DNA of 64,000 bases. Source: Rhizopus arrhizus (lineage: Eukaryota > Mucoromycota > Mucoromycetes > Mucorales > Rhizopodaceae). How positions within the stretch are numbered: the stretch's first letter is position 1; every line of letters starts with the position of its first letter. The notes under the pieces are model-generated. The model worked only from the letters and a program-made list of their open reading frames with translations, was not told where the DNA came from and searched no databases. Position numbers and translations under genes: made by a program. The DNA is taken from the NCBI GenBank assembly GCA_024220505.1, contig JAKZZE010000030.1, positions 591,501 to 655,500 of the forward strand. The letters are read 5' to 3'. Below are positions 1-64,000 of this stretch, piece after piece.

Positions 1-149
1 GCGAGAAATGATTCTAGAATTTCTTGAAAATGGCGAAAATCTTCACCTTCGTAACCATAAAATTCAATTAAACGGGGACGATAGCTTTGACTAGAGTTTG
101 AGCCATTCAATGCTGCCAACACGATTTGTTCTTGAGGTAAAGCTGTCAT
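1..149 (-). CDS. Ty3/gypsy Gag, N-terminal fragment (element D, runs off left edge)
   Basis: The minus strand opens with ATG at 149 and reads without stop to the window edge. About 49 residues are visible, containing the capsid-start motif YRPRLIEFYGYEGEDFRHF, which recurs in the Gag at 11258-11739 and the one starting at 63110. Gag is the structural protein that packages retrotransposon RNA into cytoplasmic particles. The start follows a PBS and LTR on its 5' side (244-261, 264 onwards), as expected for a 5' LTR-gag arrangement on the minus strand. The rest of the element lies outside the window, so its integrity is unknown. Confidence 0.85.
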   Translation of the reverse strand, partial: MTALPQEQIVLAALNGSNSSQSYRPRLIEFYGYEGEDFRHFQEILESFL

Positions 150-243
150 TTTTGCCAGTAAATGTTTTGATATTGTTGATTCGATTTTGAGTAAGTTCTT
201 TTGATTAGTTTGATTGATTTCTTCGTATTTTTTTGATTTTGTG

Positions 244-261
244 CCCTCGTAGTGACCACCA
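244..261 (-). other. Primer-binding site of element D
   Basis: Minus strand reads TGGTGGTCACTACGAGGG two bases inside the LTR D inner end (264). It begins with TGG, as needed to pair with a tRNA CCA tail. The same 18 nt occur at 11856-11873 and 62973-62990, so three elements use one primer tRNA; that tRNA is not in the window. Confidence 0.8.
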
Positions 262-263
262 AA

Positions 264-705
264 TGTAATTTTGTTTGGGTTTATTGGGTTAAGGTTTAAA
301 TAAGCAGAGATTTGAGTTATAATTGATATAAGAGTTGACTTTTTGTGAATTGGATTTGGCTTGATTCGCTTGATATAGTGACCACCAGATCTTGTAAAGT
401 AGATCAATCTTGTTTTGATTCGTAAAAAGGTTTGTTTAAAGTAAAAATAAAATAAAAAGGGATACAATGAAGATAGTTAGCTTCAAGGGACTTGACTTTG
501 TAATTATAATAGAATATCAAAAGAGCTTTTTAAAAGGATAATTGATAAATTTATTCAAAGAAAAACAAAGTAAATAAAGTTGTAGATTTTGTAAGTAAAA
601 GTTTTAAAGTGCAAAGATCGAAGTGAAGTTTTTATATCCTGAGGAATAAATCCTCAGTATTTATACTGTTTGGTGAGTTATTGTTTGGTCAGATTTGATT
701 GGCAA
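264..705 (-). repeat. LTR D (5' LTR of left-edge gypsy element), inner segment
   Basis: Starts TGTAATTTTG directly after the PBS. The LTR is interrupted at 705 by solo LTR C and continues at 1327-1359, 16176-16220 and 16637-16640 after removing LTR C, element A and LTR B with their target duplications, giving about 524 bp. It contains the LTR-internal PBS-like motif at 376-387. Its outer end (…TTACA at 16640) lies 18 nt past the 3' end of tRNA-Gln. The partner LTR and target duplication are outside the window. Confidence 0.7.
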
Positions 706-1322
706 TGTAATTTTTGTATTGCTTCAATGGCTTGTAAGAGTTAACGGTTTTGAAATAGAGTAAAGTTGATGAAAATGGATAAAAAGTAAGAGTTGGGTAG
801 AGTATTGATATTAGGTTCGCTTGTAAGTGACCACCAGATCTTGTTAAGTTGATCAGACTTGTTTTATATTCGGATAACTTGATAAGAGTATTAAAAGGAT
901 TTACAATGAAGATAATTGGCTTCAAGGGACTTGTCTTGCTTGTATTTTAAGAGTGTTATATCAAAAGATTCAGAGATAAGGATACTTGGTTTATTGATAA
1001 AATATATTTATATTGTCAAAAAAGGCAAGTTCAGGTAAGTAAAGATAAGTAAAGTCAAAAGAATAAAAAGCTGGGCTTTTTATAGGCAAAAATATAAAAT
1101 TCAATTTTTACAAAATGTAAAAATATCAAAAGGTAAAAAAATATCAAAAGGTTAAAAAATATCAAAAAGTTAAAAAAATATCAAAAGGTTAAAAAAATAT
1201 CAAAAGGTTAAAAATTTGTCAAATAGGAAAAATAATGACAATTTGTAAAGTGATTTACAAAACGTCAAAAATTAAAGCTTGAAAGAAGTTTCGGAGTTCA
1301 AATCTTCATAATCATAGCTACA
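706..1322 (-). repeat. Solo LTR C
   Basis: 617-bp segment beginning TGTAATTTTTG and ending AGCTACA, flanked by the 4-bp duplication GCAA (702-705 and 1323-1326). Its inner half closely resembles the LTR at 62336-62970 in reverse complement, so it belongs to that family. No internal coding region remains, which is the usual product of LTR-LTR recombination. It contains A-rich short repeats (variants of ATATCAAAAGGTTAAAAA) at about 1130-1215. Confidence 0.85.
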
Positions 1323-1359
1323 GCAATATTAACTTTTGGATCGTTTGAAAAGATCGTAC
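1323..1359 (-). repeat. LTR D, middle segment
   Basis: Short piece of LTR D left between solo LTR C (its GCAA duplication at 1323-1326) and element A (its GTAC duplication at 1356-1359). It continues on the other side of element A at 16172. Confidence 0.65.
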
Positions 1360-1846
1360 TGTTATTTTATTATTTGGTTGGCTTGTAGGTTTGTGTTTTA
1401 ATAGAGTAAGTTTGCTTGTGAAGCTTGATTGTAAGGTTAAGATAGCCTTGTAAGTTGTTGTTTTATATAGAATTTAAGCAGATGCTTGTTAAGTAGTGAC
1501 CACCAGATCTTATTTGTAAGATCAATACGATGTTTCTTGATAAAATAATATAAAAAGTAAAGTAAAAAGTTGTAGTGAACAGGGACTTTCTTGTTAAAGT
1601 TTGTTAATTATTGAGTAAAAATATATGATTTATTTAAACTGACTGACAATTTCTTCACAAAAAGATGGGATATATATATGAATAATAATTTTTTTTTTCT
1701 TTTTAGCTTTTCTTATTTTTTTAGCATTTCTTATTTTTGCGACTATTATTATTTCTTTGACAATGGTTGTTAAAATAACTTATATTATTTTAACAATCCA
1801 TGTCGGAGTTGGTTTGCGTTTCATCCAAAAAGCGATCATTCTCACA
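1360..1846 (-). repeat. 3' LTR of element A
   Basis: 487 bp, starts TGTTATTTTATT and ends ATTCTCACA on the plus strand. It matches the interrupted 5' LTR base for base over the first ~315 bp. The PBS-like motif is at 1493-1505, next to a perfect 7-bp stem (GATCTTA/TAAGATC) at 1506-1523. The last 19 codons of the third ORF read into this LTR. Confidence 0.92.
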
Positions 1847-2485
1847 GATTCCCGGGCCACGAGATGAATCGTCCTCGGTTCTTGTCCATTTATCCACTTG
1901 TTTCATCCTGTTGGTGAATGCTCGAAATAAACTATATCCGGGTATTATAGCCTTCAGTAAGATCTGTTTTGCTGCCATGTACGTAGCTATTGAATCTGGC
2001 TGTGCAGTTGGCCGTCTGAATTTAAAGTGAGCCCAATGAGTAGTATTTCGTGAGAGCAATTCACATAATTCATCCCTTTGGTCTTGTAGTCTTGCTATTT
2101 CTCTTATAGTTGTTGTATATTGATTGTATTGGTCTCTGATGAGCTCTTCAATGTTATTCAACAATTCTTCATCATCCTCTTTCTCCCAGCTATCTTCTTG
2201 GAATTCGTCTTGAATTTTGACTCCGAGTTTGGCTTGTATATTTTCAATAGTATAAATAGCGTAATCTTCTCTTGTTCTTTTTATTCCAGCAACTTCGTAA
2301 GTACAGTTTTCAGGTCCAATGTTGCACTTTTCCCACATTTCTAGGAAATCTAGCGTGGCTGCTAGAGTAACTTCAAGTCCTTGTTCTTGGTAAAGTTTTG
2401 TCAAGTAGGCTTCCATGTCCATAGTAAAACCTTCTTCATTGGTAGCAGACTGGCCATATTGAAATTGTTCACTCGTAGTATTCAT
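1790..2485 (-). CDS. Third ORF of element A, 231 aa, unknown function
   Basis: An intact ORF lies 98 bp downstream of integrase, in the position where errantiviral gypsy elements carry env. I see no signal peptide and no convincing membrane anchor; a weak hydrophobic stretch (LLKAIIPGYSLF) lies near residue 175. The protein is acidic in its centre (EKEDDEELLNNIEELI around residue 105), probably coiled-coil there, with a charged Asp-rich C-terminus ending SDMDC. The C-terminal 19 codons and stop lie inside the 3' LTR, so the coding sequence overlaps the LTR edge. It resembles nothing I recognise. It may be an accessory or chromatin-tethering protein, but that is a guess. No frameshift or stop disrupts it, unlike most nearby genes. 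Confidence 0.7.
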   Translation of the reverse strand: MNTTSEQFQYGQSATNEEGFTMDMEAYLTKLYQEQGLEVTLAATLDFLEMWEKCNIGPENCTYEVAGIKRTREDYAIYTIENIQAKLGVKIQDEFQEDSWEKEDDEELLNNIEELIRDQYNQYTTTIREIARLQDQRDELCELLSRNTTHWAHFKFRRPTAQPDSIATYMAAKQILLKAIIPGYSLFRAFTNRMKQVDKWTRTEDDSSRGPGICENDRFLDETQTNSDMDC

Positions 2486-2583
2486 TTTTTTGTATTGTTT
2501 TCTTTTTTTTTTGTATTTTCCTTGCTCTTATATATATAATTTTTTTTTTTTTTTGTTATTGAGTTGAAGGTCATCGGTACTCT

Positions 2584-3930
2584 TCATTGAAGTAGTTCAT
2601 TTGTTTGTTCATCCAAATTGGTCATGATGCTTCTTTTGTTTTCTTGGCACCATTGGACTTTAGGTAATAGATAAGGTTTCATCCTATTTCCATGTATTCT
2701 TCTAAGCTTTGTGTCATGAGGATCCATGCTTTTGATATGATATGTTCCTTTTCCAAGTATATGCTGTATGACATATGGTCCTTCCCACTTATCTTGTAAC
2801 TTTGCTGACCATGATGTTGACAAATAATCTCGGTAAATGAGAACTATATCTCCTAATTTGAACGGTGGTTTCAGTTCCTTGCGTTCATCTAGTATCTTCT
2901 TTTCAATCTGCTTTTTCTGCGTTTCTTGAGCTCGTTGTATGTTTTTCACGGCCATTTCTCTTATTCTGTTAAGATTGTATATTTGGTGAATTGTCCGGTG
3001 TCGTAGGATGGCGTCAAATTTGGGTGAATTCCGTTCATACACATGATGATCTATATCGAATGGTGTCTTCGGTTCATACCCATATAGTAAGAAAAATGGT
3101 GTATTCTTTGTTGATCCTTGTTTAATGGTTCGATAAGCAAATAGTGCAGCTGGTAAGTACAAATCCCAATCGTCCTTTTCTTCTTTTGTACGCTTTTGTA
3201 GGATTTGTCCTAAAGTTCTGTTGAAACGTTCAATCAATCCATTGCTTTGAGGATTGTATGGTGTAGTGGTCTTGTGAATAATCGAGAAATTCTTGCATAC
3301 TTGTTGTATCAGCTTGCTAACAAATGGTTTGCCATTATCCGAAACTATAATTGTGGGACAACCATGTCTACATATGATTTCTTCGTATAAGAATAAAGCG
3401 ATTTCTGATGCCGTTTGGAAACGAATGGGCCTTGCTTCTACATATTTAGTAAGGTAGTCGATTCCTGCTATGATATATCTGTTTCCGGATCGTGAAGCTT
3501 GTACATGTTTTACGTCTAAGGCGATGCGATCGAAAGGTTTTGCTGATACTGGCACAGGGTATAATTCTTCTTTTAGCGACTTTTTCCCATGTCTCTGACA
3601 TCTGTGACATTTCTTTACATATTCCATTATGTCCTTGGTCATATTTTCCCAATAATAACGTGATGCGACTTTGTGCAGTGTATTGTTATATGCCAAATGT
3701 CCACCAAGAGGGTGTTGATGATATGAATACATGATTTCTTCAGCTTCTTGCTTGTTCAGCACTTTTCTTATTATTCCGTTTTCGGTGTTGTATCTATACA
3801 GATTATCCTTGTATATGGTAAACTTATGTGCTTGCTTCTGTAAGTATCTTTTCTGTTTGTGCGTGATATCTTCTGGTAGTTTCAACTCTTGCAGATATTG
3901 TTTCACGATGTCAATTTGCTGTTGTTCCAT
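2584..3930 (-). CDS. Integrase of element A (separate ORF)
   Basis: 448 aa. An N-terminal zinc-binding HHCC module is visible (HPLGGH then CHRC at about residues 73-110). The catalytic core shows the DDE set: DRIALDVKH, IVSDNGKPF and NGLIERFNRT, with the typical gypsy order. A C-terminal GPY/F-like segment (DKWEGPYVI) follows near residue 385. It joins element cDNA to chromosomal DNA in the nucleus. Start ATG at 3930 gives MEQQQIDIVKQYLQ, comparable to the likely start of the element E integrase. It is unusual that integrase is not fused to RT-RNaseH: a 310-bp non-coding gap separates the two ORFs. No internal stops. Confidence 0.93.
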   Translation of the reverse strand: MEQQQIDIVKQYLQELKLPEDITHKQKRYLQKQAHKFTIYKDNLYRYNTENGIIRKVLNKQEAEEIMYSYHQHPLGGHLAYNNTLHKVASRYYWENMTKDIMEYVKKCHRCQRHGKKSLKEELYPVPVSAKPFDRIALDVKHVQASRSGNRYIIAGIDYLTKYVEARPIRFQTASEIALFLYEEIICRHGCPTIIVSDNGKPFVSKLIQQVCKNFSIIHKTTTPYNPQSNGLIERFNRTLGQILQKRTKEEKDDWDLYLPAALFAYRTIKQGSTKNTPFFLLYGYEPKTPFDIDHHVYERNSPKFDAILRHRTIHQIYNLNRIREMAVKNIQRAQETQKKQIEKKILDERKELKPPFKLGDIVLIYRDYLSTSWSAKLQDKWEGPYVIQHILGKGTYHIKSMDPHDTKLRRIHGNRMKPYLLPKVQWCQENKRSIMTNLDEQTNELLQ

Positions 3931-4240
3931 TTTTGGTAATATGAAGTTCTTGATATGTTATTGTTTCAGGGTCTTGATTTTTATGTGTGATATTTCCAAT
4001 TTTAGTGCTGTTAAAGTTTTTTCTTCTCACGACTGTTTGTTTTCTACGCCGGCCTTCCTCTTATGATTTTTGAAATTTTCTATTGTTTTTGATGATTTTG
4101 TATATTTTGTTTCAACTTCCCCTCCCATCCTCCTTGTAGTTGATAATATGATTTTTCTTTTTTTTATGTGTATTTTGTGTTGTTTTTGGATTTTTCTAGA
4201 GTTTATGTATCATCTACCCTCCCATCCTCCATGTAGTTGA
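3931..4240 (-). promoter_or_regulatory. Gap between RNaseH and integrase ORFs with paired G-tracts
   Basis: Non-coding 310 bp within pol of element A. On the minus strand two near-identical G-rich tracts occur: GGAGGATGGGAGGG at 4230-4217, 10 nt after the RNaseH stop, and GGAGGATGGGAGGGG at 4133-4119. Both are preceded by ATCAACTACA(A/T)-type sequence, so this is a duplicated ~27-nt block. Four G-runs allow a two-tetrad quadruplex. Element E carries analogous tracts in its own gap. A role in expression of integrase (splicing, reinitiation, internal promoter) is speculative. Confidence 0.5.
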
Positions 4241-5080
4241 TTAATATCCAAGTCTTGACAGGAAATCTGCACTTTCGTTGACACGTCCAGGTCTATATTT
4301 AATTTCAAAGTCGTATTCTGATAATGTGACGATCCATCGGGCTATTATTCCTGTTGGGTTTGGTGTCTTGAGAAGTCCAGTTAAGGCTGAGTGATCTGTA
4401 ATGATCATGAATTTCTTTCCAAGTAAATATGGTCTAAAGAGTTTTACTGCCCAAATAACTGCTAAGCATTCTAATTTTGTGGGGGCATAATTGGCTTCGT
4501 TAGGTTTGAGTCCACGACTTGCATAGATAATTGGATGCTCTTTTCCGTCGTCATCAAGTTGAGTTAAGACACATCCTAGTCCTAGTTTAGAGGCGTCTGT
4601 GACCAAGATAAAACTTCGGTTAAAATCTGGTCTTGCTAATACAGGAGCAGTTGTTAACAGTTTCTTGAGTGTTTCAAATGAAGCAGTTGTTTCTAGTGTC
4701 CACGGAATTTTCTTTTTTGTTTTCGTTTGGTCATGTAACGGCCTTGCAATAGCTGCAAAATTCTTTATAAATCTTCGATAATATGATGCTATTCCTAGAA
4801 AAGATCTGACTTGCGTAATAGTGGTTGGTACTGGATATTCTACAATCTTCTTTATTTTGTCCGGATCGGTTTGTATGCCTTGGTTGGTAACGATGTATCC
4901 AAGAAATTTCAAATGATCTTTAAAGAAGAAACATTTCTCTGGATTCAATTTGAGATTGGCTGTTTCTATGCACTGAAATACTTGTTCTAGATGTATTAAA
5001 TGCTCTTCATCGTTATGGGAGTATACATTAAGGTCGTCTATATAGGCTACTAAGCACTTGTTCATTAGCGGGCGGAAACA
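4241..5080 (-). CDS. Pol of element A, 3' part (RT palm end and RNase H)
   Basis: Continues the pol frame after Tc1-1. The RT active-site box YIDD appears at once (AYIDDLNVYSH), then thumb/connection (FLGYIVTNQG; RSFLGIASYYRRFI) and RNase H with DASKLGLGCVL, the glutamate-bearing TKLECLAVIWA, and ITDHSALTGLL. It ends DFLSRLGY with TAA at 4241-4243. RT copies genomic RNA into DNA; RNase H removes the RNA strand. Removing Tc1-1 and one TA restores an uninterrupted frame with 6716-8962, reading RLIDL then CFRPLMNKC across the join. Confidence 0.92.
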   Translation of the reverse strand, partial: CFRPLMNKCLVAYIDDLNVYSHNDEEHLIHLEQVFQCIETANLKLNPEKCFFFKDHLKFLGYIVTNQGIQTDPDKIKKIVEYPVPTTITQVRSFLGIASYYRRFIKNFAAIARPLHDQTKTKKKIPWTLETTASFETLKKLLTTAPVLARPDFNRSFILVTDASKLGLGCVLTQLDDDGKEHPIIYASRGLKPNEANYAPTKLECLAVIWAVKLFRPYLLGKKFMIITDHSALTGLLKTPNPTGIIARWIVTLSEYDFEIKYRPGRVNESADFLSRLGY

Positions 5081-5082
5081 TA

Positions 5083-6713
5083 CAGTTGTTGGAATAATTG
5101 TTCGGGTGTTTTGCAATTTTATACGTTTTGCTTTCTATCTCTGCAGTCAGATAAGCTAGAGCTACTTACAATACCTCATTAGAAAGCGACAGTTGTCAAA
5201 TCTAACATATAAAAAGTTAAGGTTATGGGATTACTTCCATATATAGTAAGGTCAAATTGAGTCAAGCATGTGCATTCGAACAATTTTTCCAACTGAATCA
5301 TCTTTTATTTAATATCGTGCATAATCGCCTTTAGCCTTAATGACTGCTCTACAACGAGCTGGCATACTCTTGATATATGCTTGGCATTGCTCTCTGGTAA
5401 AAGAGTTCCATTCTTTCTCGATTCTAGACCAGAGATCATGCACTCCTTTAGCCCTACCTTCGCACAAACTCAGTCTCAACTTTAGATGGTGCCAGAGATG
5501 CTCTATAGGATTCAAATCAGGATTTTGAGTTGGCCAATGGAAGGTGTGCTCTTATTTAAACCCATTTTCTTTAAAATAAGCACGAGCAAGCTTTGATGTG
5601 TCCGTAGGATTGTTATTTTGCTGAAAATAGATAGCCTCCTACTTGTAGCCATAGTAGTTCAGGCTGTCCATCAGCGTGGTCGACAGGATATGAACATAAT
5701 CTGATGCTTTCATAGTACCGTCCTCAATCGTGCAGGCATATCCAGGACCATCCCACGTCATACAACCCCAAAGCATTACACTGCCAGCTCCTCCTTTGAC
5801 TGTAAGGTCAAGATGATGAGGTTGCAATTTATCACCAGGTCTTCTCCAAAAGTATCTACAACCATCTGAGCCCCAAACATTAATCTTGGTCTCATCAGAA
5901 AACACCATACGTCTCCAGTCATCTTCCGTCCAATCTTTGTAAACTTTAGCCTATTTTAGCCTAGCTTCCATGTGTGGTTTTTTGAGGAGAGGCTTTTTCT
6001 TCTTAATTTGGGTACTGAAACCCATGTTGTACCAAAATAGCCTATCTTATAGCCAATACTGTTTAAATATGACCATACGCTCTTTGCAGTCTGAAGTGAG
6101 CCATTTATAAGCTCTCTCTTCAGGTAATTCTTTGTTGTTGAGCTCATAGTAATCTTTCTACCAGCATGACCTCGAGTACGTTTAGGTGCATACAAGCTCT
6201 TGTACTTGCTCAAAGTGGACCTTGATACTCCTGAAACACGTTTCATGATTTCTGAGTATGATAAACCCTTTTTCAACAACGACCGGATGCTTTCTTGCTT
6301 GCTACGAGATAAAGGGTGTACCATGATATAAAGAAGTATAGGCTGTACGAGGTAGAAGGGAAACACTGCAAAATCCAGCCTTATTTATGTATTTTAAGCT
6401 CTGACTAAAAGCAAAAGCGCTATTTCATTATTACGTCATTTTGTAATGCTGTATTTGTGACGTCAGAAACGTCAATGATATCATCATTATAGAATGCATT
6501 GAGTTCGAAAAATTGTTCGAATGCGTATGCTTAACGCAATTTGACCTTACTATATATGGAAGCAATCACCTAACCTTAACTTTTTATATGTTAGATGTGA
6601 CAGCTGTCGCTTTCTAATGAGGTATTGTAAGTAGCTCTATCCTATCTGACTGCAGAGATACAAAGCAAAACGTATAAAATTGCAAAACATCCGAACAATT
6701 ATTCCAACAACTG
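5083..6713 (-). mobile_element. Tc1/mariner element Tc1-1 (family I)
   Basis: 1631 bp bounded by terminal inverted repeats CAGTTGTTGGAATAATTG…, with TA duplicated at 5081-5082 and 6714-6715. It interrupts the RT of element A just before the catalytic YIDD box. Each end has a second, inverted copy of part of the repeat about 200 bp inwards (ATTCGAACAATTTTTCC near 5290; GAAAAATTGTTCGAATGC near 6510). The transposase inside is dead (see 5309-6324). Confidence 0.92.
5309..6324 (-). pseudogene. Tc1-1 transposase, broken
   Basis: Minus-strand remnants in order: N-terminal helix-turn-helix (MVHPLSRSKQESIRSLLKKG… with SRSTLSKY), then a frameshift near 6040, the first catalytic Asp (VFSDETKINVWGSDG) at about 5890, the second region near 5590, and PDLNPIEHLWHHLK with the catalytic Glu near 5500. 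Several stops and at least one frameshift break the ~340-codon frame. A DDE transposase would cut and paste the element at TA sites. It ends KAKGDYARY, like the other family members. Confidence 0.88.
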
Positions 6714-6715
6714 TA

Positions 6716-8962
6716 AATCTATTAAACGCTGAAAGGTTGCTGGAGAATTTACAAGTCCCATAGGCAAGGTATTATAGTGGTATGTTCCATATTTGGTAGT
6801 GAAAGCAGTGAATTCCTTGCTATCCTCGTCTAGTGGTACTTGATGAAAACCAGAGCGCATGTCGAGTGCTGAAAATACTTTGGCTTTTCCTAGGGTGTCC
6901 AATAAATCGTCTATTCTTGGTAAAGGATATGCATCTTTCTTCGTCTTTGCATTTAATTTTCTGTAGTCTATGACCATTCTGTAATCACCATTCTTCTTCT
7001 TTACTAATATCACTGGTGCTGCCCACGGGCTATTCGATGGTGATATAACTCCTAGTTTACAATATTTGTCCAATTCTTTTTGAAGGTGTTCTGCTTCCAA
7101 GGGACTGATTCTGTACGGGCGGTGACTAATAGGTAATATATTTTCTTCTATGATGATCTTGTGATTGATTAGGTTTGTGCGTCCAATTGTATCGTTGTCC
7201 CAGTCGAATATATGCTGGTATTTTTTCAGTAACTTAAGCAGTTCTTCTTTCATTGATTTATTTATATCTCCTATTTCCAGTTTTTCCAATAGCTGTGGTT
7301 TTAGCGTATCTTGGTCTTCCTTGTTTAGATTTTGTTCAATAATATCGTGTTCTAAAGTGCATAATGTCGAGTTTCTGTCTACTTCATATGCGTTGATTAT
7401 TGTATCGTCATTTAGATCATGAGCTTCCAATATTCCAATTTCTTCACCAGGTTCTAGATAAATATCATTTTCTGTGCGATTGTATATGCGTATGTCGAGT
7501 GACTTTTTGTTGATTATGAATGAAGATGACTGATCAAAATATCCTGAAGACTGCATTAACTTTGGATGTGTAATGTAAAAGTCATATAGTATGTTCTGAG
7601 TGTCTTCTTTGGATTTGTCTAAGCTGATATGTTTCGATGAATACGCTTGTACTAAAAGTCCTGTGTCTGTTGACTTTATCGAATACATTTCTTGTAAATT
7701 TGTAATAACTACTTCCTCGTATTTGTCATTTTCCAAAACTTGCAATGATTCTTGTTCATAACTTCTTTCTAAGGCTGTTACTTCCATTTCTATATCATCG
7801 TCACTGGTTTCTTCGCTTTCTGATTCAGATTCCTCTTCGGTTGATGAGTAACTTCCTTCTGAATCGCTATCTTCAAAATGTACATGCTTATCGGAATGTG
7901 AGTTTGTGAGACTTATAGGATGTTGATAGTCTTGATGGAATGTTTTCATTTTGGGTAACGGTGTACTTTTTCGTATGAAGTGTATTGGTAGTTCTGCCTT
8001 TTGGTTTTTATATTTGACTTTTAATGAAGAGCTATTGAAATCAATCTTGGCTTTAGCACGGTTTAACCAATTGCTTCCTAGTATAAGATGTGAAGGGCAT
8101 GATGGCAATACTTCAATTGTGCAGGGTATGACCATGTCTTCCTTGACTTCAATTGGGACGTCGTATATCAATCCGAGAGCGGGTTGCTTGGTTCCATTTC
8201 CTAGTGTGAATACGTTTTCGGATGCTGAATCTATTTCTAATTCAAGAACGTCTGCTAGGGCCTTTGACATACAGGTTTTTGATGCACCACTATCTACTAG
8301 GGCTTTAATGTTTTTGTCTCCAATACTCACAGTTGAGTAGGCTGCAGTGGTATTGATTTCCTCGTCTTCTATCAGAGCCATTGTTTGTTGAATAGCCTGT
8401 TTATTTCTTTCTTGTCTCGGTTTTCTTTTTGGTCTACATTCTTCCACAAGCTTTTTGCGTAAAGATGGGGCTACTGTGATCAAATCTCCAATTTCGATAT
8501 CGGCTTTTTGTTTTAATACATCTGAGACTATATCATATTTGATATCTGGCTCTATTCTTCTGGTTCTTGGTTTATTTGATTTATCATTAACCTTGTGTTG
8601 AATAGGGAGATCCGTATCCATGGCCTCAGTTCGAGTGGGTTGCGTTTGTTGTACTGGTGTGGGATTTTTCACTTCTTCGATATGGCTTCGTGTAGTGACT
8701 TTTCTGGTTATGGTAGGTTTTGCTACTTGCTTTCCTTTTTCTTTATTTGTAGGTCTAGAGCTTGGATAAGGTGTAGCTGTGGCAACGTCAGGAGGTCTTT
8801 CTGGTCTGATTGCTGCATAGAGATCCTTTTGTTTGTTACTGTATTTATCCGTTAATATTGCGTTGAGCTGTTGTTGTTTAGGGGTTTTAATGGGTTTTAT
8901 ATCTTTTTGGGTGTTTAGTTGACCATTCTTCTGTGAGTTATCAAAAGCAACTGACCCTAATA
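6716..8962 (-). CDS. Pol of element A, 5' part (protease and RT), expressed by -1 frameshift
   Basis: This frame is open from the A AAA AAC heptamer at 8963-8969; no ATG is needed if read by -1 frameshifting. A basic/Gln-rich linker is followed by an aspartic protease (LVDSGASKTCMSKAL, near 8290) and a long acidic Ser/Glu-rich spacer (7780-7870). RT then shows HRPYRISPLEAEHLQ, PWAAPVILVKKKNG, YRMVIDYRKLNA, FSALDMRSGFHQV and LVNSPATFQRLID. The frame meets Tc1-1 at 6714 and resumes at 5080. No internal stop. The protease matures the Gag-Pol precursor inside the particle. Confidence 0.92.
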
Positions 8963-9627
8963 GTTTTTTGACTGATTATTTTGTTGATTGTTATGTTGAT
9001 TACTGGGTTGGTTATTCGGTTGCCGTTGATCCTGACTTGCTGGTTGGTCATATGATCTCCTTTGATTTGGCGTATAATTTCTGTTACTGTTATCGTATCG
9101 TCCATTGTTGTCGTTATTTCCATATCTTCCAGACCTATTATAATTATTGTTATAATTATTATACCTGTTGTTTCTAGTAGGTTGCTGTTGATATTGTTGA
9201 CTACTAAGCTCTTGGCGAATTGTTTGTTGTATAAGACCAATAAGATCTTGCTGTTGGTTAGGACGTATGTGTTGTTGTCCATTGTATTGAACATGATGCA
9301 ACTGATTACGGTTTCTTGATGTATTCATTGTTGTCAATTGATTTGTACCATGTGTATTGTTGTAATAGTAATTACTACTAGGTTGAGCATTGTTATAATG
9401 TATTTGATTATACGCTAGTGCTGGCATGGCATGTTCATTTGTATCAACTAAGTCAATATTATGATTACTTGATAGATGATGATGGTTATGATTTTCATTA
9501 TGATATATCAAAGCTTGATTGGCGTTCCTTGGTATGAAGGGATTATCAACCATTGCAATCTTTCGAGGTCGATTGGCGTTCCACCATCCTTCGGCGTGAT
9601 CAATCCAGTCTTGCATATTTTTTGAAC
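8957..9627 (-). CDS. Gag of element A, C-terminal part
   Basis: Continues Gag after Tc1-2: removing Tc1-2 and one TA joins FCIQS to SSKNMQDWIDHAEGWWNANR in frame, matching the intact Gag at the right edge. The rest is extremely Asn/Gln/Tyr/His-rich with an RGRYGNND-like basic stretch, and no CCHC zinc knuckle. The Asn/Arg-rich tail may bind RNA instead (inference). It ends QSKNY with TAG at 8957-8959, directly at the frameshift heptamer. Confidence 0.9.
8963..8969 (-). promoter_or_regulatory. Candidate -1 ribosomal frameshift heptamer A AAA AAC
   Basis: In the gag frame the codons read TCA AAA AAC TAT TAG. The heptamer A-AAA-AAC ends 3 nt before the gag stop (8957-8959). A -1 slip there enters the pol frame (CTA TTA GGG TCA GTT…), open through protease and RT. 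This fits the X XXY YYZ consensus exactly. A possible downstream stem is AGTTG pairing with CAACT about 27 nt later. Placement, phase and consensus all agree; function is inferred. Confidence 0.75.
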
Positions 9628-9629
9628 TA

Positions 9630-11255
9630 CAGTGGGTGAAAAAACTCTAAAAACGTTATGATATTATTAGCGTTTTTGGTTGTTCTGTTTTACCAAATTA
9701 GTGTATCACCGTGAAATTTTGCACATATGTAGCACTGATAGCAGCATATCGTATGCTGCCTTTTCAATCTCCGATGATAAATATTGATCCGAAATCAACT
9801 GCTAAAAGAAGACTGGTTTATTTTTAGAGTTTTTTCACTTCCATAAAGGTCGGATACACGGACCGACAGACCGGTTTTGCGGACTTTCATTGACATATTA
9901 TGAGTCATAAAGACTCCAAAAGTATAAAAAAAGTCACTTTTCTCTTTTTCTTAAAATTTTTCCATTTAATTTTTTAAATTTCCTAAACACTTCAATCATG
10001 CCTAAATCTCTCTCAGCTGACATTAAAAACGATATAAAGTCCGCTCTACTTGCCGGAAAAGTCTCTATGGATGTTGCAAACCGCTTTGGGGCTACGTATG
10101 CAACAGTTAAGAACTATGCGAACAAGTTTTTCCCTAACCGACAGCGTGGACTTGGTGGTAGACCGATAGTTGTGTCCACTCAGACGAAGAGATTCATCAA
10201 ACTTCAGGTTGTACAAGGCCAACTCAAGACTGCGAGGAAAGTACATGACAAACTCATGGAGCTGGGGTATTCCATAACATACAAAACCGCTATAAACGTA
10301 TTAAAATCGATGAACTTCTTTGCTGCGATTAAGGTCAAAAAGCCTTTGTTAACTGCAAACCACATGAAGAGACGGCTAGCATGGGCCAAAAAGTACTAAA
10401 ACTGGACTACAGATGACTGGCGACGTGTAGTGTTCTCTGATGAAACAAAAGTCAACATTTGGGGCTCTGATGGATGTAACTACTATTGGTCAAGACCAGG
10501 GGACCTTCTTAAGCCTCACCATATCGACGTAACACTTAAGCATGGAGGCGGTAGTTTAATGATGTGGGGGCGCATGACCTATGAGGGACCTGGGTACGCC
10601 TGTCAAATATACGATGGAACTATGAATTCGGATCTTTACCAACATATATTGGACACAACACTTCGGGAAACAATGGAATACTATGATATGGATTGGTCTA
10701 CAGTATATTATCAGCACAATGGTGATCCAAAGCATCGTTCCAAGTCAACCATTCAATGGCTAAATGCTAATAGAGTGAACTATATTGATGACTGACCAGT
10801 TCAAATTTCTGATATTAACCCAATTGAGTATCTTTGGCATCATTTGAAGCTGAAGCTATTGTTATATGACAAGAAAGCCAAAGGTGTTCATGAATCGTGG
10901 GAAAGAGTTGAAAAGGAATGGAACTCCTTTGAGAAAGAAGTTTGCAGAAGGTATATTGACACTATGCCTGCACGTATTAAGGCAGTAATCGATGCCAATG
11001 GTGGATCTACGAAGTATTAAGTCATCTATAACATAATAAAAATAAAAGGAAAAAACTCTAAAAATAAACCTACAGCACTTACATCGATTTTGCGGACTTT
11101 TAAATAATATTCTGAGATTGAAACTTTCATGAGATGTAACAGAAAGTCAAACAAGCATGTCATAAAGTTGTTGCATCATCTAAGTCACTATACATGCTCA
11201 GAGAGGCTAAAAACAGAAAAAATGTCTGACGTTTTTAGAGTTTTTTCACCCACTG
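9630..11255 (+). mobile_element. Tc1/mariner element Tc1-2 (family II)
   Basis: 1626 bp, termini CAGTGGGTGAAAAAACTC… in inverted orientation at both ends, TA duplicated at 9628-9629 and 11256-11257. It splits gag of element A. Inner inverted copies of the terminus lie at about 9820-9839 and 11050-11070, so each ~210-bp end can fold back. Tc1-11 (38523-40135) is a close relative. Confidence 0.93.
9998..11020 (+). pseudogene. Tc1-2 transposase with two nonsense codons
   Basis: A 341-codon frame in register with that of Tc1-11. The N-terminus MPKSLSADIKNDIKSALL carries a helix-turn-helix; the DDE core includes VFSDETKVNIWGSDG, then NGDPKHRSK (the usual DNDPKH is altered to NGDPKH) and INPIEYLWHHLK. 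A TAA at 10397 replaces a probable CAA (Gln), and a TGA at about 10793 replaces TGG (Trp). Otherwise the frame is complete to GGSTKY at 11020, so inactivation is recent. Confidence 0.92.
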
Positions 11256-11257
11256 TA

Positions 11258-11739
11258 CTTTGTATACAAAATTGTTTTATCTCTCTAAGGAGACCTGCGC
11301 GGAAACGACTTTCGATGACTGATTCTTGAGTAATGTTGGCAAGATCTGCGACTTCTCTTAATCTGGCCAGGAATATCTGTGGGTGTTCTTGTTCACCTTG
11401 ATAGATTTCATTAAATTCTAATTCGTAATTCATTATCAATTCTGGAGTAATGTAATGGTTCTTTAGAAGTTCTGTTGCATTGTCATATTTGATATCAGAG
11501 ATTCGTCTGAGTATCTCTTTTTCGTAATAGACTTTAGCTGCTCCTCGCAATTGTGCTTTGAGGATCGTGAGTTTACGTGCGTCCAGGGCGATGTTATTAA
11601 GTGCAAAGTAAGATTCCAAAATTTCCAAAAAGTGGCGAAAGTCTTCTCCTTCATAGCCATGGAAATCAATTAAAGTAGGTCGATAACTTGCATTCATGTT
11701 AGCGTTAGCCAACGCGATGTGTCCATTTATATAAGCCAT
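11258..11739 (-). CDS. Gag of element A, N-terminal part
   Basis: Start ATG at 11739 (MAYINGHIALANANMNASYR). It contains the capsid-like core RPTLIDFHGYEGEDFRHFLE, …ILKAQLRGAAKVYYEKEIL…, and EHPQIFLARLREVADLANIT, the retrotransposon Gag fold seen in the other two copies. It stops being native at the Tc1-2 insertion after residue ~160; the rest lies at 8957-9627. About 116 nt separate the start from the PBS. Confidence 0.92.
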
Positions 11740-11855
11740 TTTAGTTTCAGGTAAATTTGATAAATTTGTTTTTGTTTAAGGTTGTTTCTTGATTTAATTT
11801 CTTGATTTGATGTTTTATTTCCCTCGTTTGATTTTTTTTGTTTTTTTTTTTGGAT

Positions 11856-11873
11856 CCCTCGTAGTGACCACCA
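11856..11873 (-). other. Primer-binding site of element A
   Basis: Minus strand TGGTGGTCACTACGAGGG, two bases inside the 5' LTR (11876). Identical to the PBS of element D and of the right-edge element. It is where tRNA-primed minus-strand synthesis would start. Confidence 0.82.
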
Positions 11874-11875
11874 AA

Positions 11876-12190
11876 TGTTATTTTATTATTTGGTTGGCTT
11901 GTAGGTTTGTGTTTTAATAGAGTAAGTTTGCTTGTGAAGCTTGATTGTAAGGTTAAGATAGCCTTGTAAGTTGTTGTTTTATATAGAATTTAAGCAGATG
12001 CTTGTTAAGTAGTGACCACCAGATCTTATTTGTAAGATCAATACGATGTTTCTTGATAAAATAATATAAAAAGTAAAGTAAAAAGTTGTAGTGAACAGGG
12101 ACTTTCTTGTTAAAGTTTGTTAATTATTGAGTAAAAATATATGATTTATTTAAACTGACTGACAATTTCTTCACAAAAAGATGGGATATA
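11876..12190 (-). repeat. 5' LTR of element A, first part
   Basis: Matches 1360-1674 without a difference I can see. Interrupted at 12189-12190 (TA) by Tc1-3, then by solo LTR F; it resumes at 16001 and ends at 16171. The PBS-like motif is at 12009-12021. Confidence 0.92.
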
Positions 12191-13829
12191 CAGTAGCTGA
12201 AAAAATACGAGCAACCTTTTGGCAAAATCGACTTTTTTCGCTATATCAAAAGGTGCATGCCAACTACCGGCATGGGACTCCTATGGTATATTTTCGGGGT
12301 CATGTGTCTTGAAACAGTAAAGGTCTCATGTAGCAATACTGGAAATTGAGAGAGGAATGAGAATCCGAATTTAAAAATTTGACTTCCGACCAGCTTAAAT
12401 TATGTACGGTAATCATACGTTTACATTTAAATCAATAAAGAACATATCGGAAGACTATACAGCGTACTTGTATAGGACTGTGAGCTTTCCTCATTGTGTC
12501 CATATAAAAGCAAGTGCAACTTCAAGAGTCCTTGGTTTCTTTTTTTTTTGCTCAATTTCTCTCACTGCTTCTCATCATCATGCCTAAATCTATACCAATG
12601 GAAAAGCAATCCAGAAATAAAAGATATATCACTGAATAGCATGAAGCTAGAGGATATCGCAGATAAATATTACGTTCATTCTCCCACAGTTAAAAGGTAT
12701 ACTAGGAAGCTTTTTCCATGAAATTCACACCTGTCTGCTGGAAGACATGCTATTGTCTCTTCTGCCATGAAGCACTATATCGAGCTGTGTATTATTACTG
12801 GTCATCGAACAATAGCGAAAGAGCTATTTAGGGAGTTGGGTAAGTTTGGTTACTTGTTGATGTACCGTTCAGGAGTAAACGCGCTGAGATCCATAAACTG
12901 CCACCGAGAGCTAAAAAAAAAGAAGGCATTTTTAAAAAAGGATCATTGAAAAAAGCAGATGACCTGAGCAAAAAGGCATCGCAACTGGTCAAGTTCATAG
13001 TTACGACCAGTAGCGTTCTCAGCTGAAGCAAAGATTAGCATCTAGTGATCAGATGGAGTAAAATAGTATAGAGTAGTATAAAATGACATTTTGCTCCCTC
13101 ATCACATCGACATTACAGTAAAGCACTGCAGCGGTAGGATGAACATGTGTTGTCACATACCTACTCAGGGACCAGCATAGACATGTCAGCTTTATGACCA
13201 TAACATAAACTCAACGACTTGTCTGCATATACTTAGCAATATTTACATGAATACGTTAGAGTACCATTATTTGAAGACATCTGATGTATACCTTCAGAGT
13301 GATAGCGGCGTAAAGTATAACTTAAAAATCATAACTGTATAGGTACGCGGTATCAGTGTAAGGTATATAAATTATTGGTATGCTCAAAGTCTGGATTTAA
13401 ATCATATAAAGCATGTTTGGCATCAGCTCAAACTTAATCTGACACCACATGAAGTCGGAGAAAGAGGTGTCAGAAAGCTTCAGCCATTTGTGGATGTAGA
13501 GCGAAATAAACTCAATGCAAATGCTTGCAAGAGGTACATCAATAGTATGCCAGCCAAAGTAGAAGCACTTATTAAAGCAAAGGGAAGATATAGAAAATAT
13601 AAAATAAACATAGCGAATTTTGAAAAATCATCATTGGCTTTTTTATGACTGTCTTTCCCTTTTTAAAAAGCTTGTACTTCAAGTAGAGTCAATCTCTTTA
13701 GTGTATTGTATGTATCTTTGTCGTCTTAATTAGTTTGTGTGATATCAAAGCTCTGGCGAATGTACACACGAAAAAAAAAAGATATGAAGACAAATCGAAC
13801 AGAGGTTGCTCGTATTTTTTCACCTACTG
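12191..13829 (+). mobile_element. Tc1/mariner element Tc1-3 (family III), decayed
   Basis: 1639 bp with terminal repeats CAGTAGCTGAAAAAATACG…/…CGTATTTTTTCACCTACTG and TA at 12189-12190 and 13830-13831. A transposase start is recognisable at 12580 (MPKSIPMEKQS), with decayed remains to about 13600 (NHIKHVWHQLKLNL around the former NPIEH motif; KGRYRKYK at the end). Many stops and frameshifts. It sits at the junction between LTR A and solo LTR F. A related 5' fragment is at 30568. Confidence 0.9.
12580..13603 (+). pseudogene. Tc1-3 transposase, heavily degraded
   Basis: Recognisable only by short matches to relatives: the start MPKSIPM, a DNA-binding piece (DKYYVHSPTVKRYTRKLFP, 12666-12721), a segment around 12770-12950 (KHYIELCI…KELFRELGKFGYLL) and the C-terminal KHVWHQLKL…KGRYRK. 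The first catalytic Asp region is not preserved. Boundaries are approximate. Confidence 0.7.
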
Positions 13830-13834
13830 TATAT

Positions 13835-15996
13835 TGTAGCACAAATGATGAAGTTTTGGATCCGGAGAACAATGATGATCACAAGAACCAATTTTGATGT
13901 CCAGCGACATTGATGTCGTTCGACATAGATAGCAAACAACATAAACAATAAGTCATGCCTTTTTTTATATACAGTAGCGGACAAAACTGGTGCACAAAAA
14001 TTAAAATCAACATTGTATCTCCGCCATATGTCTGCGACTTTTGTGGCATATACCATCTGAAAGACAGTCTAAGATATACATTATGTTATGTAAACCGGAA
14101 CTGTGCCGGACATCCCCCAGGCATAAGGTCATTTTTAGTGATTTTTTTGCATATTTCAATTTTCGCCAAAAATGTAGTGCTTGTCTAGCCTTCTTTCAAT
14201 TTTCCCCATATCTCTCCCGTTTGCTTTCAGATTTCACCGCATATTAGTAAATTTTAGTAGCTCATAAAAAATATATAAAACTGTACTTATTTTGTATTTC
14301 CCATTGAGTCCCCCCTTTTGTTTTTACCCTATTCACTATAACAAAGTACTAGCCTTATATGTTTAAGAAAATAAGCAACTGTAAAAACGAAACTCTGAGA
14401 TCTCGAATACACTTAGTTCGTACGACAACAGATATTTCTAGAATAACAAGAATCTCTAAATGGACAATCAACAGGAGAAAGAGGGAAGAAAGAAACTTAA
14501 TGTCTTGTGATCATGAAGGTCTCCCGCTTTTAGTCTGAAAAGTTACTAGTTCAGTCATCAACCTAAAGCTTGGACAAGGTCCGTTACACACAGTTTCTGA
14601 TGCTCAGCACATTTCGAGGACCTTAAGATACAGTATTAGCAGACTGTTAGTCTGAAGGCACTGTAGGAAGCTAGATTTTGAGTCCGGAAGTAAGGAATCG
14701 AAGAATTTCATCAGCTGTATAAGTCGGAAAAAGCGATGAATGTGGTATCACAACAAGCCATTGTATACTATAGAGGGCTGAAAGTCTGCTATCTTTAGCA
14801 ATGAAACAAATATGAACATTATGGATGCAGATAGTATACACTAATATTGAAAGCAAGTCGAGCAACCTTAGCGATTTTTTCACGGTGATCAAACAATGAA
14901 GCATGCTGGCTGCTCTGTTATGTTTTAAGGCTGTATTAGATATTGAGGACCGGAATATGTGTGTCAAGTATATGATGGTATAATGAACTCATAAATATAC
15001 ACATGTATTTCGCTTACTTCATACCACAAAAGCCTAGCGTATAGTGGTCTAAAACGTCGTAATCTCTCGTTTCAGTATGACAATGACACAAGGCACAAGT
15101 CAACGCATACCACAAACTCAATATTTGATAACAGCGCTTCTGTGCTACAAGTTTAGCCGCCACTAATCCCGGCCTAAGTCCGCTTAAGCATGCCAGGTGG
15201 CAATTGATGGCAAAGGTATGATGATACGACACTAGATCAAAAAGGGTCGATGATCTTTGGAAAAGAATAGTTAAAGAGCCGGGTTCTTTTACTGAAAATG
15301 ATATACACGCATATTATTAGCATATGCAAAGAAGAATATCCGATAATATCAAGAGATGAGATGATTATATAAAGTCTAAGATTTTAGCCACTTTTGCGGT
15401 TTTTAGAAAATATAAGATTTTATAAATTCAAAGCACGCTTATCGCTCAGTTTTAACAATGTCATGCTTAGAACATACATAGATTACAATGACTAGTATAT
15501 CCTCCTTCTAGTACAGTTTCATGACTATTGCAATTACCATGAGCAGGTAATGGTAGTTAAAAGCTAAAAAAAAGTTTTGTGCACCAGTTTTGTCCGCTAC
15601 TGTAAATAAGATGAATATTTTTAACCAAAACAAAATCAGAATTCAATTCAATAAACAAAATCTTCTTGCGCTTAAAAGCAATTGTTTCTTATTGGGTCAC
15701 AAACACCTTTTCTTTTCTTTTTCTTTTTACTTATTCTTTCTGATCTGATACCTGAATTATCACGAATCAAGAAAGATCCCTTTTATTTTTATCTTTTATT
15801 AAACAATCTTACTCCTAACCTTATTGATCTATAAAGATCTGGTGGTCACTACTTAAAACCAAATTACTATATCAAAAGAACTGTTAAACGTTCAATCAAG
15901 TTAATCAAACTCAAGTCATTCAAGGCTTCAAACTTCAAATTAAACAAATCTACAACACTTTAACACAATCCAAATCCCAAGTACTAACAAGTTACA
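13835..15996 (+). repeat. Solo LTR F (plus orientation) interrupted by Tc1-4
   Basis: Begins TGTAGCACAAATG and ends AACAAGTTACA, followed by ATAT (15997-16000); ATAT also precedes it once Tc1-3 is removed. Without Tc1-4 it is about 530 bp. It carries the group motif GATCTATAAAGATC then TGGTGGTCACTAC at 15840-15852, in the same orientation as the right-edge element. It inserted into the 5' LTR of element A. Confidence 0.8.
13972..15602 (+). mobile_element. Tc1/mariner element Tc1-4 (family IV), decayed
   Basis: 1631 bp with termini CAGTAGCGGACAAAACTGG… and TA at 13970-13971 and 15603-15604. Only traces of the transposase survive on the plus strand: SNETNMNIMDAD near 14800 (from SDETxxNIWGSD) and KHAGCSVMF near 14898. 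Tc1-13 (50112-51741) is a nearly full-length sister in opposite orientation and equally dead; Tc1-10 is a truncated one. A non-autonomous family mobilised in trans is likely. Confidence 0.88.
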
Positions 15997-16000
15997 ATAT

Positions 16001-16171
16001 ATGAATAATAATTTTTTTTTTTTCTTTTTAGCTTTTCTTATTTTTTTAGCATTTCTTATTTTTGCGACTATTATTATTTCTTTGACAATGGTTGTTAAAA
16101 TAACTTATATTATTTTAACAATCCATGTCGGAGTTGGTTTGCGTTTCATCCAAAAAGCGATCATTCTCACA
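16001..16171 (-). repeat. 5' LTR of element A, second part
   Basis: Continues the LTR after the nested insertions and ends ATTCTCACA at 16171, followed by target duplication GTAC (16172-16175). Same sequence as 1676-1846 apart from poly-T length. Confidence 0.92.
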
Positions 16172-16220
16172 GTACCAAAAGATCGTTCCTTTTGTTCGTT
16201 CAAAAAGTTGGTTCTTGTGT
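16172..16220 (-). repeat. LTR D, outer segment
   Basis: Resumes LTR D after element A and ends at the GTGT duplication (16217-16220) of solo LTR B. The last four bases of LTR D lie beyond LTR B at 16637-16640. Confidence 0.6.
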
Positions 16221-16632
16221 TGTTATTTTTCTTGGAGTAGTAAAGGTTGTTATTAATAAAGAGAGTTTTCTTGAGTTTTTACAAGTTTAGTTGCTTGATG
16301 TGACCACCAGATCTTTTAAGTAAGATCAAATATAAGATAAAAGATAAAGATAAAAATAAAGGGAACAGGGACTTTTATAACTAAAGATTGCCTGTTTGTG
16401 TAAATGAAAAGATAAAAAGAATTGAACTTGAGTTATTTATTGAAAAAACTGAATTGAATTGACTTCAACAAGAGAAGGTATTTATATTGTTTCTTTGTTT
16501 GTGCTTTTGACCTTTTTCACAAAAATGAAAGTTTTCATTTGACCGACAATTTTCGATCTAGCGACTAAAGTCGCTATTTTGAAAATTTTCGGCTTGATCG
16601 GGTGTTACATTGTTACTTTCTTCTTGGTTACA
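16221..16632 (-). repeat. Solo LTR B
   Basis: 412 bp, TGTTATTTTTC…CTTGGTTACA, flanked by GTGT (16217-16220, 16633-16636). It contains the PBS-like motif GTGACCACCA at 16300-16309 beside GATCTTTTAAGTAAGATC. It lies about 26 nt past the 3' end of tRNA-Gln in the same orientation as the tRNA. Confidence 0.8.
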
Positions 16633-16640
16633 GTGTTACA

Positions 16641-16645
16641 ACAAA
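16641..16645 (-). terminator. Oligo-T Pol III terminator of tRNA-Gln
   Basis: Minus strand TTTTT, 14-18 nt past the tRNA 3' end. The inferred outer end of LTR D begins at 16640, immediately next to it. Confidence 0.75.
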
Positions 16646-16658
16646 AAGGAGAGTCAGA

Positions 16659-16730
16659 AGGTCCCACCGAGAATCGAACTCGGATCACCGGATTCAAAGA
16701 CCGATATGATAACCATTACACTATAGGACC
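16659..16730 (-). tRNA. tRNA-Gln (UUG)
   Basis: 72 nt on the minus strand. The acceptor GGTCCTA pairs with TGGGACC, an A-box-like TAGTGTAATGG and a GTTCGATTC B box are present, and the anticodon loop CTTTGAA gives TTG, which decodes CAA. The discriminator base is T, as in yeast tRNA-Gln. A 31-39 T-T mismatch at the top of the anticodon stem is the only blemish. No intron. It is the anchor for the stacked retrotransposons to its 3' side. Confidence 0.93.
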
Positions 16731-16785
16731 ATTTTCGGTGATGTCGTAGCTAAAAGATATACGTCCTCACCCAATTCCCGGTCCG
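16731..16785. other. Short flank between tRNA-Gln and element G1
   Basis: About 55 bp with no feature I recognise; it contains the 5' flank of tRNA-Gln, so Pol III start-site sequence would lie here. Notably no retrotransposon is inserted on this side. Confidence 0.4.
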
Positions 16786-18195
16786 CACTGCAAATAATCG
16801 TGCAAACTCTGCACACTGTTAATTTTTAGCAATATGCTTTTCTGTTTAACCATACCAAAAACTGTGATTGAATGGGTATTTATGCCGACGTCAATATCGG
16901 CACCCTTTAAGGACTTAAATGTCTGTCAATATATTCTGCGTCTCTGCATGGTGCCGATATTGACGAAAAAAATGATTCATACAGTGACCCGCAAAACTGT
17001 CCCAATGTTTCGTAATTTTCTCTTCTAGGGCTTGTGGCTCCATAGTTGTTAAGCTAATGTACACCTTATTGTATATCATTCGATAGTCACAATCTTGTAG
17101 TACCAACAACTGTAAAGCAAAACCAAATTAAAACAGCGCAGACGGAGACAGAGGGGATAGAAAACAAGCGGTGCATTGGGACAGTTTTGCGGCACTTTTG
17201 AAAAAAAACAAAAAACGATGAAATAGCGACCCACAAGTTGTATAGATGTACCAAACTGCTTACAAATGTGCATTGTACGTCTCTAAGTCGAACTTTACTC
17301 ACTGCTGAAGTTTCAAGCTCCTACTGATTTATTACTCGCTCATTATATCTCAACATGAAACAAGTCTCTCAAGATACAGTTGTTCAAGCAATTTCTTTAC
17401 TTCAACAAGGTAAGTCGGTTCGGGAAGTGGAAAGGATTACTGGCTTGAGTAAGAGTGCTGTTGGGAGACTCCAAAAATCCCATTGCTTTGGACTTGGAAA
17501 GCCAAAAGGCGGACGACCCAAGTTACTGTCTGCAGCTGATGAACGCTATTGTGTGCGCCAAGTGACCAACAACCGCATATCCAGTGCAACAAAGGTGGCT
17601 AAGGAGCTAGAAAAAGACACTGGAAGAAAAGTAAGTGTCGATAACGTGTGCAGAGCCCTTCGTAATGCCGGTCTTGGTGCGATTGAGAAGCCGAAGAAGC
17701 CTTTGCTTAGTGCGAAAAACATTCGCAAGAGGCTTTCTTGGTGTATGGCTCACAAGGACTGGACAGTAGATGACTGGAAACGCGTTGTTTGGTCGGACGA
17801 GACAAAAATCAATAGATTTAGCTCTGATGGACGCACCTGGACTTGGATTCGATCCGGAGAAAGCCTGAAATCCCATCACGTCAAGATGACCGTTAAATAC
17901 GGTAGAGGCAATATCATGCTGTGGAGTGCCATTACCTATGCTGGGGTTGGTTAGATGTGCAAAATCAATGGTAATATGGATAAAACACTGTACAAAGAGA
18001 TTTTGGAGGATGAAGTAGAGCTTACAACTGAGCATGGAGCTAATAAGCTAGGGCTAGAAAGACATCAGGTGATTTTCCAACATGACAATGATCCTAAACA
18101 TACGTCCAAATTAGTCAAAGAATACCTTGAACAGCAATCCTACAACATCCTGGAGTGACCAGCACAGTTCCCTGACTTGAATCCAATTGAAAATA

Positions 18196-19844
18196 CACTA
18201 GGTGAAAAAATAGGGACAACCTTTTCGAAAATTTCATTTCATGCAGCATGTAGCATTAAGAGAAGGTCGCCTCATGACGCTAGCAATATGTTAAAACGAG
18301 GTTAATGTGTAAAGTATTTCATCAAAATATGATGAGCCAAGTATGGAAAATGAGGGAGTAATACATGTATAATTGGTAGAATTTTAGATACTCCACAGCT
18401 CAGTTTTAGACCATATTTCGTACTCTTCTAGTTTGACCTGGAATACCAGCTACAATTAAAATGCAAACCGATTCTAATATTAGCTATGCACGTTCCTATA
18501 ATTAATAATATAAAATGAATGCTGTTTTCCTTCATTCATATATTCTTTTTTTTTCGTTATATTCTTCTTACTTCCTGCGAAATTTCTCTTACTTATGCTT
18601 CGCGCTTTACCTCAAGACACGCAAGACAGCATCAAGTCTGCACTTATGAGCAATAGAAGCCCAAAGGATATTGTTGGTAAATTTGGTACCCATCCCAAGA
18701 CAGTTAGGAGATATAGAAACAAGTTATTTGGGCCAATGGTACCCGCAACACGTGGTAGACATACACTTGTGTCATCTGCTACGAAGGAATATATCATGGT
18801 ATTACTGATTAAAGGAGCCCTAAAGACAGCCAAGGACGTACATCGGATGCTCATACAACTTGGGTATTCTATGACTTACCGTTCAGTAATAAACGTCCTT
18901 GTATCAATGGATTTTTATTCTAGGCGTAAAAAGAAGCAGCCTCTTTTACCTAATAACCACCGCAAGCAGAGGTTAGCATGGGCAAAGAAGTATCAAAACT
19001 GGTCTATACAACAGTGGCATCAAGTAGTGTTCTCCGATGAAACGAAGATCAACATTTGGGGATCTGATGGCTGCAGATACTATTGGACCCAGCCTGGTGA
19101 TGTCCTTCGTCCACACCACATAGATCTTTCAATGAAGCATGGTGGCGGCAAATTGATCATGTGGGGATGTATAACCAGTGAGGGATCAGGATATGCGTGC
19201 CAGGTATATGATGGTACCATGGACTCCTTGGTGTACCAGCATATTCTTGGAACAACTTACATGAAAACGCTGAAGTACTATGGTATGAACAAGCGCACCA
19301 TTTACCTTCAACAAGATAACGACCCAAAGCACAAGTCCAAATCAACAATGTCATGGCTCCAACAAAACAAGGTCCAGTACATTAACGATTGGCCACCTAA
19401 CTGTCCGGATCTGAATCCTATAGAGCATATGTGGCACTTGCTGAAACTTAGGTTAAGCCTTTATGAACGAAAGGCCAGAAACATCGACGGGCTATGGGAA
19501 CGAGTTGACTTTGAATGGAACAAGCTAGATAAAGATGTTTGTAGAAGTTACATTGACAGCATGCCTGATCGCATAGCAGCGGTAATCAAATCAAAAGGGA
19601 GATTTACTCGTTATTAAATAAATACTACTCATTTTATAATATAACGATTATAAAATTATTGCGACTATTTCCTCTTTTCTTCCGCCATATGTTATCCTGA
19701 TCAGCTTTATATGTGGGAAACGTAATACTCACTACCTAAGGCTACGCTCTATAGGCATGACTTGGATGTCGTACGGAGTGGAGGAGAAAAAAAAAAAGTT
19801 AAAAATTATTTTAGGGTAGGTTGTCCCTATTTTTTCACCTAGTG
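18196..19844 (+). mobile_element. Tc1/mariner element Tc1-6 (family VI), apparently intact
   Basis: 1649 bp, termini CACTAGGTGAAAAAATAGGG…/…CTATTTTTTCACCTAGTG, TA at 18194-18195 and 19845-19846. Unlike other families it begins CACTAGG, not CAGT. Encodes an uninterrupted transposase. Tc1-8 (25139-28459) is a near-identical copy with nonsense mutations. Confidence 0.95.
18595..19617 (+). CDS. Tc1-6 transposase, 340 aa, intact
   Basis: Domains: N-terminal paired helix-turn-helix (residues ~1-110; SPKDIVGKFGTHPKTVRRY, then a GRHTLVSSATK linker), basic nuclear-localisation-like RRKKK at ~110, then the DDE catalytic domain. Motifs: VFSDETKINIWGSDG (Asp148), HGGGKLIMWGC, QQDNDPKHKSK (Asp241), PDLNPIEHMWHLLK (Glu277); 35 residues lie between the second Asp and Glu by my count. 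Ends KSKGRFTRY with TAA. Start ATG at 18595 aligns with the relatives. Length is typical of Tc1 transposases. It would cut the element at its ends and insert it at TA. It is the only uninterrupted Tc1 transposase in the window and may mobilise the dead copies. Confidence 0.95.
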   Translation: MLRALPQDTQDSIKSALMSNRSPKDIVGKFGTHPKTVRRYRNKLFGPMVPATRGRHTLVSSATKEYIMVLLIKGALKTAKDVHRMLIQLGYSMTYRSVINVLVSMDFYSRRKKKQPLLPNNHRKQRLAWAKKYQNWSIQQWHQVVFSDETKINIWGSDGCRYYWTQPGDVLRPHHIDLSMKHGGGKLIMWGCITSEGSGYACQVYDGTMDSLVYQHILGTTYMKTLKYYGMNKRTIYLQQDNDPKHKSKSTMSWLQQNKVQYINDWPPNCPDLNPIEHMWHLLKLRLSLYERKARNIDGLWERVDFEWNKLDKDVCRSYIDSMPDRIAAVIKSKGRFTRY

Positions 19845-20289
19845 TATATGGTCGTTGTTAAATAGAAGGTTGAATGATTATGAAACAACACCAAAAGGCA
19901 TGAATGAACTATACGAACGAGTAACTAAATTTTGGTACGACTTAATGAAGCCGGAAGAGTGCCAAAAGGTCATAGAAACAATGCCTAAGCATATAAAACA
20001 ATGTATCAAGAATAAAGGACGCTGGACTGACTATTAATGTCAAATAAATAAACCATTTTGCTTTTTTTCAAAAGTGCCGCAAAACTGTCCCAATGCACCG
20101 CTTGTTTTCTATCCCCTCTGTCTCCGTCTGCGCTGTTTTAATTTGGTTTTGCTTTACAGTTGTTGGTACTACAAGATTGTGACTATCGAATGATATACAA
20201 TAAGGTGTACATTAGCTTAACAACTATGGAGCCACAAGCCCTAGAAGAGAAAATTACGAAACATTGGGACAGTTTTGCGGGTCACTGTA

Positions 20290-20882
20290 GCTCTAAGTAG
20301 ATTTATACAGACCCAATTGTCGTTCTGCGAAGGCGTCTCTCTTGTTAGCTGCTTTACATAGTCTATTCTACGTTATAAATAATTTGGCAACCAATGATAC
20401 TTTTTAAATCATTACTTTATTTGTCTTTTTACTCTTTATAAACCACTCATATTACCTTATATACTTCTTTATTGACCACTCATATTGCCTTATATACTTC
20501 TTTATGAACCATTTATATTGCTTTATATATACAAAAAAAATAGGGATTTGGTTTATAAAAAATAGCTTTTTTTTTATTTAAATAAAATAATAATAACAAT
20601 ACATAGTATTTCTTTGCTTGTAGCGTTTTAAAAGTGTACTTGACTTACCTAATGTCACCAGAATAGCAGCATCTAATCTAAAAATACATCAATTAGTCTC
20701 GTGGAACCCAAAAAGTTCTCAAAAGAAAAGAAAAAAAAGCCAAGCTCAAGGATTCAAAGACACAACGACTCAAGGACTCAAAGACAAAAGGACCTGGGTA
20801 CTTAAAGCAAAAAATGGAAATACATCAGTACTTAAGAACCAAAGTAAAAACCAGGAAAGAAACAGAAAGAGGCCAAATCAGA
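20290..20882. other. AT-rich part of G1 without genes
   Basis: Matches G2 from about 43556 on. Contains short near-tandem units around TTTATGAACCACTCATATTGCC (20440-20530) and no ORF of note. Confidence 0.5.
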
Positions 20883-20988
20883 GCAGCATTCATCTATAAT
20901 AATTATTAGCCATCATGTATATAATAAAAGTAATAGTACCTTTCTTTACATAGACAAGGGGAAGAAAACTTGCTGAGCTTTTACCAAT

Positions 20989-21032
<44 letters not shown>

Positions 21033-21300
21033 CAGCACGCATCTATAATAATTATTAGCTATGACGGATATGTGATAAAAGTAATAGTACCTTTCTTTAG
21101 ATGGGCTAAGAGAAAAAAACTAGCTAAGCTTTACCAAGAAATAAAAAAAAAAAAAGGAAACAGTACGCATCTATAATAAATATTAGCTATCGAGTATATA
21201 GTAAAAGTAATAGTACCTTGATTTAGATGGATCATGAAAAAAAAAAGAAAGAAAAGAAAAAAAGACACCAGTCAAGCTTATACCAACAAGTAAAAGAAGA
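20883..21300. repeat. Minisatellite in G1, about three ~130-bp units
   Basis: Repeated core CATCTATAATAATTATTAGC followed by a variable segment, then AAAAGTAATAGTACCTT and a poly-A-rich spacer. Units start near 20890, 21040 and 21170. One spacer is a run of about 35 A. G2 carries the corresponding array at 44105-44460 with a different spacer composition. Function unknown. Confidence 0.7.
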
Positions 21301-22900
21301 AGCAAAGATAATCCTGGGAAAAAGACTTTATAAAGACTATTTAAACCATAAAGAAAGCAATCGATACATCTTTACTAAAGTATAAGTACCATTAGAATAG
21401 GAATAGAATATATATGTAATATTAAGAACTTACCTTTTATAAAAAAAAGAGAAGAAGAAAAAAAGAAAAAAAAAAAGAGGTGCTTTTTTGTAGCCTTATT
21501 TTACCAATGTTACACTTATTCACTGTCTATCCATATTAGAAAACAAAAACTGTTGCTTTTCATGTAGTTTACATTTAATGGTATCCCAAAAGATAATTTA
21601 TACATTGCTTGAGTAAGTTTTATTACTTGCGTGCAATATCTTTAATATGGAGGATATTATTTTTTCTTTTCTTTTTTTTTTTTTTTTTACTTGAAATAAA
21701 AAAAAAAGGTCGGTATCAACAAATTATAGCAGAAAAACAACTTTTTTTTTCTCTCTTGTTTTGTTTCATGGAATACACTAGATGTCAAAGGTACAAAAGA
21801 TAAAAAAGAATGCTCAAGTGTTGATCATATGTAAGTTTATATAAAAAAAATAACAACCAAGTCTAATGTCGGGTTCTTTTTTTTTTTTTTACATTAGGAA
21901 TTCCTAATGGGACACATTTGGATGACGAACATGAGCCTCATGAGCAAAGTTGTTCGTTTTAACACGATAAAACTATAAGAATATCAAACTTATATTATTG
22001 CTTGTTGTTAAAAAGCCCTTTTTGATAAAGGAAGTTGGCAATATTAACATCTCTAATGGCTAATGACTAATGGCAAATTACACCCAGCAAACATAAAGTA
22101 AGTAATGAACTAATATAAGCTTAAAAACATACATTCTTTTATATTATTTGTCATAAAAAAAATAATAAAGCACTTTATTTACTTGAAAAACAAAAAAACT
22201 GTTCATGTATCTATTAATTATAACTGCCTTGTAACAAGATGTTAACAAAGCTTCTTTTTTTTTTATTCTTTTTAGAATATACACGTATTCTTTTGTTATA
22301 ATGTACAAGCATTTGTATTTTTATAAAACATATTTGCTCTTAGATTATTGTTTTTCATTTGAATAAGGAACTTTTTATTGCTATGCTCTTTTTTTTTTTT
22401 TCACTAGGTCTTTTTTTTAGCTTTGTCTTTTTTTTTTTACTTTTAATTTTTCAGCTTCTTTTTTTTTTCCCAAACGCAACTATTTTGTTACGTTCTGTTA
22501 CACGTTTCTAATGAGCTAAGCTAAAAAGCACAGACTACCTTCCTAATATGTATTCTTCTGAACCAAATAATCGCATGGTGCTTTTGATTTCCGCATTTTG
22601 CCCTCAAAAATAAAAAAAAATAAAATATCGGTCTTTAAACAATGGAGAGAAATACGCTTTCCAAAAAAAGATCATTTGTAAAAAAAGACATTTCTTTAAA
22701 AATGTGAATAACTCCATGAACATTTACCCTACAAATAAAATAATAACATCGTTAAATTTCTTTATTTTTTTCGCATCTAAATCTTTTTTCATATTTCGAA
22801 AATAACCAATACCGCAAGATATAATGTTTTTTTAAAAAAAAAACTTTAAAATCTGTGGACCTATGACTGTCACCGATATCAGAATTCTACGTCAAAGGTG

Positions 22901-22937
22901 CAACATTATTTGCAGTGCGGCACTGCAAATAATCGTT
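22901..22937. repeat. Palindromic junction between G1 and an inverted G copy
   Basis: ATTATTTGCAGTG, CGG, CACTGCAAATAAT: two element ends facing each other across three bases. The flanks are also inverted copies of each other for about 800 bp on both sides. Confidence 0.85.
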
Positions 22938-23759
22938 CCAATTAGGTATCGGATTGCGCAAGATTGCTCTTCTTTTGGGTAACGGATTGTTATTTTTTTT
23001 CCTGAAAAAAATTAAATCTTGCTGTATTGCTCATTTTCGAATTTTGAAAAAAGATTTAGATACGAAAAACATATAGAAATTTAACGATGTTATTATTTTA
23101 TTTGTAGGGTAAATGTTCATGGAGTTATTCACATTTTTAAAGAAATGTCTTTTTTTACAAATGATCTTTTTTTGGAAAGCGTATTTCTCTCCATTGTTTA
23201 AAGACCGATATTTTATTTTTTTTTATTTTTGAGGGCAAAATGCGGAAATCAAAAGCACCATGCGATTATTTGGTTCAGAAGAATACATATTAGGAAGGTA
23301 GTCTGTGCTTTTTAGCTTAGCTCATTAGAAACGTGTAACAGAACGTAACAAAATAGTTGCGTTTGGGAAAAAAAAAAAGAAGCTGAAAAATTAAAAGTAA
23401 AAAAAAAAAAAAAAAAAAAGACAAAGTTAAAGAAAAAGACTGAGTAAAAAAAAAAAGAATATAGCAATAAAAGGTTCCTTATTCAAATGAAAACAATAAT
23501 TTAACAGCAAATATACTTTATAGGAATGCAAATGTTCTTGCATTATAACAAAAGGATACATGTGTATTCTAAAAAGAATAAAAAAATAAAGAAGCTCTGC
23601 TCACATTTTATTACAAGGCAGTTATAATTAACAAATACAAGCACATTTTTTTTTGTTTTCAAGTAAATAGATTGCTTTATTATTTTTCATGACAAATAAT
23701 ATAAAAGAATATATGTTTTTAAGCTTATACTAGTTCATTACTTACTTTATGTTTGCACA
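22921..23759 (-). mobile_element. Inverted, truncated G copy
   Basis: Reverse complement of roughly 22080-22917, starting CACTGCAAATAATCG at 22921 and running to GTTTGCACA where Tc1-7 begins (TA 23760-23761). The sequence beyond Tc1-7 (29403 on) does not continue it, so the copy was truncated before or at that point. Together with G1 it makes a large inverted repeat with a 3-bp centre. Confidence 0.75.
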
Positions 23760-23996
23760 TACAGTGAGTTAAAAAACCGTTTCAGTAAAATTGAAACTCA
23801 CACATTTATCCTTTTTTTGGAAGAAATATTTAGAGTATACGTGTTCTTTTTTATTATGTTATTATATGGCTTTTTTGCAACAAAGCAATGTACATCTCAT
23901 CTTAATCTATGAATTACATCTTAAGCAATGGCCATTTTAAAAAAAGGGGATGACTGAAACGGTTTTTTAACTAGGTAAAAAAATACTAATATATAG

Positions 23997-24647
23997 TGTT
24001 TAGGAAAGGGGAGTTTTAAGTAAATATAATATAGCAATCAAAGATAAAGAAATACTGTTAGAACTTGGTATCTCTTTATTAAGTTAAGATAACTATGATT
24101 AGATAAAAAAATAAATTCTACATGTAAAAAGTGAGAGTATTTATAGACATGATACGGATAAAGAATTAGGACAGATTTATAATCAATTTGACAGAATAGA
24201 TGATTACTATTTCTAATTATTAGTTTAGCCTGTTCCTAGCTTGTATTGTCAATTATGCTATTGGGATGGTTTCAGATATAACTATTTAAGGAGACGGTAC
24301 GGATGAATATAAAGACCTTTAGTTCCGTGATTGGATATCATTGCTAACAATAATATCTCAGTCAGGATAAATGTTTTCATGACTAATGATGATCCGGTAA
24401 GTAATCGTCATTCCTTATTCAACATGCTCATACTATCACTAAACTATATTACAACCATGTCATCTTATTTGACTATGTGAAGTTAATATGAATAAAGCTT
24501 AATATAAAAATCTAATCAAAGTATTTTATTGATCTGTGTTGGGAATAATATTATAAATGATTCCAAGTTATGTCAACATATTATTCAGGATCATATTTGA
24601 TTCCTTTTACTAAAATAAAGTGACTATAATCTTATGTATCCTTAACA
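23997..24647 (-). repeat. Solo LTR K1
   Basis: 651 bp, TGTTTAGGAAAGGGGAG…ATCCTTAACA, flanked by the 5-bp duplication TATAG (23992-23996, 24648-24652). It inserted exactly at the end of the Tc1-7 transposase, replacing the last residue and stop. A second copy is at 35896-36540. It lacks the PBS-like motif of the A/C/D group. Confidence 0.9.
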
Positions 24648-25136
24648 TATAGTATTTCCACCCTTAGCTTTTATTACAGCTTGAACTCTAGCCGGCATAC
24701 TATCAATATATTTACAGCAAATATCTTTATCAAATGTTTCCCATTCAATTTTGATTCTTTCCCATAGTTTATGGACACCTCTTGCTCTTTGTTCATATAA
24801 AACTAATTTCAACTTTAAGTGTCGCCACATGTGCTCAATTGGGTTCAGATCAGGCGATTGAGAAGGCCAAGGCAATACTGGGTACTTTGCTTCTTCTTTA
24901 AGATAAGTTGTCGTTATCTTGGCAGTGTGTTTCGGATCATTACCGTGCTGAAAGATGAAATCACCATCCCCTAATCGGTAGTAATCAAGGGTATCTGCCA
25001 GTTCGGTTTTTAGGATATGGATGTAATCCGATGCAGTCATTCTACCGTCGTATATCTCGCAGATATATCCAACTCCATGGGAAGTCATACAATCCCACAC
25101 CATAACACTTCCTCCGCCATGTTTTACGGTTGGGAT
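24648..25136 (-). pseudogene. Tc1-7 transposase, C-terminal half
   Basis: Reads from the Tc1-8 boundary: VKHGGGSVMVWDCMTSHG, GNDPKHTAKITTTYLKEE and PDLNPIEHMWRHLKLKL with the catalytic Glu, ending KAKGGNTI. The residue preceding NDPKH is Gly instead of Asp (HGNDPKH). The stop codon lies in LTR K1 instead of the original end; without the LTR the frame would close after a Tyr codon. Confidence 0.9.
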
Positions 25137-25271
25137 TACACTAGGTGAAAAAATAGGGACAACCTACCCTAAAATAATTTTTAACTTTTTTTTTCTCCTC
25201 CACTCCGTACGACATCCAAGCCATGCCTATAGAGCGTAACCTTAGGTAGTGAGTATTACGTTTCCCACATA

Positions 25272-26944
25272 CAGTGGGTGGACTAATTGTCCCAGTGTTT
25301 CAACATTTTTTACTTTTGACATTGTAGCTCGACGAATTCTTAGGCTATGCGACTAGTTTTATGCTCATTAGAAAGGTCGCACTTCGTGCTACATCATATC
25401 AAAGAGCCGGAGTTCGGAGATTACACAGTCTGAGTTAATCAGCAATAGAAAAAAAACACCGCACTGGGACAATTTTTCCGCTTGAACATAAATTTTATTT
25501 AATAACAGGTATGTCCCCCTTTAGCATTAATAACTGCTCTACAACGATCCGGCATACTATCTATATATCTTCTACACTCATCCACTGTAAAAGTATTCCA
25601 TTCTTTTTCTATTCTTTCCCATAACTCATGCACTCCTTTAGCCTTAGTGTCATATACACTCAGCTTGTGTTTAAGGTGATGCCATACATGTTCAATAGGG
25701 TTTACATCGGAACTTTGGGCTGGACAGCTAAAGATATGATCACTCTTGAAGTTATTATCCACAAACCATTGCTTAGCAAGCTTCGAAGTGTGCTTGAGAT
25801 CCTTATCTTGTTGAAAATAGATATTCTCAGGATTGTATCCATAGTACTTTACTCTGTCCATAAGTGTAGTTTCCAAGATATTTACATAATCCACAGCTTT
25901 CATAGTTCCATCATGTATCCAACAAGCATACCCAGGGCCATCATAAGTAATACAACCCCATACCATGACACTTCCTTGGTCGCCTTTCACTGTAAGGTCT
26001 AAGTGATGAGGCTGCAATACATCGTCTGGTCGGCTCCAGTAATACTTGCAACCGTCTGATCCGAAAACATTAGCTTTAGTCTCATCACTAAACACCATAC
26101 GCCTCCAGTCATCGGTTGTTCAGCCTTTGTGGGCCATAGCCCATGCTAAACGTCGTTCCTTGTGCTGTTTACTGAGAAGAGGCTTCCTCGCTTTGATTTT
26201 AGCTCTGAAGTTCATACTTTTAAGAAGCTTCAAGACTCCAGAATAACCAATAGTATATCCCAAACCACTCAGATATAGATGTACTGTTTTGGCTGTCTTG
26301 AGTTCACCCTTTATTACTTGTCTACGGATGTATGACTTGGTAGTTTCACCAGTAGTTGCTCTTTTACCAGGGGCTGCCTTCATTCGATTTGGAAAAAATG
26401 TGTTCACATACCTACCTAAAGTTGACTTTTTCAATCCGGGAATGCGTTCCATAACTTGTTCATATGTCATATTACTAGCCAAAAGCATTTGGATTTGTTT
26501 CTGAACAGATTTGCTGATAGTAAGAGTCATTTGATGCGGGACAAAGTCGTAAGAAGTGCAGTATATAAAGAGACTAAGAATAATGTTAAAAAAAAAGAAT
26601 AACATAAAGCTATTTATACTTTACATTAAAGATATGAGTCATAGATTATCATAGATAAGACTGGTACGTAAGTTCCGGTGATTTCTGATTGATAAAAAGG
26701 CGATGTTTAGAACACATTGCAAAATAAGCAGGTAGCGGAAAAATTGTCCCAGTGCGGTGTTTTTTTTCTATTGCTGATTAACTCAGACTGTGCTATTTCC
26801 GAACGATGGCTCTTTAATATTATGTAGCACGACGTGCGACCTTTCTAATGAGCATAAAACTAGTCACATAGCCTAAGAATTGGTCGAGTTACAGTGTCCA
26901 AAGTAAAAAATGTTGAAACACTGGGACAATTAGTCCACCCACTG
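25272..26944 (-). mobile_element. Tc1/mariner element Tc1-9 (family VIII)
   Basis: 1673 bp, termini CAGTGGGTGGACTAATTG…/…CAATTAGTCCACCCACTG, TA at 25270-25271 and 26945-26946. Inner inverted copies at ~25460-25480 and ~26735-26757. It is inserted in the 3' non-coding part of Tc1-8 and is the innermost level of this nest. Confidence 0.94.
25499..26530 (-). pseudogene. Tc1-9 transposase with one nonsense codon
   Basis: 344-codon frame, MTLTISKSVQKQIQMLL… to KGGHTCY. Contains helix-turn-helix (GLKKSTLGRYVNTFFPNR), VFSDETKANVFGSDG, QQDKDLKHTSK (DNDPKH altered to DKDLKH) and VNPIEHVWHHLKHKL. A single TGA near 26119 replaces a probable TGG (Trp) before TTDDWRRMVF. The frame is otherwise complete. 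Confidence 0.93.
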
Positions 26945-27038
26945 TATAAAGCTGATCAGGATAACATATGGCGAAAGAAAAGAGGAAATAGTTGCAATAA
27001 TTTTATAAGCGTTATATTATAAAATGGGTAGTATTTAT

Positions 27039-28061
27039 TTAATAACGAGTAAATCTCCCTTTTGATTTGATTACCGCTGCTATGCGATCAGACATGCTGT
27101 CAATGTAACTTCTACAAACATCTTTATCTAGCTTGTTCCATTCAACGTCAACTCATTCCCATAGCTCGTCGATGTTTCTGGCCTTTCGTTCATAAAGGCT
27201 TAACCTAAGTTTCAGCAAATGCCACACATGCTCTATAGGATTCAGATCCGGACTGTTAGGTGGCCAATCGTTAATGTACTGGACCTTGTTTTGTTGGAGC
27301 CATGACATTGTTGATTTCGACTTGTGCTTTGGGTCGTTATCTTGTTGAAGGTAAATGGTGCGCTTGTTCATACCGTAGTACTTCAGCGTTTTCATGTAAG
27401 TTGTTCCAAGAATATGCTGGTACACCAAGGAGTCCATGGTACCATCGTATACCTGGCACGCATATCCTGATCTCTCACTGGTTATACATCCCCACATTAT
27501 CAATTTGCCGCCACCATGCTTCACTGAAAGATCTATGTGGTGTGGACGAAGGACATCACCAGGCTGGGTCCAATAGTATCTGCAACCATCAGATCCCCAA
27601 ATGTTGATCTTCGTTTCATCGGAGAACACTACTTGATGCCACTATTGTATGGACCAATTTTGATACTTCTTTGCCCATGCTAACCTCTGCTTGCGGTGGT
27701 TATTAGTTAAAAGAGGCTTCTTCTTTTTACGCCTAGAATAAAAATCCATTGATACAAGGACGTTTATTGCTGAACGGTAAGTCATAGAATACCCAAGTTG
27801 TATGAGCATCCGATGTACGTCCTTGGCTGTCTTTAGGGCTCCTTTAACCAGTAATACCATGATATATTCCTTCGTAGCAGATGACACAAGTGTATGTCTA
27901 CCACATGTTGCGGGTACCATTGGCCCAAATAGCTTGTTTCTATATCTCCTAACTGTCTTGGGATGGATACCAAAATTACCAACAATATCCTTTGGGCTTC
28001 TATTGCTCATCAGTGCAGACTTGATGCTGTCTTGCGTGTCTTGAGGTAAAGCGCGAAGCAT
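27039..28061 (-). pseudogene. Tc1-8 transposase with two nonsense codons
   Basis: Same length (1023 nt) and almost the same sequence as the intact Tc1-6 gene. TAG at 27639-27641 stands where Tc1-6 has CAG (Gln), and TGA at 27150-27152 where Tc1-6 has CGA (Arg); both are C-to-T changes on the coding strand. Catalytic motifs FSDETKINIWGSDG, DNDPKHKSK and PDLNPIEHVW remain. Confidence 0.94.
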
Positions 28062-28461
28062 AAGTAAGAGAAATTTCGCAGGAAGTAAGAAGAATATAAC
28101 GAAAAAAAAGAATGTATGAATGAGGGAAAACAACATCCATTTTATATTATTAATTATAGGAACGTGCATAGCTAATATTAGAATTGGTTTGCATTTTAAT
28201 TATAACTGACATTCCAGGTCAAACTAGAAGAGTACGAAACATGGTCTAAAACTGAGCTGTGGAGTATCTAAAATTCAGCCAATTATATATGTATTACTCC
28301 CTCATTTTCCATAGTTGGCTCATCATATTTTGATGAAATACTTCATACATTAACCTCGGTTTAATATATTGCTAGCGTCATGAGGCGACCTTCTCTTAAT
28401 GCTATATGCTGCATGAAATGAAATTTTCGAAGAGGTTGTCCCTATTTTTTCACCTAGTGTA

Positions 28462-28987
28462 CATGATGAGGCTGTAATGGGCTTCCAGGCAGACTCCAAT
28501 AGAATTCAACTCCATCAGAGCCCCAAATGTTAATTTTCGACTCGTCAGAGAAGATAACCTTTCTCCAGTCGTCAATAGTCCAGTACCTGTGAGCAAGTGC
28601 CCATTCCAAGCGTGCTTTCCTGTGTTTTGCTGACAAAAGAGGTACCTTTCTTTTTGGTCGGGCTTTGAATTCTAGGCTCTTTAAGGCATTTAGGGTAGTG
28701 TTGTAAGTCAACCTTGGATAAATGGTCTTGAAATAATCGAAGACCTCAACATCTGACTTCAATCGTCTTAAGATTACCATTCTCTTCATGAGGGACTTGC
28801 TTGCTTCAGTTAAGATCTGAGGTCGTCCGCCAGTGTTATCGGGTCTTTGGATATTCCATTTTTTGCAATATCGATGAACAGTGGCTTTAGAGAGAGTCAA
28901 GCGATTAGCAATCTCTTCATAAGACAAATCAGACTCTAAGAGCACTCTCAAATCATTTTGAGTATCTTGGGAAATGGAGCGAGTCAT
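28462..28987 (-). pseudogene. Tc1-7 transposase, N-terminal half
   Basis: Begins MTRSISQDTQNDLRVLLE with helix-turn-helix LSYEEIANRLTLSKATVHRY, the GGRPQILTEASK linker, basic RPKRKVPLL, and the first catalytic Asp in FSDESKINIWGSDG. It ends LQPHHV at the Tc1-8 insertion; the continuation is at 25136. Start ATG at 28987 aligns with the other families. The split by Tc1-8 is the main defect visible. Confidence 0.92.
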
Positions 28988-29561
28988 TTTTAATAAAGAT
29001 TGGGTTGAAAATGTTAAATGAAAAAGGATGAAGTTTGTTACGCGTCTATTAATAAAATAATGCATTTATATACTTGTTTTTTTAATAAATGCAAAGTATT
29101 ATACTCTTCCCCTAACTTTATGTGTATTGCATAAATGAAAAATGAAGTCTGCATAATTGTAATTGGTATTTATGTTTTTTTAATGGAGTTAAAAAACCGT
29201 TTCAGTGCACCGACTGTAGTAATTTTATAAGTTTCAGGGAGCAAATATTGAAAAAGCAATACTATTTTTATATTGTATTATGCATCAGGACTAGTGCTTT
29301 CATATGATGTATGAAATATAGCATTTTTTTTAGTATATCAGTAGTAATGGTAGCGAAACCATATTTAGGAAAAACACTGAAACGGTTTTTTAACTCACTG
29401 TACTCGGTAAATGTCGAGATGTCGAAATGAGAATGTACGAATGACAAAAGAAAAAAAGCAGAAAAATAATGCGCAGTGATGAATTAGTAAGCAGCGAAAG
29501 TTCTGGGAAAATTGGAGGGTGCAATGAATGCGTTTACTACAATTGACAAACTCCTCAAGCG

Positions 29562-29776
29562 AAGCCGCAAAACCGTTCGAATGTACCTTTGAATTTTGAT
29601 TGTCTATAGTGCTGTTTAGGGTGTGCTTAGGGTGACGTATAATACCTCATCGGAAAGCGAAGAGTTTGTACTTTTAGGCAATATGTATTATAGGTAGCGC
29701 TTAATAAGAGTAATGTGTCGCAAAAGGTGCAGAAAGAAAAAAATACGTTTTGTGCGAACGGTTTTGTTGCCCGCTG
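29562..29776 (-). mobile_element. Isolated right end (foldback arm) of a further Tc1 family
   Basis: Outer end …CGAACGGTTTTGTTGCCCGCTG followed by TA (29777-29778), with an inverted inner copy GCCGCAAAACCGTTCGAATG at 29564-29583. The 215-bp length equals the foldback arms of complete Tc1 elements here. No left end is seen, so it is a remnant. Contains ATACCTCATCGGAAAGCGA, similar to ATACCTCATTAGAAAGCGA in the Tc1-1 arms. Confidence 0.55.
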
Positions 29777-29778
29777 TA

Positions 29779-30565
29779 TCTTTTGTGAGCTAATTTCAGG
29801 TCTTGCTCAACTAATGTAAATAGCTTTGAAATCTTCCTTTAATAAAAGTATTCGACTTGAGAAATATTGTTCAGTCTCCATAATTCTTTATCCTATTTTC
29901 AACGTTTAAAATACTTCAGTTTTACTAACAAAAATAAAAAATGGAGATTTCAATCTACTTTTTACTGTGTAGATATTAACATAATTTTCTTTTTTTAAAA
30001 AAAAAAGCGCCAAAAGTTTTCCACATATTGCGTGGCTAATGTTTCCTTGATGAGATCATGTGATGACTTCAAATAAAGCCGGAGAAAATATTGCACCGTC
30101 GATTACGTACGCCTACAATAACTTTTGTATGTGCTTACTTGTACAATATTCCTAAGATACTTTATTTAACATACAAATACATATTGTACTTAAAAGTTAA
30201 TTATACGTGGACATTAAAAATGCTATCGTAAAATATATTACAAAATTTGCTTTCTACAGTGCTAAAAACTTATTTATTATTTATTTTTGGAAAAAAATAA
30301 AATATATTGTAAAATTATGGTATAACTGTTTTTTAACGTCGATGTATATGTACATGTGGGCAGACTGTGAGCAGTTTTTTGAACTGCATTTTGGTTTTGC
30401 ACTATTTCGAAAAAGTCAGAAGTGAAATGTAAAACCCGTAATTAAGCTTGTTTTGCTGTTGGTTCTATAGTTCACCGAATTGAAAGTCTTTTCTGTAAAT
30501 ATAAAGTGGTTTACTCGCAAATAAAAATAAAGAAATGTAGTAATGGGTGTATTCTGAGTATAGAA
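29779..30565. other. AT-rich stretch, no gene recognised
   Basis: About 790 bp with only short low-complexity ORFs. I see no repeat partner elsewhere in the window and no RNA gene; it may be old host sequence. Confidence 0.4.
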
Positions 30566-30567
30566 TA

Positions 30568-30939
30568 CAGTAGATGAAAAATGTGAACAGCCTTTAGGGA
30601 AAATCGACTTTTTTTTTTGGCTATATCTAGAGATGCATTCCAACAACCGGCTAGGGACTCCCATGGACATTTAAATCAACAAAGAAGATATCAGAAGACT
30701 ATATAGCGTACTTGTCTGAGACTCTGAGCGTTCCTTATTGTATCCATATAAAAGCAAGTGCAACTTCAAGAGCCCTTGGTTTTTTTTTTACTCAATTTCT
30801 CTCACTACTTCTCATCATCATGCCTAAATCTATACCAATGGAAAAGCAATCCAGAAATAAAAGATATATCACTAAATAGCATGAAGATAGAGGATATTTC
30901 AGATGAATGCCATGTTCATTCTGGCACATTTTAAAGGTA
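30568..30939 (+). mobile_element. Tc1 family III remnant (Tc1-14), left part
   Basis: Starts CAGTAGATGAAAAATGTG after TA (30566-30567) and follows Tc1-3, including the MPKSIPMEKQS start at ~30821, with a deletion of ~130 bp. It is broken by element H1 at GGTA; the sequence resumes at 34809 (TGCTAGAAAGCTTTTTC, cf. TACTAGGAAGCTTTTTC in Tc1-3) and soon becomes unrecognisable. Confidence 0.75.
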
Positions 30940-33900
30940 CACTACGGCGCAAAGAATCCTGCTTGAAGGATACGAATACTCGTTGCAGCATTTTTTTACA
31001 GCGCTTCTGGTGTATTTTTGAGTTTATTTTTTGGTTGTTCTCCGCATTTTTTCTTAAAATGCTCTATTCATTTTTATTGCTCCACTTTTTTTTTTTTTTT
31101 TTTTTTTGCAGGTAGATATTGAAATGGGCTGGATCTACTTGGCAAAATCACTTTTTGAACTATATAAAACCTGAGTTTTGCTGTTAAAAGACGTAACGAA
31201 CCGATATTACACAACTTGCATTTTTCTGCATTATGATTGTAATGGTCGTAAAAAAGATTCCTTTTCATTAGTTTTTTTAAGCAATTACAAAGTAAGTAGA
31301 TTGTGTACAATTTTTTATTTTTTAAAAAAAAAAATGTTCCGCGACTCTCTTTTTTGTTTCTATCTTGAACTATATTTTGTGGTTGTTTTTAGAATAGATA
31401 ATTTGCAACAACAAAAAAAGAGACAACTTATAACTCCATTGCTGCCAAAAATGTAAAAAAAGAACAAAGCTTACGTTTTTTTATGCCTCTGTCAATTGTC
31501 GTATCTTAAACCACTTCCACATCTTGTGCTCTAGCTGATATGTTTTTAATGGAAACTTAAAATGTGAAAAAGAAGACATGTAAGCATTATGGCAAAGAGT
31601 CAGTAATGCACCTGTACCTTTAGTTCTATTTATTTTAGCAAATTTAAACAAGACATGCTTTAATTGCTGTAACTTTTCTTTGTATCCAATTGTAGTACTG
31701 CTTCATTATACTTTTACTAGTCGAGTTACATTACAAACTTTTTATGTTAATTGAACTGGGAGTAATTTGTCATAGTTGTGAATCTTTATTTTTTTGTATT
31801 AAATATGGAGGAATAAACTGAAGAATATAAATGCGTAATAGATATAAACAAGAGATGTATAAACTATTATCAAATTCAGACCATATACAATAAAGTAATT
31901 TGTTTATAAATTACTTCTTCATTGGGTAAAAATATTGATTTGAGTAGGTTGACCTTTGTTATTATACTTTTTCTCTGTTATAGTCAGTTTAATTGAAGCC
32001 AAAGGAATTCAATCTGTTTGACTACTAATAATTGTTGTAATCATGAATTAAAATAAACCGAATTTCAAAAATAATTGTAATAAAAAAAAAAGCGAGTTTG
32101 CAAATGCTCTAGGATGACGTCGTTATAACTTACAAGCGTTTCAAAAAGTACAAGAAACTTCCGATTGTACTTCTTTTCTTTCTTCATGTAATCCTGCTAC
32201 GAAATTCTTACGGCTCATAATTACTTTTACTATTCTAAACACTTGCTAACAATTAAACTGTTATTATTTATCTTGTACCTTAATCTAGTTTTTACAATTA
32301 TTTAACAAGAATTAGCTTTTTTTTAAGGTAAATAGTGATCGTTTGTTGATATACATTGCATCTAATGTATGTTTATAGTATATGAGCTACATTCCGTTTA
32401 GTCCTATGCTTTATGAAATATTTAGTAGAAAAAAAGTCTTTATTTGGTAGGAAAAAAAAAAAAAAAAAAAAAACATACAAGTTCAGTACTCATAATGAAA
32501 AAAATCTTATTTTGATTAGCATATTGGATATAAGGCTATAAATCCCTTTAACAACAACGTAACACTGTAGAGATAATGGAAGGTGTCAAATAACATATCA
32601 TTTTGCAGTGCAACTTGTTAACAGATACAAAACCTGAAGCTTTGTTTAAAAACTCTTAAAACGATTTTTTTTATTACAGCTACAAAACGTATAAAAATAG
32701 TTTCTTGTAAAAGGTTTTAAGCATAGAAACATATGCATAGAATTTATTTGGATTATAGTCGAAAAGTGATTTACGTGAATACAGCAATACATAAGAGAAG
32801 ATTAGATATATATTTTGGATGGAGTTTTGATGGTAATTAAAAAAAAGAACATGGAAAAAGAAGTTATTAAATCATAGACATAGGCATAAAAGCATAAAAA
32901 AATAAAAAAAAGAAGGCTACATAAATGAAATGAAGAAAAAGGCATTAAAGATCGGAAAGCATACCATTATGTCTACCACCCGTTCTGGCACTCGTCCTAC
33001 TTCTCGTCGTCAAAATAAAAAGAGAAGAATATAATTGTTTCTTTTTCTTTTTATTGTTTTATCTTTTGTTAAATAAATTCTACTATTATTTGTTAAATGT
33101 CGTTTAGAATTGTCTTGTCATGACTAGATCTCCATGATGGTAATGTTGGTACTTTTTTATATAGCTTAGTTATTATTCTTCAATGCCATTGGTCCTATGA
33201 CGTTAATTATATGAAATAAACTTACATGGATTTTAAAACATTATTTTATTTTTTTATTTTTTTTTCGTATATTCATTATTACTCTACTTTGTTAACAGTT
33301 TTTGATACTTTTAGTTATTGCTGATATGCACCATGTTTTGAAAACAAAATAGCTAAAACTAAATCAGCTCAAACAGTCGACGCATTACAAATGAAAAAAA
33401 AAATAACAATTATTATGTTGCATGGGTATGAAGTTGTTGAATGTTGTATTCCTTTTAACCATTTCTTTTTATCTTTGCTTATAGTAAGCTCTAGTATTCT
33501 TTTACTTCAAATATTGCGAGAGCTTTAGTCAAACAAGATGTTTTTAACGAATGGTTCACTAATTAAAGAAAACTTAGTTATGGCTACATTACAACATGCA
33601 ACAACCCTTGCTCTTCTTCATATCTTTATTTGTATTTCTTTCCGCTCCTTACCTTGACACTTTACTGACTTTATCTGTAGTGTGCAACCTAGCTGTATAA
33701 TCAATACTCTATCATGCTGTAGACCAGTTTGTCGCAACTATTCATCCTCTGCTTTTGTATACTATGCTTGGTGTGTTGTTTCATATTGTGTATGCTGTTG
33801 ATATTAGGTAAAATTATACTCTATGTTGCTTCAGATAGATTGAACCTTAACCAACATCATATTGTATAGATAGTATGTTTGAACAAGACAAAAGGTATAA

Positions 33901-34808
33901 TTTGTTTGCTTGTTACTTTTTTCTTAACTGATGTTTTTTATTTATTAGATTTTAATACTTTGTTTTATTTTGCAATGTGGATTTTGTATGAAGCAACTGT
34001 AATGATATTAACGATAACAGCAATGATGATAGAGTATTATGAAACCCAATAAAGCATAGGCGCACGGACTTGAGGAAAAGTAACAATGGTTGTATAAGAC
34101 AATTATCCATCATGTGATAAAAAAAAAAGGAAAACAATTTTGGTAAATAGAAATAAAATTGCATATGTTTAAATATTAATTATTCTGTTGAATGTAGATT
34201 GCAATGTAGATTGTTGAAAGTAATTAAATCTGCTAAATGGGTTGCATTGAATATTGTCGAGGACAGGTAAGTAATGACGTACGATTATATTGGATCTGTT
34301 CATTCTGTATTCCTTTTTTTTTATTATTCCTTTTCTTTTATTATTCTTTTTCTTTTATTATTTTTTTTTTTGCTATTACTTTTTTTTTTGTTATTACTTT
34401 TTTTTTTATTCAAATGAATAATATAATAAAATAAATAAAGCATCGTATTATTAAATCATTTAAATTTGTCCATTTATACTGCCCTATACAATAATAAACC
34501 TACCCATTTTACTGGACATAATTGATTAAACATAGCCATACTCTGCTTATATACAGAACAGCTAATGTCTGCCTCGTCCAATTAAATTGTTATACTTTAG
34601 ACCAATTTTATTCCATTTTACTCCAATTTTGCCTCATCCAATTAAATTGTTATGTGAAAGCGTATGAGAGTTCATGTAGCATCATGTTTTACTCCAATGT
34701 TATTCCAATTTTATTCTAAATTATGCTAAATTCGACATTTTTAGCATCTTTATTTTATTAATCCGCGCCTACTATGAGTGTTATGCGGAGATTTTTTGCG
34801 CCGTAGTG
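30940..34808 (+). mobile_element. CACTA-type non-coding element H1
   Basis: 3869 bp with inverted termini CACTACGGCGCAAAGAATCC and (reverse) CACTACGGCGCAAAAAATCT, and the 3-bp duplication GTA (30937-30939, 34809-34811), as in CACTA/EnSpm elements. Inserted inside a Tc1 remnant. H2 (46619-52265) is a close copy. No transposase or other credible ORF; long poly-A/T tracts. A short conserved ORF (MSTTRSGTRPTSRRQNKKRR, ATG near 32970) is preserved in both copies but has no assigned role. Probably non-autonomous. Confidence 0.85.
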
Positions 34809-34811
34809 GTA

Positions 34812-35173
34812 TGCTAGAAAGCTTTTTCTGTTATGTTCTGGTGAAGTCATTTAAAGATAGCAACAAAACCAAAAGAATACTTTTTTGGACTGAAGTTTAT
34901 TTAAGACAATCTTAATTCTTCAAAAAAGAAACCATTACAAAGTCTTCTATTTATATTCTTCTATCAGTTGGCGGGTAAATGAGTAGTTATGAGCGTAGAT
35001 CCAATAATTGACATGTTTGATTGAAGAATGATCACTGAATCGATTATGAAAAATTTTAATTCGTTGTTTTTATAGATCTTATTGTTTTTTAAATGATCTG
35101 GGAGAATTGTCCCGTCTTCATTGAGAGAAAAGATACATTTACATGAAATGCCTCCAGTCAGATCAAATTTGAC
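34812..35173. other. Unassigned stretch between H1 and Tc1-10
   Basis: The first ~50 bp continue the Tc1-14 remnant. The rest (34870-35173) has LTR-like character but no confirmed ends or partner copy in the window. Confidence 0.35.
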
Positions 35174-35175
35174 TA

Positions 35176-35895
35176 CAGTAGCGGACAAAACTGGTGCACA
35201 AAACTTTTTTCGGCTTTTAACTACCATTACCTGCTCATGGTAATTGCAATAGTCATGAAACTATATTAGAAGGAGGATATACTAGTCATTGTAATTTATG
35301 TATATTCTAAGCATGATATTATTAAAACTGAGCGATAAGCGTGCTTTTTATTTATAAAATTTTATATTTTCTAAAAACCGCAAAAGTGGCTAAGACCTTA
35401 GACTTTATATAATCATCTCATCTCTTGATATCATCGGATAGTCTTCTTTGCATATGCTAATAATATGCGTGTATATCACTTTCAGTAAAAGAACCTGACT
35501 CTTTAACTATTCTTTTCCAAAGATCATCTACCCTTTTTGGTCTAGTGTCGTATCGTTATAGCTTTGCCATCAATTGCCACCGGGCATGCTTAAGCAGACT
35601 TAGGTCGGGATTAGTGGCGGCTAGACCTTTAGCACAGAAGCGTTGTCATCAAAAATTGAGTTTGTGGCATGCGTTGACTTGTGCTTTGTGTCATTGTCAT
35701 GCTGAAACGAGAGATTACGACGTTTTAGACCACTATACGCTAGGCTTTTGTGATATGAAGTAAGCGAAATATATGTGTATATTTATGAGTTCATTATACT
35801 ATCGTATACTTGACACGCATATCCTGTTCCTCAATATCTAGTACAGCCTTAAAACATAACAGAGCAGCCAGCATGCTTTATTGTGTGATCACCGT
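35176..35895 (-). mobile_element. Truncated Tc1 family IV copy (Tc1-10)
   Basis: Starts CAGTAGCGGACAAAACTGG after TA (35174-35175) and matches 50112-50833 of Tc1-13 up to GATCACCGT, where LTR K2 begins abruptly. The other half is absent. No functional transposase. Confidence 0.88.
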
Positions 35896-36540
35896 TGTTT
35901 GGGAAAGGGGAGTTTTAGGTAAATATAATATAGCAACAAAGATAAAGAAATACTGTTAGAACTTGGTATCTCTTTATTAAGTTAAGATAACTATTGTTTT
36001 TATTTTAGATTCTACATGTAAAAAGTAAGAGTATTTATAGACATGATACGGATAAAGAATTAGGGCAGATTTATAATCAACTTGACAGAATAGATGATTA
36101 CTATTTCTAATTATTAGTTTAGCCTGTTCCTAGCTTGTATTGTCAATTATGCTATTGGGATGGTTTCAGATATAACTATTTAAGGAGACGGTACGGATGA
36201 ATATAAAGACCTTTAGTTCCGTGATTGGATATCATTGTTAACAATAATATCTCAGTCAGGATAAATGTTTTCATGACTAATGATGATCCGGTAAGTAATC
36301 GTCATTTTCTATTCAACATGCTCATATTATCAATAAACTATATTACAACCATGTCATCTTATTTGACTATGTGAAGTTAATATGAATAAAGCTTAATATA
36401 AAATCTAATCAAAGTATTTTATTGATCTGTGTTGGGAATAATATTATAAATGATTCCAAGTTATGTCAACATATTATTTAGGATCATATTTGATTCCTTT
36501 TACTAAAATAAAGTGACTATAATCTTATGTATCCTTAACA
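35896..36540 (-). repeat. LTR K2 with mismatched flanks
   Basis: 645 bp closely matching K1 (23997-24647). Left flank …CACCGT is truncated Tc1-10; right flank GATGG is the interior of the J RNase H gene. No target duplication is present, so the two sides were probably brought together by recombination between K-family LTRs at different sites. Confidence 0.85.
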
Positions 36541-38520
36541 GATGGCATAGGCTTCAACTTCGGTAGTAGTCAATTTTCTTTCATTTTCTTTCAAAGCTTT
36601 AGAAGCATAAGCTATGACCGTTTCACCTTTACTAGAACCATCCGGTGATTGAGAGAGTATCGCACCGATACCAGTGCTACAACCGTCCGTAGTAAGTATT
36701 TGATTTTGATTTTGATCTGGATACGATAGAATTGGAGGATTAGAGAGTATTTGTTTTACCCTTATAAATGCATTTTCTTGTTCTTTATCCCAAATGAAGT
36801 TCTCTTCTTTCTTCAATAATCGAGTGATAGGACGCATTAGGGCAGCATAATTTTGAATATATCTTCTGTAATAATTTGTCGTACCCAGTAAGGAACGCAC
36901 TTCCGATACGCGTGAAGGAATCTTCATTTCAGTCAATTTTGATACATTACGTGAAGTAGGGAGTACACCTTTGGCAGATACGATATGTCCTAGATATTCT
37001 ACACTTTCACAGGCAAAATGACACTTTAATTTCTTTAAACGTAGGTTAGCCGCATTACACGTTTCAAATACTGTTCGCAAATGCATTAGATGTTCATCTA
37101 TGTTTTTAGAATATACTATAATGTCGTCAATAAAGACAAACACAAATCTGCCAATGAATGGAGTCATCAGTGAAGACATCATTCGTTGATACGTATCACT
37201 TGCTGTGCAGAGTCCGAATGGCATGACAAGGAATTCGTAGGTACCATATTTTGTTATAAAACCTGTTTTCTCGATTGAATCTTCGTGTAAAGGCACCTGC
37301 CAATATCCTGATGCAGCATCTAGGGTAGAAAATACCGTGGCGCCCCCAAGTGAGTCTAATAATTCATTTATGTGTGGCAATGGGTAGACCATCTTCTTTG
37401 TATCCTTGTTCAATTTACGAAAGTCAACCACGAGTCTCAGACCTTTATCCTTCTTTTGTACGAAGAAAACTGGTGAAGTCCATCGTCCTTTGGAGGGTCA
37501 GATCAGTCCCTTTTCAAGCAACTGTTTCAATTCTTCTTTAAGATGAGTATCTTCTTCCCATGTGAGGCGGTAGGGTTTTGTCTTGATCAATTCATTCTGG
37601 TCTTTCAACTCTATTATATGTTCATATTCTTTAGATATCTTACCCAGACCAGAATTTTCGGCAAAGCTATTTGAGAATTGTTTGATAAGGTGCTTGATTT
37701 CTTCTGGAGTGTTCTCTTCTGTTGATGAAGGGGTAGCTGACAATTCCGGATTGGTATCAAATATTTCCTTATCACCCGTAATCTCTTCATCATAGGTAAT
37801 TAATTTATCGAAATTATTGTTAGTATCTTTTGAGTTAGTATTGTTTGTATCTTTATCATATTCGATTTCCCTTATAGAAATAGTGTACACCCGTGCTTGT
37901 TTACTTGGTTTTTCAATAGTACTTTTACCCTGCAAGAGTATTCTGGACTTGCCTCCTTTAGTAGGAATGATGATTATATTTTCTTTCAATTTCTGAGTAA
38001 CATCAAATTGCTTGAACCATGTCATTCCAAGGATACATGTATCATCTTCACAGTCATCACTGATCACCATGTGTTCAGGTCTAAGTTTACCAGCGACACG
38101 GATGGGTACAGATAGCGTAATATTAGAACGACAGCGAGGATCATTTCTAGTATTTGAATTCCTTTTATCATCTACGCTTGCGATGGGAATAGTATCTCCA
38201 TTGGGCAACAACCTTAATCGTTTGGCGAGCGCACGACTAATCAATGATACGGAGGCACCAGAATCGAATATGGCTTCTATCTTATGATCATAAATTGTGA
38301 TTGGGGCTCTTAACGGAGTTGATCGTTTCATAGCATTTTGATCATAAGGGTAATCATAATCAGTGTCATCGTCTTCAGAGTAAAAATCGGTATCTTGCTC
38401 AGAATCACCAATCAGATCTTCAACCTCGGATCCTTTGTAACTACTAGATGATGTGTATTCGTCAGATTCAGATGCATCGGTTTCATAATATTCGTTTTCA
38501 TCATCAGTAGATTCATTAAC
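36541..38520 (-). pseudogene. Element J Pol (protease, RT, partial RNase H), truncated
   Basis: Minus-strand frame continuous with J Gag once Tc1-11 is removed, so J had a fused Gag-Pol. Aspartic protease AIFDSGASVSLISRALA (~38270); RT with GLRLVVDFRKLN, FSTLDAASGYWQV, FGLCTASDTYQRMM and the active-site FIDDIIVYS; RNase H begins TTDGCSTGIGAIL and is cut at EVEAYAI by LTR K2. One TGA at about 37500 replaces a probable CGA just after LLEKGLI. Integrase and the 3' end are missing. Confidence 0.9.
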
Positions 38521-38522
38521 TA

Positions 38523-40135
38523 CAGTGGGTGAAAAAACTCTAAAAACGTTATGATATTATTAGCGTTTTTGGATGCTCTGTTTTATCAAGTTGGTGTATC
38601 ACCGTGAAATTTTGCACATATGTAGCACAGATAGTAGCATATCGTATGCTATATTTTCAATCTCAGCTGATAAATACTGATCCGAAATCAACTGCTAAAA
38701 GAAGACTGGCTTATTTTTAGAGTTTTTTCACTTCCATAATTGTCGGATACACGGACCGACAGACAGACTTTGCGGACTTTTATTGACATATTATGAGTCA
38801 TAAAGTCTCCAAAAGTATAAAAAGAATCGTTTTTCTCTTTTTCTTCAAATTTTTCCATTTAATTTTTTAAATTTCCTAAACACTTCAACTATGCCTAAAT
38901 CTCTCTCAGCTGACATCAAAAACAATATAAAGTCCGCTCTACTTGCCGGAAAAGACTCTATGGATGTTGCAAGCCGCCTTGGGGTTACGTATGCAACGGT
39001 TAATAACTATGCGAACAAGTTTTTCCCTAACCGACAGCGTGGACTTGGTGGTAGACCGATGGTTGTGTCCGCTCAGACGAAGAGATTCATCAAAATTCAG
39101 GTGGTACATGGCCAACTCAAGACTGCGAGGGAAGTACATGATAAACTTATGGAACTAGGGTATTCCATATCGTACAAAACCGCTATAAACGTATTAAAAT
39201 CGATGAACTTCTTTTCTGCGATTAAGGTCAAAAAGCCTTTATTAACCACAAAACACATGAAGAGACGGCTAGCGTGGGCCAAAAAGTACCAAAACTGGAT
39301 TACAGATGACTGGCGACGTGTAGTGTTCTCTGATGAAACAAAAGTCAACATTTGGGGCTCTGACGGATGTAAATACTATTGGTCAAGACCAGGGGACCCT
39401 CTTAAGCCTCACCATATCGACGTAACAGTTAAGCATGGAGGCGGTAGTTTAATGATGTGGGGGTGCATGACCTATGAGGGACCTGGGTACGCCTGTCAAA
39501 TATACGATGGAACTATGAACTCGGATCTTTACCAACATATATTGGATACAACACTTCGGGAAACAATGGAGTACTATGATATGGATTGGTCTACAGCATA
39601 CTTTCAGCACGATAGTGATCCAAAGCACCGTTCCAAGTCAACTATCCAATGGCTAAATGCCAATGGAGTTAACTATATTGATGACTGGCCAGCTCAAAGT
39701 CCTGATCTTAACCCTATTGAGCATCTTTGGCATCATTTGAAGTTGAAGCTATCGTTATATGACAAGAAAGCCAAGGGTGTTCATGAATTGAAAAGGAATG
39801 GAACTCCTTTGATAAAGAAGTTTGCAGAAGGTATATTGACACTATGCCTGCACGTATTAAAGCAGTAATCGATGCCAATGGTGGATCTACGAAGTATTAA
39901 GTCATCTATAACATAATAAAAGGAAAAGGAAAAAACTCTAAAAATAAACCTACAACACTTCCATCGCATTTACGGACTGTTAAATAATATTCTGAGATTA
40001 AAAATTTCATGAGACGTAACAGAAATTCAAATAAACATGTCATAAAGTTGTTGCATCATCTAAATCACTATACATGCTCACAGAGGCTAAAAACAGAAAA
40101 AATGTCTGACGTTTTTAGAGTTTTTTCACCCACTG
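38523..40135 (+). mobile_element. Tc1/mariner element Tc1-11 (family II)
   Basis: 1613 bp with the same termini as Tc1-2 (CAGTGGGTGAAAAAACTC…), TA at 38521-38522 and 40136-40137, inserted in J Gag-Pol. Joining across it gives NNGSV then VNESTDDENE in frame. Confidence 0.95.
38891..39900 (+). pseudogene. Tc1-11 transposase, 13-bp deletion near the C-terminus
   Basis: Open from MPKSLSADIKNNIKSALL through helix-turn-helix, VFSDETKVNIWGSDG, HDSDPKHRSK and PDLNPIEHLWHHLK to KAKGVHEL. There, 13 nt present in Tc1-2 are missing, shifting the last ~45 codons. All catalytic residues are upstream of the break, so the protein would be full-core but with a wrong tail. It is the least damaged transposase after Tc1-6 and Tc1-9. 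Confidence 0.93.
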
Positions 40136-40137
40136 TA

Positions 40138-40473
40138 TACTGAACCATTATTGCTTATAGTAATTTTCAATTCTTTCATATCATTGCAAAGTTCCCGTAT
40201 AACAGTACTTATATCACTTGACACCTCGGATACAGTACTTGGATTACCATTCTTAGACGCAACAAGTGGGCCTCTTTTGGTATTACCGTGGAATTTTTCA
40301 TCATCGATTATATCATACCTCTTAAAGTTAGTTTCAATCCTTTTAGCTTCTTTGATCATTGCTTCCCAGTCAGTCCTAATAGAAGGAGGTGCCCTATCTA
40401 ATTCATAAATAATATCTCTTTTCAAAGCCTTTCTAAAATGACGCATTTTGTATTTCGCAGATAATTCTTCACC
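40138..40473 (-). CDS. Element J Gag, C-terminal part
   Basis: Continues Gag after solo LTR M: E-S-A then GEELSAKYKMRHFRKALKR, followed by WEAMIKEAKRIETNFKRY, similar in arrangement to the Gag of element E (WEAAVKDAKQLES). No zinc knuckle seen before the Tc1-11 break. The frame then runs directly into Pol. Confidence 0.85.
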
Positions 40474-40478
40474 TGCTG

Positions 40479-40902
40479 TGTTTTGCCAAGTATTAAGATA
40501 AGAGACAAAAACTAAAAAAGACAATAGTTGTGAAACTAAAGATTATATGTTGCTTTATTAATAAAAACATTTGAGGCTATTTATACTTTTTGGATGTCTG
40601 GATCTTTACCGCTATTTCAATTGATCGGTTAAAAGAATAATGTGGGAAGGATGGGAAGATAAAGGAAAGATAGTAGATAATCAATAGCCGCTGTCTTCTT
40701 GACGAATCAAGGGACAATGAAGTAGATAAATTATTGATCTAACGATAATTATCGAATAAGGTTGAATTGAACTGCCGTTGTTGTAATCAAGTTCCGATAT
40801 AGTCGTGGGGACGCCGATAGGGACAACAGGGCAGAGTTGGCTATTGCGGAGATCTCTCGTTTATCCATGAATGTTCACTTTACTAGTTGCGTGGATACAA
40901 CA
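40479..40902 (-). repeat. Solo LTR M in J gag
   Basis: 424 bp, TGTTTTGCCAAG…GTGGATACAACA, with the 5-bp duplication TGCTG (40474-40478, 40903-40907). Excising it with one TGCTG rejoins the gag frame perfectly. No other copy in the window. Confidence 0.88.
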
Positions 40903-41286
40903 TGCTGATTCCAACAAGTTACACAGTTCATCGAATTGTATTTTTAGATTCTCTACGCATTGGTCTTTACGTTGCTTCAAATTGATCATCTTGTTCCACC
41001 ATAAATCAATAGCAGATTCGTCAGGTGCAAACGATTTCTTAAATTCCTTTTCAAATTTATCCCATGTAATAATAGAATTTTCGTTGTTATTCCACCAGAC
41101 TTCCGCTCTTCCTTTCAGACGATTGCCAACCACGAATAGGACATCAGTGTCCGTTAATTTCAAACCATTTCTGAGTCGTTCGATTTGCTTAAACCATTTC
41201 AAACCATCGCCAGCATCGTTTTCACCAGTGAAAGAAGGTGGTTTTTCAATCAAAGAACTAAGTATTTGACTTTGCTTATCTCCCAT
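40903..41286 (-). CDS. Element J Gag, N-terminal part
   Basis: Start ATG at 41286 (MGDKQSQILSSLIEKPPSF). Contains the capsid-like LKWFKQIERLRNGLKLTD, LKGRAEVWWNNNENSIITW and QRKDQCVENLKIQFDELCNLLES, parallel to the Gag of element E (…KGNAGIWWDSIEDYVTTW). Interrupted after ESA by LTR M. It lies about 78 nt from the PBS. Confidence 0.9.
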
Positions 41287-41363
41287 ATTTCATGTATAAA
41301 TAATCTTCACTTTTGATTTCACGATAGTTTTATTAAATAACTAGTTTTCTTTTTGTTTTAAAT

Positions 41364-41382
41364 CCCCCTGGTAGCCTCACCA
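41364..41382 (-). other. Primer-binding site of element J
   Basis: Minus strand TGGTGAGGCTACCAGGGGG beginning four bases inside the presumed LTR J start (41387). Differs from the PBS of A and E, so a third primer tRNA is used in this window. Confidence 0.65.
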
Positions 41383-41491
41383 ATTTTGACAATAAAGTTT
41401 TTAAGTAGGTTATAGAAAAATACAGGTTCGAAGATATTTTCCTAGTGAGCAATCGATAATCTTTATTTAAAATAATAATGTGATATATATA

Positions 41492-43128
41492 CAGTGGGTC
41501 AAAAGACTGCACCAACCTAACCTAATTTTTCGGAAATAAGAGCATAGGTCTGTCAGTTTTATAGCAAACATTATGAAACTTGAACCAAACAAAGTTAATA
41601 CTATTATGATTTATTGACAAAACTTTCAAAGTCAGAAGCTGAGTATACACTTAAAGCGAGCCCAGAAAAAAGCGGAGGTTGGTTGGTGCAGTTTTTTGAC
41701 TTTTAAAATAAAAGTGGGTTTGACACTATATGCCCGGACTGAGGCCATTCCGGCAGATATAAATTAGTCTGTGGAGTATGTAGTCACACTGGGGATCTTA
41801 AAATAAACTTTTTTGCAATTATTTTCCTTTTTTTTTCTTTCCTACTTTACCCAAACGTATCATACATCGCCAGTGTCTATCCATCATTAGAAATGCCCAA
41901 AACGGTTCCATTCAATGTTCAAAACAGTATCAAACCACTATTGGAAGATAGCGTTGACCCCACAGTCATTGGGAAACGAGTTTGAGTGCATAGAAATACC
42001 GTTAATAGGTATGCAAATAAGTGGATGCATAATAGAATACGTAAAAGCGGAGATAAATCGAGCATTGTGGCAAAATCAACGCGTCGATACATCAAGAGAC
42101 AAGTACTCACGGGTTACTGGAAGACTGCCAAGGATGTTCAAATGAAGTTGGAGGAGCTTGGACACCCTATGTCGTATCAATCGGCCATTAATGTTTTACA
42201 TTCAGTTGAAATTTATGCTGAGATCAAAAAGAAGAAGCCATTATTGACTGAAAAGCATAAGAAGGCTCGATTGACATGGGCAAAAAAGCATCAATACTGG
42301 ACAGTACATGATTGGCGACGTGTGATATTTTCTGGTGAGACCAAAATTAACATTTGGGGCTCTGATGGTTGCAAATATTATTGGAAGAAAAAATGCGATC
42401 GTTTACAGCCCCACCATATCGACGTTACTGTGAAGCATGGAGGCGGCGGTCTCATATTATGGGGTTGTATAACCAGCGCAGGACCTGGATACACATGTCA
42501 GGTCTATGATGGTACCATGAATTCAGAGCTATACCAAGAAATTCTTGCTACAAGTCTGAAGGACACCATGGAGTACTATGGTCTGAATTGGAAAACATCG
42601 GTATTTCAGCACGAAAATGATCGTAAACATCGATCAAAGTTCACAACGCAATGAATGAAAGATAGGGGCATGGTTTACATTGACGATTGACCATCACAAA
42701 GTCCAGATCTTAATCCTGTTGAACATGTATGGCATCATTTGAAGTTAAAGCTGAGCATGTATGATAATAGGGCGACCAGCATCCATGAACTGCGGGAAAG
42801 AGCCGAAAATGAATGGAATTCGTTTACTAAGAAACAATGCATCAAATATATAGACAATTTGCCCGCCAGAATACAAGCAGTATTAGCAGAAAAGGGTGGA
42901 TCCACTCGATTTTAAGAAAGTCAAAAAACTGCACCAACCAACCTCCGCTTTTTTCTGGGCTCGCTTTAAGTGTATACTCAGCTTCTGACTTTGAAAGTTT
43001 TGTCAATAAATCATAATAGTATTAACTTTGTTTGGTTCAAGTTTCATAATGTTTGCTATAAAACTGACAGACCTATGCTCTTATTTCCGAAAAATTAGGT
43101 TAGGTTGGTGCAGTTTTTTGACCCACTG
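41492..43128 (+). mobile_element. Tc1/mariner element Tc1-12 (family IX)
   Basis: 1637 bp, termini CAGTGGGTCAAAAGACTGC…/…TTTTGACCCACTG, TA at 41490-41491 and 43129-43130. Inner inverted copies at 41683-41703 and 42918-42940 give ~213-bp foldback arms. Confidence 0.94.
41893..42915 (+). pseudogene. Tc1-12 transposase with three TGA stops and a mutated catalytic site
   Basis: 341-codon frame MPKTVPFNVQNSIKPLL… to KGGSTRF. TGA stops at about 41983, 42652 and 42688; the last two are at positions normally Trp (TGG). The first catalytic Asp is replaced: FSGETKINIW instead of FSDETKINIW. PDLNPVEHVWHHLKLKL remains. Inactive on several counts. Confidence 0.92.
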
Positions 43129-43354
43129 TATATGTTTTCTCAATATTCGTACGATGGTACACAATTCTAATAAGCATGATAGTAATAAAATAAAATAGGA
43201 CAAGAAACCAAAATGAATTTTCAAGAGAGCTGACAACATCGGGGTGTACGTAGGAGATTATACTTGCAGGATGAGATTTTAGAGACCGCATACAGATATT
43301 GTTAAGAGAATCTGTACGGTACTGCTATAAAAGACCACGTGATAAGGTCACATG

Positions 43355-45568
43355 CACTGCAAATAATCGTGCAAACTCTGCACACCGTTAATTTTTAGCA
43401 ATATGCTTTTCTGTTTAACCATACAAAAAGCTGTGATTGAATGGGTATTTATGCCGACGTCAATATCGGCACCCTTTAAGGACCTAAATGTCTGTCAATA
43501 TATTCTGCGTCTCTGCATGGTGCCAATATTAACGAAAAAGATGATCCATAGCTCTAAGTAGATTTATACAGATCCAATTGTCGTTCTGCGAAGGCGTTTC
43601 TCTTGTTAGCTGCTTTACATAGTCTATTCTACGTTATAAATAATTTGGCAACCAATGATACTTTTTAAATCATTACTTTATTTGTCTTTTTACTCTTTAT
43701 GAACCACTCATATTGCCTTATATATTTCTTTATCGACTATTCATATTGCAATAAATATTGCTTTATATGCATAAAAAAATAGGGATTTTGTTTATAAAAA
43801 ATAGCTTTTTTTTATTTGAATAAAATAATAATAACAAAATATGATATTTCTTTGCTTGTAGCGTTTTAACTGTGTACTTGACTTACCTAATGTCACCAGA
43901 ATAGCAGCATCTAATCTAAAAATACATCAATTAGTCTCGTGGAACTCAAAAAGTTCTCAAAAGAAAAAAGAAAAAAAAAAGCCAAGCTCAAGGATTCTAG
44001 GACTCAAAGGCACAAGGACCTGGGTACTTAAAGCAAAAGAAGGAAACACATCAGTACTTAAGAACCAAAGTAAAAACCAGGAAAGAAACAGAAAGAGGCC
44101 AAAGCAGAGCAGCACTCATCTATAATGATTATTAGCTATCGTGTATATATCGTAAAAGCAATAGTACCTTTCTTTGGATAGACAAGGGGAAGAAAACTTG
44201 CTGAGCTTTTACAAATAAGTAAAAAAAGAAACAGCATTCATCTATAACATTTATTAGCTATCGTGTATATATCGTGAAAGTAATAGTACCTTACTTTAGA
44301 TAGACCATGGGAAGAAAACTAGCTAAGGGTATACAAACAACTAAAAAGCAGCACGCATCTATAATAATTATTAGCTATTGAGTGTATGTAGTAAAAGTAA
44401 TAGTACCTTGCTTTAGATGGACCATGAAAAAAAAAAGAAAAGAAAAAAAGAAACCAGTCAAGCTTATACCAACAAGGAAAAGAAGAAGCAATGATAATCC
44501 TGGGAAAAGACTTTATAAAGACCATTTAAACCATAAAGAAAGCAATCAATACAATATTACTAAAGTACAAGTACCGTTAGAACAGGAATACAATTTATAT
44601 AATATTAAGAACTTACCTTTTACAAAAAAGAGAAAAAAAAAAGAAAAAAAAAGAAAAGTGCTTTTTTGTAGCCTTATTTTACCAATGTTACACCTATTCA
44701 CTGTCTATCCATATTAGAAAACAAAAACAGTTGCTTTTCATGTAGTTTGTATTTAATGATATCCCAAAAGATAACTAATACATTGCTTGAGTAAGTTTTA
44801 TTACTTGCGTACAATATATTTAACGTGGAGGATATTCTTTTTTCTTTTTTTTTTTTTTATTTCAAGTAAAAAAAAAAAAAGGTCGATATCAACAAATTAT
44901 AGCAGAAAAACAACTTCTTTTTTTTTTCTCCCTTGTTTTGTTTCATGGAATACATTAGATGTCAAAGGTACAAAAGATAAAAAAGAATGCTCGTATTGAC
45001 CATATGTAAGTTTATAAAAAAAAATAACAACCAAGTCTAATGTCGGTTTCTTTTTTTTTTTTTCTACATTAGGAATTCCTAATGGGACACATTTGGATGA
45101 CGAACATGAACCTCATGAGCAAAGTTGTTCTTTCCAACACGATAAAACTATAAGAATATCAAACTTATATTACTGCTTGTTGTTGAAAAGCCCTTTTTGG
45201 TAAAGGAAGTTGGCAATGTTAACATCACTAATGGCTAATGGCTAATGGCTAATGGCAAATTACACCCATGTGTAAACATAAAGTAAGTAATGAACTAGTA
45301 TAAGCTTAAAAACATATATTCTTTTATATTATTTGTCATAAAAAAATAATAAAGTACTTTATTTACTTGAAAAGCAAAAAAATTGTGCATGTATCTATTA
45401 ATTGTAATTGCCTTGTAACAAGATGTTAACAAAGCTTCTTTTTGTTTTTATTCTTTTTAGAATATACACGTATTCTTTTGTTATAATGTAAAAGCATTTG
45501 TATTTTTATAAAACATGTTTACTGTTAGGTTATTGTTTTCATTTGAATAAGCAACATTTTATTGCTAT

Positions 45569-45599
<31 letters not shown>

Positions 45600-46053
45600 A
45601 CTAAACGCAACTATTTTGTTACATTCTGTTACACATTTCTAATGAGCTAAGCTAAAAAGCACAGACTGCCTTCCTAATATGTATTCTTTTGATTAAAATA
45701 ATCGCATGGTGCTTTTGATTTCCGCATTTTGCCCTCAAAAATAAAAAAAAGAAAATATCGGTCTTTCAACGATCGAGGAGAACAGGCTTTCCAAAAAGAG
45801 ACTATTTGAAAAAAAAGACACTTTTTTAAAACATGAATAACTCTATGAATACTTACACCACAAAAAAAATAATAAAATTATTAAATTTCTTTATTTTTTC
45901 GCACCTAAATCTTTTTTCAAAATTCAAAAAGGTGCAATGCAGAGCATTTTAATTTTTTTCGTTTAATCAAAGTTATTCAGAACGTTGAAATTTTGATGTT
46001 AGCAGTGACTGACAATGACCGATAACGTTGAAAATCACCAATTATTTGCAGTG
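43355..46053 (+). mobile_element. Non-coding element G2 with CACTG termini
   Basis: 2699 bp, CACTGCAAATAATCGTG…ATTATTTGCAGTG with 3-bp duplication ATG (43352-43354, 46054-46056). It matches G1 along its length and lacks Tc1-5, giving that insertion's empty site. Contains the ~130-bp minisatellite (44105-44460), a 35-nt T run near 45570 and no credible gene. Confidence 0.82.
44105..44460. repeat. Minisatellite in G2
   Basis: Three imperfect units with the CATCTATAA…TTATTAGCTAT and AAGTAATAGTACCTT cores, shorter poly-A spacers than in G1. Different spacer lengths between the copies show array turnover. Confidence 0.65.
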
Positions 46054-46056
46054 ATG

Positions 46057-46618
46057 CACTGCACATAATTGTTATTTACAAAGTATGATAGCCCTCAGAT
46101 ATACCTCAGTTAATCGGGATTTATCATATTTAATGCAGCGTTATTGCAGTATGCCAAGTTGAACCTGTTTACGTTGAATGTTAACTATTTCAGTGCGATA
46201 ACCAAGTATCACTGTTTGGCAACGCGCCGCTTCATTATTCTTTTAACGATGAAACGCAAGCATGATGCCTTTCTATTGGACCTTACATGCTTGCGTTTCT
46301 CTTTAATATCACTTCTTTATTGGCTTGTTACCTTTTCCTAATGCTTCCTTATTCGTCTGTTGCTCTTTAGCGATGCTTCCTTATTGGCTTATTATGGCTA
46401 TATTTAACTTTGGATGATTTATATTGGGAAATAAAATAGGCTTAAAACACGGTATTATTGGTCAAAAACGTAGTTTTATTCATTTATTTTTGGGCTTTAT
46501 TGCCATATTGATTATATATTATTGGTTCATTACAGTACTACAAAAGGGTAGGGGAAGGAGGGAAAGCGAGCAGGGGATCCATGGAAACGATCAAATAAAA
46601 AAATTCAAACTGTAGATG
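46057..46618. other. Flank between G2 and H2, with a CACTG fragment and a hairpin
   Basis: Starts with CACTGCACATAATTGTT, a second G-type terminus directly after the G2 target duplication, without a matching end. A perfect 13-bp inverted repeat (AAACGCAAGCATG at 46252-46264, CATGCTTGCGTTT at 46286-46298) follows. No gene supported. Confidence 0.5.
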
Positions 46619-49600
46619 CACTACGGCGCAAAGAATCCTGCTTGAAGGATACGAATACTCGTTGCAGCATTTTTTTACAGCGCTTCTGGTGTATTTTTGA
46701 GTTTATTTTTTGGTTGTTCTCCGCATTTTTTTTTAAAATGCTCTATTCATTTTTATTGCTCCACTTTTTTTTTTTTTTTTTTTTGCAGGTAAATATTGAA
46801 ATGGGCTGGATCTACTTGGCAAAATCACTTTTTAAACTATATAAAACCTGAGTTTTGCTGTTAAAAGACGTAACGAACCGATATTACACAACTTGCATTT
46901 TTCTGCATTATGATTGTAATGGTCGTAAAAAAAGATTCCTTTTCATTAGTTTTTTAAGCAATTACAAAGAAAGTAGATTGTGTACAATTTTTTATTTTTT
47001 TAAAAAAAAATGTTCCGCGACTCTCTTTTTTGTTTCTTTCTTGAACTATATTTTGTGGTTGTTTTTAAAATAGATAATTTGCAATAACAAAGAAAGAGAT
47101 AACTTATAACTCCATTACTGCCAAAAATATAAAAAAAAAGAACAAAGCTTACGTTTTTTTATGCCTCTGTCAATTGTCGTATCTTAAACCACTTCCACAT
47201 CTTGTGCTCTAGCTGATATGTTTTTAATGAAAACTTAAAATGTAAAAAAGAAGACATGTAAACATTATGGCAAAAAGTCAGTAATGCGCCTGTACCGTTA
47301 GTTCTATTTATTTTAGCAAATTTAAACAAGATATGCTTTGATTGCTGTAACTTTTCTTTGTATCCAATTGTAGTACTGCTTCATTATAATTTTACTAGTC
47401 GAGTTACATTACAAACTTTTTATGTTAATTGAACTGAGAGTGATTTGCCATAGTTGTGAATCTTTATTTTTTTGTATTAAATACGGGGGAAATAAACTGA
47501 AGAATATAAATGCGTAATAGATATAAAAAAGAGTTGTATAAACTATTATCAAATTCAGACCATATACAATAAAGTAATTTGTTTATAAATTACTTCCTCA
47601 TTGGGTAAAAATATTTGATTTGAGTAGGTTGATCTTTGTTATTATACTTTTTCTCTGTTATAGTCAGTTTAATTGAAGTCAAAGGAATTCAATCTGTTTG
47701 ACTACTAATAATTGTTGTAATCATGAATTAAAATAAACCGAATTTCAAAAATAATAGTAATAAAAAAAAAAACGAGTTTGCAAATGCTCTGGGATGACGT
47801 CGTTATAACTTACAAATGTTTCAAAAAGTACAAGAAATTTCCGATTGTACTTCTTTTCTTTCTTCATGTAATCCTGCTACGAAATTCTTATGGCTCATAA
47901 TTATTTTTACTATTCTAAACACTTGCTAACAATTAAACTATTATTATTTATCTTGTACCTTAATCTTGTTATTGGCCCTTTTGCATCAAAATTGCTCTTT
48001 TATCCTGAATTATAATTATACCATAGTCGATTAATACATGGCTCCGTGAAAGTGTAAAAGTAAATAGTTATGGTAAAGGAAAATCCGTTTACCTTTGATT
48101 CTAATGATTTATAGAAGAAAGTTAAACAACGTACTTTTACAATTATTTAACAAGAATTAATTTTTTTAAGGTAAATAGTGATCGTTTGTTGATATACATT
48201 GTGTCTAATGTATGTTTATAGAATATGAGCTACATTCTGTTTCGTCCTATGCTTTATGAAATGTTTAGTAGAAAAAAGTCTTTATTTGGTAGGAAAAAAA
48301 AAAAAAAAAAAACATACAAGTTCAGTACTCATAATGAAAAAAATCTTATTTTGATTAGCATATTGGATATAAGGTTATAAATTACTTTAACAACATCGTA
48401 ACACTGTAGAGATAATGGAAGGTGTCAAATAACATATCATTTTGCAGTGCAACTTGTTAACAGATACAAAACCTGAAGCTTTGTTTAAAAACTCTTAAAA
48501 CGATTTTTTTTATTACAGCTACAAAAGGTATAAAAATAGTTTCTTGTAAAAGGTTTTAAGCATAGAAACATATGCATAGAATTTATTTGGATTATAGTCG
48601 AAGAGTGATTTACGTGAATACAGCAATACATAAGAGAAGATTAGATATATATTTTGGATGGAGTTTTGATGGTAATTAAAAAAAAAAAAAAAAGGAACAT
48701 GGAAAAAGAAGTTATTAAATCATAGATATAGGCATAAAAGCATAAAAAAATAAAAAAAAAGAAGGCTACATAAATGAAATGAAGAAAAAGGCATTAAAGA
48801 TCGGAAAGCATACCATTATGTCTACCACCCGTTCTGCCACTCGTCCTACTTCTCGTCGTCAAAATAAAAAGAGAAGAATAGAATTGTTTTTTTTTCCTTT
48901 TATTGTTTTATCTTTGTTAAATAAATTCTACTATTGTTTGTTAAATGCCGTTTAGAATTGTCTTGTCATGACTAGATCTCCATGATGGTAATGTTGGTAC
49001 TTTTTTATATAGCTTAGTTATTATTCTTCAATGCCATTGGTCCTATGACGTTAATTATATGAAATAAACTTGCATGGATTTTAAAGCATTATTTTATTTT
49101 ATGGCTCTTTTCTTTGTTTTTTTTTTTCGTATATTCATTATTACTCTACTTTGTTAACAGTTTTTGATACTTTTAGTTATTGCTGTTATGCACCATGTTT
49201 TGAAAACAAAATAGCTAAAACTAAATCAGCTCAAACAGTCAACGCATTACAAATGAAAAAAAAAAAAAAAAAAAAAAATTATTATGTTGCATGGGTATGA
49301 AGTTGTTGAATGTTGTATTCCTTTTTATCTTTACTTATAGTAAGTTCTAGTATTCTTTTACTTCAAATATTGCGAGAGCTTTAGTCAAACAAGATGTTTT
49401 TAACGAATGGTTCACTAATTAAAAAAAACTTAGTTATGGCTACATTACAACATGCAACAACCCTTGCTCTTCTTTATATCATTATTTGTATTCCTTTCCG
49501 CTCCTTACCTTGACACCTTACTGACTCTATCTGTAGTGTGCAACCTAGCTGTATAATCAATACTCTATCATGCTGTAGACCAGTTTGTCGCAACTATTCA

Positions 49601-52265
49601 TCCTCTGCTTTTGTATACTATGCTTGGTGTGTTGTTTCATATTGTGTATGCTGCTTCAGATAAATTGAACCTTAACCAACAACATATTGTATAGATAGTA
49701 TGTTTGAACAAGACAAAAGGTATAATTTGTTTGCTTGTTATTTTTTCTTAACTGATGTTTTTTATTTATTAGATTTTAATACTTTGTTTTATTTTGCAAT
49801 GTGGATTTTGTATGAAGCGACTGTGATGATATTAACGATAACAGCAATGATGATAGAGTATTATGAAACCCAATAAAGCATAGGCGCACGGACTTGAGGA
49901 AAAGTAGCAATGGTTGTATAAGACAATTATCCATCATGTGATAAAAAAAAAAGGAAAACAATTTTGGTAAATAGAAATAAAATTGCATATGTTTAAATAT
50001 TAATTATTCTGTTGAATGTAGATTGCAATGTAGATTGTTGAAAGTAATTAAATCTGCTAAATGGGTTGCATTGAATATTGTCGAGGACAGGTAAGTAATG
50101 ACGTACGATTACAGTAGCGGACAAAACTGGTGCACAAAACTTTTTTTCAGCTTTTAACTACCATTACCTGCTCATGGTAGTTGCAATAGTCATGAAACTG
50201 TACTAGAAGGAGGATATACTAGTCATTGTAATTTATGTATGTTCTAAGCATGACAGTGTTAAAACTGAGCGATGAGCGTGTTTTAAATTTATAAAATTTT
50301 ATATTTTCTAAAAACCGCAAAAGTGGCTAAGACCTTAGAATTTATATAATCATCTCATCTCTTGATATCATCGGATGTTCTTCTTTGCATATGCTAATAA
50401 TATGCGTGTATATCATTTTCAGTAAAAGAACCCGGCTCTTTAACTATTCTTTTCCAAAGATCATCGACCCTTTTTGATCTAGTGTCGTATCATCATACCT
50501 TTGCCATCAATTGCCACCTGGCATGCTTAAGCGGACTTAGGCCGGGATTAGTGGCGGCTAAACTTGTAGCACAGAGGCGCTGTTATCAAATATTGAGTTT
50601 GTGGCATGCGTTGACTTGTGCTTTGTGTCATTGTCATGCTGAAACGAGAGATTACGACGTTTTAGACCACTATACGCTAGGCTTTTGTGGTATGAAGTAA
50701 GCGAAATATATGTGCATATTTATGAGTTCATTATACCATCGTATACCTGACACACATATTCTGGTCCTCAATATCTAATACAGCCTTAAAACATAACAGA
50801 GCAGCCAGCATGCTTCATTGTTTGATCACCGTGAAAAAATCGCTCAGGTTGCTCGACTTGCTTTCAATATTAGTGTATACTATCTGCATCCATAATGTTC
50901 ATATTTGTTTCATTGCTAAAGATAGCAGACTTCCAGCCCTCTATTGTATACAATGGCTTGTCGTGATACCACATTCATCGCTTTTTCCGACTTATACAGC
51001 TGATGAAATTCTTCGATTCCTTACTTCCAGACTCAAAATCTAGCTTCCTACTGTGCCTTTAGACTGACAGTCTGCTAACACTGTATCTTAAGGTCCTCAA
51101 AATGTGCTGAGCATCAGGAACTGTGTGTAGCGGACCTTGTCCAAGCTCTAGGTTGATGACTGAACTAATAACTTTTCAGGCTAATAGCCGAATACCTTCA
51201 TGATCACAAGGCATTAAGTTTCTTTCTTCCCTCATTCTCCTGTTGATTGTCCATTTAGAGATTCTTGTTACTCTAGGAATATCTGTTGTCGTACGAACTA
51301 AGTGTATTCGAGATCTCAGAGTTTCGTTTTTACAGTTGCTTATTTTCTTAAACATATAAGGCTAGTACTTTGTTATAGTGAATAGGGTAAAAACAAAAGG
51401 GGGGGCTCAATGGGAAATACAAAATAAGTACAGTTTTATATATTTTTTATGAGCTACTAGAATTTACTAATCTGCTGTGAAATCTGAAAGCAAACGGGAG
51501 AGATTTGGGGAAAATTGAAAGAAGGCTAGACAAGCACTACATTTTTGGCGAAAATTGAAATATGCAAAAAATCACTAAAAATGACCTTATGCCTGAGGGA
51601 TGTCCGGCACAGTTCCGGTTTACATAACATGATGTATATTTTAGACTGTCTTTCAGATGGTATATACCACAAAAGTCGCAGACATATGGCGGAGATACAA
51701 TGTTAATTTTAAGTTTTGTGCACCAGTTTTGTCCGCTACTGTATATTGGATCTGTTCATTCTGTATTCCTTTTTTTTTATTATTCCTTTTCTTTTATTAT
51801 TCTTTTTCTTTTATTATTCCTTTTTTTTGTTATTATTTTTTTTTTTGCTATTACTTTTTTTTTTATTCAAATGAATAATATAATAAAATAAATAAAGCAT
51901 CGTATTATTAAATCATTTAAATTTGTCCATTTATACTGCCCTATACAATAATAAACCTACCCATTTTACTGGACATAATTGATTAAACGTAGCCATACTC
52001 TGCTCATATACAGAACAGCTAATGTCTGCCTCGTCCAATTAAATTGTTATACTTTAGACCAATTTTACTCCATTTTACTCCAATTTTGCCTCATCCAATT
52101 AAATTGTTATGTGAAAGCGTATGAGAGTTCATGTAGCATCATGTTTTACTCCAATGTTATTCCAATTTTATTCTAAATTATGCTAAATTCGACATTTTTA
52201 GCATCTTTATTTTACTAATCCGCGCCTACAATGAGTGTTATGCGGAGATTTTTTGCGCCGTAGTG
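46619..52265 (+). mobile_element. CACTA-type non-coding element H2 carrying Tc1-13
   Basis: Termini CACTACGGCGCAAAGAATCC…TTTTTTGCGCCGTAGTG and 3-bp duplication ATG (46616-46618, 52266-52268). Without Tc1-13 it is about 4.0 kb; it has ~165 bp near 47970-48135 that H1 lacks. Otherwise strongly similar to H1, with the same poly-A/T tracts and no transposase. Confidence 0.87.
50112..51741 (-). mobile_element. Tc1 family IV copy (Tc1-13), decayed
   Basis: 1630 bp, CAGTAGCGGACAAAACTGG… at both ends, TA at 50110-50111 and 51742-51743. H1 retains the empty site (ACGATTATATTGG near 34283). Reverse complement of Tc1-4 with few differences; no functional transposase in either copy. Confidence 0.93.
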
Positions 52266-52292
52266 ATGCAAAAAAAAGGAAAATACGCTTAC

Positions 52293-52760
52293 CTTGACCA
52301 TAGAAGCAGCAAACAAAAGAGCGTAGTAAATAAAGCCCATAAAGAAAAGCGCGCCAGTAGTAAAAAAAATCCAAAGCTATAACAGGTTATAGACAACAGG
52401 GAGCAACAGAAGCCAAAGCATCTAAAATTGTATAAAATAAAATATTAATAAAAGTAAACCATGATGTACTTGATTTATTTACCTTAAAGCTCTTTTACTA
52501 ACAAAACAGGATGCCAAGACATCCATAAAGCTTCAGCCACGAACTAAAGGAAGCTAATTTTACTTTTAATAAAGATTACTGAAAGATATGAATGTATTTA
52601 CCTTTTGAGCAGATATGCAAAGAACCAAAGGAACTACAGCAGCCATGGATACATGTATGAATGTCTACTACAGCATGTTAGAAATAAAGTTTTCTTTTTT
52701 TCTTTTTCTTTTTTTTTTTTTTACTTACCTTGCGATAACCGGAGCGATGTTGAAAAAGGA
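52293..52760 (-). other. Possible exons of a small membrane-protein gene or its remnant
   Basis: Minus strand shows three donor-like sites (AAG|GTAAGT near 52729, AAAG|GTAAAT near 52600, CAAG|GTAAGC at 52292) and acceptor-like CTTTAG and TTATAG sites. The segment between 52376 and 52293 reads hydrophobically in one frame (LWIFFTTGALFFMGFIYY). Frames do not join cleanly (an in-frame TAA before one donor), so this is either a decayed gene or chance. H2 is inserted 27 bp past the last donor. Confidence 0.2.
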
Positions 52761-52936
52761 AATTGCTGAACAGAAAGAAAAAAAAAGGAACAAAATTTCG
52801 AAAAGGAAATCTTTTTATATTTTTTTTTTTTGCTATACTAAGACTGAGTTTCATTGTAAACTCGATGATATTTAAGAAAGATTCAATTTTGATGCCAAGC
52901 TCACTTATCTTTATTTCAAATTACTCTTATAACAAT

Positions 52937-54277
52937 ATGTCTGATCGTGGTATTCAATTCAACCCTGCTCCTGCCAATGCTCGTAGCTCTAACTCTGTTG
53001 GGCAACCAATCGCTGTTCCTTCTCGTGCTGTTGTTCCTGAGCTTGCTTCAAGCGATGCCATTCCAGATAGCTTTGCCTATCCTAGGCCTGGTTTTCCTCC
53101 CATGACCCATGTTCAGAAGCGAATGCGTGAAGCCGAAGACATGGAGACTGATGAAGTATCTCTTTCTTTTTCCATTTATATGGAGCTAAGAAAAGAAAAT
53201 GATGGTTTGAAGGAGATGCTTCGAAAAGAGCAAGAGGAAAAGCGGGCCTTGCAAGTAGCATACAGCAAGCTCAAAGAAGCATACGATGAGCTTGAAGCAG
53301 AATCAGGCAAAGGCGCAAAGCCGATTGCTACTGCTGCCAAAGTAAAAACATTAAAATTCAATTTTAAACAAATATACTAATCGCTTTTCTCTGAAATATA
53401 GGATGCTGTGAGAAATCACTACAACAACCTACCCCAGACATCTCAATATGTTCTTGAAAAGCCTCTGAAGTCTGCTGAAAATCAAAGAGTATTTAAATTG
53501 CTGCAGGATTATGTGAATAGCCATTATTCATATAAAAATACCAACAACCGCGATTTGCGCAAGTACCTCGAGCGCCAATATTATACAAAGAAGGCGGGAA
53601 TATCCACGGGTGAAGAGGAAGATCCAGTTGAAGAATTTATAAGAAAACGAAAAGCAGCAAAAGTCACTCGTAGAAGTGCTGTAAGTGCTACATAAAGTAT
53701 TGTACTTGCATAACTAACTTTGCTTTTTTAGAAAACAAGAGCTCGTAAGGCTATATACGAGCAGTACAAGGATCAAGGCGTTTACGAAAACTATCCAAAC
53801 TGTGAGTATTTGCTTCAACAGCAATACATGTCTGAAGAAGAAGACATGTACAACAATGATACAATCGATAAGGTGGAGGAAATTCTTCTGGAGCAAAATC
53901 CAGATAGAATGGCTCCTTTTACTGAAAAGGAACGTATGTCTGTCTTGTGCAAGAAAACAGTTGATTATTTTGAAGTTCGCGTACCAAAGTACAGATCACC
54001 TGCTGTAAGTTTAATTAATATCTTTTTAAGCGCAATCAACTAATTATCCAATATTCAGTGTACCGAATTTTTTAAGCTGTTGGATGATCAGATAGCAAGT
54101 GACAAGGCAAAGAGGCAAAGAACTGGAAATAGCAGCATCCAATTTCTTCCTCGTATACAAAGAAAATGCTCGTTGCCTGTTCCTGACTTCATCAAAAAAG
54201 AAAATATAACTGAAGAGAGTATCGCTTGGGCTTTTGGTGGTGAAATAGAGTTGGATGAAATCAACTTGCTGTTTTAA
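52937..54277 (+). CDS. Four-exon gene of unknown function, 391 aa
   Basis: Exons 52937-53341, 53402-53680, 53732-54004 and 54059-54277; introns of 60, 51 and 54 nt, all phase 0, with GTAAAA or GTAAGT donors, TACTAAT/ACTAAC/ACTAATT branch-like sites and AG acceptors. Splicing gives one continuous frame. The N-terminus (MSDRGIQFNPAPANARSS) is Pro/Ser-rich and probably disordered, followed by a coiled coil (ENDGLKEMLRKEQEEKRAL, ~85-120), basic KRKAAKVTRRSAKTRARK around the exon 2-3 junction, an acidic stretch (EEEDM) and a C-terminus with hydrophobic IELDEINLLF. No signal peptide or membrane segment. I do not recognise the family; a nuclear DNA-associated role is only suggested by the basic patch. 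It is the only protein gene here not clearly from a transposon, but a transposon-derived origin is possible. Confidence 0.8.
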
Positions 54278-55616
54278 AAAAAAAAATAAAAAACTTGTGA
54301 AATAAATAAAACAAAAAAAAATGAAAGCGGTGTTTAGATCTTTAAATTTAATTTTTTTTTTTTTACCTTTGTTTCATTCTAGATTTGGTTACAGATAAAA
54401 TCAGTTTGCCGTTTGTATTGTGGTCTTTGAATCTTATTTTAGATTTCTGTTTGATGCTTTCCACCTTCGTCATATTTGGTCCACTTTTATTTTTTTTTAA
54501 TGAAAAAATTTCTAAATTACTTTTTTTTAAAACCCAAATTTAAAACACTCCTTTTTTTTACTCAAGTTTAAACAATACATTGAATGGAGATTCCTTTTGT
54601 AATGTCAATGCTGGGAATGTAATTTTTTTTTTTTTACAATTTCAACATTGCAACTTTTTTTTTTTTTTTTTTTTCAAAAGTACTCAGTAACAATATACTT
54701 TTTCTTTTGTTTTTTAACCTTTTCATAGAAATCTCAAGACGTGTAGCATAATAGACATTCATTCCGTTGCCGCTTTTTTTTTCTTTACTCTCAAAAAATA
54801 AAATTGATTATCAAAAATACTCTGTTTTTTTTATGCCGTGATCTTACTATTTAAAACATATTTTTTTCAGCTTTAAAACAAGTTTAACTTCTTTAGAGCC
54901 AAAAGAATCCTTCTTTTTTTTATATATTTTATTCAATCTTTTAAACTTTCTACTATATTCACATTCTTTTTTTTTTGTTCCAATTTATAAACACATACTT
55001 TTATACTTATTATTATAGCGATATTATGCACTTATATAAGAGTTTCATCCCTCTTATTCATATGTGCCTCTTTACTCTTTCTTTTTTTTTTTTTTTTTTG
55101 TTCATTAGTAACCAAAATAAATCTCCTTTTGTATTAAACAAAGTTTTTTTTGGTAAAATACGACATGAGAACCGAAGAATGCTTGAAAAGAAAACGCCAC
55201 GACTCAATCACTTGGATTTCCGAGCTTGTAGGCCAATAGAACTGTGTTTTCGATCTTTGTTGAAGTTAAAAAATATTGCACTGAAGTTGAAAAAGCATAG
55301 TCTTCCCAATTTGTAATCTTGTATGGCATCATGTAGCACAACAGAAAATTATTTATTTTTTTAAAAAATACAATGTCTTTTTATTCAACAAACATATTAT
55401 ATACTTTTGATTATTTTTTTAGATTTACAATCTATTTTTTTCAAGCTTTCTTCTGATATAAAAATCAGCTTTCTAACATTTAAATCCGAGTTCTCACTCA
55501 TTTAATAGAATTACCACTATCAAAAAAGATCAACTTTATCAACTTGGATAACGGTGATTGGGTGCAGTGGCGAACCGGGTTGCGTTTATCGTCCAAGAAT
55601 ACCAGTTACCTGACAG
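54278..55616. other. AT-rich intergenic region
   Basis: Poly-T tracts dominate. A short ORF ending about 55316 (VLNKVFFGKIRHENRRML…) has no supporting feature. The last ~50 bp (55567-55616) are normal-composition sequence that, without element E, would directly precede tRNA-Asn. Confidence 0.4.
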
Positions 55617-55620
55617 AATA

Positions 55621-56120
55621 TGAGACAATTGGTACTTGGGTGTTATAATATTACTGGTTTCGATATATATATTTGTTGCTCTACTGCTACACGTAGTGAT
55701 TGATTTGAATATAGCAATAATTCCACCAATTCCTTCTGAGTATATTATTGTAGTATATTCGTCAAAAATAATCTCTTCCTTCAGATTAAGTTAACAGATT
55801 CTTCACGAGTCGTAATAGAATAAACGTAGTATTTAGGGATTGTTCAGTTAAAATATACAATAAAGATTATATATAAATTTAATTGAACGTGAACACAAAG
55901 GATCGAGACAATAAGTATTTGTTTGTTACAATAACCCAAAAATGGAATTAAGGTTTTGTTTTATAAAAAATAAAGTTTTTTAAATAAAGATTAAGATTCA
56001 AAAGTTGAAAATTCTCTTCTCAATTCAGCACACCTTTAAGCACACCTCTTCTACTCAGCTTTTTGATGACGTCGGCAGCATCTACGCAAAGGCGCACTCC
56101 ACCTACTATACCATTTCTCA
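55621..56120 (-). repeat. 3' LTR of element E
   Basis: TGAGACAATTGG…CCATTTCTCA on the plus strand. Polypurine tract GGAAGGGGGGC abuts it on the minus strand (56132-56122). Contains TTGGTGGAATT (near 55725), a short match to the start of E's own PBS. Confidence 0.95.
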
Positions 56121-56121
56121 T

Positions 56122-56132
56122 GCCCCCCTTCC
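56122..56132 (-). other. Polypurine tract of element E
   Basis: Minus strand GGAAGGGGGGC directly upstream of the 3' LTR (with one A between), the expected plus-strand primer for reverse transcription. Confidence 0.8.
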
Positions 56133-56166
56133 AGCCTTGAGTAGTGTTGAAGACGACATACCACCA

Positions 56167-57501
56167 TCAGATCGTTCTTCGCTCTTCATAAAATCTTCTA
56201 TATTGTTCATATGCACCACTAACAGCTACATCAGGTTTCAACCTCACATGATCTCTCCAGGGTTTCAGTTCATCACCATTGACTGCACCCATCACTTTCT
56301 TTCCTCCAGCACCATCCAACCAGTAAGTTCCATGAACATTGACACGTACCACCATAAATGGGCCAATCCAGCAATACGAAAACTTGTTATCCTTTACCTT
56401 ATCCCTATACAGCACTTTATCACCAAGCTCGTATCTTCTAGGGGTAATCTTCTCATCATAATGCTTCTTTCTTCTTTGTTGCATCAAGCCACTTCTTTCC
56501 TTCGCTTCTGCACGGAATTCATTCATCAATCCAGTAATCACGCGGATACGACTTTCCACTTCTAATACCATTTCGCCTTGTACGTAATCTTTTCTTGGAG
56601 CAGGCCAATTACTTGGAGTCCTCATTTCATATCCAAAAAGGAGCATCGAAGGAGTAAACTTGGTCGTCTCGTTAGGCATCGTCCTCACCGCAAGAACCGT
56701 TTCATCTAAGTATTCATCCCAATCACGATTGTCTTCACTAGTAGCAATGATCTTTGACAAGGCTTGCACCACCGTTTGATTCATTCGTTCACACAGACCA
56801 TTCGTCTGCGGTCGATACGCCGTGGTCGTCAAATGTCTACAACCCATACGTTTCAAGAAAAACGCTACATGATCGGATAAAAAGTTCGAACCTCTGTCAG
56901 TCAAAATGTAACTTGGCACACCAAAATCTTTCACCACACAGTGGAACAAAAACCAAGACACCGTTTCAGCAGTTATATCCGGTACAGCAGCTACCACAGG
57001 CCATCTAGTCAAATAGTCCACCGCTACCAATATGTTCTTGTTACCAGTCTTCGATTCCACCACAGGTCCTATAGCATCACAACCAATCATAAAAAATGGA
57101 GCATTAGGTGTAGGAATCGGGTTGGCTTGAACAGTCTTGATACGTTGTCGTTTTGCTCTTTTCTGACATGCTTCGCATCCAGCAACAAATTCTTTCACAA
57201 ATTCATACAGTCCAGGAGCATCATATTGAATTCTTAATCTCCTCCAGGTATTCAATACACCAAAGTGACCTTCGTTGTGTAATCGTTGCACCACTTCGAA
57301 TATATTACCTGTGTTTAAAATCTCCACCCCAGGACTTCCATCAACTTGTTTCTTGTATAATATACCATCGATCGCGACACATTTGCTTGATTGATCTCTT
57401 ATACGCCGTTTCGCCTTCGAGTTTAGGTCATGACCATCACCTTCAGGGTACTTACGTGAGACAAGGTAGTTATTGATAGCGATATATAACGATAATTCCA
57501 T
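56167..57501 (-). CDS. Integrase of element E (separate ORF)
   Basis: 444 aa from ATG at 57501 (MELSLYIAINNYLVSRKYP); the frame is open further upstream but without ATG, and this start matches that of the element A integrase. Zinc-binding region HNEGHFGVLNTW…GCEACQK; DDE core GCDAIGPV, YILTDRGSNF and NGLCERMNQT; C-terminal WIGPFMVVRV (GPY/F-like). Uninterrupted. Catalyses cDNA integration; the Pol III-proximal position of E suggests targeting, which in Ty3 depends on integrase and TFIIIB. Confidence 0.94.
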   Translation of the reverse strand: MELSLYIAINNYLVSRKYPEGDGHDLNSKAKRRIRDQSSKCVAIDGILYKKQVDGSPGVEILNTGNIFEVVQRLHNEGHFGVLNTWRRLRIQYDAPGLYEFVKEFVAGCEACQKRAKRQRIKTVQANPIPTPNAPFFMIGCDAIGPVVESKTGNKNILVAVDYLTRWPVVAAVPDITAETVSWFLFHCVVKDFGVPSYILTDRGSNFLSDHVAFFLKRMGCRHLTTTAYRPQTNGLCERMNQTVVQALSKIIATSEDNRDWDEYLDETVLAVRTMPNETTKFTPSMLLFGYEMRTPSNWPAPRKDYVQGEMVLEVESRIRVITGLMNEFRAEAKERSGLMQQRRKKHYDEKITPRRYELGDKVLYRDKVKDNKFSYCWIGPFMVVRVNVHGTYWLDGAGGKKVMGAVNGDELKPWRDHVRLKPDVAVSGAYEQYRRFYEERRTI

Positions 57502-57746
57502 AGCAGTAATTCTTCTTGATATTGATGATACACACGATAATAATACAAATAATAATATATTCTTGATTGATTTTTTTTTTTTTTCATTTACATGCCGACC
57601 TCCCACCCTCAGATAATTTGTTCAATAATAATTTTTTTTTTTTCTTTTTGTCTCACTATCATCATTTTTTTTTTTTTGTTTTATTCTTTTATTCTTTTTT
57701 TTTGGTTTATTCTCTTATTCCTCTTTTTTTTTGTTTTATCTTTTTA

Positions 57747-57778
<32 letters not shown>

Positions 57779-57834
57779 TATTGTCGCTACCCACCCAACC
57801 TCCTGTGATTCTATATATATATATTTTTTTGAAA
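57502..57834 (-). promoter_or_regulatory. Gap between RNaseH and integrase ORFs of element E with G-tracts
   Basis: 333 bp, mostly poly-purine on the minus strand (long poly-T on plus). Two G-rich tracts: GGAGGTTGGGTGGG at 57803-57790 and GGGTGGGAGGTCGG at 57608-57595. The design matches the gap of element A although the coding sequences are diverged. Confidence 0.5.
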
Positions 57835-60612
57835 TCATACCAAACGCGATAAAGCGTCAGCAGGATTCTCCTCACCCCTTCTATACCTGGTATCAAAATC
57901 ATATTCCATCATGGCAGCAGCCCATCTTGCTAGTTTAGGAGCAGGCTTCGGATTATTGAATATATATTGCAAAGCAGAATGATCAGTATACAATACGAAA
58001 CGTCTCCCAGCCAGATAATGTCGGAAATGTTGTACTGCCCATATAACACCCAGTGCTTCTAAATGCGTTGGTGGGTATCTCACCTCTGGACCTCGTACAG
58101 TTCTTGACGCATAACCGATTATCTTTTCATTTTCACCAGTACCATCAGGCGATTGTGATAGAATAGCACCCAAACCTTTACCACTGGCATCCGTAGTCAA
58201 AATTTGCACTTGATCACGATCAGGGTAATCCAACAAAGGCGGCGTTACTAGACTATTCTTCAAAGAGTCGAAAGCAGCTTTACAATCTTGGTTCCAATCA
58301 AATACAGCACCTTTCTTGATCAACGATGTCAACGGATGAGCAGTATCAGCAAAATTAGCTATGAATCTCCTATAATATCCGACTAGACCCAAGAACGAAC
58401 GAACTTCATCACTTGTAGTAGGAGCAGGCATATCCATAATTTTTTTTACATTCTTATCCGTTGGTAACAATCCATCTTTAGTGATTTGATGACCCAAGTA
58501 CTCCACACCTGATACACCAAAACGACACTTAGCACCTTTCAATTTTAGACCAGCAGCTTCACACTTGTCAAACACTCTTTGCAGATCAAGCACATGTTGT
58601 TCCACCGTCTCAGAGAAAATGATAATATCATCAATGAATACATAAGCACAGTCACCGATCAATTCACCCAAAATGTTCACCATCATACGTTGATAAGTAC
58701 TAGGAGCCGTTGTGAGACCAAAAGGTAAGACCTTCCACTTGAAAGTACCAAATTTGGTAACAAATCCAGTCTTGTCCACAGAGTCTTTAGCCATTGTCAC
58801 TTGCCAATACCCACTAGCAGCATCCAACGTACTGAATACTTTGGCACCACCTACCGCATCCAGTAATTCATCAATAAAAGGTAGTGGATACGCATCCTTG
58901 ACCGTTATAGCATTGACCTTTCTGTAATCTATGCACAACCTTTTGCTTCCATCCTTCTTCTGTACAAACAAAATAGGTGAAGCGTATAGACCATCCGATT
59001 TCTCAATTAACCCTTGATCTAGCAATTTTTCCAACTCTTCTTTCAGAACCTTCTCTTCTTCCCAGGTCAGTCGATATGGCTTGCAACGAATTGGTTCATC
59101 AGTCTTCAAGCGGATATGGTGTTCGACACCAACTACACGACCCAACCCAGACACCTCCACAAAGCAGTTTTTGTTCCTCAGAACTATTTCTTCTACCTCC
59201 TTCGGTGTACCCGTCATATCACAGATTTCCCAATTCTCACCCTCGTCATCAGACCCAGAGAGCGAACTTTCACCATCATAACAATTACTGACAGCCATTG
59301 GTTCTGGCGCACTGTGCGCCCCTTCTGCCAGACTCAAAGTGTACACCGGTCGAGAGACCCACCTGTCTCGTTGACCTTCCACCACATCATCAGTACCACG
59401 TTGGGTAGTCAAGACCACCTGTCCTGCCTCCCTCACCACTGCACCTTTGTAGTCGACCCTCCTACCATAGGGCACTGTCACCGTACCACTTTCAGGATCA
59501 GGTATGATCCCATAATTTTTCAACCATGTCATACCCAAGATAAGTAGCTCATCTTTTCTTCCTTTTTGTATAGCAAAATGCTCTGTTCGTAATTTACCAC
59601 CTATACGAACCGGAACATTCGGCACCACACCACCAGGCTTACTGTTCGTACCGTCCAATAATTGTATGGATACAGTATCATCGTTGGTTTTCAGATCCAA
59701 CTTTTTCACCAAGGCTTCACTCATCACAGAAATAGCAGCACCAGTGTCGACTATTGCTGACAACTCCTTGTCATGTATGATCACCTTAACAGTGAGCGGC
59801 TCACTTTTACTCATTTCCCTATAGTCATAGGAGTATTCAAATTCGGTGTCTGCATCATCACCACTATCACCATCGAATTCACTTTCTTCTACATTCGAAC
59901 CAGTATTGGCAATACAAGATGAAACTTCATCACCAAACGAACAATCTGACACTTGAGCGTCATCTTCATCGTCACCATCTTCATCTTCTTCAAAAGCACC
60001 ATCTTCCATTTCATCATCACTATAATCATAAGAGTCTAGAGTTAGTACATCTGGGGCAGGTCTTGCCATGTTGACTTGGCGCACGTTCTGCTTTCGACCA
60101 TGCATCCCCCTTATCCCATCAATGAGATCTTTGGCTACAACTTTGTTCATCGCTAACAGTTGAGCACAACTGACGTCAGCATTTTTTCCTTTTAAAATTT
60201 CCCAAATGTCAACACTGGGTACGTCCACTTCCAATCTTCGAGCGGGTGCTCTTTTCTTTTTCGCTTTTATATTTTTTTGAACAGGCGGATCAACAATTAT
60301 TGGTTCAACCATTGAGTTATGCAGTTGTTGCGGGGTAGGGTTTGACGCATTTTGACGTAATTGCTGCATGTATTGTTGGTTTGGTTGTTGTTGTCGTTGC
60401 TGCATCAGAATCTGTTGGTAATCCTGCACTGGCTGTTGTATAGGTACAGGTTGTTGTTCTTTTCTTTGTCGCTTTTGGGTTACTGTCTGCTTACCCTTAT
60501 CAGAGGACAACTCAGAACGAGTTCTTACCGCGCCTCTGTTATTCCAGACTTGCACCCCTTGCACAACATTTATTTTTCTTCCATGGTTTTCTTGTTTCTT
60601 CGCATAATTCAT
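57835..60612 (-). CDS. Pol of element E: protease, reverse transcriptase, RNase H
   Basis: 925 aa, intact. A Gln-rich N-terminal segment (residues ~55-90) and an acidic Asp/Glu-rich stretch (~205-260) precede the aspartic protease (AIVDTGAAISVM, ~285). RT: CKPYRLTWEEEKVLKEEL, ILFVQKKDGSKRLCIDYRK, FSTLDAASGYWQV, FGLTTAPSTYQRMM, active site FIDDIIIF (~660). RNase H: TDASGKGLGAIL, HLEALGVIWA, YTDHSALQYIF. It begins with its own ATG in a frame different from gag, ~65 nt after the gag stop, so initiation or frameshifting must differ from element A; an in-frame TAA lies shortly upstream of the ATG. Confidence 0.95.
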   Translation of the reverse strand: MNYAKKQENHGRKINVVQGVQVWNNRGAVRTRSELSSDKGKQTVTQKRQRKEQQPVPIQQPVQDYQQILMQQRQQQPNQQYMQQLRQNASNPTPQQLHNSMVEPIIVDPPVQKNIKAKKKRAPARRLEVDVPSVDIWEILKGKNADVSCAQLLAMNKVVAKDLIDGIRGMHGRKQNVRQVNMARPAPDVLTLDSYDYSDDEMEDGAFEEDEDGDDEDDAQVSDCSFGDEVSSCIANTGSNVEESEFDGDSGDDADTEFEYSYDYREMSKSEPLTVKVIIHDKELSAIVDTGAAISVMSEALVKKLDLKTNDDTVSIQLLDGTNSKPGGVVPNVPVRIGGKLRTEHFAIQKGRKDELLILGMTWLKNYGIIPDPESGTVTVPYGRRVDYKGAVVREAGQVVLTTQRGTDDVVEGQRDRWVSRPVYTLSLAEGAHSAPEPMAVSNCYDGESSLSGSDDEGENWEICDMTGTPKEVEEIVLRNKNCFVEVSGLGRVVGVEHHIRLKTDEPIRCKPYRLTWEEEKVLKEELEKLLDQGLIEKSDGLYASPILFVQKKDGSKRLCIDYRKVNAITVKDAYPLPFIDELLDAVGGAKVFSTLDAASGYWQVTMAKDSVDKTGFVTKFGTFKWKVLPFGLTTAPSTYQRMMVNILGELIGDCAYVFIDDIIIFSETVEQHVLDLQRVFDKCEAAGLKLKGAKCRFGVSGVEYLGHQITKDGLLPTDKNVKKIMDMPAPTTSDEVRSFLGLVGYYRRFIANFADTAHPLTSLIKKGAVFDWNQDCKAAFDSLKNSLVTPPLLDYPDRDQVQILTTDASGKGLGAILSQSPDGTGENEKIIGYASRTVRGPEVRYPPTHLEALGVIWAVQHFRHYLAGRRFVLYTDHSALQYIFNNPKPAPKLARWAAAMMEYDFDTRYRRGEENPADALSRLV

Positions 60613-60676
60613 ATTTTCTTTTTTATAATTTTACCTGTAGAGGAGCTTTGATTATTCTCTTCGACAGCAGACTCCT

Positions 60677-61545
60677 CTAGTACTGCTGTCTCGAGTCTTT
60701 TCCCAAACTCGATACATTATTATTATTTTCTATACCACGATTGGGGCAGTGAAACGACTTATGACCAACTTGGCCACAACTATAACAAGTAAAATTTGCT
60801 TGCCCGTTCATATTTCGATTTGGAGTGGCATAAATCTTCAATGCATTCAGCTGTTGGGTTAGACTTTTCACTTCAGATGACAGTGAAGAGACAGCATCCT
60901 GACTAGCATTACTGCTTTGATTAACAGGAATACTGCTCATTGATTCACTTCCAAAATCCTTAGTGTGTACAATATTTTCTTTTTTATTTTTAATACCATT
61001 ATACTTTAAACTCAAGGATTCTAATTGTTTGGCATCTTTTACAGCCGCTTCCCAAGTCAAAGGACGAGCTCTTTCCACCTCGTAGGCGTATTCTTCTTTC
61101 AAAGCAGAGATAAAAACTTCAATTTTATCGCCTTCATCTGCCCAGCCAAGTCTTTGAAACATATCTACTGATACGTCACCAATTCGTCAATTGACTCATT
61201 TTCGCATTGCTTTTTGTTCTTTAGCTCCTTCCTCCACTGCATTTTCGTTTCTTCATTTATATAATTTCCCAAGAACTTGGTCTTGAATTCACCCCAAGTT
61301 GTAACATAGTCTTCGATGGAATCCCACCAGATTCCCGCATTTCCTTTTAATAAGGTTCCCACAATCAGCAAAATATCCAGATCACTGGCCTTTGTCCCCT
61401 TCCTTATCCTATCAATTGACCGCAGCCAAGAACCAGGGTTTTCTCCTTTCACACCGTAGAATGGCTCAGGTCTAGCCATAAAGGACTTGATTGTGGTGAA
61501 GTTATTGAACATATCACCGTTTTCGCTTGTAATTTCTTTAACCAT
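60677..61545 (-). pseudogene. Gag of element E with a single frame break
   Basis: Start ATG at 61545 (MVKEITSENGDMFNNF). The first part holds GSWLRSIDRIRKGTKASD and LKGNAGIWWDSIEDYVTTW and stops at VTYQ (TAG at 61165). The second part resumes one base off (VDMFQRLGWADEGDKIEVF…) and ends with a CCHC zinc knuckle, CYSCGQVGHKSFHC, and SRQQY. A one-base indel explains the break; I see no slippery site there. All the rest of E is intact, so a recent mutation or a sequencing error are both possible. Confidence 0.85.
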
Positions 61546-61708
61546 ATCTTTTTTTAAACGGATGGATGCCCCTTGATATTCTCTTGATTTTTTTTTTATA
61601 CGATTCCTTCTCTTTGACGCTCTTCAACTTTATCGGCCTTCCAAAAAGTTTTTCTTCAAAAAAAAAATTTTTTTTTTTATAGTACGAATTGAATGATTTA
61701 TTTATGTG

Positions 61709-61728
61709 CACGCCCAGCTTCTCCACCA
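61709..61728 (-). other. Primer-binding site of element E
   Basis: Minus strand TGGTGGAGAAGCTGGGCGTG starting three bases inside the 5' LTR (61732). It differs from the PBS of the A/D group after TGGTGG. Confidence 0.75.
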
Positions 61729-61731
61729 AAC

Positions 61732-62230
61732 TGAGACAATTGGTACTTGGGTGTTATAATATTACTGGTTTCGATATATATATTTGTTGCTCTACTGCTA
61801 CACGTAGTGATTGATTTGAATATAGCAATAATTCCACCAATTCCTTCTGAGTATATTATTGTAGTATATTCGTCAAAAATAATCTCTTCCTTCAGATTAA
61901 GTTAACAGATTCTTCACGAGTCGTAATAGAATAAACGTAGTATTTAGGGATTGTTCAGTTAAAATATACAATAAAGATTATATATAAATTTAATTGAACG
62001 TGAACACAAAGGATCGAGACAATAAGTATTTGTTTGTTACAATAACCCAAAAATGGAATTAAGGTTTTGTTTTATAAAAATAAAGTTTTTTAAATAAAGA
62101 TTAAGATTCAAAAGTTGAAAATTCTCTTCTCAATTCAGCACACCTTTAAGCACACCTCTTCTACTCAGCTTTTTGATGACGTCGGCAGCATCTACGCAAA
62201 GGCGCACTCCACCTACTATACCATTTCTCA
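61732..62230 (-). repeat. 5' LTR of element E
   Basis: 499 bp, matching the 3' LTR with one A fewer in a run. The outer end is followed by AATA and then TAACA before tRNA-Asn. Confidence 0.95.
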
Positions 62231-62239
62231 AATATAACA

Positions 62240-62313
62240 GCTCTTATGGCGCAATTGGCTAGCGCGTCTGACTGTTAATCAGGAGGTTGGTGGTTCGAGC
62301 CCACCTAGGAGCG
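62240..62313 (+). tRNA. tRNA-Asn (GUU)
   Basis: 74 nt with acceptor GCTCTTA/TAGGAGC, an A-box TGGCGCAATTGG, anticodon loop CTGTTAA (GTT, decodes AAC/AAT), a GGTTCGAGCCC B box and discriminator G, as is usual for tRNA-Asn. No intron. Element E lies on its 5' side and another gypsy LTR on its 3' side. Confidence 0.96.
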
Positions 62314-62330
62314 GTAATAATTCATTATTA

Positions 62331-62334
62331 TTTT
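62331..62334 (+). terminator. Oligo-T Pol III terminator of tRNA-Asn
   Basis: TTTT 18 nt past the tRNA end; the next LTR appears to start two bases later at 62336. Confidence 0.65.
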
Positions 62335-62335
62335 C

Positions 62336-62970
62336 TGTATGTCGCCATACATTTGTTTTACATTGTAATGGAAGAACCAATTTTTTGAACAATCTTCTGG
62401 TACTGTAACGAAGATTACAACATAAACACCAGCAATGGCTGCGGTTTGTGATTTTTAATTTTTAACCTTATTCTTTTTTTGAACTTTATTTCAAAATCAA
62501 ACTTTATATCGAAATCAAACCTTATATTGAAATCAAACCTTATATCGAAATCAAACCTTATATCAAAATGAAACTTTATTTTTCTTTGTCTATAAAATAG
62601 ACAAGTTTTTATTTTTATTTTACTTCACTTCTCTTGACATATATATTTTAACTTTACTTATCTTAAATATATTTTATCCAATAAATCAAGTATCTTTATC
62701 CCTGAATCTTTTGGTATAATACTCTTAAAATACAAGCAAGACAAGTCCCTTGAAGTCAATTATCTTCATTGTAAACATTCTTAAAACTCTTATCAAGTTA
62801 CCTTATTACAAGCAAGTTTGATCTACTTAACAAGATCTGGTGGTCACTTACAAACGAATTTAATACCAATACTTTACCCAACTCTTATTTTTTTTATTCA
62901 CTTTCGTCAACTTTACTCTATTTCAAAACCGTTAACTCTTACAAGCCATTGAAGCAACAAAAAAATTACA
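62336..62970 (+). repeat. 5' LTR (C') of the right-edge gypsy element
   Basis: The end (…AAAAAATTACA at 62970) is fixed by the PBS. The start at TGTATGTCGCC is the first TG after the tRNA terminator and gives 635 bp, close to the 617 bp of solo LTR C, of which it is a diverged relative. PBS-like motif AAGATCTGGTGGTCACT at 62833-62849. The region 62500-62580 carries five short repeats of ATCAAACCTTATATCGAA type. Confidence 0.75.
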
Positions 62971-62972
62971 TT

Positions 62973-62990
62973 TGGTGGTCACTACGAGGG
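62973..62990 (+). other. Primer-binding site of the right-edge element
   Basis: TGGTGGTCACTACGAGGG, identical to those of elements A and D, two bases after the LTR end. Confidence 0.82.
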
Positions 62991-63109
62991 AATTAAATCA
63001 ATAAATCGAATTAAATCAAGAAATTAAATCAAATCAAGAAATCTATCAAACTAATCGAAAGAACTTACTCAAAATCGAATCAACAATATCAAAACATTTA
63101 CTATCAACA

Positions 63110-64000
63110 ATGGCAACAACAGAACCTATCGCGTTGGTGCAAAACAGCAACCAAATTCAAGGATATCGTCCTAAATTAATCGAATTCTATGGCTATGAAG
63201 GCGAAGACTTCCGTCATTTTCAAGAGCTACTGGATTCCTACCTTGTACTCAGCAACACACATAGTGACAACCGCAAACTCGCTATCCTCAAATCTCAATT
63301 ACGTAGAGCTGCTAAAATCTACTTTGAAAAAACTATACTCAAGAATCATCCTCAAGTGACTTACGATGAAGCTATGGAACATTTGAAAAGTCACTATATT
63401 ACTCCTGAATTAATTCAGAATTATGAATTGGAATTCAATGATATGATCCAAGGAGATCAAGAACATCCTCAAATATTCCTTTCAAGATTACGTGAAGCCG
63501 CTGATTTGGCCAACATTACTAGTGAAGCCGTAATCGAAAGCCGCTTTCGCGCAGGTTTATTAAGAGATATCAAACAATTTTGTATACAAAGCAGTGCTAG
63601 AACATTTCAAGATTGGTTAAACCACGCAGAAGGATGGTGGAACGCAAATCGTCCACGCAAGATCGCAATGGTCGACAACCCATTCATACCAAGAAATGTA
63701 AACAACGCTCTCATATATCATGACGATGGTGTTTATCATCAGAGATACCCATCAAATGATCATAATATAGAGTTGATTGATGCAAACGAAAGGCCTTCTC
63801 AAGTAATCCCAATCTCTAACTTACATCCTTACGGAATGGTTAACACTGTAATGCCTAACCCTCAAATTGTAACTGGTCCTAACCAACTATCAACATTGGA
63901 GATCACTCGTAATAATTATCATGCCCAAAGTTATCCTCATCAAGTTCAAAGGAACAATGGAACATGTCCTAGTCAACATAATCATCAACAGGATCTGGTC
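63110..64000 (+). CDS. Ty3/gypsy Gag, partial (runs off right edge)
   Basis: 297 codons open from ATG at 63110 (MATTEPIALVQNSNQIQGYR) to the window end. Shares GYRPKLIEFYGYEGEDFRHFQ, HYITPELIQNYELEFNDM, EHPQIFLSRLREAADLANIT and FCIQSSARTFQDWLNHAEGWW with Gag of element A, then an Asn/His/Gln-rich tail. No frameshift. The C-terminus and pol are outside the window. It helps show how the Tc1-2-split Gag of element A fits together. Confidence 0.93.
   Translation, partial: MATTEPIALVQNSNQIQGYRPKLIEFYGYEGEDFRHFQELLDSYLVLSNTHSDNRKLAILKSQLRRAAKIYFEKTILKNHPQVTYDEAMEHLKSHYITPELIQNYELEFNDMIQGDQEHPQIFLSRLREAADLANITSEAVIESRFRAGLLRDIKQFCIQSSARTFQDWLNHAEGWWNANRPRKIAMVDNPFIPRNVNNALIYHDDGVYHQRYPSNDHNIELIDANERPSQVIPISNLHPYGMVNTVMPNPQIVTGPNQLSTLEITRNNYHAQSYPHQVQRNNGTCPSQHNHQQDLV

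Follow-up and report, generated by a model that had tools for sequence, protein, structure and literature searches.

Co-directional insertion of Ty3/gypsy LTR elements downstream of Pol III genes in Rhizopus arrhizus

Results

Nested LTRs on the 3' side of tRNA-Gln

The window, the whole 64,000-nucleotide stretch of Rhizopus arrhizus DNA analysed here, contains a minus-strand tRNA-Gln gene whose 3' side is occupied by LTR sequences nested within one another. The 16-mer listed below is an LTR motif given with the original prediction for this DNA; TSD stands for target-site duplication.

16659..16730, minus: tRNA-Gln(ttg), the anchor gene (ARAGORN; Rfam RF00005, 61.7 bits)
16641..16658, minus: 18-nt spacer between tRNA-Gln and the first LTR, with a TTTTT run as candidate Pol III terminator (from the sequence)
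16633..16640, minus: LTR D, first 8 nt, retained when LTR B inserted
16221..16632, minus: LTR B, solo, 412 nt, 26 nt past tRNA-Gln; TSD ACAC (16217-16220); 16-mer at 16300-16315
16172..16216, minus: LTR D, continuation to the insertion point of element A
1360..16171, minus: element A, Ty3/gypsy, 71 nt past tRNA-Gln with B discounted; TSD GTAC
13835..15996, plus: LTR E, reversed, nested in the 5' LTR of A about 245 nt out; TSD ATAT; 16-mer at 15834, plus strand
1323..1355, minus: LTR D, stretch separating element A from LTR C
705..1322, minus: LTR C, 104 nt past tRNA-Gln; TSD TTGC; 16-mer at 827-842
264..700, minus: LTR D, final part, which ends ahead of D's primer-binding site; 16-mer at 378-393

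LTR D starts at 16640, 18 nt past tRNA-Gln, resumes past LTR B and B's copy of ACAC, and finally runs off the window. When B is taken out, the joined D flank matches fetched sequence, and the same stretch is uninterrupted at survey locus L062. Exact 4-bp TSDs flank B, A and C, the TSD of D being out of reach because D leaves the window. All four LTRs (D, B, A and C) run in the same direction as tRNA-Gln, and the 16-mer is absent from the 5' side of the gene within 1.5 kb. The boundaries, the TSDs and the 16-mer scan confirm the original prediction of four Gypsy insertions past tRNA-Gln in the tRNA's orientation, with none on its 5' side. Its entry distances of 18 and 26 nt also stand, but those of 75 and 100 nt were measured as 71 and 104 nt. 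The uniform direction that it described holds for the four LTRs it listed but not for a fifth, LTR E, which is reversed and is itself split by an inverted-repeat insertion (about 13970-15605) that is Tc1-like by eye. A tRNA-Arg reported by ARAGORN at 22968-23055 was rejected, as it is AT-rich, lies within a palindromic repeat and has no Rfam match at the gathering threshold.

The same arrangement, downstream and in the same orientation, was predicted for a second tRNA gene near the right edge of the window, and it is present there:

62240..62313, plus: tRNA-Asn(gtt), the second anchor gene (ARAGORN; Rfam)
62404..62970, plus: LTR of the right-edge element, intact, 90 nt past tRNA-Asn, followed by a primer-binding site

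The predicted entry at 22 nt past tRNA-Asn found no support; the intact LTR starts at 90 nt. A piece starting TGTAATGG, 50 nt past the tRNA, resembles the head of LTR D by eye and looks like an older LTR head; no exact copy of this piece, or of the one at 22 nt, was present in the other fetched loci. A further, different Ty3/gypsy element occupies about 55621-62040 on the minus strand (Pfam), with its LTR ending ~200 bp upstream of tRNA-Asn, and by eye its LTR sequence is also found downstream of tRNA-Lys in L036.

Element A and its proteins

Element A has the TG...CA LTRs, primer-binding site and short TSDs of a Ty3/gypsy (Metaviridae) element. Its 5' LTR begins at 16171 and ends at 11876, and its 3' LTR spans 1846-1360; the two are identical over 480 aligned positions, so the element is probably young. 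It is interrupted by LTR E and by insertions that were named Tc1-like by eye, and Pfam places its domains on the minus strand in the order protease, reverse transcriptase, RNase H, integrase, in separate open pieces:

11856..11873, minus: primer-binding site, of which the first 16/18 nt are the complement of the 3' end of tRNA-Val(UAC) plus CCA
6699..8672, minus: protease and first part of the reverse transcriptase, open frame as it stands (Pfam)
4241..5116, minus: remainder of the reverse transcriptase, followed by RNase H; frame open in its present state (Pfam)
2584..3930, minus: integrase, 448 aa, with H2C2 and rve domains and an SH3-like C-terminal domain in the model (Pfam, PDB, model)
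1790..2485, minus: third open frame, 231 aa, matching no Pfam family

Among solved chains, the best sequence match to the integrase is the Ty3 integrase 7q5b (E 2e-26, residues 41-421), which comes from a TFIIIB-bound complex; a fold comparison of its model puts foamy virus integrase at the top, with Ty3 in eighth place. In the model (pLDDT 80), the core is joined to the C-terminal SH3-like domain by an extended helix of 50 residues, and the 29 residues past this domain are poorly modelled and contain no chromodomain; Pfam likewise found no chromodomain in the integrase at E <= 0.001. The integrase shares 98% identity with a protein assigned to Rhizopus delemar, and its further named relatives, among 120 listed of 285 matches, are Mucorales fungi, including R. 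arrhizus, R. microsporus, Circinella and Absidia. These relatives very probably place the host in the delemar/arrhizus group of Rhizopus. The seven relatives found for the 231-aa third protein are all named Rhizopus; it is helical in a weak model (pLDDT 62, pTM 0.31) that is too weak for structure search.

The 16-mer overlaps a copy, inside the LTR, of the start of the primer-binding site (TGGTGGTCAC; many LTRs extend to TGGTGGTCACTAC). This copy is kept across otherwise divergent LTRs and may bind the tRNA-Val primer.

LTRs follow every surveyed tRNA gene

We surveyed the genome (50.26 Mb, 41 contigs) starting from 63 tRNA genes, which were those scored by the Rfam tRNA search among 2878 first-look candidates and represent 9 amino acids. 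The genes were chosen without regard to LTRs, and all 63 flanks were read, with 700-1500 nt taken downstream (700 nt for L061 and L062) and the 16-mer scored at up to one mismatch. As the 16-mer has 1118 exact copies genome-wide, 1.9 copies would be expected in the 84 kb of downstream sequence. It was found downstream on the same strand at 56/63 loci, downstream on the opposite strand at 3/63 and upstream at 0/63, the upstream scan covering 70.6 kb. The downstream enrichment is not chance (1.9 expected hits against 56/63 loci), and the direction bias has a p of about 1e-13. The nearest same-strand 16-mer lies 344-1110 nt past the tRNA, within 400-620 nt at 48 of the 56 loci. The 7 loci that have no same-strand 16-mer all have LTR heads downstream, and the LTR family is thus found downstream at 63/63 loci, 56 by the 16-mer and 7 by LTR starts.

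Such a pattern could also arise if a few ancestral units of gene plus LTR had been copied by segmental or whole-genome duplication, so that the loci were not independent. Near-duplicate downstream flanks do exist (L050/L059, L065/L066 and L072/L074/L077), and a whole-genome duplication is reported for R. oryzae in passages of PMC2699053. However, these are just three near-duplicate sets among the 63 loci, judged over the first 200 nt downstream, and when the extra copies are dropped the 16-mer is still found downstream on the same strand at 52 of 59 loci, with 3 reversed and 0 upstream. In addition, isotypes, head types and distances vary between loci and TSDs vary between stacks, and we consider duplication a very improbable source of the pattern.

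Insertion points were read from 16 recurrent LTR starts (TGT...), or heads, each defined by conserved sequence after the boundary and diverse sequence before it. At 61 deduplicated loci (L066 and L077 were left out of the head counts and kept in the 63-locus motif counts) we found, within 680 nt downstream, 109 distinct same-way starts and 2 reversed, with 0 upstream on either strand; the 109 derive from 120 head matches, as some starts matched two head types. With near-duplicates dropped (59 loci), the numbers are 106 same-way, 2 reversed and 0 upstream. The reversed starts are in L052 at +324 and in L055 at +225. Same-way starts are present at 60/61 loci, and the remaining locus, L035, carries the 16-mer. 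The first same-way start is at +21, 94/109 fall at +21 to +193 and the fullest 20-nt bin is +80-100. The sharp same-strand peak past tRNA genes foreseen in the original prediction is therefore present, although the zone is wider than the +15 to +110 that had been proposed. Because the head 14-mers were taken from downstream flanks, the absence of heads upstream is weaker evidence than that of the 16-mer, and because a reversed copy would expose its head only one LTR length out, the direction rests mainly on the 16-mer.

We found 4-bp TSDs at 19/33 testable loci, defined as those whose first LTR avoids running into an internal region, compared to 2.9 expected and a maximum of 9 in 500 shuffles. 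A 5-bp TSD performed no better than chance (6/103 versus 5.8), leaving 4 bp as the right length. Joined flanks matched fetched sequence in 12/20 cases, in some of them no further than the end of the LTR. At 54/58 loci the first T4 run comes before the first LTR head. Head positions were also examined for a 10-bp rhythm, and the result was not convincing (largest Rayleigh z 2.75 among ten periods).

In the stacks that were read, older LTR heads were often the site of newer insertions, and over 95 starts the 4-bp target shows a weak bias, with T in 74% at -3 and a purine in 92% at -2. Both observations would fit elements that home to DNA sequence, whether older copies or a short motif, in which case their proximity to tRNA genes would be a by-product of nesting. 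However, the first insertion at a gene entered unrelated flank, the 16 head types follow differing preceding sequence, and a bias of 2-3 bases cannot select Pol III genes or set a distance. We give sequence homing hardly any credence.

A genome-wide search for a B box with an LTR-like start 70-100 nt on gave 24 same-strand hits, with one locus counted twice, compared to 1 reversed, and the B box of the single reversed hit also has a same-way hit. Nine of the 24 same-strand hits are at tRNA genes of the set, and backward-read controls of the pattern gave 0 hits. A reversed 16-mer 180-210 nt after a B box likewise gave 0 hits, a count given no weight here. Starting instead from the LTRs, we found that the first 30 16-mer hits on contig 1 form about ten clusters, of which six are directly downstream of Val, Gln, Asn, Trp, Leu or U6 genes and one (L019) is behind a snoRNA-like gene. 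Two more, between the Val and Gln genes, appear from their position to belong to those stacks, and at cluster L021 a Pol III gene was looked for and none was found.

Reversed LTR pieces occur at five loci, three recognised by the 16-mer (LTR E of the window, L054 and L084) and two by heads (L052 and L055). The clearest exception is L084, where a reversed element entered at +180 past tRNA-Phe, within the landing zone. The direction bias is strong, not absolute.

The arrangement extends to SRP RNA and intact U6 genes

Both SRP RNA genes (2/2) have the 16-mer downstream on the same strand, exact in L105 and with one mismatch in L106. Their LTR heads lie 27 nt and 34 nt past the 3' end, the 34-nt head (L106) having been called by eye. 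SRP RNA is ~297 nt long, which places these heads 324 and 331 nt from the gene start, against a tRNA range of 94-319; counted from the 3' end, they fit the tRNA range of 21-246. The distances at these two similar genes favour the 3' end over the start as anchor and suggest that the ruler is the gene's 3' end.

There were 18 U6-like hits, of which 12 loci were read and sorted into intact and altered copies by eye, after LTR status was known. The 2/2 U6 genes with an intact 3' end and T-run (L093 and L097) have the 16-mer downstream on the same strand, compared to 0/10 of the altered copies, which are cut or changed at one end (Fisher p 0.015, with L094-L096 identical at the 3' junction). Altered copies L098 and L099 keep a run of T5 or longer near the end, yet have no LTR. 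The contrast between intact and altered U6 copies suggests that transcriptional competence matters.

As LTRs are placed likewise behind SRP RNA and intact U6 genes, the rule is wider than tRNA genes: downstream, orientation-biased targeting was borne out at the 63 tRNA loci, but not as the tRNA-only rule originally put forward. We do not extend it to all Pol III genes, since no LTR stack was found at RNase P RNA (0/2) or 5S (0/1) genes, even though each of these is followed by a run of T5 or longer within ~15 nt. RNase MRP RNA was searched for and not found. At L019, a C/D-box-like RNA (about 1045-1140) ends in a T8 run, and the LTR stack starts ~40 nt further on. This RNA matches SNORD18 below the family cut-off (E 0.06), and its sequence has one match in the genome by DNA search. 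The stand-alone snoRNA-like sequence is a candidate for an unannotated Pol III gene.

Other repeats occupy the upstream flanks

The upstream flanks are not intolerant of insertions, as other repeats are present there. A repeat with inverted ends CACTGCAAATAAT...ATTATTTGCAGTG (CACTG-ended) stops 51-60 bp upstream at 18/61 tRNA loci, with the same end facing the tRNA in 17/18. It is found at L035, L037, L042, L043, L048, L053, L058, L060, L061, L065, L075, L076, L079, L081, L086, L089 and L091, and also in the window:

43355-46053: window copy of the ATTATTTGCAGTG-ended repeat, with matching inverted ends and ATG on both sides

The ATG flanks suggest a 3-bp target duplication, and the copy next to tRNA-Gln (16786-22917) has no matching 3-bp flank. 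The repeat resembles a DNA transposon that follows an upstream tRNA rule of its own.

At 34/61 loci, a repeat ending within 12 nt upstream is shared with a tRNA gene of another anticodon. One group of repeats ends 0-10 nt upstream of differing tRNA types (L033, L038, L062, L064, L079, L080 and L085; mean 99.6% identical, alignments of 56-1226 nt), and a second group, also 0-10 nt from the tRNA, comprises L044, L047 and L087. In L033 and L038, an antisense stretch stays open for 499 codons; it looks coiled-coil and by eye is LINE ORF1-like, and the L044 repeat also carries an antisense, coiled-coil, LINE-ORF1-like frame; the frame upstream of L033 has no Pfam match. The L033 and L044 groups are reminiscent of the upstream non-LTR elements of Dictyostelium. 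In the L040, L041, L050, L052, L057 and L063 groups, short repeats ending in TCA stop ~4-12 nt before the tRNA, and some of these leave a AAAGAAAAGT-like remnant beside the tRNA, which gives the appearance of insertion into an older element.

These flanks bear on whether the LTR pattern might reflect selection, with near-random or loosely Pol III-directed insertion followed by purging of upstream or antisense copies near tRNA genes. Upstream or antisense promoters could harm tRNA output, and old short pieces and near-intact LTRs both obey the rule, as they would under continuous selection. However, the upstream flanks do hold other long repeats, both the CACTG-ended repeat and those shared between tRNA types; the copies are concentrated at Pol III genes, far above the motif hits expected by chance; and even short LTR heads show the same direction. 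We regard selection as an unlikely explanation.

Discussion

Starting from the observed side, direction, distance, TSDs and gene classes, we consider the best explanation, with a probability of about 0.8, to be that a Mucorales Ty3/gypsy lineage integrates just downstream of active Pol III genes by way of a polar tether that would lie on their 3' side. After integration, the 5' LTR would lie nearest the Pol III gene. Because the landing zone would be defined from the gene, new elements would often fall into older LTR starts, and such nested entry would leave short LTR heads beside the gene and push the remainder outward. We hypothesize that a component assembled on the gene's 3' side tethers the intasome. 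It could be terminating or recycling Pol III, the part of TFIIIC that covers the B box, or a nucleosome whose phasing they set. In the element, the tether could reside in the C-terminal domain of the integrase and the long helical linker that leads to it, or in the 231-aa third protein.

The two ends of an intasome are chemically alike, and since it is these ends that integrase joins, a direction of insertion is not expected. A polar tether would fix which LTR end meets the gene-proximal side. Our guess is that symmetry is broken when the polar tether meets one end first, perhaps via subterminal LTR sequence or the third protein.

It is possible, with the odds in our view slightly short of even, that Pol III genes in this genome are polar, two-sided landing pads, where Ty3/gypsy elements take the 3' side one way and other elements take the 5' side at fixed distances. 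The 5'-side occupants would be the CACTG-ended inverted-repeat element at 51-60 bp and the LINE-like antisense pieces at 0-10 bp. If this is true, LTR stacks would be a fossil record of Pol III transcription and could point to unannotated Pol III genes, such as that suspected at L019.

In the available text of a 2018 review (PMC5911963), downstream insertion is limited to dictyostelids. Here, a fungal Ty3 lineage lands downstream, mostly one way, at every examined tRNA gene and at SRP RNA and U6 genes. Two questions become testable in this way: what gives a symmetric integrase complex its direction, and which component of the Pol III machinery distinguishes the 3' side. As both intact and altered U6 copies occur in this genome, it also provides a natural experiment on whether transcription must be active.

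Comparison with known systems

Part of this picture is already known, namely the co-localisation of Rhizopus LTRs with tRNA genes and the downstream landing of dictyostelid Skipper-2. In R. oryzae 99-880, Ma 2009 (PMC2699053) found that Ty3-like LTRs make up 8% of the assembly and show a 'strong insertion-site preference, often co-localizing with tRNA genes'; these are probably the same kind of elements as those described here. The portions of that paper available to us do not give the side, distance, direction or non-tRNA targets. The word 'tRNA' does not occur in the accessible portion of 'LTR Retrotransposons in Fungi' (PMC3248453), and among the open-licence papers that our literature search listed, none described LTR elements of a fungus entering downstream in a single direction.

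The following comparisons draw on excerpts of the papers cited. Ty3 of S. cerevisiae lands 1-4 bp upstream of the Pol III start (PMC8632968, PMC5911963, PMC5006619), and Ty3 and DGLT-A insert in either orientation (PMC5911963). Ty3 integrase contacts TFIIIB via an extended linker, C-terminal domain and vestigial chromodomain (PMC8632968). The elements described here resemble Ty3 in that they are Ty3/gypsy elements that target Pol III genes and have an integrase whose best sequence match among solved chains is that of Ty3. In contrast to the upstream insertion of Ty3 in both orientations, we find 0/63 upstream and 109 same-way versus 2 reversed starts, and whereas Ty3 has a vestigial chromodomain, none was found here.

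TRE3 non-LTR elements of Dictyostelium insert 40-150 bp downstream of tRNA genes, in the tRNA's transcriptional orientation (PMC5911963), and are thus similarly downstream and co-directional. However, TRE3 is a non-LTR element with its own insertion chemistry, whereas the elements here have LTRs, an integrase gene and 4-bp TSDs.

Skipper-2, a Ty3/gypsy chromovirus of dictyostelids, inserts 7-136 bp downstream of tRNA genes in four species (PMC5006619) and was called the first LTR element landing downstream of tRNA genes in the 2018 review (PMC5911963). Likened by description rather than by sequence comparison, the two share their Ty3/gypsy nature and a downstream zone, which is somewhat wider here. 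The integrase of Skipper-2 carries a diverged chromodomain, and the canonical primer-binding site has been lost from many Skipper elements (PMC5006619), whereas we found no chromodomain and a tRNA-Val primer site is present. The excerpts on Skipper-2 state no direction rule for it. Furthermore, SRP RNA and U6 genes are also targeted here, and every examined tRNA gene is occupied. The original prediction that the rule would differ from that of Ty3 and recall the downstream elements of Dictyostelium is upheld by the absence of upstream copies and the 109:2 direction ratio, with Skipper-2 and TRE3 as the systems it resembles.
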